Assembly (NCBI RefSeq): GCF_030503435.1
Contig: NZ_JAUKPO010000031.1
Span: 1 to 64,000, forward strand
DNA length: 64,000 bases
Source of the DNA: Rhodocytophaga aerolata
Lineage (GTDB): Bacteria; Bacteroidota; Bacteroidia; Cytophagales; 172606-1
Direction of reading: 5' to 3'
The position numbers and the translations under genes are program-made. Under the pieces are notes generated by a model. It saw only the letters and a program-made list of their open reading frames with translations. It had not been told where the DNA came from and searched no databases. Below are positions 1 through 64,000 of the stretch, in pieces (position 1 is the stretch's first letter; each line of letters starts with the position of its first letter).

Positions 1-105
1 TAATTCATTTTGAGCCCTTTATGCTTTTACTAATCCATAGTTCACGTTAACTTATTATTGTCCCCATACTTAGAATGAATTAAGCTAATGTCAGGAATTG
101 TATAT

Positions 106-711
106 ATGATTGATAGGGTATTGATTATTTTTCTACTACTTATCTATAGTTGGGGATGCAAAAATAAACGTGATATCTGTGCTTCAATAGATGATCCAGT
201 TACATCTTATCAAGATGTCGTTAACATAGTTCATGCTATTAGTACTAAATACAATGATACTCCCATTGAATTTCCTATTAATCTGAGGGAAGATAGTAGG
301 TTTGAAAATCTATTAATAAATCCATGTACATATAAACCTCATCTTCTGAAAATTATTAAAGACGATAAATCCAGCTTTAATGAGAAATCAATAGCATTCT
401 ATGCCTTACAGCATTTATGTATAGATGATTATGTAGATGTAATTGATGTAGTGTTTACCCAATATCAAAATAAAAAAGTAAATGACTATTTTTTACATCT
501 ATCCATTTATCAAGGACAGTTTAGCATAGAGGTAATCAAAAATTATGACCATAAAAAACTCACTCAAAAGTTAGAGAATATCAAAACAGATCAGCAACGA
601 ATGGGCAAGGATGTAACCTATATTAATGACCTTCTTTCTGGAAAAATTTGGAAAGACCTTAATACCTTTTATAATCATAGTGGAGAGCAAATACCTTTTT
701 CTTGTAATTAA
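106..711 (+). CDS. Hypothetical protein, possible lipoprotein
   Basis: I do not recognise this family. From the ATG at 106 the N-terminus is a short charged stretch, a hydrophobic run and then S-W-G-C at residues 15-18, an imperfect lipobox. It may therefore be a periplasm-facing lipoprotein, though the box is weaker than usual. An in-frame ATG at 88 would add six residues ahead of the hydrophobic run, so I prefer 106. The rest (about 180 residues) is soluble and mostly helical, with scattered Cys (for example in NPCTYKP and HLCIDDY) and no catalytic motif I can name. The gene is AT-rich and stands alone, with no same-strand partner nearby. That it is a real gene rests on length and a plausible signal only. 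Confidence 0.55.
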   Translation: MIDRVLIIFLLLIYSWGCKNKRDICASIDDPVTSYQDVVNIVHAISTKYNDTPIEFPINLREDSRFENLLINPCTYKPHLLKIIKDDKSSFNEKSIAFYALQHLCIDDYVDVIDVVFTQYQNKKVNDYFLHLSIYQGQFSIEVIKNYDHKKLTQKLENIKTDQQRMGKDVTYINDLLSGKIWKDLNTFYNHSGEQIPFSCN

Positions 712-1063
712 TTGTGTCAATCTTGCCATGAGTAGCTAAGAACACCAATTAATAACTTGGTGTAAAAAACCGAGAGTCATTTTATTTTAACTCCCATATT
801 CAAGTTAAAATGTATTTAGAAAGTCAACTTCATTGGCTCATCAGTATGAAAGCCCGGCAGTCTTTAAGCTTAATTTTCTGTCTTTTTTTGTTACTAGTTC
901 TAAATTTCCTGTTCAAATGTTGGGATAGGCCGCATCCGTTCCTCTTCAGTTCACCAACTATATTTATTCTATGACTTGTGTCAGATGTTTTTTTACACCA
1001 TTAAAGCGTAAATTTATAGGGACAAATGAAGTAGATATGTGGGTAAGCTTGCCAAACTAGCCA
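712..1063. other. Intergenic region with possible small membrane ORF
   Basis: No firm gene lies here. A 42-codon + strand ORF at 846-974 encodes a peptide with a basic start and a hydrophobic segment (SLIFCLFLLLVLNFLF) followed by a proline-rich tail. It could be a tiny single-pass membrane protein or the remnant of one. A small inverted repeat (ACACCAA at 742-748, TTGGTGT at 757-763) precedes it but has no T-run on the correct side for a terminator. Neither is secure. Confidence 0.25.
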
Positions 1064-1966
1064 TTAGTCCATCTTCAAATATTTCCTCCAGTTATGTTGT
1101 TCTCTGAAGCCGAGTACTTCACGGATTTTGCGGTTTGAAAACAAGGCTTCATGTTCCCCCAATTCACGCGTAATAGGTACACCCGGAAAAAACTGTTGAG
1201 CCAGTTCTTTACTAGGAATAATGGCACCATTGTGATCATTGCCGGCATTGAAAATCTGATACCCAAGGCCATCTTTTTTCAAACATAAATCTACAATCTG
1301 TCCCAGGTCACGCGCATCAATATAACAGAAGGCATTCCTGCGGCGCACCTCTGGGTTTTTCAAATAATGAGGAAACAGCTGGGTGTATTCGTGCGGCTCA
1401 ATCACATTCCCGATACGAAGGGCATAGATGTCAACTCCTGACCTGCGTTGGAAACTGCGTGCCGTTTGCTCATTAACCACCTTAGACAAACCATAGCTAT
1501 CCATGGGATCAACATCGTAGTCTTCCTCCAGAGGCAGCACATGAGGGTTGGTTTGTCCATCTGAAAAACAGATACCGTAGGTGGTCTCTGAGGAAGCAAT
1601 AATAATTTTCTTAATGCCCAGCTTAACCGCTGCTTCAATTACATTATAGGTACCTATGGTGTTGACCCGAAACGTTTCGTTATCGGGTTTGATCAAGATT
1701 CTGGGCACAGCAGCAAAGTGTACGACAGCATCAAATTTTGGTGTCCCAGTACCTGCTTCCAGCTCATCTAATCCGGCATACGAACGCATGGCATTAAACA
1801 TTTGTCCGGAATCGGTAATGTCAGCTATCAGATTATCCACCCCCGGGTAATCTAAAGGCACCAGATCTACATTCATCACTCTATGCCCTTGGCCGAGAAG
1901 GTAGGGTACCACGTGCTTTCCTGCTTTTCCCGATCCTCCTGTAAAAAATATTCGCATTTTAGTCAT
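1064..1966 (-). CDS. NAD-dependent epimerase/dehydratase (extended SDR)
   Basis: This is an extended short-chain dehydrogenase/reductase, the fold used by nucleotide-sugar epimerases, dehydratases and uronate dehydrogenases. The Rossmann motif TGGSGKAG is at residues 9-16, the Ser-rich strand IIIASSETTYG at about 121-131, and the catalytic pair YxxxK is Y158/K162 (SYGLSK). Length (300 aa) is normal. The downstream IGNV and RDLG segments match the substrate-binding half of the family. The first ATG (1966) gives MTKMRIF; the ATG three codons on is equally possible. The gene is monocistronic, with 694 bp before the next gene. The exact substrate cannot be read from the sequence; a sugar or sugar acid is likely. 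Confidence 0.85.
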   Translation of the reverse strand: MTKMRIFFTGGSGKAGKHVVPYLLGQGHRVMNVDLVPLDYPGVDNLIADITDSGQMFNAMRSYAGLDELEAGTGTPKFDAVVHFAAVPRILIKPDNETFRVNTIGTYNVIEAAVKLGIKKIIIASSETTYGICFSDGQTNPHVLPLEEDYDVDPMDSYGLSKVVNEQTARSFQRRSGVDIYALRIGNVIEPHEYTQLFPHYLKNPEVRRRNAFCYIDARDLGQIVDLCLKKDGLGYQIFNAGNDHNGAIIPSKELAQQFFPGVPITRELGEHEALFSNRKIREVLGFREQHNWRKYLKMD

Positions 1967-2661
1967 GTGTTTTCCTTTTATTAATGATTTTATTTTTTAC
2001 CCACTAAGAATCAGTACGCTGCATATTATATGTGGGTTCGTTTCACAAGTAGTATGCACAAATGTAGGAATTGGCCCTTATGTAAAGTAAGGCGCAGGAG
2101 GAAGAATTTATATTCCATTTTTCCCTCTTGCCTACTTTTTCATTGTAAGAGTGTAGAAAAGAGGTAGTTCAATTACCTCCTTCTTTTGAATAGCTATAAA
2201 ATACACTTACCTAACATGTTCCTGAATGGAAGATTTTTTGAGCTGCAAGGTCCTGTTCTATGCTTAACGGGAAGATGATATAAGGGTTATCTTAAAAATA
2301 AGCTGATGTCGAGGAAATCCAATAGCTATGGAATGCTGGTATCACTGTTACTACATTTATCCCTGATTCGAAACAGCTTATCTGCCTTTTCTGCAAAACT
2401 TCAAGCAATGATTGGTGTAATAACATCGCCTTCATTATTCGACTATCTCGTTTTAGAAACGAACTCCTCTGTTCTGTAGAATTCTATCCTGAGGTAAATA
2501 TACCTGCCTGCAACCTCGCTTTTGGAAGTTTGGGGAAAAATGTACAAGATTCCTCTCTATTTGTCCATTTCTTTGCCCTGTCCTGCGCTCTATCTTTGTC
2601 CTATCAAAATAATTACAGCAATATACTACTAACGAATTTATCTACCTTAAAAAACAACACC
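1967..2661. other. Long intergenic region, divergent promoters expected
   Basis: This stretch of about 695 bp lies between the minus-strand epimerase and the plus-strand hydrolase. I see no coding signal, RNA gene or repeat in it apart from a weak inverted repeat (GAGGTA...TACCTC near 2160-2185) and the candidate promoter listed separately at its right end. Confidence 0.5.
2572..2598 (+). promoter_or_regulatory. Candidate Bacteroidota-type promoter
   Basis: TATCTTTG at 2591-2598 fits the Bacteroidota -7 consensus TAnnTTTG. A TTTG at 2572-2575 could serve as the -33 element, but the 15-nt gap is shorter than usual. It lies about 60 bp ahead of the hydrolase start at 2662. The assignment is by motif only. 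Confidence 0.25.
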
Positions 2662-3570
2662 ATGAAAACACGTATTTTAACACTCGCTTTTTTATTTACC
2701 CTTATTTTCCATTCTTCCATTTCAGCTCAAGGGAAAAGAGTACCAGCTTCGGCAGGTAGACAGGAATTCATTGAAGTAGAAAAAAACGTACGCCTGCATG
2801 TAACCGATCTTGGAGAAGGCCAACCCATTGTGCTTATTCATGGATGGCCATTGAGTGATGCCATGTATGAGTACCAATACCAGTACCTGGTACAAAAAGG
2901 CTTCCGGGTGATCGGTATTACGCTCAGAGGTTTTGGCAAATCCGATAAACCTTACGGCCGGTACGATTTTGATGTTTTTTCTGATGACATAAAAGTGGTT
3001 TTAGACCAATTACAGATTAAAGATGCCCTCCTGGGCGGATTCTCTATGGGCGGCGCAGTGGTTATTCATTATATAACCAAATACAACGCTGCGCATATAA
3101 GTAAATTAGCCTTGTTTGCCGCTGCCGCTCCCTCATGGGTACAACGCCCTGGTTTCCCCTACGGATTACCACAAGAAGGCGCTGCCTCTTTCGTTCAACT
3201 CACCAGAACAGACCGGCCACAGGTGATGGATAATTTTGACAAAGCCTTTGCTGCTACAGAGAATGGCCTTTCAAAAGGAATGTCCGAATGGTTAAAGAAC
3301 ATCAATATGGAAGCCTCTCCTTATGCAGCTTCACAGTCGATACAGGCGCTTGCCGGGCTTGATTTACGTCCCCAGCTTTCAAAGATCAATATACCCACAG
3401 CCATTTTTCACGGAGTAAAAGACAAGCTATGTGATTTTGTTTTTGCCGAGCAACTGCACAAGGGAATAAAAAATTCCTACATCGTAAAGTTTGAAAACAG
3501 CGGTCATGCGCTCTTCATTGAAGAAATGGAGAAATTCAATACCGAGTTAGAAACTTTCGCTAAAAAGTAA
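2662..3570 (+). CDS. Secreted alpha/beta hydrolase
   Basis: This is an alpha/beta-fold hydrolase of the haloperoxidase/epoxide-hydrolase-like group. The catalytic triad is visible: nucleophile S128 in the elbow GGFSMGG, D254 in GVKDKL and H282 in NSGHALF. The oxyanion motif HGWPLSD is at residues 60-66. The ATG at 2662 is chosen because it begins a clean signal peptide ending SSISAQG (about residues 1-23), placing the enzyme in the periplasm or outside. An in-frame start at 2530 would add 44 residues unlike anything in the family. It may form a unit with the AraC regulator 100 bp downstream. The substrate is unknown; a nonheme chloroperoxidase-like esterase is the commonest annotation for this type. 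Confidence 0.85.
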   Translation: MKTRILTLAFLFTLIFHSSISAQGKRVPASAGRQEFIEVEKNVRLHVTDLGEGQPIVLIHGWPLSDAMYEYQYQYLVQKGFRVIGITLRGFGKSDKPYGRYDFDVFSDDIKVVLDQLQIKDALLGGFSMGGAVVIHYITKYNAAHISKLALFAAAAPSWVQRPGFPYGLPQEGAASFVQLTRTDRPQVMDNFDKAFAATENGLSKGMSEWLKNINMEASPYAASQSIQALAGLDLRPQLSKINIPTAIFHGVKDKLCDFVFAEQLHKGIKNSYIVKFENSGHALFIEEMEKFNTELETFAKK

Positions 3571-3578
3571 ATTCAGTC

Positions 3579-3613
3579 AAACCGTTGCGGGATCATCGCA
3601 TTCTGCAACGGTT
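3579..3613 (+). terminator. Inverted repeat after hydrolase gene
   Basis: A 9-bp perfect stem, AACCGTTGC (3579-3587) with GCAACGGTT (3605-3613), has a 17-nt loop. It starts 9 nt after the hydrolase stop. There is no T-run, so it could be a weak terminator, an mRNA 3' stabiliser or an operator for the AraC gene that follows. Confidence 0.4.
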
Positions 3614-3669
3614 ACATTTGCTACTAAACTTCCGAATTTTCTATATTTTCAGATAAATTTCGATGGACG

Positions 3670-4533
3670 ATGAATAAGCAAAATGTATTTGAGAGTATTT
3701 TGAAAAGGTTTGGGTTAGTTAATATAGATGAACACAGTGTAGATACCATCAATAGTGACATTTACAAGCCATACATCAAAGTATTATATCTGCCCAAAGG
3801 ATATAAATTAACTGTAGATTTTGATGTATATGTTACCGGTGAATCTTCTTTGTTCTTTGTAGCACCCAATCAATTTCTTACTATTGAAACTGTGGGTATA
3901 GAAAAGGGATACCTGATCTTTTACAACCGCGATTTTTATTGCATTCAGATACACGACCAGGAAGTAGCTTGCGATGGCTTGCTGTATAACAACATCCACA
4001 ATATGCCATTAGTTAGCGTCAGCAAAGTGGAAGAAAGCTTTATTAATTACCTGTTCCGCCAAATGGAAGAAGAATTTGCACTGCAGGACCCTTCCCTGGA
4101 AGAAATGATCCGCACTTACCTCAAGCAACTACTCATTAAAGCCACCCGCTTGTGGAAGAAACAACACCTGCAAAAGAACATAGTAAGCCAAAACAATGAT
4201 CTGGAGTTTTTTAGAAAGTTTACCCGTTTGGTAGATGCACATTATAAGGAAAAACATACCGTTGCCGATTATGCAGATGTTCTGGCCATGGCTGCAAAAA
4301 CAGTTACCCATAAATTTAAACGGCTGAACTTACCTCAGCCCAATGAAGTGATTAAAAACCGCATCATCCTGGAAGCAAAACGACTGCTTGTACACACCTC
4401 CCTGACAGCCAAAGAAATTGCACATGAGTTGGGATACGAAGACCCAGCCTATTTCAGCCGGCAGTTCCAGATAAAGACCGGAGAATCCCCATCAGGTTTC
4501 CGGACAAAATATCTTGGCACAAATAAAGTATAG
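3670..4533 (+). CDS. AraC family transcriptional regulator
   Basis: This is a one-component regulator. Residues 1-150 form a divergent cupin-like sensing half with no motif I can assign to a ligand. Residues about 185-280 are a classical AraC double helix-turn-helix, recognisable from KHTVADYADVLAMAAKTVTH (first HTH) and LTAKEIAHELGYEDPAYFSR followed by FQIKTGESPSGFR (second HTH and signature). The length of 287 aa is typical. It lies 100 bp downstream of the secreted hydrolase on the same strand, so that gene is a plausible target or operon partner, by inference only. Confidence 0.88.
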   Translation: MNKQNVFESILKRFGLVNIDEHSVDTINSDIYKPYIKVLYLPKGYKLTVDFDVYVTGESSLFFVAPNQFLTIETVGIEKGYLIFYNRDFYCIQIHDQEVACDGLLYNNIHNMPLVSVSKVEESFINYLFRQMEEEFALQDPSLEEMIRTYLKQLLIKATRLWKKQHLQKNIVSQNNDLEFFRKFTRLVDAHYKEKHTVADYADVLAMAAKTVTHKFKRLNLPQPNEVIKNRIILEAKRLLVHTSLTAKEIAHELGYEDPAYFSRQFQIKTGESPSGFRTKYLGTNKV

Positions 4534-4663
4534 CTTACATTTCATTAGCTGTTTTCCTGTTAAAGTTTGCAGCATCAACAGATGCCGGCAATGAGCCTGC
4601 TATGAAATCTGCTAAACAGGATTAGGTGTATGCCTTTCACTTTCCTGTGTTGAGGTAAAAGCA

Positions 4664-5038
4664 TTACGCTGGCAGTGGAGCTTCTTTAATTTTTTGCTTG
4701 TGCATAGTACCCCATTCGGCTAAGGCATCTAATACTTTGGTGAGGGTCCGGCTGTATTCGGTTGCTTCGTATTCCACTATTACAGGCGTTGCCGTTGCAT
4801 ACACATTTCTTTTTACAAATCCATTCAGCTCAAGTTCTTTTAACTCATGGGAAAGTACTCTCGGTGAAATATCTTTTAAGGTGCGTTGAAGTTCATTAAA
4901 GCGCTTGTTGCCCTCCAGAAGCACCAGGGTGATCTTCAGCTTCCACTTACCGCCAATTACATACAGGGCATCTTCAATGGCTGGCAGACTTCTGCAACAT
5001 TCCCTATTGTTGGGTTGATCTACTTCCTCCATCTTCAT
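4664..5038 (-). CDS. HxlR-type winged-helix regulator
   Basis: This is a MarR-like HxlR/YodB family DNA-binding regulator of 124 aa. The family core is clear: AIEDALYVIGGKWKLKI, then a recognition region NELQRTLKDISPRVLSHELK and wing VEYEATEYSRTL. Two adjacent cysteines (C14, C15) sit just before the core. In Bacillus HypR (Cys14) and YodB (Cys6) an N-terminal Cys in this position senses disulfide or quinone stress, so thiol sensing is a reasonable inference here. It is divergent from the FMN reductase at 5309, matching the YodB-azoreductase style of arrangement. A direct repeat upstream of its start is a candidate operator. Confidence 0.88.
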   Translation of the reverse strand: MKMEEVDQPNNRECCRSLPAIEDALYVIGGKWKLKITLVLLEGNKRFNELQRTLKDISPRVLSHELKELELNGFVKRNVYATATPVIVEYEATEYSRTLTKVLDALAEWGTMHKQKIKEAPLPA

Positions 5039-5079
5039 TTATGCTTGAGTTTATAAGGTTACGTAAAGGTTAGTGCTAT

Positions 5080-5108
5080 CCTTTTGTATAGTACTACCTT
5101 TTGTATAG
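5080..5108. promoter_or_regulatory. Direct repeat, candidate HxlR operator
   Basis: CCTTTTGTATAG occurs at 5080-5091 and again, exactly, at 5097-5108 (17-bp period). The intervening bases create the palindrome TAGTACTA at 5089-5096. It lies 42 bp upstream of the HxlR start in the divergent region shared with the FMN reductase. Helical-turn spacing and position suit a regulator binding site or overlapping promoters; this is inference. Confidence 0.4.
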
Positions 5109-5308
5109 CAAAGATAGCTAATTTTGAACACAGATAACAACAGCCAATTTCCGGTGCATGGATAGTAAGCTGATCATAGGCATTATCCATTCCTGTGAAA
5201 GTACACCTGATAGAAACTACCCATACTAGCAAGGATAAGTATGGGTTAGCCAAAGGTTAGGTAGAGAAAAAAGCAAAACAGATCAATCAATTAAACAACC
5301 AAAAAAGT

Positions 5309-5890
5309 ATGCTTGAAATAGCAATTATTATAGGAAGCACTCGCCCGGGCCGGGTGAACGAACAAGTGGCCCAGTGGGCCTTTGAAAAAGCAGCAGCACG
5401 CAACGATGCCGAATTTGAACTGGTGGATATAGCCGGCTACGATCTGCCGCTTTATGATGAGCCTTTGTCGCCCTTCTGGAACAAGTACACGCATGCACAT
5501 ACGAAACGGTGGTCCGAAAAAATTGCCACTTTTGATGGGTATGTATTTGTAACGCCTGAGTATAACCACAGTACATCGGGAGCACTCAAAAATGCCATTG
5601 ATTATTTGTATTATGAATGGGGAAACAAAGCCGCTGGCTTTATAAGCTATGGCGGCTCAGCCAATGGAACAAGGGCCGTTGAACATTTACGGCTGATTAT
5701 GGGTGAACTTAGTGTGGCGGATGTGCGGGCACAAGTAGCATTGTCACTGTTTACAGATTTTGAAGGCTATACTGTTTTTAAACCAACTACCGATCATGAA
5801 AAGCAACTCACCACTATGCTTGATCAGGTGATTGCCTGGTCTGCGGCATTAAAATCCTTGCGGACAGAAGGGGCCTATCAGGCTATGTAA
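5309..5890 (+). CDS. NADPH-dependent FMN reductase
   Basis: This is a flavodoxin-fold NAD(P)H-dependent oxidoreductase of the chromate/azo/quinone reductase type. The FMN-phosphate loop GSTRPGR is at residues 9-15. The flavin-contact motif TPEYNHSTSGALKNAIDY is near 90-107, followed by the GYGGSANGTRA-like strand (ISYGGSANGTRAVEHLR). Length (193 aa) is standard. It is a cytosolic enzyme that transfers two electrons to quinones, azo dyes or metals in homologues. It is divergent from an HxlR regulator carrying N-terminal cysteines, which suggests induction by electrophiles. No partner lies downstream on the same transcript. Confidence 0.9.
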   Translation: MLEIAIIIGSTRPGRVNEQVAQWAFEKAAARNDAEFELVDIAGYDLPLYDEPLSPFWNKYTHAHTKRWSEKIATFDGYVFVTPEYNHSTSGALKNAIDYLYYEWGNKAAGFISYGGSANGTRAVEHLRLIMGELSVADVRAQVALSLFTDFEGYTVFKPTTDHEKQLTTMLDQVIAWSAALKSLRTEGAYQAM

Positions 5891-6153
5891 TGGCTTGATT
5901 CCCGTATTGAAACAAGGTAGAAGAGATGGAAACCGGCGGTAGAATGAGCCGGAAAATCTACCGGATTTTTAGAAACAGGTAAGGGCTTGTATCACTTACC
6001 GGCCCTTATCTTTATATATTTACATTAAACAATACTACCGGATTTGGCAGGAACAATCTTTTCAGACCCATAAGACCAGTATTATTATACGTTGTTTTGT
6101 AAGTGCTTCGCAGCGAGTTAAAAAACAGCAAAACAGGAAAGTTGACAAGAGCT

Positions 6154-7101
6154 ATGCAAATTGAGTTTTTTCAGGAAAAGACTATTCCCATTAATAAAGA
6201 CCAGACCATACTGGAAGCAGCACTGCAGGCAGGAATCCCTCACTTTCATGCATGCGGCGGCAAAGCAAAATGTTCTACCTGCCGGGTACTGATTCTGGAA
6301 GGCGAAGAATTTATAAGCCCGCCCAATAAAAGAGAAGCCCGCTTAACTTCGGTTCTCAAACTTCCCTCCACGGTCAGGCTGGCTTGCCAGGCAAAGCTGG
6401 AGGATGGGCCAGTGAAAGTAGAGCGGATGGTAAAATCAGCGTCGGAAATAGCCGCTTTTCTGAAACCCATTGAACAACGTCCCGGCCATTTTAAACTAAA
6501 GCCACTTGGAGAAGAAAAGCAGCTGGTGTTGTTTTTTCTTGATATCCGGGATTTTACGCCCTTTGTAGAGTCGTATCTGCCTTTTGATGTGATCTACCTG
6601 GTACGCAAACTGTTTGAGCTATTTTACACGGTACTAAGCAAGCACCAGGGGCAGATTCTTGAAACAGCAGGAGATGAGCTATATGCTATTTTTGGCGATG
6701 GTTATTCTCTGAAAAAAGCGGCCGATGCAGCTATAGCAGCAGGATTTGAAATTCTTGCCGAGTTGAAAACACTCAACCAAACCTATGGTAAGCTTTTTCT
6801 GAAAGAATTCGAGATTGGAATCGGAATACATTGCGGGAAGGTGATTGTAGGTGAGGTAAACTACGGAGGCTCTACAAGAAAAACTGCCATGGGACTGGCC
6901 GTAAATATTGCTTCCCGCATTCAGAACAGCACCAAAACGCTTAATAATTCGTTTGTGGTCTCTGAGGAGGTAATCCTGTTATCTTCCTACAAAAGCCACT
7001 CCGAAGTAAGAGAAATCAGACTAGCCGGAGTGAAAGCGCCCATTAAGGTGTATTCCATTGGGGAACCCTATACCAGGCAATCTATTCGGCTTAGTAGCTA
7101 G
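6154..7101 (+). CDS. [2Fe-2S] ferredoxin-class III nucleotide cyclase fusion
   Basis: This two-domain cytosolic protein is 315 aa from the ATG at 6154; an upstream in-frame GTG at 6103 would add 17 residues. Residues 1-90 are a plant-type ferredoxin with cluster ligands C34, C40, C43 and C78 (CX5CX2C...C). Residues about 120-310 are a class III adenylyl/guanylyl cyclase. The metal-binding Asp are D130 (FLDIRDFTPF) and D174 (AGDELYAIFGD). The substrate region has T244 at the adenine-selecting position (RKTAMG), and the transition-state residues are N251 and R255 (VNIASRI). All catalytic positions I can check are present, so an active, probably cAMP-forming enzyme gated by the redox state of the cluster is likely. 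Similar fusions are known in alphaproteobacteria. It sits between two HxlR-redox-enzyme modules. Confidence 0.87.
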   Translation: MQIEFFQEKTIPINKDQTILEAALQAGIPHFHACGGKAKCSTCRVLILEGEEFISPPNKREARLTSVLKLPSTVRLACQAKLEDGPVKVERMVKSASEIAAFLKPIEQRPGHFKLKPLGEEKQLVLFFLDIRDFTPFVESYLPFDVIYLVRKLFELFYTVLSKHQGQILETAGDELYAIFGDGYSLKKAADAAIAAGFEILAELKTLNQTYGKLFLKEFEIGIGIHCGKVIVGEVNYGGSTRKTAMGLAVNIASRIQNSTKTLNNSFVVSEEVILLSSYKSHSEVREIRLAGVKAPIKVYSIGEPYTRQSIRLSS

Positions 7102-7121
7102 CTCAGCTCATACCATAAAAC

Positions 7122-7493
7122 CTACTGGCTTGACACATGCGCTTCTCTTTTCAGAATAACAGTACGTAACCGCTGTTGGTGCTCATCGCCCCATTGTCCC
7201 AAAGCGTCAATAACCGGAATTAAGGTTTTGCCAAATTCAGTCAGGCTGTATTCTACTTTCGGCGGAACAACCGGATAAATGACTTTTGTAATTAGTTCAT
7301 GCGCTTCCAGTTCGTTGAGCTGTACATTCAGCACCCGGCGGGAAGCATCGGGAATTTTGCGTTGCAACTGGCTAGGGCGTTTATATCCCTCATGGATGAA
7401 CCACAGCAGGCGGATTTTCCATTTGCCATACAGCACTTCGCCAATCAGGTCGAGCCCGCAATGGAGGCTCACAGGTATTTTTCTTTCATACAT
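7122..7493 (-). CDS. HxlR-type winged-helix regulator
   Basis: This is a second HxlR family regulator, clearly related to the one at 4664-5038 but diverged. Family features are LIGEVLYGKWKIRLLW (first helices), PSQLQRKIPDASRRVLNVQL (recognition) and KVEYSLTEFGKTLIPV (wing). I take the start at 7493 (MYERKIPVS) because it gives the usual short N-terminus with a single Cys (C12) just ahead of the core, as in YodB-type sensors. An ATG at 7538 would add 15 residues. It is divergent from the SDR gene at 7635 and probably controls it. TGGGACAA occurs at 7531-7538 and again at 7623-7630 in the shared upstream region. Confidence 0.87.
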   Translation of the reverse strand: MYERKIPVSLHCGLDLIGEVLYGKWKIRLLWFIHEGYKRPSQLQRKIPDASRRVLNVQLNELEAHELITKVIYPVVPPKVEYSLTEFGKTLIPVIDALGQWGDEHQQRLRTVILKREAHVSSQ

Positions 7494-7634
7494 ATAACAA
7501 AAGTATTCTGATAGTCCAAAAGAGTCAATATGGGACAAATTTATCCCTATGCGATTCGTAACGCCGTACTTGTCTCAACTTCTTTTATACCCCAATTTTG
7601 CCCTATAATTAATTCTTAAAAGTGGGACAATACA

Positions 7635-8426
7635 ATGGAGCAGTTTAATTTCAACAATGAGTTATCAGACAAGATTGCCTTAGTAACAGGAGGGACAAAA
7701 GGAGCCGGAAAAGCCATTGCAGAAAGGCTATTGAAAGCTGGTGCAACCGTTATTATTACTGCAAGAAACGCACCGGAACAAGAAAACAGCCAATTGCATT
7801 TCATTCCTTCTGATTTAAGTAAGGCAGAAGGAACACAAAAAGTAGTTAGCGAAGTGCTATTCACTTATGGGAGGCTAGACATTCTTGTCAACAACCTTGG
7901 TTCTTCAGTAACACCCGCTGGTGGTTTTAGCGTCTTAACCGATCAAGATTGGGAATCAACCCTACAAGCTAATTTGCTTGCTCCTGTCAGGCTTGACAGA
8001 GGATTTTTACCACAAATGATCGATCGAAAAAGTGGCGTTATTATTCACATCGCTTCCATTCAAGGCAAACTACCCTTATTTGAATCTACTTTGCCTTATG
8101 CGGCTGCAAAAGCTGGATTGATCAATTATAGTAAAAGCTTATCCAATGAAGTTACCCCAAAAGGTGTTCGCGTGCTAACTGTTTCGCCAGGATGGATCAG
8201 GACGGAAAATGTCAAACAGTTTTTGGAAACGATCGCTAAGAATTCAAATATTTCTATGGAGGAGGCTCAACAAAGTGTTGTGGATGCCTTGGGTGGAATA
8301 CCTTATGGTAGACCTGCCGAACCTGAAGAAGTAGCTGAATTAGTTGGTTTTCTTGTTTCACCAAGAGCCAATTATTTAACAGGAACAGAATACATTATTG
8401 ACGGAGGAACCATCCCCACTATTTGA
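7635..8426 (+). CDS. SDR family oxidoreductase
   Basis: This is a classical short-chain dehydrogenase/reductase of 263 aa. The cofactor motif TGGTKGAG is at residues 18-25, NNLG (a variant of NNAG) at 86-89, and the catalytic triad is S141, Y155 and K159 (YAAAK). The C-terminus PYGRPAEPEEVAELVGFLVS...TGTEYIIDGG is diagnostic for the family. It forms a two-gene operon with the NTF2-like gene that begins 20 bp downstream, and is divergent from an HxlR regulator. The substrate cannot be deduced; the arrangement suggests detoxification of a reactive carbonyl or similar compound. Confidence 0.92.
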   Translation: MEQFNFNNELSDKIALVTGGTKGAGKAIAERLLKAGATVIITARNAPEQENSQLHFIPSDLSKAEGTQKVVSEVLFTYGRLDILVNNLGSSVTPAGGFSVLTDQDWESTLQANLLAPVRLDRGFLPQMIDRKSGVIIHIASIQGKLPLFESTLPYAAAKAGLINYSKSLSNEVTPKGVRVLTVSPGWIRTENVKQFLETIAKNSNISMEEAQQSVVDALGGIPYGRPAEPEEVAELVGFLVSPRANYLTGTEYIIDGGTIPTI

Positions 8427-8446
8427 TATTCATAAACCCTAACGCC

Positions 8447-8770
8447 ATGAATGTACCGAAAGTAATTGCCGAGTTAGTAAAAGCCCAAAACAACCAGGAC
8501 AGTATTGCCTATGCGAATTGTTTCTCAGAAACAGCCCTGGTGTATGACGAGGGAAAAAACCACCATGGAAAAAAGGAAATACAAGAGTGGATAGCTCAGG
8601 CAAACCAAACGTTTAAAACAGTAATGAAACCCATCGGATATACCGGAACAGCTACCAGTGGTGTGTTGTCAGCAGAAATCTCAGGCTCATTTCCCGGAAG
8701 TCCACTTGTCTTGAATTACCATCTTGAACTCAAAGACGGGCTGATTGAGTCGCTGAAAATAAAGGGCTAA
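8447..8770 (+). CDS. NTF2-like (SnoaL-type) protein
   Basis: This small cytosolic protein of 107 aa has the nuclear transport factor 2-like cone fold. It shows the N-terminal helix VIAELVKAQNNQDSIAYANC, the FSETALVYDEGKNHHGKKEI turn, the WI-helix, and strands ending YHLELKDGLIESLKIKG. Such proteins are small-molecule isomerases, hydrolases or binding subunits; no catalytic residue can be fixed here. The start at 8447 (ATG) is preferred over an in-frame TTG that overlaps the SDR stop. It is probably co-transcribed with the SDR 20 bp upstream and may act on the same compound. Confidence 0.8.
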   Translation: MNVPKVIAELVKAQNNQDSIAYANCFSETALVYDEGKNHHGKKEIQEWIAQANQTFKTVMKPIGYTGTATSGVLSAEISGSFPGSPLVLNYHLELKDGLIESLKIKG

Positions 8771-8929
8771 AAGGTTAGCTGAAACCAGAGATACACAATA
8801 GGTTACTGATAATATCACCCAATAAAGAGGTTGCCCAACCCATTCAAACCAGGTAGTATATTTAGCAATATATTTATTATAAATTTGAAAGAGGTGGAGA
8901 TGGTCGTTTTATGAATCAGAAGTAAACTA

Positions 8930-8948
8930 CCACCACCTTTGGTGGTGG
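8930..8948. repeat. Perfect hairpin, possible IS200/IS605 end
   Basis: CCACCACC (8930-8937), TTT loop, GGTGGTGG (8941-8948). Subterminal hairpins are the recognition sites of IS200/IS605 transposases, and a TnpA fragment lies about 450 bp away. It could instead be a terminator for the NTF2-like gene, but that gene ends 160 bp earlier and there is no T-run. Confidence 0.35.
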
Positions 8949-9387
8949 CTTTGTATGGATAAAACACCCAAAGGGGGGGAGATTCAAAACAAGGTAAAGT
9001 TTGTACTATCGACCTCCTCTTTTCTGTCCTGCTCCTCTTGGTAATTGCTATATCTTTTTATCTTATTTTCATCCATACCTATGGACCGAGAATGATCCAT
9101 TCGTGCTTACAAAATAGCCTCTGGACTAAAAGTGATTGCCCCAGTAGTTTGCTTTTTTAATTCTGAAAATTTTTAAACATACTTATCGCTGTTTTTCCTT
9201 TCAGGATCCCCATAAAGTCAGACACACTTATTTTGGAAGGTATGGAACAAACTAATTGAGCAGACACGCTCAATCTGCACATGCACTGCCCTTACATTTA
9301 ACTCAGTGGATCAAACTCGATCCACATTTCTACCTCTTTCCAGGCACAGATGGTCTTATTCTTTCTTTTAAATTGACCATTCACGGT

Positions 9388-9498
9388 CAATATATCGGCT
9401 AAGGCATCCCGCATAATGCGAAACCGATAGTTAGGTGTCCAGACTATATGATATTTACAGCAATAGATACATTGAGATAACTTCCGATACTTTGCCAT
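9388..9498 (-). pseudogene. tnpA: IS200/IS605 TnpA fragment
   Basis: Minus-strand translation from the ATG at 9498 gives MAKYRKLSQCIYCCKYHIVW and then TPNYRFRI, the unmistakable N-terminus of the Y1 HUH transposase TnpA of IS200/IS605 elements. Similarity ends after about 37 residues (near ADIL). The family's HUH motif and catalytic Tyr are absent, and the reading frame continues into unrelated residues. A normal TnpA is about 140-155 aa, so this is a truncated relic. It records past insertion in the gap between the redox genes and the T9SS repeat protein. Confidence 0.8.
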
Positions 9499-9570
9499 AC
9501 CCAAAGTTACTACACTGGCAAAGCCTTCCAACAACACCACAGTCAAAGACGGTAGTTTTAACAACCAAAT

Positions 9571-9611
9571 AAAAACAAAAGGCCTTACAAGCTATAAGGC
9601 CTTTTGTTTTT
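9571..9611. terminator. Strong bidirectional terminator
   Basis: A 17-bp perfect stem, AAAAACAAAAGGCCTTA (9571-9587) with TAAGGCCTTTTGTTTTT (9595-9611), has a 7-nt loop and T/A flanks. It lies 40 bp beyond the stop of the minus-strand T9SS protein and ends that transcript; the symmetry lets it work both ways. Confidence 0.85.
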
Positions 9612-9651
9612 ATAAGACTTATGGGTGATCTGCAAGTACTGTTCAAGCAAC

Positions 9652-12255
9652 TTAATTTTTTAATAACTTCAGGGTGCTACTCTTCCCATGCTCATCTATG
9701 ATTGTAAGCAAGTAAAAGCCTTTTCTCAACTCAACAGAGGATACATCTATAGGCAGAAGAGAGGATTCTATTTGTTGCTCGCATCGATAATACACGTTTC
9801 CCGTCAAATCTTGTAGGACAACAAATACATTCCCTTGCCATCCATGCATTGCTAAACTAAACTTATCTGAAAAAGGATTGGGATAGGATGTGGGCTGTGC
9901 TTGGTCTGTCTGAAGGAGGAGATTTTCTTTACCACTTGCAATAGCTGCTGTAGAGAATAAGGGTTGAATGATGACATAATTGATTTTGGTGTTAGCTCCA
10001 CCATCCGCATTAATTGTCAAATGGCCATCCCTGACACTGACTCTGATGGAAGCCTGCTTGAAGCGGCTGATGCTGCCTTCTGTACCCTGAGGAACAAAAT
10101 TATCGATTGCCTTTTCGCCTTCTACATTGATAGAATGGGATTCCGGGGTGATCCAAACCGATCCATCCCCTACTGACACGGTTACTTGATAGTCTCCATT
10201 TTCTAGGGCTAGTTCCCAATAGCTTTCCACAGGGGTACCATTAAAGTTAGGTACATCATCGCTTTGCATGTGCATCAGCGTAGAGAGCAGTAAGTCTTTG
10301 GGAAGGGGCCGCCAGCGGCCATTGCCTGGCAAGGTACCACCAACTGATAGATCTACAGGAGTGCCATTATCTCTGCGTTTCCATCCATAGCTATAACTAT
10401 TTTTCTCTCCAAAAGCAAGGCCATAGTCTGTCTGCCAACCTTTTGGTGCAGGCGTATGACTTTTGCCAAAATTTACCCGCAGCGCAGGCGGCAGGTTCCC
10501 TGTTATTTCAAAATTTACACTATAGGAATTATCTGCCTTGCCTTGTAGGTATGGAGTAGCTTTCAGCGTATACTGCCCCGGTTTCCAATAATCACCCCAA
10601 TAATCGATAGCACCTGCTTTCAGGCCATCGCCATACAATACATAGGGTAAATGCCTTTCTATATGCCGTATAGTAGTAGTGCTCCCACTAAGTTCAAATA
10701 TGACGCTATCAAGTTTAACTTCTGCATTGGCCCGCACATTCAACAAGGGATTACCCAAGGTTACTAAATCTATTATATCTCCAGATTTTAACTCCCCTAC
10801 ATAGGAATCGATATCGGCATTTATTAGTATTAAACTCGTTATTGGGGATTTAATCTCTCTTGCATCGGCTGATAATTTTACTATACAGTAGTCGTTATCA
10901 TAATATCCTTGATTTTTTCTATTCTCACTTTTATCCAACCCTGCATTGGAGTTAGAATATCCACCAAATATATAGCCGCCATCTTTTGTCTGCTGTAAAT
11001 CATGCAACTGATCTTCGTAATTCCCCCCAATTGTTTTATCCCATTGTTTGTTACCAGAGGCATCCAGCTTCACCGCCCAATAGTCCCATTCACCTGTCTT
11101 TTTCTCACTTTTATCCCCTCTGGCATTAGAGTTAGAGTTTCCGCCCAGTATATAGCCACCATCCCTTGTCTGCTGTAAAGCATGTAAGACATCCCTGCCA
11201 TCGCCGCCAATTGTTTTATCCCACTGTCTGTTGCCAGAGTTATCCAGCTTCACTACCCAATAATCAAAATCGCCTTTGGAATTTTCACTCTTATCTAAGC
11301 CTGCGTTTGAATTTGAATATCCGCCTAGGATATAGCCCCCATCGGTGGTCTGTTGTATACGCAACAATACAGCATCTGAATATGAATCTCCCCAAAGAAT
11401 TTTATCCCATTCTTTTTCGCCTACCGCATTGAGCTTCATTACAAAGTATGTACTACTGCGATATACCATTGCAGGAGCAGAAAGTCCATCCACAATATAG
11501 CCGCCATCAGTAGTCTGTTGTATATATCTACCATTTCCAAAATAAGTTTTATCCCATTCTTTATCTCCGGTAGCACTTAACTTCACTATCCAGCCTACAC
11601 CATTTCTCCAATCTTCACTTTTATCTCCACTTACCTCGGAGTTAGAATATCCGCTAAGAATATATCCCCCATCTTTTGTTTGCTTTATAACATTAAGTAC
11701 ATCAGTACGATTTCCCCCAATTGTTTTATTCCATTGTTTGTTACCAGAAGCATCTGTCTTCACTACCCAGAAGTCCGCATCACCTCTTGAAACTTCACTT
11801 TTATCAAAGCCTGCGGTAGAATATGTTGTTCCTCCCAAAACATAGCCCCCATCCGATGTCTGCTGTAATGACTTAATATATTCGCCATAATTGTCACCAG
11901 AATATCCTGGGATACGTTTCCCGCCAAAGGTTTTATCCCATTGTTTATTACCGGAAGCATCTGTCTTCACTACCCAGAAGTTTCCACCACTATAGTGTTC
12001 CTCACTTTTTCTCTTTTCACTCTTATCTCCACTTACACCAGAATCAGAATATCCACCCAGAATATATCCTTCATCTGACGTTTGCTGTAATGAGTATAAC
12101 CGATCATCCGCATTTCCGCCAATCGTTTTGTCCCAAAGCTTCACAGGCGCTTGTCCATAGAGAAAAGGCAAAGTAGCTGTTAAAAATAGTGTTAATAGTA
12201 AAAATGGAAGAAGCACATTTCGTGAACTACTTCTCAGCTGTAGGTAGTGTCTCAT
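9652..12255 (-). CDS. Secreted repeat protein with T9SS type A sorting domain
   Basis: This is an 867-residue exported protein. A signal peptide (about residues 1-35, ending FLYGQ) is followed by seven repeats of roughly 55-65 aa. Each has WDKTIGG or similar, a QQT(K/S)DGGYILGGYS core and a GDKSE-like turn, which look like blades of a beta-propeller. A middle region with Ig-like strands leads into a malectin/galactose-binding-like module around residues 590-750 (RVNFG...YGWKRR...DNF). The last ~80 residues are a T9SS type A C-terminal signal (YPNPFSDKF, DLTGNVYY, KGFYLLTI, KLLKN), so it is secreted across the outer membrane and attached to the surface or released. No catalytic residues are evident; carbohydrate binding or adhesion is inferred. 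It is transcribed alone. Confidence 0.85.
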   Translation of the reverse strand: MRHYLQLRSSSRNVLLPFLLLTLFLTATLPFLYGQAPVKLWDKTIGGNADDRLYSLQQTSDEGYILGGYSDSGVSGDKSEKRKSEEHYSGGNFWVVKTDASGNKQWDKTFGGKRIPGYSGDNYGEYIKSLQQTSDGGYVLGGTTYSTAGFDKSEVSRGDADFWVVKTDASGNKQWNKTIGGNRTDVLNVIKQTKDGGYILSGYSNSEVSGDKSEDWRNGVGWIVKLSATGDKEWDKTYFGNGRYIQQTTDGGYIVDGLSAPAMVYRSSTYFVMKLNAVGEKEWDKILWGDSYSDAVLLRIQQTTDGGYILGGYSNSNAGLDKSENSKGDFDYWVVKLDNSGNRQWDKTIGGDGRDVLHALQQTRDGGYILGGNSNSNARGDKSEKKTGEWDYWAVKLDASGNKQWDKTIGGNYEDQLHDLQQTKDGGYIFGGYSNSNAGLDKSENRKNQGYYDNDYCIVKLSADAREIKSPITSLILINADIDSYVGELKSGDIIDLVTLGNPLLNVRANAEVKLDSVIFELSGSTTTIRHIERHLPYVLYGDGLKAGAIDYWGDYWKPGQYTLKATPYLQGKADNSYSVNFEITGNLPPALRVNFGKSHTPAPKGWQTDYGLAFGEKNSYSYGWKRRDNGTPVDLSVGGTLPGNGRWRPLPKDLLLSTLMHMQSDDVPNFNGTPVESYWELALENGDYQVTVSVGDGSVWITPESHSINVEGEKAIDNFVPQGTEGSISRFKQASIRVSVRDGHLTINADGGANTKINYVIIQPLFSTAAIASGKENLLLQTDQAQPTSYPNPFSDKFSLAMHGWQGNVFVVLQDLTGNVYYRCEQQIESSLLPIDVSSVELRKGFYLLTIIDEHGKSSTLKLLKN

Positions 12256-12875
12256 AAATAGGTTTGTTTAGTTGAAAAAATATTTATAAATAATTGGGGA
12301 CTATTTAACAGGAAAGCATTAGATTATACAAGAAGAACAATCATACAACAGGATGATCTATCGCATTGCAGTGGAAAAGCAAATCAAAATAAAACAAGCT
12401 ATGGGACTGATCTTACTATTCGGTATGGCTGCTGCTTCTAATATAATATACTACAGACTACTATAGAGACAGCTCATATCCCTACGGTTTTGATGTATTC
12501 GATTGATGGGCGGGATGTTTTAGCTACTATGTGGATTTCATTCATTGATGCATTATATAGGCTAAATACAGTAAGCACTACGAAAAATTGAATGACCCTT
12601 CATGAAAATTAACAGGAATGCTATGAACAATAAAATTTACTAATCCGTAGTTTTTAGCTTACATAAAGATACTATAGGAGCTTGTATATTACAATACCAT
12701 CTAGTAAACTTATTGCTCTGGATATTACTAGTCAACGTACACCTAACTATCTTGCTTACCATAATATTCATCAGGCATTCGCACTAACCTACCTCATGTG
12801 TTTTAGCAACTTCAAATCTATCTTAAGGCTAAAGTCATTGTTAGACTCAATCCAACCGTCATCATTTCTATACTT

Positions 12876-13290
12876 ATGAAAACTTTCACCTGCCAATCAT
12901 CATTTTCTGCTTGAAGTAAGCATGGAAGACTTACATAAAGATGTTGCTACATGGCTATCTGATGTTCATTTCTGAAGAGTTGAATTGTCTTTATTGACAT
13001 AATTGGTAGAAAAATAGCCATTACGACTATTTCTGCAGAGGATAAACAAAGGATTAGTCTTTTTCAAAACCTGATTAATTACTATTAGGGAGAAGTACTA
13101 GATCAATTGAAGACACGAGGTTCATGCCCATGAGGTGTATTTGAAAAGCCTTTCGGAGAAAGATGATATGGTAAATAATCAGTTCTCCCGGGACACAAAT
13201 CAAAAGTTAACTAGCTAGTTACAAAGCTTTGCCCATGCCATGAAGTCTTACAAGACTGACTTATTTAAATTCTCTGAACATCTACTCTGA
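12876..13290 (+). pseudogene. Decayed gene of unknown family
   Basis: ATG at 12876 opens MKTFTCQS, then the coherent peptide continues in a shifted frame as HHFLLEVSMEDLHKDVATW and LSDVHF. It meets TGA and TAA codons, shifts again (QRISLFQNLINYY) and ends with EVHAHEVYLKSLSEKDDMV, then SFAHAMKSYKTDLFKFSEHL. At least two frameshifts and several stops interrupt what would be a helical protein of about 140 aa. I cannot name the family. It sits 150 bp upstream of a decayed universal stress protein, so the two may have formed a stress-linked pair. Confidence 0.55.
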
Positions 13291-13436
13291 GCAGTAACCA
13301 AAGATCATGGATCAAGCATTCGTTTACTTTCAACTTATCCTGTAGTGTTTCAATCTTCAAAAGATGGTTAGTACTGATGGAAAACTCCATTAATATGCTT
13401 GTATACGAATGTATAGTGGACACTAAACTCTGCTTT

Positions 13437-13784
13437 TGAAAAAGATTATAGTACCCACCATTTTTCTGCAAACGCCTATTATGCACTGGAATATGCGCTA
13501 ACCATTGCCCGGAAAACACCTACCAAATCTATTTTACTTCATGCCTACCACTTACCCATAAGTAATACTATGCTTTGCGCGATATATCACCAATTCTAAA
13601 GCAGGACGCCGAAAGGGAATTGGCCGGGTTAGTTAAACAAGTAAAAAGTCAGTCAATAAATGATACTATTTGTCTAGAGCCAGTAGTCAGTAAAGGACAC
13701 TTAATAAAACATCTTATGGCTTTGGTTCGTGACGAAAATATATTCTTATTTGTAATGGTTATAGGCGTTACACAAAAAGGGTAA
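13437..13784 (+). pseudogene. Frameshifted universal stress protein (UspA)
   Basis: From TTG at 13437 the reading is LKKIIVPT. A one-base loss follows, and the next frame continues FSANAYYALEYALTIARK and then TPTKSILLHAYHLP, the classic N-terminus of Bacteroidota UspA proteins. A further frameshift near 13560-13580 leads into AERELAGLVKQVK, CLEPVVSKGHLIKHL and a FVMVIGVTQKG that corresponds to the ATP-binding G-x-x-G region. The gene is clearly broken. An intact copy would be 150 or about 280 residues long. Confidence 0.75.
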
Positions 13785-14103
13785 AGTAGTTAAAAACAGC
13801 AAAAACGCCAGCAGAGGAATATATTGCTTATTTGTTGAGCAGTTCTAGCGGCAGTAGTTGTGCGCAAGCCGGCCAAGTCCTGAATGTGTCCCATGATGAA
13901 GTGAATTAGCAGGCTATTTTTGGTTAAGTAAACATCACAGAAGCTAGGCGCTTTAACCCTAAAATGCTTGATTAACTCCATGTATGAGATGATTCTGCAA
14001 GCTCAAAGACAATTCACCAACTTTGCGTAACTCCTCTCCTAGCTTAATTTCATTCAACAGATAATCCTGCTGCAAATTTGAACAACATATACTAGCAAGA
14101 AAC

Positions 14104-15138
14104 ATGTGCCACTTACTACTAGCCTTTTTTATCTATCTCTTATATCAACAGCCCGCGTCCAGCTTACGTGCCGATACACCTACCTTTACCAATCCTATTC
14201 TTTCTGAAGGCCCGGATCCCTGGGTATACAAACATACCGACGGCACCTATTACCTAATGGTTACCAGAGGCAACCGCCTGGATATATGGAAATCCCGTTC
14301 TCTTTCCAGTATAGCTAAAAGTTCGCCGGTTACCGTATGGAAAAAGCCAGATACTGGCCCTAACAGCCGCGACATCTGGGCACCTGAAATTCATCATATA
14401 AGCGGAAAATGGTATATTTACTATACGGCTACCGATGCAAAAAATCCGGGTGACGGCAGCCGTTATGTATTTGTGCTGGAAAATAGTTCTAAAGATCCCC
14501 TTCAAGGCACCTGGACAGATAAAGGAAAAGTAAATACCCACTATTCAGGTCTGGATGGTTCTATCTTTACACATAAAGGCAAACTATATTTCCTCTATTC
14601 AGCATATATAGGTCCGCAAAGTGTGCTGTGTATAGCTCCCATGCGAAATCCCTGGACGCTGGCTGCTCCGGAAGTAATACTCGCCAAACCTACCTTTGAT
14701 TGGGAAAAACACAAAGAACGGGAAATTCTGGAAGGTCCGCAGCTACTGAAAGGAAAGAAAAACACGTTACATATTATTTACTCAGCCAGTGCCTGCTGGG
14801 ACGATAATTATTCATTAGGCATGCTTACCGCTTTATCAACCAGTGATTTGCTAGACCCCCAAACCTGGAAAAAGGCCGCTAGGCCAGTATTCAGCAAATC
14901 CATAGAAAATAAGGTGTTCGGCCCCGGACATAACAGCTTTACTACCTCACCCAACGGCACCGAAGACTGGATTGTGTACCATGGCAAAGATACCGCCAAT
15001 GGAGAATGTACGAACCGGAGCACCCGTATCCAAAAATTTACCTGGAAAAAGGATGGCACACCGGATTTTGGTATCCCGGTGGCTACTTCCACATCATTAA
15101 AAATTCCTTCCGGAGAAATTCATACACAGAAACGATAG
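14104..15138 (+). CDS. Glycoside hydrolase family 43
   Basis: This is an exported five-bladed beta-propeller glycosidase of 344 aa. A short hydrophobic leader (residues 1-22) precedes the catalytic domain. The GH43 triad is visible: base D38 in GPDPWV, pKa modulator D151 in SGLDGSIF and acid E210 in EILEGPQ. WAPEIHHISGKWYIYYTA (92-109) is a family hallmark. Family activities are alpha-L-arabinofuranosidase, beta-xylosidase and endo-arabinanase; side-chain arabinofuranosidase is the likeliest here. It opens the polysaccharide utilisation locus, 291 bp before susC on the same strand. It has no C-terminal accessory domain. Confidence 0.9.
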   Translation: MCHLLLAFFIYLLYQQPASSLRADTPTFTNPILSEGPDPWVYKHTDGTYYLMVTRGNRLDIWKSRSLSSIAKSSPVTVWKKPDTGPNSRDIWAPEIHHISGKWYIYYTATDAKNPGDGSRYVFVLENSSKDPLQGTWTDKGKVNTHYSGLDGSIFTHKGKLYFLYSAYIGPQSVLCIAPMRNPWTLAAPEVILAKPTFDWEKHKEREILEGPQLLKGKKNTLHIIYSASACWDDNYSLGMLTALSTSDLLDPQTWKKAARPVFSKSIENKVFGPGHNSFTTSPNGTEDWIVYHGKDTANGECTNRSTRIQKFTWKKDGTPDFGIPVATSTSLKIPSGEIHTQKR

Positions 15139-15429
15139 CTTTCAGTCTGCAAGTATTTCTATATGGCCATTTATAGCCAGCGTGCTAGCACACTGATTTA
15201 CTCGAAGCTTTGACTTTCACTTAAATCACTTCTTAAAACACGGCCTTCCAATAGGTGGCAGTAAAAAACGTAAAGAAATATGCTTCAAATGGCTGATTTT
15301 AAAATTTACCAGTCAATTATTTTCAACTTTTAAAATTGTATTATTAAATTATTTTTTTACATTTATCTCTGTTAATGTAAATATCCTGCCCTGATCTTCA
15401 TCAACGAATTAACCTTTCAAAACAAACCA

Positions 15430-18400
15430 ATGAACAAAAAACTTTACAAAGCAAAAGCGCTGAACATACCGCTGGCAGCAACGCTGATTAGCGGAATCAT
15501 GTGTCAGGGGCAACTGCAGGCAATGAGCAGCGAAGGCTTAGCGCACCTTCATCCTACGAAGGTGATGGCTATGAATTTTCCTGCCAGCACGAACAGCAAT
15601 ACACCTATACCGTTTTTTAGAACTAACATACACAAAAGCGGTGTAGTCGACCCAGCAGATATACAAGTTAGCGGCAAAGTAACGGATGAAGCTGGTGCAG
15701 GCCTACCGGGCGTAAACGTACTGATCAAAGGAACAGCTACTGGTACCACTACAAGTTCTGATGGTTCCTACACCCTTACGGCACCAGATGGAAATGCCAC
15801 CTTAGTATTTTCGTACATAGGCTATGTTACCCAGGAAGTTCCCATTAACAACCGGGCTACCATTAATGTGTCGCTTGTTCCGGATGTTCAATCGCTGAGC
15901 GAAGTAGTGGTAGTGGGATATCAGACTCAAAAGCGGAGTGATATTGTGGGAGCCGTAGGCGTTGTGGATACGGAAGAAATAAAGAAGGTACAGGCAGGTA
16001 GTGTGGGTGAACTGCTTCAAGGTCGGGCAGCTGGTGTTACGGTTACCTCTAGTGGAGCTCCTGGCCAGGCATCAGCCGTAAAAATCCGGGGTACGAATTC
16101 TATTACCGGGCAAGACAGTCCTTTATATGTTATTGATGGGATGTTTATAAACGGAGCCTTTCCTGATTTCAATCCCAATGATGTAGAGTCTATCCAGGTA
16201 CTGAAAGATGCCGCCGCCACTGCTCTGTATGGCTCCCGTGGAATGAATGGCGTAATTATCATTACTACCAAACGCGGACGGCAAGGCACTCCTTCGCTTA
16301 CCTATAACACCTATGTAGGAGCCCAATCTGTACCTAAGCGTTTGCCGCTGATGAATGCCGCCCAGTTCCGCGAAGCAATTACCCTGGCCTATGCTAATAA
16401 TGGCGAACCGGCCCCTCCCCTGTCTGAAGGAGTAGACACCGACTGGCAGGATGCAATGTTTAAAACCGGGATGATAACCGACCACAACCTTACTTTATCT
16501 GGGGGTACTGAAAATGCCAACTACCTGGTATCCGGAAATTTCTTTTTTCAGGATGGTATTATCAAAGGCCCCTCTTTTAAACGCTACCAGTTGCGGGTAA
16601 ATACTGAAATGAAAAAAGGAAGAGTACGGGTGGGAGAAAGCATTATGATGTCGCGCAACAGCACCGTAAATACCATTGGCTTGCCTTTCCTGGACGTGCT
16701 GCAGATGTTTCCTACCATTCCGGTATATGATCCTACCACAAGAAGCGGCTATGGCTATGGCAGAGGCAATCTGAATAATACCTTTGCTACCAATCCGGTA
16801 GGTTTACAGGAGCACTATAGCGATAGCAGAGTAAGCAGCAAGGTATTTGGCTCTGCGTTTGCCGAAGTAAGCATCTTTAAGTTTCTGACCTACAAACTGA
16901 ACCTTGGCTTAGACTATTCCCAGTTCTACAACAAATACTTTGAACGCATAGGCGCACTTCGCCAGAATAACCCAGATGGAGGACCTGCTTTTGTAGACGA
17001 CAGAGCCGGCGAGTTTTTCAATTTTCTGGTAGAGAACACCTTAAACTATAACCAGACTTTTGGAAAACATAGTATATCTGCTTTGGTTGGGTACACCCAG
17101 CAACGGGATAATTATAAAGAAATATTTGCCCATGTGGAAGGAATTAATGGCGAATACTGGGTACAGCAAAATGGCACCACCAGCCCCCGCACCAATGGAT
17201 TTGTTAATCAACGGGCACTGGCTTCCTGGCTGGGAAGTATCAACTATACCTTTGACGATAAATACCTGTTTCAGGTAAATGCCCGCCGCGATGGTTCGTC
17301 CATTTTTGGCTCAGGCAACCAATATGGCGTTTTTCCATCTGCTTCTATCGGCTGGCGTGTGAGCAAAGAAGGATTTATGCAGGCGGTTCCCTTTATCAGT
17401 GATCTGAAGCTGCGGGCCAGTTACGGACAGGTAGGTAGCCAGGCCATAGGCGATATAGGCAGCCAGACCAACAATCCTTACAGAATCAGCCCAACTATCG
17501 ATTACAATCAGAATTATGTATTTAACAATGGGATAGCTTTAGGAGCAATTAACCGGCAGCTGGTAAATCCGAATATCCGTTGGGAACGCAAAATTACAAC
17601 CAATGTGGGTCTGGATCTGGGCTTGCTTGAAAACCGGATTATTTTGAATGCCGACTATTTTATCTCCCGGACCAAGGATTTGTTACTGGAAGTACCCATT
17701 CCGCTTTCTGCCGGCAGTACCGGAGCTAATCCTATCGACAACCTGGCATCTATTCAGAACAAAGGAATTGAGCTGGCATTAACGTATCAGGATCAGGTCG
17801 GGAACTTCAGATACAGTGCTTCAGCCAACATTACCTCTATCCGCAACAAAGTAAAGGGCCTGGTTCCGGCCAATAACAACCAGCCTATTTATGGAAACCT
17901 GCAACTGATCCGCCTGGCCGTAGATGAACCCATTTCCTTCTATGCCCTGAAAATGGATGGGATTTACCAGAACCAGGCCGAAGTAGATGCCTCAGGCATA
18001 CAAGGAGTATCTCCCGGCGATGTCCGGTTTGTAGATACCAATGGGGATGGCCAGATCAACCTGGACGACAGGCAACGCGTAGGCTCTCCTTTTCCAACCT
18101 TTGAATATGGCTTAAACCTGACCGGCTCGTACCTGGGCTTTGACTTAACGGCCTTTTTTGCCGGGGTAGGCGGAAATAAGATTTTCAATGAAGGCCGCTG
18201 GTGGAATGGCCGCTACGACGATAACTTCAACTACCGTTCCGACGAACCTTTCTGGACCGGCGAAGGCTCTACCAATTCTGTTCCTAGGCCCCGCCATGCC
18301 GACCCAACCCGTAACCCCATTGTGCAATCTGACCGGTGGATTGAAAAAGGAGATTACCTGCGGCTGAAAACCCTGCAATTAGGCTATAGCTTGCCCGAAG

Positions 18401-18603
18401 GTTTAGTGAACAGCACCAAAATCCTTTCTAACCTGCGGGTATATGTATCTGGCCAGAATGTATTTACCATTACCAAATACAAAGGCTACGATCCGGAAGT
18501 AACCGGGGCATTTGGCCGCACCAGCAGCCTCGACAGAGGGCAGGATATTGGCAATTTCCCGGCTCCCCGCATTTTTAGTGCCGGTATACAGGCAGGTTTT
18601 TAA
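15430..18603 (+). CDS. SusC/RagA TonB-linked outer membrane transporter
   Basis: This is a TonB-dependent outer-membrane barrel that imports oligosaccharides together with SusD. An unusually long leader (about 30 residues) is followed by a linker. Next come a carboxypeptidase-regulatory-like domain (about 77-155: VSGKVTDEAGAGLPGVNVL...GYVTQEV), a TonB box (SEVVVVGYQ), the plug (GELLQGRAAGV, KIRGTNSI, PLYVIDG, LKDAAATALYGSRGMNGVI) and a 22-strand barrel ending SAGIQAGF with the terminal aromatic. The length of 1057 aa is normal. The susD gene follows after 43 bp, and glycosidases surround the pair. An AT-rich leader upstream (15300-15400) probably holds the promoter. Confidence 0.95.
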   Translation: MNKKLYKAKALNIPLAATLISGIMCQGQLQAMSSEGLAHLHPTKVMAMNFPASTNSNTPIPFFRTNIHKSGVVDPADIQVSGKVTDEAGAGLPGVNVLIKGTATGTTTSSDGSYTLTAPDGNATLVFSYIGYVTQEVPINNRATINVSLVPDVQSLSEVVVVGYQTQKRSDIVGAVGVVDTEEIKKVQAGSVGELLQGRAAGVTVTSSGAPGQASAVKIRGTNSITGQDSPLYVIDGMFINGAFPDFNPNDVESIQVLKDAAATALYGSRGMNGVIIITTKRGRQGTPSLTYNTYVGAQSVPKRLPLMNAAQFREAITLAYANNGEPAPPLSEGVDTDWQDAMFKTGMITDHNLTLSGGTENANYLVSGNFFFQDGIIKGPSFKRYQLRVNTEMKKGRVRVGESIMMSRNSTVNTIGLPFLDVLQMFPTIPVYDPTTRSGYGYGRGNLNNTFATNPVGLQEHYSDSRVSSKVFGSAFAEVSIFKFLTYKLNLGLDYSQFYNKYFERIGALRQNNPDGGPAFVDDRAGEFFNFLVENTLNYNQTFGKHSISALVGYTQQRDNYKEIFAHVEGINGEYWVQQNGTTSPRTNGFVNQRALASWLGSINYTFDDKYLFQVNARRDGSSIFGSGNQYGVFPSASIGWRVSKEGFMQAVPFISDLKLRASYGQVGSQAIGDIGSQTNNPYRISPTIDYNQNYVFNNGIALGAINRQLVNPNIRWERKITTNVGLDLGLLENRIILNADYFISRTKDLLLEVPIPLSAGSTGANPIDNLASIQNKGIELALTYQDQVGNFRYSASANITSIRNKVKGLVPANNNQPIYGNLQLIRLAVDEPISFYALKMDGIYQNQAEVDASGIQGVSPGDVRFVDTNGDGQINLDDRQRVGSPFPTFEYGLNLTGSYLGFDLTAFFAGVGGNKIFNEGRWWNGRYDDNFNYRSDEPFWTGEGSTNSVPRPRHADPTRNPIVQSDRWIEKGDYLRLKTLQLGYSLPEGLVNSTKILSNLRVYVSGQNVFTITKYKGYDPEVTGAFGRTSSLDRGQDIGNFPAPRIFSAGIQAGF

Positions 18604-18646
18604 TCAGGCAATCCGGAAAAAATTCATCACGCAAAACAAATCGACC

Positions 18647-20224
18647 ATGAAGATACAAAAAGTACTGTTATCAATGGCTCTCACCTTCGGGCTTTGCTTA
18701 ACAGCTTGCGAAAAAGAAGAGAACCTTCTCAATAAAAGCAATCCGAATGCCCAAACGCAGGAAAACTTCTGGAAAACAGAAGCAGACGCCATTAATGGGA
18801 TTAATGCCACCTATGCCAATATTCAAAACAGAACCATTACGCTCTGGGAGGTATTCCATTATGACATGCGTTCGGATGAAGGCTATAGCCAGAGCCCCTG
18901 GACAGAACTGGCCAATGTGGGCAAGTTTATTATTAATGATTACAACGTGCCGTTTGTACGGGAAATGTACACCGATGTGTACCGGACTATTTACCGGAGC
19001 AACCAGGTACTTACCTTCGTTCCTGAGATTGAAATGAACGAAAGGCTGAAGAGCCGGATTCTGGCAGAAGCTAAATTCATCCGGGCCCATATGTATTTTA
19101 AACTGGTAACTCTGTGGGGAGGGGTGCCTATTGTAACTACTATTCAACTACCCACCGACCGTCCGGCACAGGCTACCGAAACAGAAGTATGGGCTCAGAT
19201 AGAAAAAGACTTTACCGAAGCCAAAGCAGATTTATGGGCAAAAGAAGAATACACAGGCAATGATATAGGCCGGGTTAGCAAAGAGGGTGCTACGGCCTAC
19301 CTGGGTAGAGTCTATCTGCAACAAAAGAAATATGCCGAAGCAGCAGCCCAGTTCAAAGAGATTATTGACCTAACGCCCGGTAAATTTGACCTGATGCCTA
19401 ACTTCAAAGACAATTTCACAGAAGAATTTGAGAACAATAAAGAATCCTTGTTTGAAATTCAGTTTACGAATAATAATGGAAAAGTCAGCGGATTTCCGGT
19501 ATATGATGCGGCCGGCGGAGATGAAACCAGTGAGCGGGCCCAGTTTTTTGGCGTACGGACATCCGATTTTCCTGCACCGGAAGTAGTAGGCGGCTGGTGC
19601 GACGGTCAACCCACCAAATGGTTATTAAACCAGTTCCTGATCGAAAAGGATAAGAATGGCAATGTTGATCCACGCCTGCAATATACCCTGTATTATAAGC
19701 ACCCAGGTGAATTGCTTTTTGGAAAAACCTATGAGGAGCGGAAAATTGACGAAAACCAGCGGTTCTGGAAAAAATACACCAATTATTATAAAACGACGGA
19801 AGGGTATTTTTCCGGAATCAACACACGCGAAATCAGGCTGGCAGATGTGTACCTGATGTATGCAGAGGCACTGAATGAGCTGGGCCGTACGGCTGAAGCT
19901 ATACCGTTTGCCAATCTGGTACGCCTGCGGTCTAATATGAACGAGTTGCCCTTGAGTATGGCACAAACGGAATTCCGGGAGCGGCTGCGGCAAGACCGGG
20001 TGCTTGAACTGGCCGGAGAAAGCAAGCGATTCCTGGATATGAAACGGTATGGTATACTAGGGCCTGAACTAGCCGGGCCGAATCCTGATCTTCCTCCCAA
20101 TGTGGCTGACTTCGATACAGAGTTCAAAAACTTCGTGAAAGGAAAATCAGAGTATCTGCCCATTCCATTGTATGAAATAGATGCGCTGGGACCGGAAAAA
20201 ATAAAACAAAACCCAGGGTATTAA
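18647..20224 (+). CDS. SusD/RagB surface glycan-binding lipoprotein
   Basis: This is the lid of the SusCD complex, a TPR-rich helical lipoprotein that captures glycans at the cell surface. The start at 18647 gives a lipoprotein signal, MKIQKVLLSMALTFGLCLTAC, with the lipobox LTAC; a longer in-frame ATG lies inside susC and is rejected. Family hallmarks are ESLFEIQF, RLADVYLMYAEALNELGR, LVRLRSN, FRERLRQDRVLELAGESKRF and a C-terminal YLPIPLYEIDA...QNPGY. The length of 526 aa is typical. It follows susC by 43 bp and is followed by a hairpin that may limit read-through. Confidence 0.94.
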   Translation: MKIQKVLLSMALTFGLCLTACEKEENLLNKSNPNAQTQENFWKTEADAINGINATYANIQNRTITLWEVFHYDMRSDEGYSQSPWTELANVGKFIINDYNVPFVREMYTDVYRTIYRSNQVLTFVPEIEMNERLKSRILAEAKFIRAHMYFKLVTLWGGVPIVTTIQLPTDRPAQATETEVWAQIEKDFTEAKADLWAKEEYTGNDIGRVSKEGATAYLGRVYLQQKKYAEAAAQFKEIIDLTPGKFDLMPNFKDNFTEEFENNKESLFEIQFTNNNGKVSGFPVYDAAGGDETSERAQFFGVRTSDFPAPEVVGGWCDGQPTKWLLNQFLIEKDKNGNVDPRLQYTLYYKHPGELLFGKTYEERKIDENQRFWKKYTNYYKTTEGYFSGINTREIRLADVYLMYAEALNELGRTAEAIPFANLVRLRSNMNELPLSMAQTEFRERLRQDRVLELAGESKRFLDMKRYGILGPELAGPNPDLPPNVADFDTEFKNFVKGKSEYLPIPLYEIDALGPEKIKQNPGY

Positions 20225-20302
20225 AAGCTGTTCCTTGCCAGCTGAATAAACTAATCCCTGCTGGCTAGAAGCTACAGGGAAATCAGAAAATAAGGGCTAT
20301 AT

Positions 20303-20367
20303 AAAACAAGGAATAGCATATAGTGAAGCTACTTTATTTCTTCATTAGCTGTTATTCCTTGTTTTTT
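20303..20367 (+). terminator. Hairpin with T-run after susD
   Basis: AAAACAAGGAATA (20303-20315) pairs exactly with TATTCCTTGTTTT (20353-20365), with a 37-nt partly self-complementary loop and a run of seven T at its 3' side. It lies about 80 nt past the susD stop. It could terminate or attenuate transcription before the FG-GAP gene, lowering expression of the enzymes relative to SusCD. Confidence 0.65.
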
Positions 20368-20457
20368 TCAATTACGCAGAGATGATGTTGCGTCCCTAAG
20401 ATTATTTTTTACCCCTTACCTGACAGGTAAAGTGGTCTGCCCCTCTATCCGGACTAT

Positions 20458-23400
20458 ATGAAAATTTTAAGTACAACCTTAGGACTAGTTTTTTTACTTT
20501 GCTGTTGCACGAAGAAAAAAGAGCCACTATTCCAACGTCTATCGCCGCAAGAAACAGGTATTAGCTTTACAAATAGCCTGATAGAAAATGATACGTTCAA
20601 TGTACTGGAATTTACCTATTTCTATAATGGCGGAGGAGTAGGCATTGGTGATATAAATAATGACGGTTTATCTGATATCTATTTTACAGCCAACATGACA
20701 TCTAGTAAATTATACTTGAATAAAGGCAACTGGAAATTTGAAGATATCACTGACGTTGCCGGCGTAACTACAGACCGGTGGGCCAGAGGCGTTTCGATGG
20801 TAGATATCAATGCAGATGGCTTACTGGATATATATGTAAGTGTTTCTGGAACCACGCGTGCCACGGATCAAACCAACCTATTATTTATTAATCAGGGCAA
20901 TAATGCAGAAGGCAAACCCATGTTTAAAGAGCAGGCAAAAGCCTATGGCCTGGCAGATACAGCCCACACCACCCAAACGGCCTTTTTGGATTATGACCTG
21001 GATGGGGATTTGGATGCCTATTTGCTTACGAATGCCATCGAATCTTTCTCGCCTAACACCATTCGTCCCAAAAAAGTAAATGGCGAAGGCTTAAGCACCG
21101 ACCGCTTGTATAAGAACGAAGGCAAAGGCTCTGATGGCCATCCGCTATTTACAGATGTATCGAAGGAAGCAGGTATTAGCATTGAAGGATATGGGCTGGG
21201 AATAGTGGTAAACGACATAAATGCTGACGGATGGCCAGATATCTATTGCGCCAATGATTTTGTTAGCAATGACCTTATCTGGATCAATAACCGGAATGGA
21301 ACCTTTACTAATCAGGCAGCTACCCTCTTAAAGCATCAAAGTTATAATGGCATGGGGGTAGACATAGCCGACTTTAACAACGATGCCTTTGTAGATATAG
21401 TGGTACTGGATATGTTGCCGGAAGACAATAAACGCCAGAAAACCATGAGTGGCGGCATGAAATACGATAAATTCCAGGCAGAACTCAAAGCTGATTATGA
21501 ACCGCAATTTATGCGGAATACACTACAACTAAATAATGGCAACCGTCCCCGGACAAACGCGGATACCTCATCTGCAAGCAATATGCCTGTTTTCAGTGAA
21601 ATCGGGCAACTGTCAGGCATTAGCAAAACCGACTGGAGCTGGAGTGCGTTGTTTGCCGATTTTGACAACGATGGCTACCGCGACTTATTTGTAACCAATG
21701 GCTATGGCAAAGATGTAACAGATTTGGATTTTGTATTATACCAAAGCCAGCAGGCCATGATCTACCAGGGACGCGAAAACATTCGTGCCCGGCAACGTGA
21801 AATTGCTAAAAAGCAACCCGGAGCTAAAGTACATAATTACCTGTTTCAGAATAAGGGTGACCTTACTTTTAGAGATCAATCAACCGAATGGGGAGTAACT
21901 TTGCCAACCTTTTCTAATGGAGCCGCTTATGCAGATTTAGACAATGATGGAGATCTGGACCTGGTGGTGAATAACATTAACGATCCGGCAGATATTTACC
22001 GCAATACAACAGTAGAAAATAGCACCAACCAAAGCAGCAACCATTATCTACGAATACAATTCAAAGGTCCTCAAAATAATGCAGCTGGCTTGGGAGCAAA
22101 AGTTAACTTGAGTTATCAAGGAAAAAAGCAATTTCATGAGCATACACCCTACCGGGGCTTTCAGTCTACTATAGAAAATGCAGTACATTTTGGTTTAGGT
22201 TCTATAGCCGTAATAGATTCTGTAGAAATAACCTGGCCCGATGGTTCGTATCAACTACTGCGACAAGTAAAAACAGACCAAGTACTACGTGTTGATCATA
22301 AAAATGCCAAAGACAAGCCAGTTGCGTCTGCCAGCACCACTGTAACTTTATTTGAAGAAGCACCAGAGGCATTTGGCATAGCCTATACGCATCAGGAAAA
22401 TGAATTTATCGATTTTAAGCGGCAACCTCTGCTACCACAGAAATATTCCAGAAATGGCCCTGGCATTGCCGTAGGAGATATAAATGGAGATGGATTGGAG
22501 GATTTTTTTGTTGGAGGAGCCTCTGCTTCAGCAGGTAAAGTATTTCTTCAAAGTACATCCTCGGCTAATGAACCCTCATTTATCAGCTATGCAGTTGATA
22601 AAGATGGCAAACCGGAAGAAGATATGGGCACCCTCCTGTTTGATGCAGACAATGACCAGGACCTAGATTTATACATTGTTAGTGGGGGTAATGAATTTCC
22701 ATCCAGGTCTCCGCATTACCAGGATCGGTTATATCTGAACGATGGCAAAGGAAATTTTACGAAAGATAGTTTGGCTTTGCCAGCCATTACGTCCAGTGGT
22801 TCTTGTGTAGTGGCGGCTGATTATGACCGTGATGGCGATCTGGATCTTTTTGTAGGTGGCCGTATATCGCCTAATGCCTATCCGTTTGTGCCACAAAGTT
22901 ACTTACTTCAAAACGATACCGATACCCGTACCAGGAAAGTACACTTTACAGATGTGACTGATAAAGTTTGTGCTTCTTTAACGTCCATAGGAATGGTTAC
23001 AGCAGCACTCTGGACAGATTTCAATACAGATGGGCAGATAGATTTGATAGTAGCCGGCGAATGGATGCCTATTAGTTTCTTCCAGAACCAGGGGGGCAAA
23101 CTCACGGATGTAACCGCTACTACAGGCTTAGCCCACACATCTGGCTGGTGGAACAGTTTAGCCGCAGGAGACTTTGATAATGATGGAGATACCGATTATA
23201 TAGCTGGCAACCTGGGGCTTAACTCTAAATATAAATCTTCTCCGGAAGAACCTGTGTGTGTGTATGCCGACGATTTCGATAAAAACGGCACCTTAGATCC
23301 TATTCTCTGCTATTATTTGCCGGGAGAAGAAGGAGGCGAAAGAGCAGCCTATCCTACCCACTCCCGCGATGTACTGATTGACCAGATCAATAGCATGCGC

Positions 23401-24087
23401 AGGCGTTACCCCAAGTATGCAGAATATGCCTTAACCAAAGCTGAACACCTGCTTCCAGAAGAAGAGTTAAAAAATGCCTATGTTGTAAAAAGCGAAACGT
23501 TCCATTCCAGCTATTTGGAAAATCTGGGAGGAGGAAAATTTACCATAAAACCTTTACCAACACAGGTGCAGGTCGCTCCCCTATTTGGCATGAGCACTGG
23601 TGATTATAACGAAGATGGAAACCTGGATTTATTAGTTACCGGTAACTCGTATGCTACCGAAGTAGTTGCCGGACAATACGACGCATTGATGGGCTTGTTA
23701 TTACAAGGAGATGGCAAAGGTAATTTTACTCCTATAACTGCCTCCAGAAGCGGCTTTTTTGTAGAAGGCGATGCCAAAGGAATGGCCCAATTACCTTTAG
23801 GTAATGGAAACATCTTAGTTCTTTCTGCCCAAAATTCAGGTAGACTCAAGAGCCATATATTGAGACAAATAGAAATTAACCGTTCTCCTTCCCGCACCAT
23901 CACACTCGCACCACTGGATGCCTATATCGAATTTACCTTGGCTAATGGAAAAAAGCAGAGACACGAAGGATACTATGGTTCTACCTATCTTTCTCATTCT
24001 TCACGTATGCTTTCTGTACCTGACCAAGTAAAAGAAGTAACTATTACAGACTATGCAGGCAAGAAAAGAAAAATCAAATTCAATTGA
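20458..24087 (+). CDS. FG-GAP/VCBS repeat lipoprotein with ASPIC/UnbV domain
   Basis: This 1209-aa cell-surface lipoprotein begins MKILSTTLGLVFLLCCCTKK, with consecutive Cys at the lipobox. At least 13 FG-GAP blades carry calcium-loop motifs of the form DxNxDGxxD, for example DINNDGLSDIYF, DYDLDGDLDAYL, DFDNDGYRDLFV, DYDRDGDLDLFV and DYNEDGNLDLLV. This implies two calcium-binding beta-propellers. Between them, near residues 525-620, is an ASPIC/UnbV (CRTAC1) module (GLGAKVNLSYQ, YRGFQST, HFGLGS, ITWPDGSYQ). Such proteins recur beside SusCD pairs and are often mislabelled RNA-binding. Glycan binding or surface scaffolding is inferred; no catalytic centre is visible. Confidence 0.88.
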   Translation: MKILSTTLGLVFLLCCCTKKKEPLFQRLSPQETGISFTNSLIENDTFNVLEFTYFYNGGGVGIGDINNDGLSDIYFTANMTSSKLYLNKGNWKFEDITDVAGVTTDRWARGVSMVDINADGLLDIYVSVSGTTRATDQTNLLFINQGNNAEGKPMFKEQAKAYGLADTAHTTQTAFLDYDLDGDLDAYLLTNAIESFSPNTIRPKKVNGEGLSTDRLYKNEGKGSDGHPLFTDVSKEAGISIEGYGLGIVVNDINADGWPDIYCANDFVSNDLIWINNRNGTFTNQAATLLKHQSYNGMGVDIADFNNDAFVDIVVLDMLPEDNKRQKTMSGGMKYDKFQAELKADYEPQFMRNTLQLNNGNRPRTNADTSSASNMPVFSEIGQLSGISKTDWSWSALFADFDNDGYRDLFVTNGYGKDVTDLDFVLYQSQQAMIYQGRENIRARQREIAKKQPGAKVHNYLFQNKGDLTFRDQSTEWGVTLPTFSNGAAYADLDNDGDLDLVVNNINDPADIYRNTTVENSTNQSSNHYLRIQFKGPQNNAAGLGAKVNLSYQGKKQFHEHTPYRGFQSTIENAVHFGLGSIAVIDSVEITWPDGSYQLLRQVKTDQVLRVDHKNAKDKPVASASTTVTLFEEAPEAFGIAYTHQENEFIDFKRQPLLPQKYSRNGPGIAVGDINGDGLEDFFVGGASASAGKVFLQSTSSANEPSFISYAVDKDGKPEEDMGTLLFDADNDQDLDLYIVSGGNEFPSRSPHYQDRLYLNDGKGNFTKDSLALPAITSSGSCVVAADYDRDGDLDLFVGGRISPNAYPFVPQSYLLQNDTDTRTRKVHFTDVTDKVCASLTSIGMVTAALWTDFNTDGQIDLIVAGEWMPISFFQNQGGKLTDVTATTGLAHTSGWWNSLAAGDFDNDGDTDYIAGNLGLNSKYKSSPEEPVCVYADDFDKNGTLDPILCYYLPGEEGGERAAYPTHSRDVLIDQINSMRRRYPKYAEYALTKAEHLLPEEELKNAYVVKSETFHSSYLENLGGGKFTIKPLPTQVQVAPLFGMSTGDYNEDGNLDLLVTGNSYATEVVAGQYDALMGLLLQGDGKGNFTPITASRSGFFVEGDAKGMAQLPLGNGNILVLSAQNSGRLKSHILRQIEINRSPSRTITLAPLDAYIEFTLANGKKQRHEGYYGSTYLSHSSRMLSVPDQVKEVTITDYAGKKRKIKFN

Positions 24088-24229
24088 TAAACTTTTACAT
24101 TAGCCAGAGTAGATATTCTATAGCTTTGTCATTATACTTAGCAAAGGTTCAAAATAAGGCTTGAATGTGAGGAATTCTAAACCTGTTTTGCTTCTTATAC
24201 ATAAAACTCCTCTATTATCACATGAAGCT

Positions 24230-25318
24230 ATGAAAGAATTTTCAGGTAAAAAGTTGATTGTTATCTTGTGTATCCTGTTACTTTTTATAGGAGAGGCCTG
24301 CAATAAAAAAACCGTTACGCCTGCTTCTACAAAAGCCCCAGTTACCAGCCTGCCTCCAGGTACATTTGCCAATCCTATTACTGACGGAGCCGATCCCTGG
24401 GTGTTTAAAAAAGATAATTACTATTATTTCTGCCAATCGAAAAATGGAGGAATTTATGTGGCTAAGTCAGAAAAGCTCTCGCAACCAGGTAATTTTTCCT
24501 TAGTCTGGAGTGCACCTACAAGCGGCTGGAACCGTCAACATATATGGGCGCCGGAGATGCATTATTTACAAGGCAAATGGTATATCTATTATGCGGCCGG
24601 GGAAGCCGGTCCACCCTTTATTCACCAGAAGTCTGGCGTGCTGGAATCTGTTACAGAAGACCCGTTGGGTAGTTATACAGATAAAGGCATGTTATACACT
24701 GGCGATAATATAGCCTCGCCGGAATCTGTAAAGTGGGCTATTGATCTGACTCCCTTTTATCTAAATGGCCAGTTATATGCGCTGTGGTCGGGCTGGGAAG
24801 AAAATGCAACTACCGACCGTACGCCCCAGCACCTGTATATAGCTACCATGCGTAATCCCTGGACTATCAGCAGCAACCGCATAAAAATTTCATCTCCCCA
24901 GCAACCCTGGGAAAAAGGCACCGAATTAGACTTGAACGAAGGCCCGGAAATGCTGAAGCATCAAGCGAAAGCTTTTATTATTTATTCCTGCCGGGAATCA
25001 TGGCTGCCAGCCTATCAATTGGGGCAATTAACGCTAACGGATACCTTATTAAATCCGATGGAGCCGGCTAATTGGGTAAAAACGGGGCCAGTTTTTAGTG
25101 GAACCGATAAAGTATTTGGCGTAGGGCATGTGAGTTTTACTACTTCTCCCGACGATACCGAACATTGGCTATATTACCACGCCAAAAAATCAACTGCGCC
25201 TGGCTGGGACAGAGATATACGTTTACAAAAATTTACCTGGAACACAAATGGGTCACCAGATTTTGGTACACCTATTCCGGCAGGTATTCCTATTGCCTTG
25301 CCATCCGGCGAAAAATAG
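24230..25318 (+). CDS. Glycoside hydrolase family 43 lipoprotein
   Basis: This is a second GH43 glycosidase (362 aa), homologous to the one at 14104. The start at 24230 gives a lipoprotein signal ending FIGEAC with C24 as the lipidation site; a longer in-frame start at 24161 would bury it. Catalytic residues are D55 (GADPWV), D172 (AIDLTPF) and E237 (NEGPEM). IWAPEMHYLQGKWYIYYAAG is the family hallmark. It probably acts at the outer membrane as an arabinofuranosidase or related enzyme. It lies between the FG-GAP lipoprotein and the GH2 gene, 40 bp before the latter, so is co-transcribed with it. Confidence 0.9.
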   Translation: MKEFSGKKLIVILCILLLFIGEACNKKTVTPASTKAPVTSLPPGTFANPITDGADPWVFKKDNYYYFCQSKNGGIYVAKSEKLSQPGNFSLVWSAPTSGWNRQHIWAPEMHYLQGKWYIYYAAGEAGPPFIHQKSGVLESVTEDPLGSYTDKGMLYTGDNIASPESVKWAIDLTPFYLNGQLYALWSGWEENATTDRTPQHLYIATMRNPWTISSNRIKISSPQQPWEKGTELDLNEGPEMLKHQAKAFIIYSCRESWLPAYQLGQLTLTDTLLNPMEPANWVKTGPVFSGTDKVFGVGHVSFTTSPDDTEHWLYYHAKKSTAPGWDRDIRLQKFTWNTNGSPDFGTPIPAGIPIALPSGEK

Positions 25319-25358
25319 TATATTTATGTGATTTTCTTGTACACTCACACCTTTTACC

Positions 25359-27251
25359 ATGAAAAAAATAATTTCTTACTTTCCCCCTTCCTGGATTCTA
25401 CGAAGCAACCTTATTTTATGTAGTATACTTATTAGTTGTCAGGTTGCCTTTGGCCAGGCTGTTGCCTGGAAGCCTGTAGAAGGGCATATTATGACCAAGT
25501 GGGCCAAAGAAGTAACGCCCACAAATGTGTTACCTGACTATCCGCGTCCGCAGATGGCCCGCAAAGAGTGGAAAAATTTAAATGGTTTATGGGAGTATGC
25601 CATTGCGCCAAAAGATAATACTACGCCACAATCGTATAATGGGCAGATATTGGTACCTTTTCCGGTGGAATCGGCTATGTCTGGTGTAAAAAAGCTGGTG
25701 GGCAAAGAGAATAAATTGTGGTACCGTCATACATTTGAGGTGCCTGCCACCTGGGCAAATCAACGGCTATTACTTCACTTTGGCGCAGTAGACTGGCAAA
25801 GCACGGTATCCATTAATGGAAAACAGGTAGGCACCCATGAGGGTGGCTATGATCCATTTTATTTTGATATTACCGATGCTTTAAAAAAAGAAGGCAAACA
25901 AGAAGTGATCGTTTCTGTATGGGACCCCACTTCAGAAGGCACGCAGCCCCGCGGCAAACAAGTTGTAAAACCGGAAGGCATCTGGTATACCCCTGTTACT
26001 GGTATCTGGCAAACGGTTTGGCTGGAGCCGGTGCCCGTTTCTTCTATCAAAACGTTTAAAACTACGCCGGATATTGACAAAAAAACATTGACAGTAGCCG
26101 TAGAAGGCCAGGGAACCCAGCAAACGGATATGATAAAAGTCATTGCTATGGATGGGAACAAAGAAGTAGCCAGCGCCACCAATCCCATCGGACAGCCGGT
26201 GGCAGTAACCATACCTACTCCCAAACTCTGGTCCCCTGATTCACCCTTCTTATATGATGTGAAAATACAATTACTGCGCAATGGCAAAGCAATAGATGAG
26301 GTAAGCAGCTATGCCGGTATGCGCAAAATTTCTCTGGCCAAAGACAAACAAGGCATTCCCAGATTGATGCTCAATAACAAGTTTGTATTTCAGTACGGCA
26401 CGTTAGACCAGGGTTGGTGGCCCGATGGGTTATATACGGCTCCGACCGATGAAGCGCTGAAATTTGATATTGAAAAGACGAAAGAGATGGGTTTTAACAT
26501 GATCCGGAAGCACGTAAAAGTAGAACCAGCCCGATGGTATATGCATTGCGATAAAGTAGGTATTTTAGTCTGGCAAGATATGCCGAGTGGTGACAAAAGT
26601 GCCGAATGGAAAGCCCCAAGTGGGATAGATGGTCAAGAGATGACCCGTACAGCAGAATCAGAAGCCCATTACAAAAGAGAATGGAAAGCCATAATCGATG
26701 CCTTTTATAATTATCCGTCTATTGTGATGTGGGTGCCTTTTAATGAAGGATGGGGGCAGTTTAAAACCGAAGAAATTATCAATTGGACCACTAAATATGA
26801 CCCTTCCCGCTTAATTAATGGACCTAGTGGGGGCAACCACTTCCCGGTAGCTCATACCATAGATCACCACCAATATCCTGGCCCTGGTATGCCGCCTACG
26901 CAACAGGAACGCGCTATGGTATTGGGTGAATTTGGTGGGCTAGGCTTACCTGTAACTGGTCATTTGTGGCAGGAAAAAGATAACTGGGGCTACCGGAAAT
27001 ATCAAACTTCCGATACGTTAACTATGAAGTATGCAGATCTGATCAATCAGATTCCAGACATGATAATTAAAGGTCTTTCAGCAGCTATTTATACCCAGAC
27101 AACTGATGTTGAAGGAGAAGTAAACGGATTGATGACGTATGACCGGGCCATGATCAAAATGGATGCTGACCGGGTAAGGCAAATAAATAGTGTGCTTACT
27201 AAACCTACTGTAAGCCCTTCCAAAAAAGTTAATGCTGCTTCCGGGCAGTAA
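25359..27251 (+). CDS. Glycoside hydrolase family 2 (beta-galactosidase/glucuronidase-like)
   Basis: This is an exported GH2 enzyme of 630 aa with a leader ending VAFGQ. Domains in order are a jelly-roll sugar-binding domain (about 60-220; LNGLWEYAI, WYRHTFEV, VSINGKQVGTHEGGYDPFYF), an immunoglobulin-like domain (about 225-330) and a TIM barrel. The acid/base is E463 in FNEGWGQ and the nucleophile E524 in VLGEFGGLG. It lacks the long C-terminal domains of LacZ and belongs to the short GH2 type common in plant-glycan loci. Candidate activities are beta-galactosidase, beta-glucuronidase or exo-arabinopyranosidase. It is 40 bp downstream of the GH43 lipoprotein gene. Confidence 0.9.
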   Translation: MKKIISYFPPSWILRSNLILCSILISCQVAFGQAVAWKPVEGHIMTKWAKEVTPTNVLPDYPRPQMARKEWKNLNGLWEYAIAPKDNTTPQSYNGQILVPFPVESAMSGVKKLVGKENKLWYRHTFEVPATWANQRLLLHFGAVDWQSTVSINGKQVGTHEGGYDPFYFDITDALKKEGKQEVIVSVWDPTSEGTQPRGKQVVKPEGIWYTPVTGIWQTVWLEPVPVSSIKTFKTTPDIDKKTLTVAVEGQGTQQTDMIKVIAMDGNKEVASATNPIGQPVAVTIPTPKLWSPDSPFLYDVKIQLLRNGKAIDEVSSYAGMRKISLAKDKQGIPRLMLNNKFVFQYGTLDQGWWPDGLYTAPTDEALKFDIEKTKEMGFNMIRKHVKVEPARWYMHCDKVGILVWQDMPSGDKSAEWKAPSGIDGQEMTRTAESEAHYKREWKAIIDAFYNYPSIVMWVPFNEGWGQFKTEEIINWTTKYDPSRLINGPSGGNHFPVAHTIDHHQYPGPGMPPTQQERAMVLGEFGGLGLPVTGHLWQEKDNWGYRKYQTSDTLTMKYADLINQIPDMIIKGLSAAIYTQTTDVEGEVNGLMTYDRAMIKMDADRVRQINSVLTKPTVSPSKKVNAASGQ

Positions 27252-27620
27252 AGGAAAGTTTTATGAATGAATACGCATTGAATAGATTATGGATTGAATG
27301 CAGATTACCGTATACGAAGTACACATATCTTTAACTAAAAAGTATTCTGGCATAATCATATAGAGTTATAGTCGTATTTTGCTGTTTTGTTAAGGCCAGG
27401 CATTATATTTTTAAAGCCTATTTTAGAAAAGATGCCAATTTTTAGAAAGGTACTTTGAATAAGCTGAACTATGTTCTGCGAAATATTTATGGATACATGC
27501 ATATATCCCAAAGGAATAACAGATATTTATAAAATAGTTAAGTGAAAGAGAAGTAGGGTCACAAAATGAATTTACTTCTCTTTCATGCCAAATAACCTTT
27601 GATTTTATTTTTTTGACCAT
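27252..27620. other. Intergenic region inside the PUL
   Basis: This 369-bp AT-rich gap separates GH2 from the third GH43. I see no coding signal. It probably carries a separate promoter for the last enzyme, but no consensus element stands out. Confidence 0.5.
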
Positions 27621-29222
27621 ATGAAAAAATTGCTTTACCTCTATTGCCTCTTATTCTGTGCTTTCTATTCATGCCGGCAATCTGCCGGTACCGAAGAAGC
27701 ATCCACTGATACGCTGGCTGATACCACAACTCAAGTTGCCGTTTCTACCATCTCGTTTACTAATCCAGTATTACCTGGCGATTTTGCCGATCCTTCGGTT
27801 ACTAAAGTAGGTGACACCTACTGGGCTACCGCTACTTCATCCGAATGGGCTCCCTTATTTCCACTGCTGAAATCTACCAATCTGGTAGATTGGGAAATTG
27901 TAGGCCATGTCTTTCCTGATAAATCACCAGACTGGGCAGATGCGCACTTTTGGGCTCCGGAAATAGCCTATGAAAATGGCAAAACCTATATTTACTATAC
28001 CGGCAAGAAAAAAGGCGGCAACCTGTGCGTAGGTGTGGCCAGCGCTGATAATCCGGCAGGCCCGTATACCGATCATGGGCCTCTGGTATGCCAGCCGGTA
28101 GGTTCTATTGATGGCTTCCCAATACGCGACGAGAACGGACAACTATACCTGATCTGGAAAGAAGACGGAAACAGCCAGAACCAGCCTACGCCTATCTGGG
28201 GCCAGCAGATGAATGAAGAACGTACCAAACTGCTGGGTGAAAAATTTGAGCTAATCCGTAATGACAAACCCTGGGAAGGAAGGCTGGTAGAAGGTCCTGC
28301 GTTGTTTAAGCGGGGAGAGTACTTTTATATGATTTATGCTGGCGATGCCTGCTGTGGAAAAGAGTGTACCTATGCCACCGGCGTAGCTAGGGCAAAGAAG
28401 CTTACCGGCCCTTGGGAAAAATATGCTAAAAACCCAATTCTTACAAAAAACGAAACCTGGAAATGTCCTGGCCACGGCACTGTAATCACGGATGCATCCG
28501 ACAATTATTATTTCTTGTATCATGCCTATAACACAGATAGTTTTGTATATCCTGGCCGTCAGGGTTTATTAGATAGGTTCACTTTTAATGCTGAGGGATG
28601 GCCGGTTTTTGAATCTAGGTCGCCGAGCGCTCGTAAAGCCCGGATTGCCAGAAATGACATGAGCCTGCAAGATGAATTCACATCCGACAGCTTATTACCT
28701 ACCTGGCAGTGGCCTGTAAACATATCGCCATCGTATAAAATGGAAGATGACGCCAACGGTACACTACAACTTAAGGCTAAAACAAATAACTTAGGCTCTG
28801 TTTTGGCTCAACGGACCAAAAGTGCTAATTATGAAGCCATCACAGAAATTAGCAAAGCTTCCCTGAAAAACAATTTACAAGCAGGCCTGGCTGCCATCGG
28901 CGATCCGGAAAACGCTATTGGCGTATCTACAACCGGAAAAAGAATCATACTCTGGCAGGTAAAAGGCGGAAAGCAAAACACCCTAACCCAAACGAGCATT
29001 CCCGACAGTGCAGCTATTCAACTACGTTTGGTTACCAGAGGAGGCGATAAATTTCAGTTTTCCTGGAGTATAGATGGCACAACCTGGAACCAGCTTGGGC
29101 AAGAACCAGTGAATGGTTCCTACCTTCCCCCCTGGGACCGTGGCGTACGCGTGGGCTTGGTGGCCAAAGGAGTTCCTTCCACTACAGCCCAGTTTAACTG
29201 GTTCCGGCTTACAAATAATTAA
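27621..29222 (+). CDS. GH43 lipoprotein with C-terminal beta-sandwich
   Basis: This is a 533-aa GH43 of a different subfamily from the other two. The lipoprotein signal ends FYSC (C18). The propeller domain carries D57 (FADPSV), D164 (SIDGFPI) and E224 (VEGPALF); the WAPEIAY and CPGHGTVI segments also match beta-xylosidase/arabinofuranosidase subfamilies. Residues about 345-530 form a concanavalin-like sandwich (LQDEFTSDSLLPTWQWPVN, YEAITEISKAS, FSWSIDGTTWNQL) that in GH43 relatives closes the active site. It probably completes debranching of the imported or surface-bound glycan. A hairpin immediately downstream ends the locus. Confidence 0.92.
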   Translation: MKKLLYLYCLLFCAFYSCRQSAGTEEASTDTLADTTTQVAVSTISFTNPVLPGDFADPSVTKVGDTYWATATSSEWAPLFPLLKSTNLVDWEIVGHVFPDKSPDWADAHFWAPEIAYENGKTYIYYTGKKKGGNLCVGVASADNPAGPYTDHGPLVCQPVGSIDGFPIRDENGQLYLIWKEDGNSQNQPTPIWGQQMNEERTKLLGEKFELIRNDKPWEGRLVEGPALFKRGEYFYMIYAGDACCGKECTYATGVARAKKLTGPWEKYAKNPILTKNETWKCPGHGTVITDASDNYYFLYHAYNTDSFVYPGRQGLLDRFTFNAEGWPVFESRSPSARKARIARNDMSLQDEFTSDSLLPTWQWPVNISPSYKMEDDANGTLQLKAKTNNLGSVLAQRTKSANYEAITEISKASLKNNLQAGLAAIGDPENAIGVSTTGKRIILWQVKGGKQNTLTQTSIPDSAAIQLRLVTRGGDKFQFSWSIDGTTWNQLGQEPVNGSYLPPWDRGVRVGLVAKGVPSTTAQFNWFRLTNN

Positions 29223-29243
29223 CTTCACCGCACAGAAATAGAC

Positions 29244-29276
29244 CAAACAGGGACTAACGTGACTAGTTCCTGTTTG
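29244..29276 (+). terminator. Terminator closing the PUL
   Basis: CAAACAGGGACTA (29244-29256) pairs with TAGTTCCTGTTTG (29264-29276), 13 bp with one G-T wobble and a 7-nt loop, followed by ATCTTTG. It lies 22 nt past the third GH43 stop. Confidence 0.7.
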
Positions 29277-29320
29277 ATCTTTGTAAACCGGGCCACGTAT
29301 ACGGTTTAAAATGCACCTAC

Positions 29321-30064
29321 ATGGCTTTTTCAGCTACGTTTAGCTTTCATGGCTCTCTAGCAGACTTTTTCCCAAAGAACAACCAAGAGCCTATTCCTTA
29401 TGTCTTTAAGGGTACGCCTTCCATAAAAGATGCTATAGAAACCATGGGCGTACCCCATGTAGAAGTAGATGTAATTCTGGTGAATAATAGCCCGGTAAAT
29501 TTTACATACCTTCTCTCGCCTAACGACCAAGTTCAGATTTATCCTAAAAATCATTTGCCTCCAAATCGAACATTTGTTCATCTGATTAAAAAATTCCCGG
29601 ATTTCCCACAGTTTATTCTGGATGTACACTTGGGTAAGCTTGCCCGGTTGCTACGTATGCTAGGATTTGATGCCCTGTATGAAAAGAATTATACAGATAC
29701 ACAAATTGCAGAAATAGCTTTTGCAGAAGTTCGTATTGTGCTTACCAGAGACATATTACTATTGAAAAGAAAATCAATAGAATGGGGATATTGGCTCCGC
29801 TCCAAACACCCGAAGGAACAGTTGCTAGAGGTGCTGCACTATTTTGAATTACAGCAGGCTTTTCGGCCGTTTTACAGGTGCATGGCTTGCAATGGATGTA
29901 TTCAGAGAGTGGAGAAAAAAGAAATTGTACATCTGCTGTTACCGGAAACCAACAGGTTTTTTGAAGAATTTTACCAATGCAGCCAATGCCATAACATTTA
30001 TTGGAAAGGGTCTCATTACGAAAAAATGGAAAGCTTTATTAAGCAATGTACATCTAACTCCTAA
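29321..30064 (+). CDS. Mut7-C RNase domain protein with ubiquitin-like N-terminus
   Basis: This 247-aa cytosolic protein has an N-terminal ubiquitin/ThiS-like Mut7-C ubiquitin domain (about 1-85) and a PIN-fold Mut7-C RNase domain (about 90-170). The latter is recognised by FILDVHLGKLARLLRMLGFD with its acidic D, VLTRDILLLKR and WGYWLRS. The C-terminus is a zinc ribbon with CxxC pairs (CMACNGC about 187-192, CSQCHNIYWKGSHY about 225-238). Related proteins are predicted ribonucleases of unknown target. It is a single gene just downstream of the PUL terminator, so probably unrelated to it. Confidence 0.88.
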   Translation: MAFSATFSFHGSLADFFPKNNQEPIPYVFKGTPSIKDAIETMGVPHVEVDVILVNNSPVNFTYLLSPNDQVQIYPKNHLPPNRTFVHLIKKFPDFPQFILDVHLGKLARLLRMLGFDALYEKNYTDTQIAEIAFAEVRIVLTRDILLLKRKSIEWGYWLRSKHPKEQLLEVLHYFELQQAFRPFYRCMACNGCIQRVEKKEIVHLLLPETNRFFEEFYQCSQCHNIYWKGSHYEKMESFIKQCTSNS

Positions 30065-30475
30065 GGCTAAATAAGGGAATGGAATATTGTAAGGAATAAC
30101 CTTTTTCCTATTCAGCAAACAGGTAGTTCTGGGCGCTACTATTTCCATACATTCTACCGCAGTTACGGTTACTGGAATCCATTTAGCTCATCAAGTGGGA
30201 TTGAATAAATGAAATAATAAATTTCTCTATTTAATAAACTATAGATAACGTCTGTATAAAGTGGTTGCAATAAAAATTAAGTAGGTTTACGCTATTGGAG
30301 ATCCGGAAATTTTATAGCTCAGGTGGTCATTTTTCAGGTTTACCGGCTACTTAGTTTTGCACATCAATATTTTTCAAAAAAAAATTTAAATTATCATATT
30401 TGAAGGAAAATTTTTAAAATTTATTTCTATATTTATAAACAACTTTTTACCTCAAATTAAGTAAAAGACACATAT
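30065..30475. other. AT-rich intergenic region
   Basis: This 411-bp gap has no gene or RNA I can recognise. The last 120 bp are extremely AT-rich, with poly-A runs, and probably contain the promoter of the following small gene. Confidence 0.5.
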
Positions 30476-30784
30476 ATGAACTTTCAACTATCCAGCATGA
30501 ATCAGTTTAAGGCTTTAAACTCATTTTTAGTAGATCATCATAATGCCGAGGAGCAAATGTTGCTTGAAACGCAAAGAAACCTGATCGCTTATAATAAATT
30601 ACTTAAATCAGCTACGGTGCTGTTGCTTTTTATTTCTCAAATAGAAGAATTTGAAGAAGAATTAAAGCAAGAATTAAAAACAGCTATTTACCAGAGAGCA
30701 GAAAAAACAATATTTAACAGTTTGTATTCAAAAATTGGAGAAGCCCTTCAAGCTCATAAGGAAAAGCGTTTTCCGAGAAGCTAA
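30476..30784 (+). CDS. Hypothetical helical protein
   Basis: This 102-aa protein is of no family I recognise. It is strongly helical, with HHNAEEQMLLETQRNLIAYN, a central hydrophobic stretch (SATVLLLFIS) and an acidic helix EEFEEELKQELKTAI. It ends basic (KEKRFPRS). A small coiled-coil or dimeric regulator is possible. It is convergent with HemJ, and a perfect hairpin separates the two genes. Support for it is codon-like composition, a clean ATG and isolated position. Confidence 0.55.
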   Translation: MNFQLSSMNQFKALNSFLVDHHNAEEQMLLETQRNLIAYNKLLKSATVLLLFISQIEEFEEELKQELKTAIYQRAEKTIFNSLYSKIGEALQAHKEKRFPRS

Positions 30785-30811
30785 TAGTCTTCCATTCATG
30801 CTGAATAGTAA

Positions 30812-30834
30812 AGTCAGGTAGCCACTACCTGACT
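30812..30834. terminator. Hairpin between convergent genes
   Basis: A 10-bp perfect stem, AGTCAGGTAG (30812-30821) with CTACCTGACT (30825-30834), and a 3-nt loop. It lies between the convergent 30476 gene and hemJ. It lacks a long T-run but is well placed to end transcription from the left. Confidence 0.55.
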
Positions 30835-30890
30835 CCGGCTTACCCCCATCCGTCTTTTAGCTTTAGTAACTCACATCTTTTTTACTTTGG

Positions 30891-31421
30891 TTACCTCTTT
30901 TCCCGCAGGCGTTTATACATGCGGATAGCCAATAACAGCAAGGCAATAAATACTATTAACCCTGCTAAACCCCATAACATACTAAGCGCATTTTTTAATA
31001 CCACCAGAAAAACAATGCTTACGAGCAAAACGGTTGCGCCTTCGTTAAAAACCCGGAGTTTAAAAGAAGAATACTTAATATTGCCCTTTTGCTGCTGCCT
31101 GAAAATACGGTGACACCAAAGATGATACCCATATAATACCCCGACAAAAAACAACTTATACTGCAACCACTCTGGCGTTGTGCGGTAAAGATACCAGGTA
31201 TAGGTGCCCAGCAAAAGTGTAAGAACGGCTGCCGGCCAGGTAATGCCATACCACAACCGCCGTTGCATCAGCAAGAATTGCTCTTGAAGAGCTTTTTTTT
31301 CAGGTTCAGGTTTATCGGCCGCTTCCACATAATAGATAAGTAACCGGGGCATATAAAACAAGCCTGCAAACCAGGCTACCACAAAGATGATATGCAGTGC
31401 TTTTATATAAAGAAAAGTCAT
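30891..31421 (-). CDS. hemJ: HemJ/CopD-type protoporphyrinogen oxidase
   Basis: This is an inner-membrane heme-biosynthesis protein of 176 aa with four predicted helices. The N-terminus YIKALHIIFVVAWFAGLFYM carries the conserved heme-ligand-type His (H10), and PRLLIYYVEA follows. The second half has WLQYKLFFVGVLYGYHLWC with the conserved Lys and His, and NEGATVLLVSIVFLVVLKN. Homologues oxidise protoporphyrinogen IX to protoporphyrin IX and replace HemG/HemY in many Bacteroidota. Length and topology fit. It is monocistronic. Confidence 0.88.
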   Translation of the reverse strand: MTFLYIKALHIIFVVAWFAGLFYMPRLLIYYVEAADKPEPEKKALQEQFLLMQRRLWYGITWPAAVLTLLLGTYTWYLYRTTPEWLQYKLFFVGVLYGYHLWCHRIFRQQQKGNIKYSSFKLRVFNEGATVLLVSIVFLVVLKNALSMLWGLAGLIVFIALLLLAIRMYKRLREKR

Positions 31422-31518
31422 ATGGCAGGTTAAGCAAATTAGCTGCTAAGGTAAGCCTTTTACTAGTATTTTATGGTTATTACTAGCTGTAACAGGTAAA
31501 GTTTCCACAAACTTAGAA

Positions 31519-31710
31519 CTACTTCTGCTGCCACTTCACAAAGGGTAAATAGCCTTTTATAATCCTTTCATTAGTCATCTTCTCCAGATCTTCTTTACCC
31601 AGCCCAGCTTCTGGTAACGAAAGTATTTTAGCAGTTTGTAAAAAGCTGTGTTTGTAACTTTTTCCCGGCAAAAATTCATTTCTAGAAGATATACAGGTTA
31701 GTAGTAGCAT
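31519..31710 (-). CDS. Small hypothetical protein
   Basis: This 63-aa ORF has a coherent-looking C-terminal half (LPEAGLGKEDLEKMTNERII then KGYLPFVKWQQK) but no known domain or signal peptide. It lies alone in the gap between hemJ and the barrel gene at 31891. It may be a real small protein or the tail of a degraded one; the evidence is weak. Confidence 0.35.
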   Translation of the reverse strand: MLLLTCISSRNEFLPGKSYKHSFLQTAKILSLPEAGLGKEDLEKMTNERIIKGYLPFVKWQQK

Positions 31711-31890
31711 TTTAGGTTGGTATGTTTATTATCTGCTGATGAAATATTTTTTTATGAAAAGATAAAAAATACAGCTTTAAACAAGGGATACAGGTAGTAA
31801 TATTTACAAATACATTGATCTTGGTAATTCTCTAAAACTGCCAATATTTGCTTTTATTAAACAATAAACAGGTATAACCCTAATTTAAGA

Positions 31891-32592
31891 ATGAAAAAGA
31901 TTGTATTATCAGCATCTTTAGTAGCCTTATCATTATTTGCCAAAGCACAAGATGCTACCGGTGAGCACAAACCAGTTTTAGGCGATGTAACTACCGAATT
32001 CAGCTATGGTGGAATATTCAACAACACCCAGTTAGGTCTGGCCAATGGTCAGTTGAAATTCCGGTATTTTGTGGCCGACAATCTGGCTGCCCGTATTGGT
32101 TTCAATATCTCTTCAAACAGCAAAACAGATCATGTACTCGGCAACGACGATGAAGTAGGTACTAGTACAGAATCTACCAGTAATGTAGGCTTCAACTTAG
32201 GTGTGGAAAAGCACTTCAGCGGTTCTGAGCGGTTGTCTACCTATGCCGGCGCTGATTTACTTTTGCAACTCAACAGCGAATCGCAAAAACTGACTGATAC
32301 CGATTATACTGGTTCTAACTATGTAAAAGGCACAAGCGGTAAATACAAAACAGGTTCTACAGGCCTTGGCTTACGCCTGGTTACTGGTGCTGATTACTAT
32401 ATTGTAAAGAAAGTATATTTAGGCGGCGAACTTGGCTGGGGCTTCTTATATACGATGGCCAGAGATAGCAAAGTTAATTTTAAAAATGGCTCTACAACTA
32501 TAGACGAAGTAAGCCCTGCTGAAGAAGGTGCTAGAACGTTTGAAGTAAAACCATCTGTTGTAGGTGCTATCCGCTTAGGTTTCCGCTTTTAA
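31891..32592 (+). CDS. Outer membrane beta-barrel protein
   Basis: This 233-aa protein has a signal peptide ending LSLFAKAQ (about residues 1-20). The rest is alternating amphipathic strands rich in Gly and aromatic residues (FRYFVADNLAARIGFNIS, NVGFNLGVEKHFS, GLGLRLVTGADYYIV, VYLGGELGWGF) and ends in the classic barrel signature VVGAIRLGFRF with terminal Phe. It is an eight-to-ten-stranded barrel of the OmpW/PorT-like type. Its role is unknown; it could be a porin-like or stress-related outer membrane protein. It is followed by a clear terminator. Confidence 0.85.
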   Translation: MKKIVLSASLVALSLFAKAQDATGEHKPVLGDVTTEFSYGGIFNNTQLGLANGQLKFRYFVADNLAARIGFNISSNSKTDHVLGNDDEVGTSTESTSNVGFNLGVEKHFSGSERLSTYAGADLLLQLNSESQKLTDTDYTGSNYVKGTSGKYKTGSTGLGLRLVTGADYYIVKKVYLGGELGWGFLYTMARDSKVNFKNGSTTIDEVSPAEEGARTFEVKPSVVGAIRLGFRF

Positions 32593-32617
32593 TTAAATAA
32601 AAAATACATTTGTTGCT

Positions 32618-32651
32618 AAACCCGCCAGAGATTTGTTTCTTTGGCGGGTTT
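32618..32651 (+). terminator. Terminator after barrel gene
   Basis: AAACCCGCCA (32618-32627) pairs with TGGCGGGTTT (32642-32651), a 10-bp GC-rich stem with a 14-nt loop followed by CTTATT. It is 26 nt past the barrel stop. Confidence 0.8.
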
Positions 32652-32680
32652 CTTATTAATAAGTCATTACTCCTAAACCT

Positions 32681-33514
32681 ATGAAAAAGCTATTTTTTAT
32701 CTGCCTATTAGTTGCCTGGATGGCAAGTTGTATGCGGAAACCAGCGGTATCAGATGGCTGGATCCCCTTATTTAATGGAAAAGACCTGAACGACTGGTCG
32801 ATAAAAATTGCTGGTTACCCGCTGAACGAAAATTATGGCCAGACATTCCGGGTCTCTAATGGAGTTCTGCAAGTTTCTTATGATCATTATACTGATTTTG
32901 GTGTGAAGTATGGGCACATTTTTTATAAACAGCCCTTTTCTGCCTATTTATTATCTGTAGAATACCGCTTTACTGGTGAGCAAGCCAAAGGCGGCCCCGG
33001 ATGGGCTCTCCGCAATAGTGGCATTATGTTTCATGCACAGAATCCTCAAACAATGGGCAAAGATCAGGATTTCCCTATTTCTATTGAAGCGCAATTTTTG
33101 GGAGGTAATGGGAAAGATGAACGTACAACACTTAATTTGTGTACACCAGGCACAAATGTAGTACTGAAGAATGAACTATATACCCCTCATTGCATTAATT
33201 CCAGTTCTAGAACATTTCATGGCGACCAGTGGGTAAAAGCTCAATTACTAGTGTTGGGAGATTCTTTAGTGAAGCATATGGTAGAAACAGATACCGTGCT
33301 GGTGTATACAAAACCTCAAATTGGGGGTGGCAATGTAATTAATTTTGACCCGGCCGTAAAAGTAGATGGTAAACTGCTGAAAGAGGGATACATTGCCTTG
33401 CAAAGTGAGAGTCATCCGGTGGAGTTCCGTAAGGTAGAACTCTTTAATCTGGAAAAGTACATGGATAACCCCGCTGAATTAAACAAATTGTTACAGCGCC
33501 TGCGTACGAACTAG
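32681..33514 (+). CDS. DUF1080 (3-keto-disaccharide hydrolase-like) lipoprotein
   Basis: This 277-aa lipoprotein has the signal MKKLFFICLLVAWMASC, with C17 at the lipobox. It has one DUF1080 concanavalin-like domain: WIPLFNGKDLNDWSIKI at the start, EYRFTGEQAKGGPGWALRNSG with the R-N-S-G core, and GYIALQSESHPVEFRKVELF at the end. Members of this family act on or bind glycans; some were shown to hydrolyse 3-keto-disaccharides. A second DUF1080 gene lies at 35091-35726. It is not in an obvious operon. Substrate is unknown. Confidence 0.88.
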   Translation: MKKLFFICLLVAWMASCMRKPAVSDGWIPLFNGKDLNDWSIKIAGYPLNENYGQTFRVSNGVLQVSYDHYTDFGVKYGHIFYKQPFSAYLLSVEYRFTGEQAKGGPGWALRNSGIMFHAQNPQTMGKDQDFPISIEAQFLGGNGKDERTTLNLCTPGTNVVLKNELYTPHCINSSSRTFHGDQWVKAQLLVLGDSLVKHMVETDTVLVYTKPQIGGGNVINFDPAVKVDGKLLKEGYIALQSESHPVEFRKVELFNLEKYMDNPAELNKLLQRLRTN

Positions 33515-33549
33515 TGGCAAACCATATATAGGCGGGTAAGCAACCTAAC

Positions 33550-33819
33550 TTACAGGCTTAAAAACTGCACACAATAGTCACTACTTCCGGTAAATGACTT
33601 AAAGTTTTCGGAGAAAGAGTTGCGGCATTGACCTGATCCGCCATTTGCTCCGGGGTGCCAGTACATGCAATTCAGACAGACATTTTTGCCTTCCAGCTGA
33701 ACGTGCTCATGTTGCTTCTGAATGCTGGTATAACATTCATTGCAAATGATCTGGAGAGGATCTTCCCCCCATCTAGCATATGTATCACGGCACTGATGAC
33801 AATATTTAATTTCACTCAT
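33550..33819 (-). CDS. Small zinc-ribbon protein
   Basis: This 89-aa cytosolic protein is rich in Cys arranged as metal-binding pairs: YCHQCRD (C7/C10), IICNECY (C26/C29), NVCLNCMYWHPG (C48/C51) and GQCRNSF, then a final YCVQF. The spacing suggests one or two zinc ribbons or knuckles. No family name is secure. The downstream part (CLNCMYWHPGANGGSGQCRN) resembles Cys-cluster motifs seen in small Bacteroidota proteins of unknown function. It is monocistronic and convergent with the DUF1080 gene. Confidence 0.65.
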   Translation of the reverse strand: MSEIKYCHQCRDTYARWGEDPLQIICNECYTSIQKQHEHVQLEGKNVCLNCMYWHPGANGGSGQCRNSFSENFKSFTGSSDYCVQFLSL

Positions 33820-34186
33820 ATACGTAATTTACTATCCTTATTTAAAATTTCAAATAAATTTTAGCGGCTCCTTTCCAGAAAAAATAGCCTGTATTCAAGT
33901 AAGTACCAAAAGGGGGTTATGCCTGATAAATTTTTACAAATAGCCTCCTGCTCTGTAATACAAGGCTTCTACATTTGAGTTATACTTAAAAAGTCATTCA
34001 CCTGCGCAGTATTTTACTTAGTACAGCCGGGAAAAAGTAACTCCATTGTTTTAAATAACTCTATCAATTCTATGTAATTTTTATAGAGATTACTCAATGC
34101 CGTTAACTGATCTGTGCATTTATCCGATGGTACTAAGCTTATGAAAATACCCTGTTTTAGCAAAGAAGGAGGAGTATTTTATATTT
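33820..34186. other. Intergenic region
   Basis: A 367-bp gap between divergent small genes. Nothing recognisable was found beyond AT-rich sequence and a purine-rich GAAGGAGGAG near 34164-34173, which may act as ribosome binding site for the GTG start at 34187. Confidence 0.45.
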
Positions 34187-34495
34187 GTGAAACTATATTC
34201 AGTTACTCAGTATATGCACGCAAGAAACTATCACAAAAAAGTGATCGGCGATCCGCAGGATATCAACTTTATGGAAAAATGGTTAGCCGGACTTAATGAT
34301 GAGCTGCAAACCAGTTTTCTGCAAGCTCTTACCAAACAAAATATTAGCCTGGAAGCCGTACTTAACGGAGATGCCGTGTTAGAACTGGTAGAAAATGAGA
34401 ATTATCCGACCAGGCAACAAATATACCAGATAGATGGAAAACCTTTGCTTCAAGTAACTCAAATTCAAAATAATATAAGCATACAACTACTTTAA
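34187..34495 (+). CDS. Hypothetical protein
   Basis: This 102-aa soluble protein is of no family I can name. The GTG at 34187 is favoured by the upstream purine-rich stretch; the alternative ATG at 34214 would drop nine residues. Composition is ordinary: a helical middle (MEKWLAGLNDELQTSFLQAL) and a strand-rich end (QIYQIDGKPLLQVTQIQNNI). It precedes the deoxyribonucleotidase gene by 69 bp on the same strand and might be co-transcribed. Confidence 0.5.
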   Translation: MKLYSVTQYMHARNYHKKVIGDPQDINFMEKWLAGLNDELQTSFLQALTKQNISLEAVLNGDAVLELVENENYPTRQQIYQIDGKPLLQVTQIQNNISIQLL

Positions 34496-34564
34496 TAATT
34501 TTTAGTATACCCGTACATATTGGATTGTTCATATATGATCCGGATTTTGTAAAACCACAAACCT

Positions 34565-35089
34565 ATGAAAAGAATAGCCATTGATATGGACGAAGTAATG
34601 GCGGATGCCAACCTACGGTTCCGGGAATGGTACGAACGGGATTATGCCAGGAGGTTAACAGCAGAAGAAATGCATGGCAAGCATTATAAAGATATGGTGC
34701 TGCCTGAACACCGCGAACTAACCATGAAATATCCGTATGTAGAAGGTTTCTTCCAGGATATGCCAGTGATAGAAGGAAGCCCGGAAGTAATTCTAGAATT
34801 ATCTAAAAAGTACGAGATATTTATTACTACTGCAGCTATGCAGTTTCCTACTTCTTTTGTCCATAAATATGAGTGGCTCAAAAATCACTTTCCCTTTATT
34901 CCAACCACGCATTTCGTCTTTTGCGGAGAAAAGGGTATTATTCTGGCAGACTACCTCATCGACGATCACGTACGGAATTTTAAACGCTTTACCGGACAAG
35001 GCATACTTTTTACCTCACCTCACAACGTACACGAAACCTGGACACCTAGAGTAAATAACTGGCAGGAAGTGGCCGCTCTGTTGCTGTAA
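34565..35089 (+). CDS. 5'(3')-deoxyribonucleotidase
   Basis: This 174-aa cytosolic HAD-superfamily phosphatase is of the NT5C type, which removes phosphate from deoxyribonucleotides and limits dNTP pools. Motif I IAIDMDEVMAD carries the nucleophile D7 and acid D9. Motif II is the T of FITTAAM, and motif IV is ADYLIDDH (DD pair). The cap insertion EMHGKHYKDMVLPEHRE is typical. Length matches the family. It ends 2 bp before the end of the convergent DUF1080 gene, so the two transcripts meet tail to tail. Confidence 0.9.
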   Translation: MKRIAIDMDEVMADANLRFREWYERDYARRLTAEEMHGKHYKDMVLPEHRELTMKYPYVEGFFQDMPVIEGSPEVILELSKKYEIFITTAAMQFPTSFVHKYEWLKNHFPFIPTTHFVFCGEKGIILADYLIDDHVRNFKRFTGQGILFTSPHNVHETWTPRVNNWQEVAALLL

Positions 35090-35090
35090 A

Positions 35091-35726
35091 CTACTTCAAC
35101 TCTTCAAGCGTAATATCTTTATAATAAGCTTGTGCTTTGCCTCCTCCATGAATTTGCAAAGCAATTAATCCGGACTGCGGAATGGAATTATCTTTTTCTG
35201 TGTAGTCTACGGTTTGCTTACCATTAATCCAGAGCCGTATTCTTTTGCCTTCACATCTGATCCGGTAGTCGTTCCAGTCGTCGGTTTTCAGCAGATCAGT
35301 AACTACGTTTGGAGCCGGTCTAGCCAGTACAGAATCACGGCGGGATTCATCATACAAACAGCCCCAGTATTTATCTCCTAGATCTGCCTGGTAGCCAATC
35401 ATCTCGTAAGCAGGGTTAGTATGCCGCTTGCTGCGTAATTGCACACCTCCATTGACAAAGCCAGTACCGGCTAACTTAAACTTCAGCTTCAATTCAAAAT
35501 TGCTATAACTTCTGGTAGTGCTCAAAAACTCATTATGCGGCACTTCTGTTTCTAACGATCCACCTACGATCGCTCCATTTTCTATCCGCCAGGTCTGCAG
35601 TGTATCGCCTTGCCAGCCTTTAAAAGTTTTACCATCAAATAAAGATACCGGCTTAAATGCGGGTGCAGGCACAAAAAAATAAGTTAACCCTTGCCAGATT
35701 AAAAAAAAGAATACGGATGCAGACAT
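35091..35726 (-). CDS. DUF1080 domain protein
   Basis: This is an exported DUF1080 (3-keto-disaccharide hydrolase-like) protein. I start it at 35726, where MSASVFFFLIWQGLTYFF forms a signal peptide; an ATG at 35786 would place 20 extra residues in front. The domain is complete: FKPVSLFDGKTFKGWQGD, WRIENGAIVGGS, FELKLKFKLAG, NGGVQLRS, GYQADLG and a closing GLIALQIHGGGKAQAYYKDI. It is about 211 aa, shorter than its neighbour at 32681 and without a lipobox. Glycan binding or hydrolysis is inferred from the family. Confidence 0.87.
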   Translation of the reverse strand: MSASVFFFLIWQGLTYFFVPAPAFKPVSLFDGKTFKGWQGDTLQTWRIENGAIVGGSLETEVPHNEFLSTTRSYSNFELKLKFKLAGTGFVNGGVQLRSKRHTNPAYEMIGYQADLGDKYWGCLYDESRRDSVLARPAPNVVTDLLKTDDWNDYRIRCEGKRIRLWINGKQTVDYTEKDNSIPQSGLIALQIHGGGKAQAYYKDITLEELK

Positions 35727-35906
35727 ACGAAATACAATGAATGTTGAACTATACGAATGTGCAAATAAATAGCATATAATCATCATTTTTATGGATGAAT
35801 TTTAGGCACTCCGTTTCTTTTTTGTTTTTGTAAAGGAAAAATACCCGACAAGTTTGTATTTCAGTTTGCTGCGTTATAAGTTTAACAGCCACATATCAGC
35901 AGTAGT

Positions 35907-36773
35907 ATGGAAACTAATTTCTTTGTAAAGTCTCATGGTCTGGGAAACGAATACATTGTATTTGATTCAGAGAACATCAATTTTTCTCTTACTTCAAAAA
36001 GTATCCAGCGAATCTGCAACGTAAATTTTGGGATAGGCTCCGATGGCCTGCTGCTGAAGGTTCCCAGTAACAACGCGGATTTTGGTTTGCAGATATACAA
36101 CCCCGATGGCAGCGAAGCCGAGAAAAGTGGAAATGGCTTGCGCATCTTCTGCAAATTTCTCTATGACTACCGGTTTGCTACCAGCAAAGTATTTACCGTT
36201 GAAACAAAGGGTGGACTGGTAAATGTAGAGATAGTCGAAGAAAAAAATGGCAAAGCACGTGTCATTAAAATAGATATGGGCAAGGCTGAATTTACCAGCC
36301 GGTTAATTCCGGTGTTGCATAGCCAGGAAGAATGTATAGATGAACCTCTGGAAATAGCTGATAAAATCTACCAAATTAACTGTGTATCGATGGGAAATCC
36401 GCATTGTGTAATTGTGAAGGAGCATCTGGATATAACAGAAATAAAAAAATATGGCCCGCTGCTTGAAAATAATCCTAAGTTTCCAAACCGGATAAATGTG
36501 CAGTTTGCCAGGCCCATAAACCGGGAAGAAGTAGAAGTATTAATCTGGGAAAGAGGTGCAGGATTTACCCTGGCTTCTGGCAGTTCTTCTTGTGCAGTAG
36601 CCGCTGTTATGGTGAAAAGGGGATTTACTGGCAAAAATGTAACTATTAAAATGCCTGGTGGCGAGCTAAAAATAGAGGTAGATGAACAATGGCACATCCG
36701 CATGACTGGCGAAGTCAGACAAATAGCAGAAGGTGTGTTGAGTCCGGAATTACTTGAAGATTTTATTCATTAA
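35907..36773 (+). CDS. DapF-fold protein lacking both catalytic cysteines
   Basis: This 288-aa two-lobed protein is of the diaminopimelate epimerase family. Conserved landmarks are HGLGNEYIVFD (10-20), IGSDGLL, NPDGSEAE, MGNPHCVI (162-169), NRINVQF and ERGAGFTLASG (215-225). In true DapF the two catalytic Cys lie in the CGNG and ACGTG motifs. Here they are S74 (KSGNG) and S224 (ASGSS), read directly from AGT and TCT codons. Epimerase activity by the two-thiol mechanism is therefore not expected. It could be a Ser-based isomerase, a different enzyme, or a binding protein. It stands alone, without lysine or peptidoglycan genes nearby. Automated tools would call it dapF. Confidence 0.85.
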   Translation: METNFFVKSHGLGNEYIVFDSENINFSLTSKSIQRICNVNFGIGSDGLLLKVPSNNADFGLQIYNPDGSEAEKSGNGLRIFCKFLYDYRFATSKVFTVETKGGLVNVEIVEEKNGKARVIKIDMGKAEFTSRLIPVLHSQEECIDEPLEIADKIYQINCVSMGNPHCVIVKEHLDITEIKKYGPLLENNPKFPNRINVQFARPINREEVEVLIWERGAGFTLASGSSSCAVAAVMVKRGFTGKNVTIKMPGGELKIEVDEQWHIRMTGEVRQIAEGVLSPELLEDFIH

Positions 36774-36777
36774 AAGA

Positions 36778-36807
36778 CTACAGGCACCTTTAACAGCGTG
36801 CCTGTAG
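36778..36807. terminator. Bidirectional terminator
   Basis: A 10-bp perfect stem, CTACAGGCAC (36778-36787) with GTGCCTGTAG (36798-36807), and a 10-nt loop. It lies between the convergent DapF-fold gene and the kinase-pyrophosphorylase gene. Confidence 0.75.
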
Positions 36808-36820
36808 CTAATAAGATAAG

Positions 36821-39800
36821 TTAAGAAAATATACCCAGGGAAGCTACATAGTCTTTGCTGCCGTCGTTTACCCAGGAATCCAGTTGGGCGGGGTCTTTCA
36901 TCTGCTGGCCGCGTAGCCTTGGTACAGCAATATACCCACACTGCACATCTGGCAAGCCCGACATATCACTCCATAGTTTTTCTACTTGAGCTACCGGATA
37001 AATATCTTCCTGCCCATGCCCCCAGCGGTATTTTACATCTTTAATTGTTACGTAAGTAGGCATGCGGTGAGCTACTTTTCTAACGGCTTTTGCCAGTAAT
37101 GCATCGTCGCCTTTCAGATCTTGCCGGCTTAAGCCAAAAAGTTGCAATAACTGATCAATAGAAATCCAGGTGGTCATAGAGTTGTAGTAGCGGAGTTTTA
37201 GTTCATCCTCTTCATTTGGTTGAGCTAACCCTTCCAGCAGGCGTACTTGTCCGTTTACCCGGGCCAGGCCACCGCCCCGGTCGTCTATATGGCGGGGCAC
37301 CACTTCAAAGGTAAGCACATTGCCAGATAACAGATGATGTCCCAAAGACTTAGGATCTATATCGGCTCCTAACGTATCAATATTATGCAACATGATAGTA
37401 TCTACCTCCGGGTTCTCCTCTAGTAAGGTAGCCAGTGTACCATTCCGTATCAGGTTAGATACTTCGTACCAGTGGCCTAAGGGTGAAAACCGTTGTCCGG
37501 CAATATTATCCACATAGTCAGTGCCTTCCCCTTTAGACTTCGCCCAGTTAATCATAGTCCGCCTTACCGCATCGCGTACTTTTTGTTTGTTTTCATCCAG
37601 GGTTTCCTGGGGCATTTCTTCCCACATAAACCGCAAATCTCTTTCCATAGGCACAAACCGTTGCCCGATGGATCTGCCTGGGGAGAGATATACTTTTCCC
37701 TGATAGCCAAAATTGGCACTCTCTTCCAATTTCTTCTGAATAGGTTTATGAGTGAGGTAACTGGTAGCCACAATATGTGGGATAGAGGCTCCATACTGTT
37801 CGGCAATCTTCCTAGTTTTAGCCAAGTGTATTTCCAGAAAATTGCGGTGTATGCCATCAATTTCTACAAAAGGATTCAGGGCTTTTATCACCCCTGCTCC
37901 TTTCGTCCAACGGCTACCCACCCCGGCAGCCAGGCTTAACACCGCCACTTTTCCACTCCGAATGGCTTGCTCGCCTGTTACCTTCACTCCTTCCAGAGAA
38001 GTAAGCTCCACCACATCTTTATTTTGTACATCTTCAATCGTTGTTTCTACTGGCAAACGGTTTCTGAATAAACCTATCCGGCCTCTTTGCAAGGCTTCCT
38101 TGATTTCTTCATGCTGAATATAGTCGAATCCGTTTTCCCTTTTAATCCGGTCTGCTTCTTCATCTTGTGCATGCCGGTTGGTTTGAGTGGATGGGTCGGA
38201 TACTTTAAACAAGTTGCTAATGATGGTGCGAAGTAAAGGATAGGCCTCATCATTTTTATCGCAGAGGGTAGTAAAATAGTCTATTTCAGCCCGGCGGATA
38301 TAAGAAATAGAAGCCGGATCTTTACGTACCAGGTCAGATACTTGCAACGCATAATATTGTGTAGGCATCAGTGCTTCACTACCTTCCAACAACCTGGCAA
38401 AAGTTCCGTTTGTATTAATCTGCCAGTTGTATACAACTGGTTCCATAGCAAAGGGCAAGGAAGCCGAAAGTTCAGCTTTGGTAGTTTTCAAAATAGCCAA
38501 TACTTTCTCCTGATATTCCTGGTACCGCTCCGGATTAACAAACATACCCATTCCCCCACCCGACATGCCTCCTAGCATAAGGAAGCCATAATAATCTGCC
38601 CCAAACTGCTGCTTGGCTTTGGCGATGATCCGTTCTGTAAAATGTGTGGATGCCCAGGGAATAATTGTTTTTATTGGTCCGCTAAAGTTCTGTGCTGTGT
38701 TGGAGGCCAGTTTTTGTATATCGCCTTCTTTCAAAGCCGTTAAAATATTGTCGAATATTTGATTGGTTTGTTTGCGGGCATTCGATTCTTTCTCTCCCCG
38801 TAATAGGTATTTTTCAGTAACCATTTCCAGAATAGGGCCTACATTGGAAGCCATTCCGCCATGCATCAGCACCAAAGAATGCGTCATTTTTTCGGCTATT
38901 TCCGGATGTACGGCCTCTCCTTGAAGAATCCGGTGCCTGGGCAGTAATGTACCCCGGCTAATGCCATATTCCGGGTCGCCTTCTCTGGCTAAGGTTCCTT
39001 CTATGGCTTTAATGCCAGGCCATACCCCACCGGAATCTTGCCAACCGCCGCCAGAGCCACCCAGCCATTCACCTAAGATTGCCCTGGAAGCTACTAAGCG
39101 CCGTTCACTTTCCTGAAGCCCGCCCTCAAACTGACTAGCCTGGCCAGTGGCCCGCATCAGCAAGGAGATAATAGAACCCAGTAAGTTGGTGGAAACTGCT
39201 AATCTGGAACCTTTGGGAATATCATTTACTCTGGTGACCAGTTCTATGCCCATTCCAGGAGCTACAATTCTGGCTAATATTTGGTCTAATGGTTGATTCG
39301 TTCCTTCGAAAGATGGGGGAATTAAGCCAGAGGCAATAATACCAGCTTTTACAAGGCTCAGGTAATCGTTTCCAAAATTATATAAATCGGCTAAGTCTGT
39401 AATATCTTTTGTTGCACCCAGGTCAATGCTGGTAATCCGCAAGATAGGTTCTGGAATTACCCGGACATATGTTTGTAAAGGCGGTTTAATGTCTTTGTCT
39501 CTCCCAAATACCCCCAGATCTATAGATACATTGATCACCCTGGCTCCTTCCGGATAGTCCATACCCAGGAAAAATATATCCGACCAGCCACTATGCGTTA
39601 AATCCATCCGCACAGGGGTGCGTTCTTCCAATACCGGATAGAATAAGGAATTTGCCTGCCGTTTTAGTAACCTGGGATGAATCTTTATTGGGTGGTCTTC
39701 CAGATGGCCTACCCGGAACATCCACTGGTTGCCTTTGCTAGACCGTACACTTTTACGCACCTGATCTGCCAGAATCTGGAAAGACAAATGATGATAACTC

Positions 39801-40153
39801 TCTGCCAGACCGCTGAACAATGCTGCATTAGGGCCTTGTTTCTGAATAGTTTCCAGAAAATACGTAATAGCTTGTTCAAACCGCCTGCCTAGTAAGTCTT
39901 CAAATCCTTCATACGGGATATGTCCGGTCTGGGGAATATCTTTCGCTTCTGAGAGAAAAAATCGGTAACCTGCATATAAAAACAAAAGAGCCCGTACCCG
40001 GTCGTATAAATTGTGGCTGGCTTTGCGAAAAGTATCCAGTTCCTGAAAAAGGGTAAATAATTCTTTAGAAGAAAACTGCCTGGATAACTCGTAAAAAGAA
40101 CGGTTTCTTTTGCCAGGATCAGCACTCGTTATGGTTTCTATAAAAACATTCAT
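36821..40153 (-). CDS. Fucokinase-like GHMP kinase-UDP-sugar pyrophosphorylase fusion
   Basis: This is a 1110-aa cytosolic fusion. Residues 1-165 are helical with no named domain. Residues about 175-570 are a GHMP kinase of the fucokinase/heptose-kinase branch. The opening is RTPVRMDLTHSGWSD (178-192), the phosphate-loop equivalent PKGSRLAVSTN (313-323, altered from PxGSGLGxSS), then GGSGGGWQDSGG (365-376) and LMLGGMSGGGMGMFV (525-539). Residues about 735-1090 are a UDPGP-type pyrophosphorylase: LAAGVGSRWTKGAGVIK (741-757) and the metal-site region LHNIDTLGADID. Such a protein could phosphorylate a sugar at C1 and transfer it to UTP. Bacteroides FKP has the opposite order and makes GDP-fucose. 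It is in an operon with the GalU-like gene 57 bp upstream. Substrate is unknown. Confidence 0.8.
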   Translation of the reverse strand: MNVFIETITSADPGKRNRSFYELSRQFSSKELFTLFQELDTFRKASHNLYDRVRALLFLYAGYRFFLSEAKDIPQTGHIPYEGFEDLLGRRFEQAITYFLETIQKQGPNAALFSGLAESYHHLSFQILADQVRKSVRSSKGNQWMFRVGHLEDHPIKIHPRLLKRQANSLFYPVLEERTPVRMDLTHSGWSDIFFLGMDYPEGARVINVSIDLGVFGRDKDIKPPLQTYVRVIPEPILRITSIDLGATKDITDLADLYNFGNDYLSLVKAGIIASGLIPPSFEGTNQPLDQILARIVAPGMGIELVTRVNDIPKGSRLAVSTNLLGSIISLLMRATGQASQFEGGLQESERRLVASRAILGEWLGGSGGGWQDSGGVWPGIKAIEGTLAREGDPEYGISRGTLLPRHRILQGEAVHPEIAEKMTHSLVLMHGGMASNVGPILEMVTEKYLLRGEKESNARKQTNQIFDNILTALKEGDIQKLASNTAQNFSGPIKTIIPWASTHFTERIIAKAKQQFGADYYGFLMLGGMSGGGMGMFVNPERYQEYQEKVLAILKTTKAELSASLPFAMEPVVYNWQINTNGTFARLLEGSEALMPTQYYALQVSDLVRKDPASISYIRRAEIDYFTTLCDKNDEAYPLLRTIISNLFKVSDPSTQTNRHAQDEEADRIKRENGFDYIQHEEIKEALQRGRIGLFRNRLPVETTIEDVQNKDVVELTSLEGVKVTGEQAIRSGKVAVLSLAAGVGSRWTKGAGVIKALNPFVEIDGIHRNFLEIHLAKTRKIAEQYGASIPHIVATSYLTHKPIQKKLEESANFGYQGKVYLSPGRSIGQRFVPMERDLRFMWEEMPQETLDENKQKVRDAVRRTMINWAKSKGEGTDYVDNIAGQRFSPLGHWYEVSNLIRNGTLATLLEENPEVDTIMLHNIDTLGADIDPKSLGHHLLSGNVLTFEVVPRHIDDRGGGLARVNGQVRLLEGLAQPNEEDELKLRYYNSMTTWISIDQLLQLFGLSRQDLKGDDALLAKAVRKVAHRMPTYVTIKDVKYRWGHGQEDIYPVAQVEKLWSDMSGLPDVQCGYIAVPRLRGQQMKDPAQLDSWVNDGSKDYVASLGIFS

Positions 40154-40210
40154 AGAGAAAAGTCATTAATTTCAGTGAAATTGCTAAGGTCTATTGGTGT
40201 CGGGTAGTTA

Positions 40211-41167
40211 TTACCTTGACCGCAGGTTACGGGTAGCCTCTGCCAGACTTTCTACCAGGGTGGTCAGCGTCTGGTCATGTCCTTTGCCAGCCAGACCTAA
40301 TGCAATCTGCGCCTGTAGTAAACCATATTTTCTGCTTATATCGTAGCGGTTTCCTTTTACTTCCAGCGCCAGATATTTATCTTGTACAGACAATTGCTGT
40401 AGAGCTGGAGTCAGCAACACATTTTTGGTAGTTTGCACTTGTATAGATTTCTCCAGTAACTGGAAAATGAGGGGAGTTAATACGTGCATTCCGAAAAAGC
40501 AGAGATAATACCCTATCCGCAGGCCGGGCGTTTGTAATTCGAGTTCAGCCATACTCAGCGAAGGTTTTTCTATCAATTTTTCTATTTGATATACGCCGGG
40601 CATATTGGGCATATGTTTACCTGTAACCGTACCGTACTTTCCTATCAGGTGTTCAACCGTAGGGTTAACTGCCGAAACCGAACAATTTTCACTGATGGCC
40701 AGGTCAATTAATTGCTGGGCGCAACGTTTCCCTGCCAGATGCGATACATACAAATAATCTCCCAGCAGAAGCAGAAAAGGTTCATTATTAACAAACTCTC
40801 TGGCACAATATACGGCATGTCCGTAGCCTAAAGCTTCCTGCTGCTCGGCAAAATGCATGCGGCTCAGCAAATGATCTATTCTGTCTGCTTCTTCCTTTGC
40901 CCAATCTATACCTTTGTAGGACTGTAGTAAATTAGTATGCAACGATTGAAAAGCACTAATATATCTGGGCCCATCTCCCGGAGCACATACTACACAAATT
41001 TCTTCAATCCCACTGGCAAACGCTTCTTCAGCAATTATCTGAATCACTGGTTTATCTAATCCATCGGTATCCATTACAGGCAACATTGCCTTTTGTACAG
41101 TATCAGCCACCGGGTAGAGGCGTTCGCCTCTGGCAGCTGCAGTTATAACAGCTTTTCTTATTTTCAT
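40211..41167 (-). CDS. GalU-like nucleotidyltransferase
   Basis: This 318-aa protein is related to UTP-glucose-1-phosphate uridylyltransferases (GalU). The nucleotide loop is ITAAARGERLYPVADTVQKA, ending KAMLPV, which keeps G13 and R15 of GxGTR but has Ala and Glu at two usual Gly/Thr positions. LLLLGDYLY corresponds to the metal-binding GDD-like segment, and VEKP/IEKPS, GYYLCFFGMHVL and GNRYDIS match the sugar-binding half. It is the first gene of a two-gene minus-strand operon with the kinase-pyrophosphorylase fusion. Together they suggest UDP-sugar supply; the altered loop means activity should not be assumed. Confidence 0.82.
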   Translation of the reverse strand: MKIRKAVITAAARGERLYPVADTVQKAMLPVMDTDGLDKPVIQIIAEEAFASGIEEICVVCAPGDGPRYISAFQSLHTNLLQSYKGIDWAKEEADRIDHLLSRMHFAEQQEALGYGHAVYCAREFVNNEPFLLLLGDYLYVSHLAGKRCAQQLIDLAISENCSVSAVNPTVEHLIGKYGTVTGKHMPNMPGVYQIEKLIEKPSLSMAELELQTPGLRIGYYLCFFGMHVLTPLIFQLLEKSIQVQTTKNVLLTPALQQLSVQDKYLALEVKGNRYDISRKYGLLQAQIALGLAGKGHDQTLTTLVESLAEATRNLRSR

Positions 41168-41532
41168 TTCTAGGTACAGAATAATTTTGTGCTGTAAAAA
41201 TAACAGTTTTTTGCCCTTAAAAAACCTATTTGGGTTTTATGTATCTATTCCTTTCCTCATGAAGTTCATTCAATATACATCCATTTTGAAACCTCCCATT
41301 ATAGAGCCCGTAAAAATTATAATTTATAAACTCAATTTATGCTGTATTTGAATGTCTTATTAAATAATGGGCTTATCTGTATTGCTGTATTATACAAGTT
41401 TTGCGTATAAGCATGATTAGTTTACAGTGTTGTATGTATCTAAACAATAAATATTTATTTCAACTTTGTAGAGGAAAGTATTCCACGATCTTTTAGTATA
41501 CATTATCTTCGTCATCAATCAACTTTACAGCT
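41168..41532. other. Divergent intergenic region
   Basis: These 365 AT-rich bp lie between the minus-strand nucleotidyltransferase operon and the plus-strand barrel gene. Promoters for both must lie here, but no element matches the Bacteroidota consensus well. No gene or RNA is evident. Confidence 0.5.
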
Positions 41533-42201
41533 ATGCAAAAAATATTTTATGCCTTTTTATCCCTGATACTTTTTGCTGGTATGGCCCAGGCTCAGGTGTC
41601 AATTGTACCCAAAGCAGGGGTTAACTTTGCTAATGTTTCAGACCATTCTACATTTAATAACAGAAACTCACTTACTGGCTTCACTGCCGGACTTGGATTA
41701 AATTACAGTTTAAGCGGAGATAACTTTCTGTCGGTACAGCCTGAATTGTTATATTCACAAAAAGGCTTTTCGGCCGAGGGTGGAATTACTGGCGTAAATT
41801 ATGAAGGAGATTATAAGCTCAACTATCTGGAGCTGCCATTACTCGTAAAAATAGGTTTCGGTACGGAAAGTATTGCTGCGTATGTAAACGCCGGTCCAAG
41901 TGTAGGATATTTGTTAGATGGAAGAATAAATGGCCGGGTGAGTGCGTTTGGTATTGGTACAGACTACGAGGAGAAACTTGAATTTACAGATAACCCAAGC
42001 ATAGGCAACATTAATGAAATAGAAGCCAACCGGATAGAATTCGGATTAAACTTTGGTGGGGGTATAGGTTTTAACTTTGCAGAAAATTCTACGCTATTTT
42101 TTGATATCCGGTATAATTTAGGCTTAACGGATTATGACAAAAATCAGGATTCGAAGAACCGCGTAATTGCGCTAACAGCCGGCGTAAAACTTCCGCTATA
42201 A
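41533..42201 (+). CDS. PorT-family outer membrane barrel
   Basis: This 222-aa protein has a signal peptide (residues 1-20, ending GMAQAQ) and an eight-stranded barrel of the outer membrane protein beta-barrel/PorT-like type. Visible strands are VSIVPKAGVNFANVS, TGFTAGLGLNYSL, FLSVQPELLYSQKGFS, YKLNYLELPLLVKIGF, AAYVNAGPSVGYLL, GLNFGGGIGFNF and FFDIRYNLGLTDY. It ends with VIALTAGVKLPL. Members are abundant in Bacteroidota with mostly unknown roles. It is a single gene ended by a hairpin shared with treZ. Confidence 0.85.
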   Translation: MQKIFYAFLSLILFAGMAQAQVSIVPKAGVNFANVSDHSTFNNRNSLTGFTAGLGLNYSLSGDNFLSVQPELLYSQKGFSAEGGITGVNYEGDYKLNYLELPLLVKIGFGTESIAAYVNAGPSVGYLLDGRINGRVSAFGIGTDYEEKLEFTDNPSIGNINEIEANRIEFGLNFGGGIGFNFAENSTLFFDIRYNLGLTDYDKNQDSKNRVIALTAGVKLPL

Positions 42202-42217
42202 GAATAAAGGTATCTTA

Positions 42218-42260
42218 CTATACAAGCTCATAAGTTGTTAAAGCTTATAAGCTTGTATAG
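42218..42260. terminator. Bidirectional terminator
   Basis: A 17-bp stem (42218-42234 with 42244-42260, one mismatch at 42229/42249) and a 9-nt loop lie between the convergent barrel gene and treZ. The right arm touches the treZ stop. Confidence 0.8.
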
Positions 42261-42261
42261 T

Positions 42262-44094
42262 TTATACTATCTTATACAGCACCGTACACCAGGGAGGCAG
42301 GTCAATAACAGCGTCCGCTTTTATTTTATCTGGTAAAGCTTTGGCCGTTTTTTTAGCAGTAGATTCTTTTTCTTGCCATTTACCCTCGGTAGAATCCAGA
42401 AGTTTTTGAGGCAGTTCTTTGTGGGCTTTATAGGTGGCTACTTTCTCTGAGATATTGTAGAGGCACACTACCCGGCTATGCTCATTCCACCGTTCTATTT
42501 CCAGAATTCCTCCGTCAGTAATACGTACCTGTATGCAATCTTTGTTATAGTTATGTAAGGCATCGTAGTTTCTCCGTAAGCCGATTAGTTCTTTGTGCCA
42601 GTCTAAGAGGACGCGGTAATGGCCTTTTTTGCGTTTTTGCCACTGTAGTTTAGATTTGGTATAGGTATTTTCAGATTGCGGGTCTGGCGCTTCTCCTTCA
42701 AACTGAAACTTGGCAAAATCTTCTTTCCGGCCTTCCTGTACTGCTTTTATGAGGTCTTTATCACTGTGGCTGACAAAATACAGGAAGGGATTATCTTCGC
42801 CATATTCTTCGCCCATAAATAGCATCGGAATATAGGGTGAAAGCAGCACCAGAGCAGCCGCCAGTTTCAGTGCATCAAAAGAAATAAGGATAGAAAGCCT
42901 CTCGCCTAGCATGCGGTTGCCAATCTGGTCGTGGTTCTGGATAAAGGCAATAAACTTATCTCCGGATACCCCAGCCGATGACCTACCATAGCGGCGGTGG
43001 CGGAATTCTACAAACTCTCCGCTATGTACAAATCCATCTTTTATGGCTTTTTCCAATTGTTCCCGTTTACCAAAATCAGCAAAATATTGTTGCCCTTTTG
43101 GGTCTAGTAATACATACAACGCATGGTGAAAATCGTCGAGCCATTGCAAATCAAACCCATAGCCCCCTACTTCCGGGGATTTGATCACTTTGGGGCTGTT
43201 CATATCGCTCTCGGCAATCATGTAAGTGCGGCGGCCACTCTGCACGGAAAACTTTTTTACCTTTTCATTCACATACTCCCAGAAATGAATAGCACTCATA
43301 TCAAAAACCATATGTATGGCATCCAGGCGAAGTCCATCCAGATGATACTTTTCTAACCAGAACAGCGCATTCTCAGCAAAGAAATCCCGTACCCCATCGG
43401 CATAATCCGCATCAAAGTTTATTGCATCGCCCCAGGGTGTTGAGTATTTATTATTGAAATACGGTCCGAACTTGCCGAAATAATTTCCTTCCGGCCCCAT
43501 GTGATTGTATACTACATCTAAGATTACGGCTATTCCTCTGGCATGGCAGGCATCCACAAATTTTTTAAAATCATCGGGTGTGCCATAGGTATTTTGTACA
43601 GCATACGGATGCACACCATCGTAGCCCCAGTTGCGGTTTCCGGGAAATTGCGAAACTGGCATAATCTCTAATGTATTTATTCCTAATTCTGCCAGATCGT
43701 CCAGCTGGGCTATAGCTGCTTCAAAAGTACCTTCCTTCGTAAAGGTGCCGATGTGTAGTTCATACAAAATAATGTCGTGCCACTCTACGCCTTTCCAGTC
43801 AGCATCCTGCCATTTATAGGTATGATCTACTACTTGTGAGGGACCGTGTACGCCATCGGGCTGGAAATGCGAAGCCGGATCGGGCAGATTAGTATCATTA
43901 TCTATCTGGTAAAAATATTTTGTTCCCGGACTAACATCATCCAGTTCTGCCAGGAAGTATCCCTCCTCCCCTTTTTTCATTTTAACCGCTCTCTTTTTCG
44001 GAGCTATGATGTGTAGGGTTGCTTTTTCTGCTTTAGGCGCCCATACCGTAAATGTACACTGACCGTTGCCAGTATAATGTGTTCCAGCTTTCAT
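42262..44094 (-). CDS. treZ: Malto-oligosyltrehalose trehalohydrolase
   Basis: This is a GH13 enzyme of 610 aa that releases trehalose from maltooligosyl-trehalose made by TreY. An N-terminal CBM48-like sandwich (about 1-95; FTVWAPKAEKATLHI) precedes the TIM barrel. Catalytic residues are nucleophile D258 (DGLRLDAIH), acid/base E295 (MIAESDM) and the Asp of IQNHDQIGNRMLGERLS, the last segment being typical of TreZ. The barrel also has ILYELHIGTFT and NWGYDGVHPYAV. No treY or treS is in the window, so the pathway partner must lie elsewhere. Trehalose serves as an osmoprotectant. The gene is monocistronic. Confidence 0.93.
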   Translation of the reverse strand: MKAGTHYTGNGQCTFTVWAPKAEKATLHIIAPKKRAVKMKKGEEGYFLAELDDVSPGTKYFYQIDNDTNLPDPASHFQPDGVHGPSQVVDHTYKWQDADWKGVEWHDIILYELHIGTFTKEGTFEAAIAQLDDLAELGINTLEIMPVSQFPGNRNWGYDGVHPYAVQNTYGTPDDFKKFVDACHARGIAVILDVVYNHMGPEGNYFGKFGPYFNNKYSTPWGDAINFDADYADGVRDFFAENALFWLEKYHLDGLRLDAIHMVFDMSAIHFWEYVNEKVKKFSVQSGRRTYMIAESDMNSPKVIKSPEVGGYGFDLQWLDDFHHALYVLLDPKGQQYFADFGKREQLEKAIKDGFVHSGEFVEFRHRRYGRSSAGVSGDKFIAFIQNHDQIGNRMLGERLSILISFDALKLAAALVLLSPYIPMLFMGEEYGEDNPFLYFVSHSDKDLIKAVQEGRKEDFAKFQFEGEAPDPQSENTYTKSKLQWQKRKKGHYRVLLDWHKELIGLRRNYDALHNYNKDCIQVRITDGGILEIERWNEHSRVVCLYNISEKVATYKAHKELPQKLLDSTEGKWQEKESTAKKTAKALPDKIKADAVIDLPPWCTVLYKIV

Positions 44095-44275
44095 ATTTTT
44101 ACTTATTCCAGTGAATGTTATACTGGTAATAGCTCAAAAAAGTTGGTAAGTAAACTCAGCCTGCCTGGTAAACACGACAATACTATGTGTATACTTTCCT
44201 ATTTTTTTGAACTTTTGCGCCTATATATCCTGTGGTAAAAGCTGCATAATTGTTTATTTACCTTTACTTTGCAGG

Positions 44276-45826
44276 GTGCATAATAATTATTACTACATAC
44301 GTCAACTCTCCGGAGAGCTACGGAAAAAACTTACCGGCTGGACTCTAACCACCTGTTTCAGTCAGGAGAAGGATGAGCTGGTAGTAGGCTTTGTCCGGGA
44401 CAAAGAAGAATTTTATATAAAAGCAGTTCTGAAATCCGACTTTGCTTGCCTGGTATTTCCGGAAACGTTTCACCGGGCTAGAAAAAACAGTGTGGATCTG
44501 TTTGAAGAGCTGATGGATTTGCAAATTCTGGATGTGGTACAATACCAGAACGAACGGAGTTTTTCACTTGTGTTAGAGAAAGATTACCTGTTGTTGTTTA
44601 AAATGCATGGCAACCGCTCCAATATTATTCTGTTCAGACATAATGAAGCTATTGATTTATTTCACAATAAATTAGCCAACGACTTTTCTATTACCCCTGA
44701 GGCTTTACACCGCCATCTCGATCAACAATATGAAGCTTTTGTAGCCAATGGGTATCAGGTTCAATCTTTGTTTCCGACTTTTGGCAAGCCAGTTACCAGG
44801 TATCTGTTAACTAATGGGTATGAGCAAGCTGATGGTGCCGGAAAATGGAAGATTATAACTAATACCCTTACGTTTCTGGAAGAACCAACATTCTACATCA
44901 CCAATATAGATGAAACTCCTGCCCTATCTCTTTTACCGGTAGGAGATGTTCAGCAAACTACTCAGAGTGCTATAGAAGCAGCTAATCTTTTTTATGCTGC
45001 GTTTGCGCGGATTACAACACTGGAAGCAGAAAAACGGGTTGCTGTTAAACTGCTGGAAAAGAAAAAGAGCCAGACAGAGAATTACTTACTGAAAACGTAT
45101 GGCAAGCTGGAAGAAATAGAAAAAGAGTCTAAAAATGAGCATCTGGCAAATATCATTATGGCCAACCTGCACCAGATTCCTGCAAGAGCTGAAACAATAG
45201 AGTTGTATGATTTTTATCATGACCGGATGATCCCAGTAAAATTAAAAAAGGATTTAAGTCCGCAGAAAAATGCCGAAACCTATTACCGGAAGGCTAAAAA
45301 CGAGAAGATAGAAATAAACAAATTAAAGGAAGCTATCTCTGTAAAAGAACAGGAATTACAGCAGATAGAAACCCACCTGCAGGTAATTGATAACATAGAG
45401 CAGTTTAAAGAGTTGCGCAAATACCTGAAAGAACACAAACTGACCGATGAAAAAGCGGAGCCTACGCCAGAGTTGCTTTTTAAAAAAACAGAATACATGG
45501 GCTACGAAATTTGGATAGGCAAGAATGCTAAAAACAACGATCTGCTCACGCAGAAATATGCGTTTAAAGAAGATTTATGGCTGCATGCCAAAGATGTAAC
45601 CGGATCGCATGTGATTATTAAATACCAGGCAGGAAAAAATTTCCCCGAACCAGTGATAGAAAAAGCAGCAGAACTGGCAGCCTATTATTCCAAGATGCGT
45701 ACCGACAGCTTATGCCCGGTTATTTACACACCAAAAAAATATGTACGCAAACCCAAAGGTTTACCCGAAGGAGCAGTAGTAGTAGATAAGGAAAAGGTGC
45801 TGATGGTTGAACCCAAGGCAATCTAA
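44276..45826 (+). CDS. NFACT/RqcH-type RNA-binding protein
   Basis: This 516-aa protein is of the NEMF/FbpA/RqcH family. The start is a GTG at 44276, giving the family N-terminus HNNYYYIRQLSGELRKKL; the upstream in-frame ATG adds 23 unrelated residues. It has an NFACT-N domain (1-250), a long coiled coil (about 250-400, e.g. AVKLLEKKKSQTENYLLK and IEINKLKEAISVKEQELQQI), then an NFACT-R domain with DLWLHAKDVTGSHVII, KAAELAAYYSKMR and VIYTPKKYVRKPKGLPEG. In Bacillus RqcH recruits tRNA-Ala to stalled 50S subunits and adds alanine tails. That role is inferred here. It is followed by dtd, 78 bp downstream. Confidence 0.9.
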   Translation: MHNNYYYIRQLSGELRKKLTGWTLTTCFSQEKDELVVGFVRDKEEFYIKAVLKSDFACLVFPETFHRARKNSVDLFEELMDLQILDVVQYQNERSFSLVLEKDYLLLFKMHGNRSNIILFRHNEAIDLFHNKLANDFSITPEALHRHLDQQYEAFVANGYQVQSLFPTFGKPVTRYLLTNGYEQADGAGKWKIITNTLTFLEEPTFYITNIDETPALSLLPVGDVQQTTQSAIEAANLFYAAFARITTLEAEKRVAVKLLEKKKSQTENYLLKTYGKLEEIEKESKNEHLANIIMANLHQIPARAETIELYDFYHDRMIPVKLKKDLSPQKNAETYYRKAKNEKIEINKLKEAISVKEQELQQIETHLQVIDNIEQFKELRKYLKEHKLTDEKAEPTPELLFKKTEYMGYEIWIGKNAKNNDLLTQKYAFKEDLWLHAKDVTGSHVIIKYQAGKNFPEPVIEKAAELAAYYSKMRTDSLCPVIYTPKKYVRKPKGLPEGAVVVDKEKVLMVEPKAI

Positions 45827-45904
45827 AAACTTGCATATGTAATACGATAAAGATGCTCTGAAATTAAAATTTTTATTAAACTTCCTAATGCCTAACACTC
45901 ACAC

Positions 45905-46357
45905 ATGATTGCTGTTATTCAAAGAGTTTCCCAGGCTTCCGTTCAGATTGAAGGTAGTATCAAATCATCTATTGCTACAGGTTTTTTGGTACTGCTGGGT
46001 ATTACCCATACAGATACAACGGAAGACATAGGGTGGCTTTCTAAAAAAATGGTAAACATGCGCATATTTGGTGATGCAGAAGGAAAAATGAATATAGCAT
46101 TGCCGGAAGTAAACGGTGATATTCTGCTGATTAGTCAGTTTACGTTGCATGCCAGCACTAAGAAAGGCAACCGCCCTTCTTTTATCGAAGCAGCCAGGCC
46201 GGAAATAGCTATCCCTTTGTATGAACAGATGATTAAGGCACTGGAAAAGGAATTGGGCAAAAAAATTTATACCGGAGAGTTTGGAGCCGATATGAAAGTA
46301 AGTTTAATCAACGATGGTCCGGTAACTATTCTCATTGATTCTAAGAATAGAGTATAA
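45905..46357 (+). CDS. dtd: D-aminoacyl-tRNA deacylase
   Basis: This 150-aa cytosolic enzyme removes D-amino acids (and glycine from tRNA-Ala) from mischarged tRNA. The family signatures are complete: MIAVIQRVSQASV at the start, ISQFTLHAST with the SQFT active-site motif, RPSFIEAA, and the cis-Pro motif NDGPVTI near the end. Length is exact for Dtd. It lies 78 bp after the RqcH-type gene on the same strand, a translation quality-control pair, and ends at a strong terminator that overlaps its stop codon. Confidence 0.95.
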   Translation: MIAVIQRVSQASVQIEGSIKSSIATGFLVLLGITHTDTTEDIGWLSKKMVNMRIFGDAEGKMNIALPEVNGDILLISQFTLHASTKKGNRPSFIEAARPEIAIPLYEQMIKALEKELGKKIYTGEFGADMKVSLINDGPVTILIDSKNRV

Positions 46358-46391
46358 CAAAAAAGGCAGCTGAAAGGCTGCCTTTTTTGTT
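46356..46391. terminator. Strong bidirectional terminator
   Basis: A 15-bp perfect stem, AACAAAAAAGGCAGC (46356-46370) with GCTGCCTTTTTTGTT (46377-46391), and a 6-nt loop. It starts within the dtd stop codon and also serves the minus-strand adhesin gene, which stops 27 bp to the right. Confidence 0.9.
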
Positions 46392-46417
46392 TACCAAGTT
46401 TATAAGTAATCAGTTAT

Positions 46418-49400
46418 CTAGCGTTTAATTTCTACCCATCCATTGAACTGGCCTTGAGCAGCTATATTTACTGTGTAAAAGTAGATACCCTCTGCATAGC
46501 CTTCGCCATTCCAATCGTTCTGGTAATTGTTGCTTGTATAGATAATTTTGCCCCAACGGTTGGAGATAGTGACAAATGTACCGGTTGGCAAGTTACGGAT
46601 GAAGAACGTATCATTTACTCCATCCCCATTTGGCGTAAAGATGTTCGGAATGGTAAACTTACTTTCTTTGATTTCTGTCTCATACTCTTTCACACAGCCA
46701 TTGGCATCCCGGATGTACACCACATATTTACCCATTGGCTGAGTGGTGATCACTGTATCTACCGGCAAAGTCTTGTCTTTTACCACTGCCCAGTTACGTC
46801 CATCTATGCTGACTTCATACGGTGCGTTTCCACCCCGGATATCCGTAATCTTAATCTCTCCGGTAGGCTCATCAGGCAACGAAAGCGTAGCAGTTACCTT
46901 AGCTGTTATCTTATTGTCGATGCGAACACGAACCGGAACTGTAGAGCAACCTGCATCATCCGCTACTACAATGGAATATTCGCCAGGAGCCAGATTCGAA
47001 GCCAAATAATTAGGACTTTGTGGGAATATATAGCCACTTACGAATGTTTTGCCGCCATCCAGACTTACTCTGTATGGAGAAGTACCCCCCTTGATATTCA
47101 ACACCCGTACATCAAAGCAATCTACTTTCTCCAGGTCATATGTTAAAGAATCCGGGCCTGCCACTGTAAACTCTGTTTGTTTCGGACAAAGATCATTCGC
47201 ACTTTCTCTAACATACATGGTGTATTTGCCAGCTTTCAGGTCTAAGAATACCGGAGACTCTTGGAACCGGTTGTTATCAATACTATAGAAATACTTCTTA
47301 GAGGCATCTGCCATCACCGCTGTTGCACTGCCATTGGACGCACCGCAGGTAGCCGCTGTTGTGGCTACACCCACAGGTAATCCACCAGAGTAAATATTAA
47401 TATTTCTTACCGCTGTCTGGCAACTTGCTCCGTATTTAATAATCAACTGATACATTTTAGGAGCCAGGTCATTGTAGGCAATGCTGTCATTCTGAACAAA
47501 CTGCCAGGTGCTGCCATTGTCTAAACTTACCTGGTAAGGCTTGTTACCACCTTTTATTCCATATACTACTATTCTGCCTTTATTGCCACCCTCACAACCA
47601 ATACTTACCGAATCTACTTTGTAGGTAATGGCCGTTGTACCAGGGATAGTAAATACATCTTTTACCACACAACCGGAAGGTGTATTATCCCGGATAAATA
47701 ATTCGTATTGTCCGGCTGTCAGTTTCTCGAACACTGGACTTCCCTGGAAGTTAGTTCCATCAATACTGAACAAGTAAGGTGCTGTACCGCCGCTTATGTT
47801 TGTAATTTCTACTTTACCTGTAGCTTCGCCACATGCAGAAGTAGCAATATTACCGATCTGGTAATTGATGCCTTCAGGTTGTGAAAGTTCATAACTAAAT
47901 GCATATATACAGCCGGAAGCATCTTTCACACGCACCGTGTATTTACCTGCCTTCAAAGAGGTGAATTTCGCTGAAGATTGATAGATAACACCATCCATGC
48001 TATATTCATAAGGTGCTATGCCATTGGCCACAGTATTCATGGTTAACTCACCATCAGTGCCACCTTTACACGTAGGCTGAACAATGGTTGGTATACCGAC
48101 AGTTACTGCATTTGGTGAAGCCAATGTTCTGGTATATTGTGCGACACAACCTTTACTATCTTTCACATAGATGGTATAGGTACCGTTGCCCATGCCCGAG
48201 AAGGTTTTACGATTCTCGAAGGTAATATTATCTAGACTATACAGATAATCAGCTGTTCCGCCACTTACAGTTCCGATAGTAATCTCACCATCCGTAGATG
48301 TACAAGTTGATGGATCTTTCTTTGTAACATCTGCTATAATCTGAGCTGCTTCTGTTACAATCACCGGGTAAGAGGCTGTACATCCATTTGTCTGATTTTT
48401 ATCACGTACATACAGCACATAGGTATTTGCAGCCAGATTGGTAAATAGTGGGGAAACCTGATAGGTTATTCCATCCATAGAGTATTCATACGTGCCTGAG
48501 CCGCCTGTTACATCAAAGATGCGGGCACTGCCGTCTTGCTTACCGCTGCAAGAAGCTGAGCTAACTACTTCTGCTTTCGCTGCAATAGCATTAGCCACTT
48601 TCAAGCTTTGCGTAAATGTAGCGGTACATCCATTTGCACTTCTTACGGTAACAGTATAGTCGCCACCGGAAAGAGCTGTAAATGTATTTTCTGTTTGGAA
48701 GCTTCCATTATTAAGCTTGTATGTAAACGGAGCCACACCGCCTGCAGTAACCTGTACTGAAATTTCTCCATCACTTACTGAGCAGGTCGAAGGATTCTTT
48801 GGTGTTAAAGCAATTACCATTTTTGCAGGTTCTGCAACTGTTACTTTGAACGTGTTGATACAAGTACTATTCTCGCTCTGATCTTTGATGTATACGGTGT
48901 AATCACCACCTTTCAATCCTGTAAACTCCTGGGTTCCGCTGAAGGTAGTTCCATCCAGAGAATACACGAATGTACCTGATCCGCCTTTTACATTATCAAT
49001 CTTGATTTTACCGTCGTTTTCTCCACTACAAGATACTGGAGCCGACTGTGTAACGGTTGCAGTAATTGGCTCAACCCCTCTAACCGTAATGTTTACACTA
49101 AACCGGCAATTATTTGCATCGCGGATTGTAGCCGGATATATACCTGGGTCCAGATTCGCATACATGGTGTTCGGTCCAAAGGTATTACCATCTACACTGA
49201 AGGCATAATCAGCTGTTCCACCGGATACATTGGTGAACTCAATACTTCCTTTATCATTACATGTTTTCGGCTCTGTTACTACAATAATTCCACTTACATT
49301 AAACTTGCTGGTAACAGTTGTAGTGAACGAAGCGGTACAAGACGTTTTATTTTTATCTCGGACAGTGATCGTATAAGTACCTGCTGCTAGATTTGCAAAG

Positions 49401-52400
49401 TTCGGACTATCCTGGAAAGTAACTCCGTCTATGCTGTAGGCATATCTTCCGCTTCCACCAGTAATCTCAATCAACTCTGCTGTACCATTTGCTTGTCCAT
49501 CGCATAATACCGGGGAGCTGATTATTCTGGCAGTTAAGTCACATGTAGGAACACATGCATTATTCACAGTAGCACTTGTAGTGAATATACATCCATTGGC
49601 TGCTACCACCCGTATTGAATATGTTTTAGGAGCTAACCCAGTAAACACACCGTTAGAGTTAAGTACACCATCTATAAAATACTGATATGGTCCAGCTGCA
49701 CCTGTAATAGTACCGACAGTGATAGTTCCATCGTTTGCACCACAAGCTGTTTCAGCGGTAGCATTCAAAGTAACTGCTGTTATACCACCTGCTACAGTTA
49801 AATCCTGTGTCAAGCTAATCTGACAACCTGCCCCATCCTTAATGAACACCGTGTAATTCCCTCCAGTCAACCCGGCAAACGTAGCTTCATTTTGATAGGT
49901 TGTTCCATCTAAACTATAGGTATATGGTGCTGTGTCACTCGTTACATTGACTGTAATGCTTCCGTTTGCTGTCGTACAGTTTGCCGGATTGCTTCCGTTA
50001 ATGGTTGCAGTAATAACAGGAATAGTTAAGGTAACTACAGGTAAGGTTACAGTACATCCATTCGCATCTTTCACCATTAGACTGTAAGCACCTTCGCCCA
50101 GGTTAGTAAAGCTATTGTTGCTAACAAACGTAGCTCCATTGTCAATAGAATAGGTAAGCGTACCTGAACCTCCATTGGCTGTTACTGTAATACTTCCACT
50201 ATTGCTGCTACACGTTGGATTTGTTCTGTCAGAAATACTGGCAGTAATCGCAGCCGGAGCAGTTATTATTACATCTGCTAAAGTGGTAATACAGTTGTTG
50301 GCATCTTTCACAGAAATGGTATAAGTACCGGCTGCTAAACCTGTCAATATACCGTTTCCTGCTGCGAACGAAGCACCATTTATTGCATATTGATATGGTG
50401 ATCTCCCGCCGTTTACTGTAATGGTAATCTCACCATTCGCATCGGTGCTGCAAGTAATCGGCTTAGATAATACTGCATTTGCAGTTAGAGGAGTTGCTCC
50501 TTTAATCTCTACGGTTGTAGTGAATGTGCATCCGTTGGCATCTTTAATTGTAGCAGGATACATACCTATCCGTAAGTTAGGGAACACATCTGTAGAACTA
50601 AAGCTTATACCATCTACACTGTAGGTATAGGGTGCAGTGCCACCAGCTACAGAACGGAACTCAATACTTCCTCTATCCTGGCAAGCTTCCGGATTATTAA
50701 CCACAATTACTCCACTTACATTAAATTGCTTACCTACCACAACCGGGAAAGAAGCGGTACAGGAAGGATTGTTTTTGTCTCTGACAAGAATGGTATACGT
50801 ACCTGCCGCCAGACTACTAAAATTCGGACTATTTTGATAGGTAACCCCACTATTTACACTGTACTCATACGTGCCGCTGCCCCCGCTTACATTTACTAAA
50901 ATAGCGGTACCATTGTTTACTCCATCGCAGAGCACAGGTGTAGAGTAAGCTTCCGCTGTTAAATTGCATACAGGTGTGCAAGCATTAACGGTGGCTGAAA
51001 GGGTATATGAGCAACCATCATTTGATACTACCTGAATTGTATACGTACTTGGCGCAAGCCTTGAGAATACTTCGTTACCGGCCCCATCTGGATTAATTAC
51101 TCCATCTATAAAATATTGGAATGGAGCCTGGCCACCGTTGACAGTAACTATTATGGTACCATCATTAGCTCCGCAGGTAATTTCTGCTGTAGAAGATGCC
51201 GTGGCTATAAATCCACTTCCACTGTTCAATGTCCAATTCTTGGTGATGAAACAGGTTGTATTATTTTTATCTCTTATAGTGATAGTATAATCTCCGTCTG
51301 GCAGACCTGGGAAGGTAGTTTCATCCTGGTAAGTTGTACCATCTATACTGAATTCAAATGTTCCACTGCCTCCGCTAATATTACGTATGGTAATGGTGCC
51401 ATCTGTAGTACTGCAAGCGGTTGGATTACTTCCGGTGATATCAGCCATGATTGCATCTGGCTGGGTGATGGTTACAGCAGGCAGCACAGCGGTACAGCCA
51501 TTGGCATCTTTCACAGTAATTGTATTGTAGATACCTGCTTGTAATCCGTTAAAGGTATTGCTTGCTGCGAATATGACACCATCTAAAGAATAGGTATAGT
51601 TTGACGTTCCGCCTGTTGCTCCTACTGTGATTGACCCATTCGTATTCCCATTGCAACCTGTTACATCGGCCTTAGCTATTAAGCTGATTGCTAACGCTTG
51701 TGGTTGGGAAATAGCAAGATTCAAGCTAGTGCTACAAGCATTATCCGCTACATCTCTGACATAGATGGTGTAACTGCCAGCTGCTAAGCCTGTGAAACTA
51801 GCCACCGCCTGATAAGCTACGCCATCCAAGCTGTATTCATAGCTGCCACTGCCCCCACTCACCTGCACACTTACCCTTCCATCACTTGCCCCATGACAAG
51901 TAACATCCTGTTGGCTCTGCACACTTGCTGTCAAACTGCAAGGACAAGATGAAGGAATGGTCACGGCCTCACTGGTATAGCTACAGCCATTGGAAGCTTC
52001 GATACGGATTCTGTATGACTGTTTTCCGTTTAGTCCGGTAAACAAGTTGCTGTTGATGCCTATGGGATTGGCTACAAACACGCCATTGCCTGCTAAGTCA
52101 ATGTAGAAGTTGTAAGGAGCACTGCCCCCACTTACCGAGCTGACCATGATCATGCCATCATTGTTTCCACAGGCACTCTCAGCCATCGGCGTTACTCTGG
52201 CAGTTAGACCTCCGGCACTTGTCAGCGTCTGTGATTGAGAGATCTGACAACCGGCAGCATCGCGGATGTAGACGGTGTAGCTGCCATCAGATAGGTTAGC
52301 AAAGCTATTATCTGTCGAGAAAGTGGTTCCATCTAAGCTGTATTGATAGGGAGCACTGCCGCCATTGACACTGCTGACAGTAATAGAACCATCCTGGGCA

Positions 52401-55400
52401 GTACACCCGGTAGGAGCTACTCCCTCTATTACCGCTGTCAAGGCTGCAGGTTCTGTAATCGTAGCTGTTACTGTTACTTCACAATTCGCTGCATCTCTGA
52501 TAATAAATGTGTAATCTCCGGCTGCTAAACCAGCAAAGGTGCTAGTACTTACAAAAGTAACTCCATCCGTAGAATAAGTATACGGAGCTGTGCCTCCGGT
52601 AGTAGTTAATACGATGCTTCCATTGTCGTCACCAGCGCAAAACACATTATTTACTTGTGCTGTAGCGGCTAATGTACAGGTTGGAGTACATCCGGTTCCA
52701 ACGGTAACATTGCTTAAAATAAATTCACAACTATTGGCATCTACTACTTTGATAGTATAAACTGCAGGAATCAGACCTGAGAATACACTTTCACCTGCAC
52801 CAGCCGGATTAGGATTTCCATTAATATAATATGTATATCCTGTAGAACCAGAAGCAGTAATGGTAATGCTACCATCTGCCAGGTTACAAGCAGTTTCATC
52901 CGAAACTGTTGCTGTAGCAACTACTCCATCCAGAGCTATCAGGTTCCTTGGCTGACTTGTTACACATCCTTTAGCATCTTTAATATAGACTACATATGAT
53001 CCGGCAGATAAGCCTATAAAGAATTGGGAAGGCTGATAATTGGTACCATCCAGGCTGTAACTATAGGGAGCGGTACCACCAGTCACATTGCTAATAGTAA
53101 ACATGCCATCGTTTGCCTCACAACTAGAGGGATTGATAGCATTAATAGTAGCCGTGATGGTTGATGAAGAAGAAATTGTAACACCGCTTAACACAGCTAT
53201 ACAAGCACCGGCATCTTTTACAGTAACAGTATACGTACCAGCAGCCAGATTAGCGAAAGTAGCACTATTAATGAAGGTAGTTCCATCTATTGAGTATGTG
53301 TAACTACCAGAGCCTCCATTTGCTGATACAGTAATGGAACCATCCTTTCCATTTCCGCAAGAAATATCTGTTTTAGAAGCCAGGCTAATGGCAAGAGGCG
53401 CTGGCTGTGTTATTTGCTGAGGAGCCAGTGTAGCTGTACATCCATTGGCATCTTTTACGATAATGGTATAGGTTCCGGCAGGAAGATTGTTGAATACACC
53501 TGTGCCGGAAACAAAATCAACACCATTTACTGAATAGGTATATGGACTGGTACCGCCACTAACGTTTGTGGTTATCTCTCCATTAGACTCCCCATTGCAA
53601 CCCGTCACATTTGTTTTTGCAGTTAAACTAATAACTAACAAGGCAGGCTCATTTACCACTACACCAACTGTGGTAATACAAGTTGTAGAAATATCTCTTA
53701 TAGTAACGGTATAATTCCTACTTGCAAGGTCTGTAAACGTAGCACTATTCTGGAAAGTAGTACCATCCAGACTATACTCATAATTTCCACTTCCGCCACT
53801 TACATTATCAACCGTGATGCTGCCATCTGTAGCTCCATTACAAGTAACATTTAACGTTGAAGCGGTAGCTGTAAATCCTGGGACACTTGTCAAATTTGCT
53901 GGTAGAGTAATAGTACAACCCCTAGCGTCTTTTATGTACACTGTATAACTGCCATTGGCTATGCCTAGGAAAGTTGTTGTCGTTTGAAAAGTAGTATTAT
54001 CCAGACTATAGCTATAGGGTGCAGTTCCACCATTTACCGTAGCAATTGTGATAGAGCCATCATTGTTCGAACAAGTAGTAGGATTGCTGGTTGATAAAGT
54101 TGCCGTTAACGCTTGTGGTTGGGAAATAGCAAGATTCAAGCTAGTGCTACAAGCATTATCCGCTACATCTCTGACATAGATGGTGTAACTGCCAGCTGCT
54201 AAGCCTGTGAAACTAGCCACCGCCTGATAAGCTACGCCATCCAAGCTGTATTCATAGCTGCCACTGCCCCCACTCACCTGCACACTTACCCTTCCATCAC
54301 TTGCCCCATGACAAGTAACATCCTGTTGGCTCTGCACACTTGCTGTCAAACTGCAAGGACAAGATGAAGGAATGGTCACGGCCTCACTGGTATAGCTACA
54401 GCCATTGGAAGCTTCGATACGGATTCTGTATGACTGTTTTCCGTTTAGTCCGGTAAACAAGTTGCTGTTGATGCCTATGGGATTGGCTACAAACACGCCA
54501 TTGCCTGCTAAGTCAATGTAGAAGTTGTAAGGAGCACTGCCCCCACTTACCGAGCTGACCATGATCATGCCATCATTGTTTCCACAGGCACTCTCAGCCA
54601 TCGGCGTTACTCTGGCAGTTAGACCTCCGGCACTTGTCAGCGTCTGTGATTGAGAGATCTGACAACCGGCAGCATCGCGGATGTAGACGGTGTAGCTGCC
54701 ATCAGATAGGTTAGCAAAGCTATTATCTGTCGAGAAAGTGGTTCCATCTAAGCTGTATTGATAGGGAGCACTGCCGCCATTGACACTGCTGACAGTAATA
54801 GAACCATCCTGGGCAGTACACCCGGTAGGAGCTACTCCCTCTATTACCGCTGTTAACGTTGTTGAAGTTAATGAAACAGTTGGTAACGAAATAGTACAGT
54901 TATTGGCATCTTGTACCTGAATTGTATAGTCTCCGGCTGCTAAATTAGAGAAAGTGCCAGTACCTGATGTAAAGCTGCCTCCATTAATGGAATATTGATA
55001 TGGGCTTACCCCGCCATTAACTGCTACTATTATATTTCCTGTGTTACCTGCTGAACAACCTGGGTCAGTTTTCGATGTTAAGCTGATAGTAAGTAAAGTA
55101 GGTTGCAAAATTGATTGAGCTGGTAAAACAGCGGTACAGCCATTGGCATCTTTGACAGTTATTTTATCATAGGTACCTGCAGCCATGTTACTAAAAATAT
55201 TGTTAGAGACAAAAGTATTTCCATCTATGGAATAGGTGTACGGAGAGGTACCACCGGAACCTGCTACAGAAATACTACCACTGTTTTCTCCGGTGCATTT
55301 TACGTCTGTTTTACTTATCAGATTAATTATTACCGAACTTGGTGCTGTCAGGGTAGTAGCTGGCAATGTATACGTACAAGAATTAGCATCTTTTACAGTA

Positions 55401-58400
55401 ATAGTATAAGTACCAGCCGCCAGATTAGAGAAGGTAGCATTATTGACAAAGCTAGTGCCATCTAGCGAATAGGTATAGCTGCCAGAACCACCACTAGCCG
55501 ATACCGTGATTGATCCATTAGTTATACCACATCCAGTAGGATTTGTACTCGTAGCTGTTGCGGTTATTGTAGCCGGCGCAACTATGCTTACGGGAATAGT
55601 AACTGTACAAGATGATGTATTTTTGTCTACTACTGTAACTGTATAATTTCCGGCTGAAAGACTGGCAAATACTGGTGAATCTTGGAAAGTACTTCCATCT
55701 ACACTATACGCATATGAACCTGAACCGCCAGAAACATTAGTTATTGTGATAGTACCATCGGTATTATTATTGCAGGTTGGATCGGTTTTGTCAGCAGTTG
55801 CTGTTAACACACCCGGCGTAGTAGTAATAGTTACAGGTATCTGTGCTGTACAATTATTGGCATCTCTTACCTGTATGGTATGATTGCCTGATGAGAGGTT
55901 ACTGAATGTAGCATTTCCACTGAAAGACCCACCATCAATAGCATACAAATAAGCCGCCGTACCACCAGAGGCAACCACCGTAACACTACCTGAATTTGTA
56001 CCTGTGCAAGCATTAATATCAGTTTGTGAAGATATGGCCAGGGTTAAGGCAGCAGGCTCGGTAATAGTTACTACAGGCAGGGCAACTGTACAATTGTTAG
56101 CGTCATTTATTACGATGGTATAATTACCAGCTGATAAATTATTGATTGTACCTGTAAATGCAGCCGATGCCCCTCCATTAATAGTGTAGGTATAGGGTGC
56201 ATTTCCACCAGATACAGATAAGCCGATGCTTCCATCTGTTCCAGCTGCACAAGTCACCTGGTTAGTTGAAGCAACAGCAGCAATAATGGCAGAAGGCTGC
56301 GATACAACCACTCCTGCTACAGCAGTTGTACAGCCGTTGGCATCTCTTACAGATACGGTATATGTACCTGCTGTTAATCCAGAAAATACATTACTTGTGC
56401 TGTAACTACCATTGTTTATGGCATATTCATAAGGTGCAGTACCTCCGGTACCATTAATAGTAATACTTCCATTATTTCCATTATTGCAAGTAGGATCTGT
56501 TTGAGCAGATACACTTACGGATAATACTGCAGGATCAGTTAATGTTTGTGGGGCTAGTTCAGCTGTACAGCCGTTAGCATCTCTCACCCGGATGGTGTAC
56601 GTACCTGCAGACAAAGTATTGAATACCTCACTGCTGCCGAAACTTCCTCCGTTAATGGAATACTCATAGGTTGCTGTACCGCCAGAAGCTACTACAGTAA
56701 GGCTACCTGTATTTTGACCGTTACAAGTAGGATCTGTTTTAGCAACCAGAGTAAGTAGTAGCTGAGCAGGTTCTGTAATTGTTTGAGTAGCTAAAGCAGT
56801 AGTACAACCTTTAGAATCTTGTACTTCTATAGTATAGTTACCGGCTGGCAAATTAGAGAACGTACTACTATTAGTAAAACTTCCTCCGTTAATAGAATAT
56901 GTATAATCCGCTGTACCACCTGATGCAGCCACTGAAATACTACCATTGTTTCCATCTTTACAAGATACATCCGTTTTGGTAAGTAAGCTTATGGTTAGAG
57001 CCGTTGGCTGGGCAAGAGTGATAGTAGGTAAAGTAGCGAAACACCCTTTGCTGTCTCTTACCTGAATGCTGTAGTCGCCAGCCACTAAACCGCTGAAACT
57101 TGCACTGGCTACAAAAGCTGCTCCATTGATGGAATATTCGTAACCTGGTGTGCCGCCACTAGCTGCTACCACAATCTCGCCTGTGCTGTCTCCAAAACAA
57201 GCTTCTATATCTTTCTTGGATACAAGTGCAATGGCTACTTGGGTAGGTTGGGTAATAGTCACCGGAGCTAAACTAGCACTGCAGCCATTGGCATCGCGCA
57301 CGACAATAGTATAGTTACCGGCCGCTAGGTTGCTGAAAGTGCCTGTTCCGGCAGCAAAAGCTCCCCCATTCACTGAATAGGTGTAGCCGGCTGTACCGCC
57401 TGCAGCTGTGACCACAATCTCCCCTGTGCTGTCTCCAAAGCAAGTTGTTATATCTGTTTGGGAAGTTAAGGCAATAGTTAATAAAGCAGGCTCCGTTATA
57501 GTTACTGTAGATAAAGTTACCTGGCAATCTTTACTGTCCTTTACGCGTATGGTATAGTCACCAGCAGGTAAGTTGTTGAAAATATTCGTTGTAACAAAGG
57601 CCCCACCATTAATAGAATAGGTATATGTAGCTGTGCCACCCGAGGCTGCTACGGTAATACTGCCTGTATTTTCGCCATTACAGGTTATGTTAGTTTGAGA
57701 ACTGATAGAAGCTGTCAATGCAGCAGGCTGGGTAATTGTTACTGGTGCTAAGCTTACCTCGCATCCTTTGCTATCTCTTACTGCAACAGTATATGTTCCG
57801 GCGGTTAACCCGGTAAATGAACCTGAATTAGCTACAAAAGCTGCTCCATTAATGGAATATTCATAGCCAGGGGTACCGCCACTAGCAGTTACTACAATTT
57901 CTCCGGTAGCCTCTCCATTACAATTCTCAATATTTGACGTAGAAACAAGACTAATTGCAATTTGGTCAGGTTGTGTAAGTGTGACTGTTGGAAGTGTAGC
58001 CGTACATCCATTAGCATCTCTCACCACAATCGTATAATTCCCTGCAAGCAAACTGGCAAAACTACCTGTTCCGGCAGCAAAAGCTCCGCCATTAATGGAA
58101 TATTCATAGCCTGGTGTGCCTCCGGTTACATCTGTTATAATTTGTCCGGTAGCCTCACCAAAACATCCAGTAATTTGTGTTGTGCTGGTAAGGGTTATAG
58201 CTAATATATCAGGTTGGGTTAATGTTATAGTAGGCAGGCTAACCTGACAATTTTTATTGTCTCTAACTATAATTGTATAGTCACCAGCTGTTAACCCATT
58301 GAAACTACCTGTTCCGGCTACAAAAGTGCCGCCATTGATGGAATATTCATAGCCGGGTGTTCCGCCAGTAGTAGTTAGAGTTATGCTTCCGTTTGTATTT

Positions 58401-59794
58401 CCAAAACACGATGGATTAGACTGGGATGCTAAAGTAGCCGTTAGAGCCATTGGCTGGGCAAGAGTGATAGTAGGTAAAGTAGCGAAACACCCTTTGCTGT
58501 CTCTTACCTGAATGCTGTAGTCGCCAGCCACTAAACCGCTGAAACTTGCACTGGCTACAAAAGCTGCTCCATTGATGGAATATTCGTAACCTGGTGTGCC
58601 GCCACTAGCTGCTACCACAATCTCGCCTGTGCTGTCTCCAAAACAAGCTTCTATATCTTTCTTGGATACAAGTGCAATGGCTACTTGGGTAGGTTGGGTA
58701 ATAGTCACCGGAGCTAAACTAGCACTGCAGCCATTGGCATCGCGCACGACAATAGTATAGTTACCGGCCGCTAGGTTGCTGAAAGTGCCTGTTCCGGCAG
58801 CAAAAGCTCCCCCATTCACTGAATAGGTGTAGCCGGCTGTACCGCCTGCAGCTGTGACCACAATCTCGCCTGTGCTGTCTCCAAAGCAACTTGTTATATC
58901 GGCTTTCGATGTTAACGTAAGGGTCAGTACCGGAGGCTCTGTTAAGGTAATTACAGGCAAAGTAGCGAAACACCCTTTGCTGTCTCTAACCTGAATCGTA
59001 TAATTACCGGCTGTCAGGTTGCTGAAAACACTTGCGCTACTAAAGCTGCCACTATTGATGGCATACTCATAGCCTGCCGTCCCTCCTGTTGCTGCTACGG
59101 TTATACTACCAGTTCCTGCTCCATTACAGGTCGGATTTACTTGTGAAGAAATTGAGGCTGTTAGTTGCGAAGGCTGAGTGATTTCTACACTAATATCTTG
59201 TGTACAATCTTTGGCATCTTTTACTTGTACGGTATAGGTTCCTGCAGTTAATCCGGCAAATGAACTTGCTGTGCTAAAAGCTCCTCCGTTTACTGCGTAC
59301 TGGTAACTTCCGTTGCCCCCATTTGCTCTTACGCTAAAGCTACCTGTTGCATCGCCAAAACAGCCAGTAATATTTGTTTGTGCTGTAACGGCCAAAGTCA
59401 GGGGAGCAGGTTCACTAACGATAATACCCAGGCCATTGCTGATTACTAACGCAGGATTAGGACTATTACAGCCTGACTTAAAAACAGCTACGGCATAGGA
59501 TGAAGGAGGTACTCTTGAGAATACTACCTTATTGGCTGGAGAAACAGTTCTGGTTACAGCTAGTGTAACGTACTGGTCTAAAATTAAATCGTACAATTGG
59601 AATCCAAATGGCCCCACGGCATCATTCAAGACAACTGTAATAGTACCATCGTTAGCACCAGCACAGGTAGCATCTGTAAAGCTCAACTCTACTTTGTCTG
59701 CTGTCGGGCATTGAGCAAATAATGGGACCGCAGCCAGGTAACTTACAAGAAATGCTAATATATGTAAATAGTTCCTCATGATATTATTGGCCAT
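46418..59794 (-). CDS. Giant SprB-repeat adhesin with T9SS type B domain
   Basis: This 4458-aa surface protein has an N-terminal leader (best from the ATG at 59779, MRNYLHILAFL...LFAQ). After a first module it is a run of roughly 50 or more SprB repeats of 65-80 aa. Each has a C.G..DG.I.V...GG...Y.YS.NG..F core, then FSNLAAGTYTI.V.D.NGC and a TI.QP.. linker. The last ~80 residues (IPNIFTPNGDGVNDTFFI, NRWGKIIY, YFYTVNI, GWVEIKR) are the gliding-associated/CHU_C type B signal. In Flavobacterium SprB is a mobile adhesin moved by the gliding motor. It contains two exact internal duplications. The gene overlaps the small gene upstream by 11 bp. No PorP/SprF partner is in the window. Confidence 0.93.
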   Translation of the reverse strand: MANNIMRNYLHILAFLVSYLAAVPLFAQCPTADKVELSFTDATCAGANDGTITVVLNDAVGPFGFQLYDLILDQYVTLAVTRTVSPANKVVFSRVPPSSYAVAVFKSGCNSPNPALVISNGLGIIVSEPAPLTLAVTAQTNITGCFGDATGSFSVRANGGNGSYQYAVNGGAFSTASSFAGLTAGTYTVQVKDAKDCTQDISVEITQPSQLTASISSQVNPTCNGAGTGSITVAATGGTAGYEYAINSGSFSSASVFSNLTAGNYTIQVRDSKGCFATLPVITLTEPPVLTLTLTSKADITSCFGDSTGEIVVTAAGGTAGYTYSVNGGAFAAGTGTFSNLAAGNYTIVVRDANGCSASLAPVTITQPTQVAIALVSKKDIEACFGDSTGEIVVAASGGTPGYEYSINGAAFVASASFSGLVAGDYSIQVRDSKGCFATLPTITLAQPMALTATLASQSNPSCFGNTNGSITLTTTGGTPGYEYSINGGTFVAGTGSFNGLTAGDYTIIVRDNKNCQVSLPTITLTQPDILAITLTSTTQITGCFGEATGQIITDVTGGTPGYEYSINGGAFAAGTGSFASLLAGNYTIVVRDANGCTATLPTVTLTQPDQIAISLVSTSNIENCNGEATGEIVVTASGGTPGYEYSINGAAFVANSGSFTGLTAGTYTVAVRDSKGCEVSLAPVTITQPAALTASISSQTNITCNGENTGSITVAASGGTATYTYSINGGAFVTTNIFNNLPAGDYTIRVKDSKDCQVTLSTVTITEPALLTIALTSQTDITTCFGDSTGEIVVTAAGGTAGYTYSVNGGAFAAGTGTFSNLAAGNYTIVVRDANGCSASLAPVTITQPTQVAIALVSKKDIEACFGDSTGEIVVAASGGTPGYEYSINGAAFVASASFSGLVAGDYSIQVRDSKGCFATLPTITLAQPTALTISLLTKTDVSCKDGNNGSISVAASGGTADYTYSINGGSFTNSSTFSNLPAGNYTIEVQDSKGCTTALATQTITEPAQLLLTLVAKTDPTCNGQNTGSLTVVASGGTATYEYSINGGSFGSSEVFNTLSAGTYTIRVRDANGCTAELAPQTLTDPAVLSVSVSAQTDPTCNNGNNGSITINGTGGTAPYEYAINNGSYSTSNVFSGLTAGTYTVSVRDANGCTTAVAGVVVSQPSAIIAAVASTNQVTCAAGTDGSIGLSVSGGNAPYTYTINGGASAAFTGTINNLSAGNYTIVINDANNCTVALPVVTITEPAALTLAISSQTDINACTGTNSGSVTVVASGGTAAYLYAIDGGSFSGNATFSNLSSGNHTIQVRDANNCTAQIPVTITTTPGVLTATADKTDPTCNNNTDGTITITNVSGGSGSYAYSVDGSTFQDSPVFASLSAGNYTVTVVDKNTSSCTVTIPVSIVAPATITATATSTNPTGCGITNGSITVSASGGSGSYTYSLDGTSFVNNATFSNLAAGTYTITVKDANSCTYTLPATTLTAPSSVIINLISKTDVKCTGENSGSISVAGSGGTSPYTYSIDGNTFVSNNIFSNMAAGTYDKITVKDANGCTAVLPAQSILQPTLLTISLTSKTDPGCSAGNTGNIIVAVNGGVSPYQYSINGGSFTSGTGTFSNLAAGDYTIQVQDANNCTISLPTVSLTSTTLTAVIEGVAPTGCTAQDGSITVSSVNGGSAPYQYSLDGTTFSTDNSFANLSDGSYTVYIRDAAGCQISQSQTLTSAGGLTARVTPMAESACGNNDGMIMVSSVSGGSAPYNFYIDLAGNGVFVANPIGINSNLFTGLNGKQSYRIRIEASNGCSYTSEAVTIPSSCPCSLTASVQSQQDVTCHGASDGRVSVQVSGGSGSYEYSLDGVAYQAVASFTGLAAGSYTIYVRDVADNACSTSLNLAISQPQALTATLSTSNPTTCSNNDGSITIATVNGGTAPYSYSLDNTTFQTTTTFLGIANGSYTVYIKDARGCTITLPANLTSVPGFTATASTLNVTCNGATDGSITVDNVSGGSGNYEYSLDGTTFQNSATFTDLASRNYTVTIRDISTTCITTVGVVVNEPALLVISLTAKTNVTGCNGESNGEITTNVSGGTSPYTYSVNGVDFVSGTGVFNNLPAGTYTIIVKDANGCTATLAPQQITQPAPLAISLASKTDISCGNGKDGSITVSANGGSGSYTYSIDGTTFINSATFANLAAGTYTVTVKDAGACIAVLSGVTISSSSTITATINAINPSSCEANDGMFTISNVTGGTAPYSYSLDGTNYQPSQFFIGLSAGSYVVYIKDAKGCVTSQPRNLIALDGVVATATVSDETACNLADGSITITASGSTGYTYYINGNPNPAGAGESVFSGLIPAVYTIKVVDANSCEFILSNVTVGTGCTPTCTLAATAQVNNVFCAGDDNGSIVLTTTGGTAPYTYSTDGVTFVSTSTFAGLAAGDYTFIIRDAANCEVTVTATITEPAALTAVIEGVAPTGCTAQDGSITVSSVNGGSAPYQYSLDGTTFSTDNSFANLSDGSYTVYIRDAAGCQISQSQTLTSAGGLTARVTPMAESACGNNDGMIMVSSVSGGSAPYNFYIDLAGNGVFVANPIGINSNLFTGLNGKQSYRIRIEASNGCSYTSEAVTIPSSCPCSLTASVQSQQDVTCHGASDGRVSVQVSGGSGSYEYSLDGVAYQAVASFTGLAAGSYTIYVRDVADNACSTSLNLAISQPQALAISLIAKADVTGCNGNTNGSITVGATGGTSNYTYSLDGVIFAASNTFNGLQAGIYNTITVKDANGCTAVLPAVTITQPDAIMADITGSNPTACSTTDGTITIRNISGGSGTFEFSIDGTTYQDETTFPGLPDGDYTITIRDKNNTTCFITKNWTLNSGSGFIATASSTAEITCGANDGTIIVTVNGGQAPFQYFIDGVINPDGAGNEVFSRLAPSTYTIQVVSNDGCSYTLSATVNACTPVCNLTAEAYSTPVLCDGVNNGTAILVNVSGGSGTYEYSVNSGVTYQNSPNFSSLAAGTYTILVRDKNNPSCTASFPVVVGKQFNVSGVIVVNNPEACQDRGSIEFRSVAGGTAPYTYSVDGISFSSTDVFPNLRIGMYPATIKDANGCTFTTTVEIKGATPLTANAVLSKPITCSTDANGEITITVNGGRSPYQYAINGASFAAGNGILTGLAAGTYTISVKDANNCITTLADVIITAPAAITASISDRTNPTCSSNSGSITVTANGGSGTLTYSIDNGATFVSNNSFTNLGEGAYSLMVKDANGCTVTLPVVTLTIPVITATINGSNPANCTTANGSITVNVTSDTAPYTYSLDGTTYQNEATFAGLTGGNYTVFIKDGAGCQISLTQDLTVAGGITAVTLNATAETACGANDGTITVGTITGAAGPYQYFIDGVLNSNGVFTGLAPKTYSIRVVAANGCIFTTSATVNNACVPTCDLTARIISSPVLCDGQANGTAELIEITGGSGRYAYSIDGVTFQDSPNFANLAAGTYTITVRDKNKTSCTASFTTTVTSKFNVSGIIVVTEPKTCNDKGSIEFTNVSGGTADYAFSVDGNTFGPNTMYANLDPGIYPATIRDANNCRFSVNITVRGVEPITATVTQSAPVSCSGENDGKIKIDNVKGGSGTFVYSLDGTTFSGTQEFTGLKGGDYTVYIKDQSENSTCINTFKVTVAEPAKMVIALTPKNPSTCSVSDGEISVQVTAGGVAPFTYKLNNGSFQTENTFTALSGGDYTVTVRSANGCTATFTQSLKVANAIAAKAEVVSSASCSGKQDGSARIFDVTGGSGTYEYSMDGITYQVSPLFTNLAANTYVLYVRDKNQTNGCTASYPVIVTEAAQIIADVTKKDPSTCTSTDGEITIGTVSGGTADYLYSLDNITFENRKTFSGMGNGTYTIYVKDSKGCVAQYTRTLASPNAVTVGIPTIVQPTCKGGTDGELTMNTVANGIAPYEYSMDGVIYQSSAKFTSLKAGKYTVRVKDASGCIYAFSYELSQPEGINYQIGNIATSACGEATGKVEITNISGGTAPYLFSIDGTNFQGSPVFEKLTAGQYELFIRDNTPSGCVVKDVFTIPGTTAITYKVDSVSIGCEGGNKGRIVVYGIKGGNKPYQVSLDNGSTWQFVQNDSIAYNDLAPKMYQLIIKYGASCQTAVRNINIYSGGLPVGVATTAATCGASNGSATAVMADASKKYFYSIDNNRFQESPVFLDLKAGKYTMYVRESANDLCPKQTEFTVAGPDSLTYDLEKVDCFDVRVLNIKGGTSPYRVSLDGGKTFVSGYIFPQSPNYLASNLAPGEYSIVVADDAGCSTVPVRVRIDNKITAKVTATLSLPDEPTGEIKITDIRGGNAPYEVSIDGRNWAVVKDKTLPVDTVITTQPMGKYVVYIRDANGCVKEYETEIKESKFTIPNIFTPNGDGVNDTFFIRNLPTGTFVTISNRWGKIIYTSNNYQNDWNGEGYAEGIYFYTVNIAAQGQFNGWVEIKR
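51692..52438 (-). repeat. 747-bp duplication in adhesin, copy 1
   Basis: The sequence here matches 54107-54853 base for base as far as I can compare, at a constant offset of 2415 bp. It encodes about 249 residues: the end of one repeat, a module with GGLTARVTPMAESACGNNDG, the CPCSLTASVQS junction and the next repeats up to ISQPQA. Flanking sequence diverges abruptly on both sides. Confidence 0.88.
54107..54853 (-). repeat. 747-bp duplication in adhesin, copy 2
   Basis: This is the partner of 51692-52438, offset 2415 bp, same orientation. The boundaries fall inside SprB linker segments, so both copies stay in frame. Confidence 0.88.
57004..57421 (-). repeat. 418-bp duplication in adhesin, copy 1
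   Basis: Matches 58450-58867 exactly by inspection, offset 1446 bp. Near-identity continues about 40 bp further to the right with a few substitutions. It encodes two SprB repeats (CFGDSTGEIVV...NGGAF and the following unit through GCFATLPTITLAQP). Confidence 0.88.
58450..58867 (-). repeat. 418-bp duplication in adhesin, copy 2
   Basis: This is the partner of 57004-57421, offset 1446 bp, same orientation and reading frame. Confidence 0.88.
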
Positions 59795-60158
59795 TATTGT
59801 CTACTACTATTCCTGAAAGTTTGCCTAGCGTGATAGGTTTATCACAATTTTTGGTATAGACATGAATGAGATAAGAAGAAGCAGGAAGATTTTGAAAAAC
59901 CAGTGTTTTCTCACCTGTTTTCATTGAAGTAATGGTTTTTACCTGAACTACTTTATCCTGGTATAAGTCAAATAATTTAAATTCAAAGGCAGGTGATCCT
60001 TCTTTCAAAGTGAGGTAAATTTTACCACCCGGTGTATTTTTTATACTTTTCTCTACCGCATAATCAAATTTTATCGGGCACTGTCCAAAACTATCCGCAC
60101 TGAGACATAGCAAGCTTATGAGCAGTAAAAAGAGTAAAGATGTATAATGGGTCTTCAT
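59784..60158 (-). CDS. Small secreted protein paralogous to adhesin N-terminus
   Basis: This 124-aa exported protein has a signal peptide (1-25, ending SADSFGQ). The mature part lines up with the first module of the giant adhesin that follows. QCP opens both mature chains; FEFKLFDLYQDKVVQV here matches FGFQLYDLILDQYVTL there; LVFQNLPASSYLIHVYTKNC matches VVFSRVPPSSYAVAVFKSGC; and both end in a GIVV/GIIV strand. The stop overlaps the adhesin start by 11 bp, implying translational coupling. It has no T9SS C-terminal signal, so it probably stays periplasmic or on the outer membrane. It may be a chaperone-like or anchoring partner, or a split-off duplicate. Confidence 0.7.
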   Translation of the reverse strand: MKTHYTSLLFLLLISLLCLSADSFGQCPIKFDYAVEKSIKNTPGGKIYLTLKEGSPAFEFKLFDLYQDKVVQVKTITSMKTGEKTLVFQNLPASSYLIHVYTKNCDKPITLGKLSGIVVDNNGQ

Positions 60159-60898
60159 GGTCCTGAGTATGTTATTTGTATTCTCGAGCTTTGTATAGAT
60201 ATTTTTCTAATTCGTATGTAAAATCTGCTGCATTTCTGCGGCAACTCCGTAATGTTTTACCTGCTTACCAGTCTATTCTTCCTTCATTTGAAGACTGCTT
60301 TCTCCTAACCATGCAACCCTTGCTTTGCTTTACAGGAATGCTGATTACAGCTCTATAGCCTTTACTAAGCCCTATCAGCTGATAGCCAACTGCCCAAAAC
60401 AAGAGCAGCAAGGCAGAACAGGGAAATAATGCGGTTACAATTGAAATGGCAGATGGCATAGATTGTCTATTTTGTATACTTCAATTTACTATGCCTGATT
60501 TTGGAGCAGTTTTAGATTCAATGTCTTTCGTTACGCATGTACTTTAATAAGGTAATTTTTAAGCTTTTGAGGGGGGTAAGAGCAAGCAGGATTGTGTAAT
60601 ATTGGACGAGTATTTCTCTATAATTACCTGGCAGTGTTGGTAGGCAGTAGCCTTAATGAGATACCTGTGCGGGAGGTTGAAAATGGAGAGAGGTAACCGC
60701 AAAAAAAGAATTTGGCAGTTGTTCGTTTTGTTTACAAAGCAAGAATCCATAACCAAATTGCTGCCTTTCTAAAATTCTGTACAATTTTCTACTTACTTAA
60801 AAACCAAAAAAGCCCTCCGGAACCGGAGGGCTTTTTTGGTAAACTGTGTGGTTAATTGTATTTGATTACCTCATTAGTTCAAAACCAGAGTGAATTTT
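60159..60898. other. Intergenic region upstream of adhesin operon
   Basis: This 740-bp gap should contain the adhesin operon promoter. A 64-codon minus-strand ORF at 60265-60459 has one hydrophobic segment (ALFPCSALLLLFWAVGYQL) but nothing else in its favour. A strong terminator for the OmpA-like gene is at 60803-60840. No other structure was recognised. Confidence 0.5.
60803..60840. terminator. Strong terminator
   Basis: An 18-bp perfect stem, ACCAAAAAAGCCCTCCGG (60803-60820) with CCGGAGGGCTTTTTTGGT (60823-60840), with a 2-nt loop (effectively a tetraloop). It lies 58 bp beyond the stop of the minus-strand OmpA/PD40 gene, so that gene is not co-transcribed with the adhesin pair. Confidence 0.9.
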
Positions 60899-62926
60899 CT
60901 ACTTTTTCATGATCATAAACTCTACTCTTCTGTTTTGCTTCCTTGTATTTTCGTTAGCGTTACTGGCAATGGGCCGGGTGCTTCCATAGCCTTTAAACTG
61001 TATGCGGTTGCCATCTATTCCTTTGTTTACGAGATATTCCCGCACGGCTTGTACCCGGTTCCGTGAGAGGGCTACATTCAGGTTAAAATCGCCGACATTA
61101 TCTGTATGGCCCTCCAGTTGTATTTCCATAGAAGGATTTTCTTTCAGCAAAGCCGCCACTTTGTTAAGCTCTTCAAAAGACTCTTCCAATAGTTTATATT
61201 CACTCTGTTCAAAGTAAATATGATTCAACCGTACATGCTGCCCCACTTCCAAAGGAGTCAGGTATAAATCTTTGCGTATTTCTCTGTAAGTAGTTTCAGC
61301 TGTCAGGTCTATCTCTTCTTCAGCAGCCATGAACCCATCTGCCTTAGCTGTAAAGGAATATTTATATTTTAATGGAAGTACCACTTTATATCCGTCCGAT
61401 ATAGGATTGGCAGTAGCTGAACCTGCTTCTCCTCCCTTGGGTAAACTTTCGTAAGTAATGCTAGCTTGAAGGGGTTGTTTGGTGCTGGCATCATATACAT
61501 TACCATAAACCAGGGCTACCGGATCAGGCTGCACTGATTTATCTAACTTAATGCGGAAAATATCATTCTCCCCATTCGAATTTTTATCTGACACAAAGTA
61601 AGCATAATCGCCGGAGGCAGGAATTGTATAATAGGTATCCCAGGCATCTGAATTAATAGCCGGACCTAAATTTTGCGGTTCAGACCAGTTTGTCCAGGTA
61701 TCATCCAGGCGTTTCGTTACAAACACATCCATATTTCCATAGCCACTCAATCCTCCTGTAGAATAATACAGGCTAACTCCATCAGAAGCAATAAAGGGAG
61801 AAATTTCTCCATCGGCAGTATTCACTACAGGTCCCATATTTTTGGGTTCGCTCCAGGTTTTATCGGCTTGCAGAAAAGATACATACAAATCTTTAGATCC
61901 ATAGGAATCTTCCCGCTGAGCAGTCATAACTAATACCTTCCCATTCTGGGCCATCGAAAACTCTGCATACTCATTATTGTTGTAGTAATTTCTGATCTGT
62001 ACTGGTTCCGGAAAGCCCCATTCGCCATTGGCCATACGCCTGGTAATGGATAACCCTTTTCGAAGCGTGCCGTCTGACATATACCGGTTGTTGAGCAGCA
62101 TCGTATTGCCATCTGGTGTGATAGAAAAAGAAGAGTTATGCTGATGAGTATTGATGGGAGAACCTATGTTTTTGGCTGGACCAAAACTGCCATTGGCCTC
62201 TATCTTTGCTACCCAAATATCCTGGTCTGGCGATACATTGCCAGGATGCATAGCACGGGTAAAATACAGGCTCTTTCCATCCGGAGAGATCACCGGGCAA
62301 ATTTCATCATACAAGCTATTAATGTTCTTGCCTAGATTTTCCCGTTTTACTTGTGTGGCAGCTTGTGTAGAAGCATTTTTACCAAGATTAATACTGGCCT
62401 CTATTTTTTGCTCCGAAGAAGATATTCCGATGGCATCTAACTGGCTGGCACCCCGGATGCGGGCTGTATTCAATACTACTTTTACAGCAGCTACTTTATA
62501 AGGCGTTTCTTTGATATAAATAGTAGACATGCGGCCGTTTACACGGGTAGTATCTTTTTTGTTTTCATACACCAGATACTCTTTATCTTGGGCATCGTAG
62601 GCGTAAATCCGGTTGATACTGCCGGCATTGAGGTTTTCGGCAATGGCTATTTGTTTTACCGGCTGCGGATTACTATAGGCTACTTTTATCCATTCACCGG
62701 CAGGGTTACTTTCTTGTGCAGGACGCCAGGCACAAGGACTGCTACCTATTTGTGGCAATTTGCTGGGTTTGCCAAGTATTTGTGATGCGCCGTACTGTTT
62801 AGGCATTTTAGGGTCCTGGTATTCGGATGAAAAGCCTACTACCCGCGATGCCCACTGCACATCCTGCGCTTTCAACTGCGCAAAGACACAAAAAATTAAG
62901 GTGGTTAGGTATAAATATTTCTTCAT
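60899..62926 (-). CDS. OmpA family protein with PD40 propeller (PorE-like)
   Basis: This 675-aa envelope protein has a signal peptide (1-20, ending AQLKAQ). Residues about 25-175 look like a discoidin-type jelly-roll (GEWIKVAYSNPQPVKQIAI, YKVAAVKVVLNT). Residues 205-470 are PD40/TolB-like blades (CPVISPDGKSLYFTR, SFSITPDGNTMLLNN, SPFIASDGVSLYYST, YTIPASGDYAYFVSD). A carboxypeptidase-regulatory-like domain follows (YGNVYDASTKQPLQASI), then an OmpA peptidoglycan-binding domain (LEGHTDNVGDFNLNVALSRN, IQFKGYGSTRPIA, NRRVEFMI). P. gingivalis PorE has TPR, propeller, regulatory and OmpA domains in this order, so a T9SS- or adhesin-linked anchor is likely. It follows the WG gene by 51 bp. Confidence 0.88.
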   Translation of the reverse strand: MKKYLYLTTLIFCVFAQLKAQDVQWASRVVGFSSEYQDPKMPKQYGASQILGKPSKLPQIGSSPCAWRPAQESNPAGEWIKVAYSNPQPVKQIAIAENLNAGSINRIYAYDAQDKEYLVYENKKDTTRVNGRMSTIYIKETPYKVAAVKVVLNTARIRGASQLDAIGISSSEQKIEASINLGKNASTQAATQVKRENLGKNINSLYDEICPVISPDGKSLYFTRAMHPGNVSPDQDIWVAKIEANGSFGPAKNIGSPINTHQHNSSFSITPDGNTMLLNNRYMSDGTLRKGLSITRRMANGEWGFPEPVQIRNYYNNNEYAEFSMAQNGKVLVMTAQREDSYGSKDLYVSFLQADKTWSEPKNMGPVVNTADGEISPFIASDGVSLYYSTGGLSGYGNMDVFVTKRLDDTWTNWSEPQNLGPAINSDAWDTYYTIPASGDYAYFVSDKNSNGENDIFRIKLDKSVQPDPVALVYGNVYDASTKQPLQASITYESLPKGGEAGSATANPISDGYKVVLPLKYKYSFTAKADGFMAAEEEIDLTAETTYREIRKDLYLTPLEVGQHVRLNHIYFEQSEYKLLEESFEELNKVAALLKENPSMEIQLEGHTDNVGDFNLNVALSRNRVQAVREYLVNKGIDGNRIQFKGYGSTRPIASNANENTRKQNRRVEFMIMKK

Positions 62927-62977
62927 CTGCAGATAGATTATATATAAACGGCCAGATGACTCCGCATCACTTTCTAC

Positions 62978-64000
62978 CTAAGGGCGAAAATTAAACGATT
63001 GTATTGGTGGCACTACCCCTAAGATAAATATATTTTTCGAGGAATCCACATACAAATGGTCATATATGAGTGGAACAACATCCAGGCCATTCATGTCTGA
63101 TAAACCAAATTTCCCGTTGCGTGAGAGTAGAATTAAATCGTTGCCCAGATCCTCTACCAGGTCAAATTTGGTAATGTATAACTCCCTTCCGGCTTCGGTA
63201 ACTAAGCCTTTTTTCCCATCTCTCGTTACCCGGTAACGTCCGGTAGGTAATAGCTGAATAGATTCATACTGGGGCTTTACCGTTTCCCGGCCTGCCTTGT
63301 TTACAAATCCCCACTTCCCATCCCGCTTAACTGGTGCAGTACCTTTACGAAAATCCTGTACTTCATCATACATACACTGCACTCTCAACTCCTCTGCCTT
63401 GTCAATAAAGCCCCACCTTCCGCGTATTTTAACTGCGGCCATATTTTCAGAAAAACTTCCTATTCCTTCATACCGGTTGGCTATGCGAAGCTTCCCGTTG
63501 CGGTCTATGAAGCCGTATTTGTTGTTGAGTTTTATGCCTACTCTTTCCTCACGCATTACGTGTAACTCCTGATAAAGTTGGCTGGGTTTTAGAATTGTTT
63601 TTCCCTGCAAACTCATTAACCCTTTCTTTCCATCTTTCTCTACAGTTAAGATGCTGTCTTTGGTTACGCCAGATATATAATCATACTCCATAGATAGCAC
63701 CATGTACCCGCGGTAATCATACATACCTGTTTTTCCATCAAAGCTTGTTTTATATAAACTAGCATTTAAAGGTTCTATGTTTTCTGCAGAAAAAACGGTT
63801 TGTTTGGTAAACAGATTAATAATTCCCGACCTGCCTCTGGAGAAATAGAGTACCGTTTGTGGGCTCATCATCCGCAGGCTGTCGTACATAGGCTCAATGG
63901 CCCAGCTTCCTCTGGAGTTAATCAGGCCGGATTGTCCCTGCTTTTTCACTATGGCATATAAGCCCTTAAAGTCCTGTATATCATCATAGGAAGAACTGCC
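62978..64000 (-). CDS. WG-repeat protein (partial, 5' end off window)
   Basis: The reading frame is open to the window edge, so the start lies beyond 64000; an internal GTG at 63949 is not the true start. The visible 340 residues are tandem WG/KWG repeats of the form G-K-x-G-[LF]-x-x-x-x-G followed by a Y-x-x-[IV] strand: KKGLMSLQGKTIL, NKYGFIDRNGKLRIANRYEG, GRWGFIDKAEELRVQCMYDE, GKWGFVNKAGRETVKPQYES, GKKGLVTEAGREL and GKFGLSDMNGLDVVPLIYDH. WG repeats form beta-rich solenoids or propellers, usually in envelope or extracellular proteins of unknown role. It is in an operon with the PorE-like gene 51 bp downstream. Confidence 0.87.
   Translation of the reverse strand, partial: GSSSYDDIQDFKGLYAIVKKQGQSGLINSRGSWAIEPMYDSLRMMSPQTVLYFSRGRSGIINLFTKQTVFSAENIEPLNASLYKTSFDGKTGMYDYRGYMVLSMEYDYISGVTKDSILTVEKDGKKGLMSLQGKTILKPSQLYQELHVMREERVGIKLNNKYGFIDRNGKLRIANRYEGIGSFSENMAAVKIRGRWGFIDKAEELRVQCMYDEVQDFRKGTAPVKRDGKWGFVNKAGRETVKPQYESIQLLPTGRYRVTRDGKKGLVTEAGRELYITKFDLVEDLGNDLILLSRNGKFGLSDMNGLDVVPLIYDHLYVDSSKNIFILGVVPPIQSFNFRP

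Follow-up and report, generated by a model that had tools for sequence, protein, structure and literature searches.

Diaminopimelate (DAP) epimerase, DapF, is a standard example of cofactor-free catalysis in which a thiol/thiolate pair deprotonates an alpha carbon whose pKa is very high. In a 64,000-nucleotide stretch of the Rhodocytophaga aerolata genome (contig NZ_JAUKPO010000031.1, positions 1 to 64,000; hereafter the window), one gene encodes a DapF-type protein with serine at the sites of both catalytic cysteines. This raises the question of whether such a protein can still be the epimerase of its organism or has taken on another role. The features concerned are as follows.

35907..36773, forward strand: coding sequence of the Ser/Ser DapF-type protein, 288 amino acids plus stop (open reading frame call; TIGR00652 and PF01678 matches)
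36123..36128, forward strand: codons of K73 and S74, S74 being the first catalytic Cys site of DapF (codon reading and alignment)
36576..36578, forward strand: codon of S224 (TCT), the second catalytic Cys site of DapF (codon reading and alignment)
36585..36587, forward strand: codon of S227, Ser in 84/84 of the Ser/Ser set and Gly in 45/46 of ordinary DapF (alignment)

The reading frame has no internal stops. S74 is encoded by AGT (context ...EAEKSGNGLRIF...) and S224 by TCT (context WERGAGFTLASGSSSC), and in an alignment with H. influenzae DapF the two residues correspond to Cys73 and Cys217, the positions that carry serine in the PDB mutant entries 2q9h (C73S) and 2q9j (C217S). The motifs MGNPHCV, NRINVQF and ERGAGFTLAS are all found in the protein. 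In profile searches it scores 244.7 bits with TIGR00652 (DapF; cut-off 114.65) and 182.9 bits with PF01678 (cut-off 34.7), and its only matches are DAP_epimerase and two DapF models, with no sequence match to the proline racemase/hydroxyproline enzyme family. The frame, the codons and the alignment confirm what the initial annotation had read here, namely serine at both catalytic cysteine sites with the landmarks of the fold kept. As far as can be told the protein is DapF-like, yet at the two cysteines that define DapF (EC 5.1.1.7) it has Ser74 and Ser224. The GC content of the gene (0.41 vs 0.42 in the window) gives no signal of transfer.

To collect relatives, four Ser/Ser proteins were aligned, and patterns taken from the alignment, containing neither catalytic serine, were scanned against named genomes. 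The best 80 of 568 relatives were used, and all 80 loci have serine at both sites. Adding the window gene and the genes of three genomes from its order (G015, G033 and G048) brings the total to 84 distinct Ser/Ser proteins, which were compared with 46 Cys/Cys proteins mostly from the window's own order. In the alignment the positions of S74 and S224 are serine in 84/84 and cysteine in 46/46, the two sets having been sorted on these very residues. Among the 84 sequences, S74 is encoded by AGY in 62 and TCN in 22, S224 by TCN in 82 and AGY in 2, and S227 by TCN in 48 and AGY in 36; on the tree (65 rows) AGY/TCN switches occurred at least three times at S74, at least twice at S224 and at least seven times at S227. 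Because such a switch takes two base changes, passing through Cys or Thr if made stepwise, they show that serine itself is under selection, and the proposal that the protein is maintained rather than decayed is thus upheld by the full-length frame and by serines that persist in every sequence despite the codon changes. Serine at both sites in 84 distinct sequences also rules out chance or sequencing error. A sequencing or assembly artefact at both codons would be practically inconceivable, and the identical residues in independent records refute it.

A tree was made with both motif stretches removed and with near-copies (at least 80% identity) dropped first; it contains 107 sequences, of which 65 are Ser/Ser including the window, 41 are Cys/Cys and one is an ungrouped Streptomyces row. 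In this tree, obtained by a short search with no bootstrap, a single branch separates Ser/Ser from Cys/Cys (SH-aLRT 95), and the ungrouped Streptomyces row groups on the Ser/Ser side. The window gene falls in a mostly Bacteroidota set of 20 rows (SH-aLRT 100), and going by record titles the Ser/Ser rows span 19 phyla, most of the records being MAGs whose labels are possibly wrong in places. The Ser/Ser type is an old, widespread family that shares one design, and its patchy distribution looks as if shaped by gene transfer. It is rare in the window's own phylum (2 of 395 sampled genomes): a search with a Ser/Ser model gave 468 bits for R. aerolata (G000), 447 for G178 and 247 for the next match, the 28 other loci read from the higher-scoring matches are all Cys/Cys, and 22 of the 395 genomes gave no match. 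As a separate observation, a dapF-annotated gene on a plasmid of Streptomyces sp. NBC_01216 (NZ_CP108679.1) has Ser at both catalytic sites but Met and Gly where the window protein has K73 and S227; it is set among oxidoreductase, 2OG-Fe dioxygenase, aminotransferase and ornithine-cyclodeaminase-family genes and is possibly a secondary-metabolism relative.

The genome of R. aerolata (9.07 Mb in 202 contigs, rated 100% complete) holds one PF01678 gene, the window gene, and the search for a second, Cys/Cys DapF that the initial annotation had called for found none in the 202 contigs. That annotation had also named a sole DapF with epimerase activity as the finding that would speak against its idea of a new role; the first half of this, a sole DapF, is what the genome shows. 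The only DapF match is likewise the Ser/Ser gene in each of the three genomes of the same order, one of which (G015) is a single contig rated 98% complete. Among 45 other Ser/Ser genomes, drawn from the 80 named loci (best 80 of 568 relatives) and searched with TIGR00652, the single match is the Ser/Ser gene itself in 36, including the isolates Tangfeifania diversioriginum (G063) and Apibacter mensalis (G064); these genomes come without a completeness figure and many are MAGs, and some absences may be gaps. In the remaining nine there are more matches: the second copy is Cys/Cys in eight, the second match of G099 is partial, and G102 has one further match. Where a Cys/Cys DapF coexists, the Ser/Ser protein may have a different role.

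Three other enzymes of DAP metabolism were also searched for. DAP dehydrogenase (TIGR01921) has no match in R. aerolata or in the three genomes of its order, and it exceeds the cut-off in 1 of the 45 named-locus genomes (G062, one of the 36 with a single DapF match); two Nitrospirota genomes, G087 and G088, bear near full-length DAP dehydrogenase-like genes that score 114 and 112 bits, below the cut-off of 180.6. LysA, whose substrate is meso-DAP, is found in R. aerolata and in all three genomes of the order; it is above cut-off in R. aerolata and in 36 of 50 genomes searched and has no match in three of the 50 (G074, G077 and G087). For LL-DAP aminotransferase, the one model tried in R. aerolata gave 128 bits, below its cut-off.

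A comparison with a sister genome of the genus (G001) indicates what may have happened at this locus. G001 has one DapF, which is Cys/Cys and 24% identical to the window protein, and the LysA proteins of the two genomes share 71% identity. The G001 dapF is flanked on one side by rimP-nusA-infB and on the other by an oxidoreductase, pyrD and ftsK, gene names that we presume from their sequences. In R. aerolata the two flanks are found on different contigs, neither of them at a contig end: the first on contig 136 (461,350 bases) around base 423,000, the second on contig 169 (372,872 bases) around base 90,000. The Cys/Cys dapF and the two small genes adjoining it are absent from both stretches. 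The loss of the Cys/Cys gene and the presence of the Ser/Ser gene make up the pattern expected if the one had replaced the other. An assembly gap concealing a Cys dapF at the old site was considered and rejected, as both flanks lie inside contigs that lack dapF there; a relocated copy in an unassembled gap is possible. Around the window gene, synteny with 14 kb of G001 is confined to the two downstream genes (about 36821-40153 and 40214-41167), and with 13 kb of a further genome, G002, to the first of them. The protein encoded at 36821-40153 (1110 amino acids) has a UDPGP domain and a weak fucokinase/fucose-1-phosphate guanylyltransferase match (69 bits, cut-off 721); it is 85% identical in G001 and found in G002, with no match in G003 and G005.

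Gene neighbours were surveyed at 83 loci, the 80 named ones (best 80 of 568) plus three, the query gene itself being missed by the ORF caller in 7. A DapL-like aminotransferase cluster occurs at 17 of the 83 loci and LysA at 11, with at least one of the two at 20; at the other 63 neither is present within the stretch examined, which is short in some. The aminotransferase is at most 250 bp away on the opposite strand in seven loci, and LysA is at most 170 bp away on the same strand in ten; other such neighbours are kilobases distant. Two of three aminotransferases scored exceed the curated LL-DAP aminotransferase cut-off (that of locus L074 exceeds none), and both LysA neighbours scored are above theirs, one barely (298.3 vs 297.9). 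In G178, the other Ser/Ser genome of the phylum sample, the Ser/Ser gene precedes an LL-DAP aminotransferase gene above cut-off by 94 bp, both being on the same strand. Like neighbours accompany ordinary Cys/Cys dapF in three records, from Monoglobus, Ilyobacter and Parabacteroides. The genes that recur around the Ser/Ser gene at the Nitrospira and Dadabacteria loci are for the most part different ones. The expectation that the Ser/Ser type forms its own group in a tree, with conserved neighbours, is borne out by the supported branch and, in part of the group, by these recurrences.

In the window no DAP-pathway gene stands beside the Ser/Ser gene; the neighbours there, an NT5C nucleotidase, a 3-keto-disaccharide hydrolase family protein and nucleotidyltransferases, are uninformative on DAP. 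Elsewhere the window encodes a 2Fe-2S ferredoxin domain (Fer2) fused with an adenylate/guanylate cyclase catalytic domain (6103-7101), a fusion of a ubiquitin-like Ub-Mut7C domain with a Mut7-C RNase domain (29321-30064), and a 4458-amino-acid open reading frame with many similar repeats as judged by eye, probably a giant surface protein (46418-59794). In 11 Nitrospirota loci (L098-L104, L107, L108, L118 and L128) a uvrC-like gene comes after the Ser/Ser gene, as the next gene in nine and as the second in two, and the one member scored is UvrC; in 10 of those loci a gene that looks glyoxalase-like by eye lies ahead of it.

Besides the cysteines, the residues in contact with DAP in Anabaena DapF are Asn13, Asn66, Gly76, Asn77, Asn164, Asn197, Glu215, Arg216, Gly225 and Thr226, according to the available part of PMC12039745. 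The counterparts of nine of these (N14, N65, G75, N76, N164, N197, E215, R216 and G225) are invariant in 84/84 Ser/Ser sequences. At the tenth position, which is Thr226 in Anabaena, 77 sequences have Ser and 7 have Thr. Among the 46 Cys/Cys sequences the N164 position varies (Ser in 32, Asn in 11), and the other eight of these nine are invariant. The kept contacts include those to the far (distal) end of DAP. Other positions have changed together with the serines: P66, A71, E72, Q199, W214 and S227 are found in 84/84 Ser/Ser sequences, where ordinary DapF mostly differs, K73 is Lys in 83/84 vs Met in 38/46, and I80 is kept in 83/84 vs Cys in 45/46. This set looks like a re-tuned active site, and we infer from the sequences that the co-changed residues may assist catalysis. 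An AlphaFold2 model built with 20 Ser/Ser sequences (pLDDT 94.9), which supersedes a mediocre earlier one from 4 sequences (pLDDT 77.5), places S74 directly before helix 75-87 and S224 before helix 225-237; the catalytic cysteines of the DapF-like fold are likewise described as located just ahead of helices (in part of PMC11602996). In a Foldseek search with the model, the best matches are DapF structures: DapF or O-ureidoserine racemase accounts for all of the first 26, TM scores for the top four PDB entries run from 0.83 to 0.91 (e.g., 9mro 0.83 and 5ha4 0.91), and proline racemase/hydroxyproline-type entries among the 50 matches listed show 11-17% identity.

It is thus probable, judged from sequence, that the window protein is the organism's diaminopimelate epimerase and turns LL-DAP into meso-DAP by a non-thiol proton transfer. 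DAP epimerase function as such has a good probability, being supported by the sole homologue found, the neighbours, the contact residues and the fold; that a serine is the actual proton carrier is an evenly balanced suggestion. An epimerase with altered chemistry is the simplest reading because LL-DAP aminotransferase and LysA adjoin the gene in relatives and the DAP contacts are intact, and a new function is less likely than this. In the mechanism, for which we infer the substrate, the activity and the proton-accepting atom, LL-DAP would be bound as in DapF and turned into meso-DAP for peptidoglycan and lysine, the alpha proton being moved by a non-thiol pair in a two-sided proton transfer. 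Ser74 and Ser224, ahead of the two central helices, would most likely be the opposed acid/base groups or hold them, and the pair may be tuned by the co-changed K73, E72, S227 and Q199. Whether the family as a whole consists of old, widespread cofactor-independent epimerases without a thiol, in which the serine pair and the co-evolved Lys73/Ser227 move the alpha proton and which are the sole source of meso-DAP in many bacteria, seems to us to stand in the balance. The acidity of serine is far below that of cysteine, which counts against an epimerase of this kind. So does the large drop in turnover that each single Cys-to-Ser change brings about in histidine racemase, a related enzyme (reported in part of PMC11602996). 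A partial precedent exists in the active 4-hydroxyproline 2-epimerase with Ser93/Cys255, in which one cysteine is kept, and its authors remark that the acid/base residues can differ between enzymes that share a function (excerpts of PMC4113996).

The loss of both thiols could also mean that the protein binds DAP or a DAP-like amino acid and carries out another reaction, such as elimination, hydration or isomerisation. In line with this, the proline racemase superfamily contains a dehydratase with a Ser90/Thr256 pair (PMC4113996, in part), 9 of the 45 genomes have another DapF match besides the Ser/Ser gene, and the Streptomyces plasmid relative lies amid oxidoreductase, aminotransferase and ornithine-cyclodeaminase-family genes. 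A new reaction, however, would leave cells lacking another route with no meso-DAP. In 36 of the 45 genomes TIGR00652 matches nothing but the Ser/Ser gene; in some relatives that gene adjoins an LL-DAP aminotransferase or lysA gene, and the encoded protein keeps the contacts to the distal end of DAP. We therefore regard a changed function as unlikely, and the initial annotation's suggestion of another substrate or reaction, or of a ligand-binding role, is not supported by the neighbours in relatives or by the intact contacts.

It is also improbable that the protein is an inactive scaffold or regulator, with DAP or another protein as its binding partner and meso-DAP supplied by an unrelated enzyme. 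Both catalytic thiols are indeed absent, E. coli DapF forms complexes with RppH (structures 6d13 and 6vck), and a PLP-type DapF2 has been proposed, mainly for Staphylococcus (as given in part of PMC9026213). Among 34 genomes searched, however, the alanine-racemase C domain occurs once in R. aerolata, as in its sister G001, and this argues there against a PLP-type substitute like DapF2; an extra racemase of the alanine-racemase type was accordingly rejected for R. aerolata, and it is possible in G015 and G048, with three and two such domains. DAP dehydrogenase is unmatched as well, and a dead site should tolerate other small residues, whereas serine stays serine across the codon switches. Very improbable, finally, is a cell that needs no epimerase, with LL-DAP in its peptidoglycan, lysine taken up and the protein a leftover: nothing speaks directly for it beyond the three genomes with no LysA match, and LysA above cut-off in most genomes and the strong conservation of the Ser/Ser protein speak against it.

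Returning to the reading as an epimerase with altered chemistry, the Ser/Ser type resembles DapF (EC 5.1.1.7, TIGR00652, PF01678) in length, in its predicted two-domain fold, in nine of ten DAP contacts outside the catalytic pair, in being the sole homologue in most genomes examined and in the LL-DAP aminotransferase/lysA neighbours of part of its relatives; it differs in serine for both catalytic cysteines and in the changed P66, A71, E72, K73, I80, Q199 and S227. The H. influenzae C73S and C217S proteins have serine at the same aligned sites in a similar fold, but they are laboratory single mutants, unlike a natural double-serine type with co-changed positions. The histidine racemases HisR and CntK share the DapF-like fold and independence of a cofactor but are Cys/Cys and 14-17% identical to the window protein in structure alignments. 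To PDB entry 4k7g, presumably the Ser90/Thr256 dehydratase, the window protein is 16-17% identical; that enzyme removes water from hydroxyproline. It is alike in having a thiol at neither site and a related fold (PMC4113996, in part). The Ser93/Cys255 4-hydroxyproline 2-epimerase has a related fold, the same two-base logic and Ser at one site, and its function was recognised through gene neighbours (same source), but it has another substrate and is distant in sequence. We found no published description of a Ser/Ser DapF in the open-access full-text literature.

These results illustrate that annotation by profile score conceals a complete change of the catalytic pair. If the serines do carry out the DapF step, a thiol would not be required for deprotonation of the alpha carbon, and the Ser/Ser type would offer an immediate point of comparison for the tuning of weak bases by proteins. 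It would also represent a class of DapF whose response to thiol-directed inhibitors may differ.
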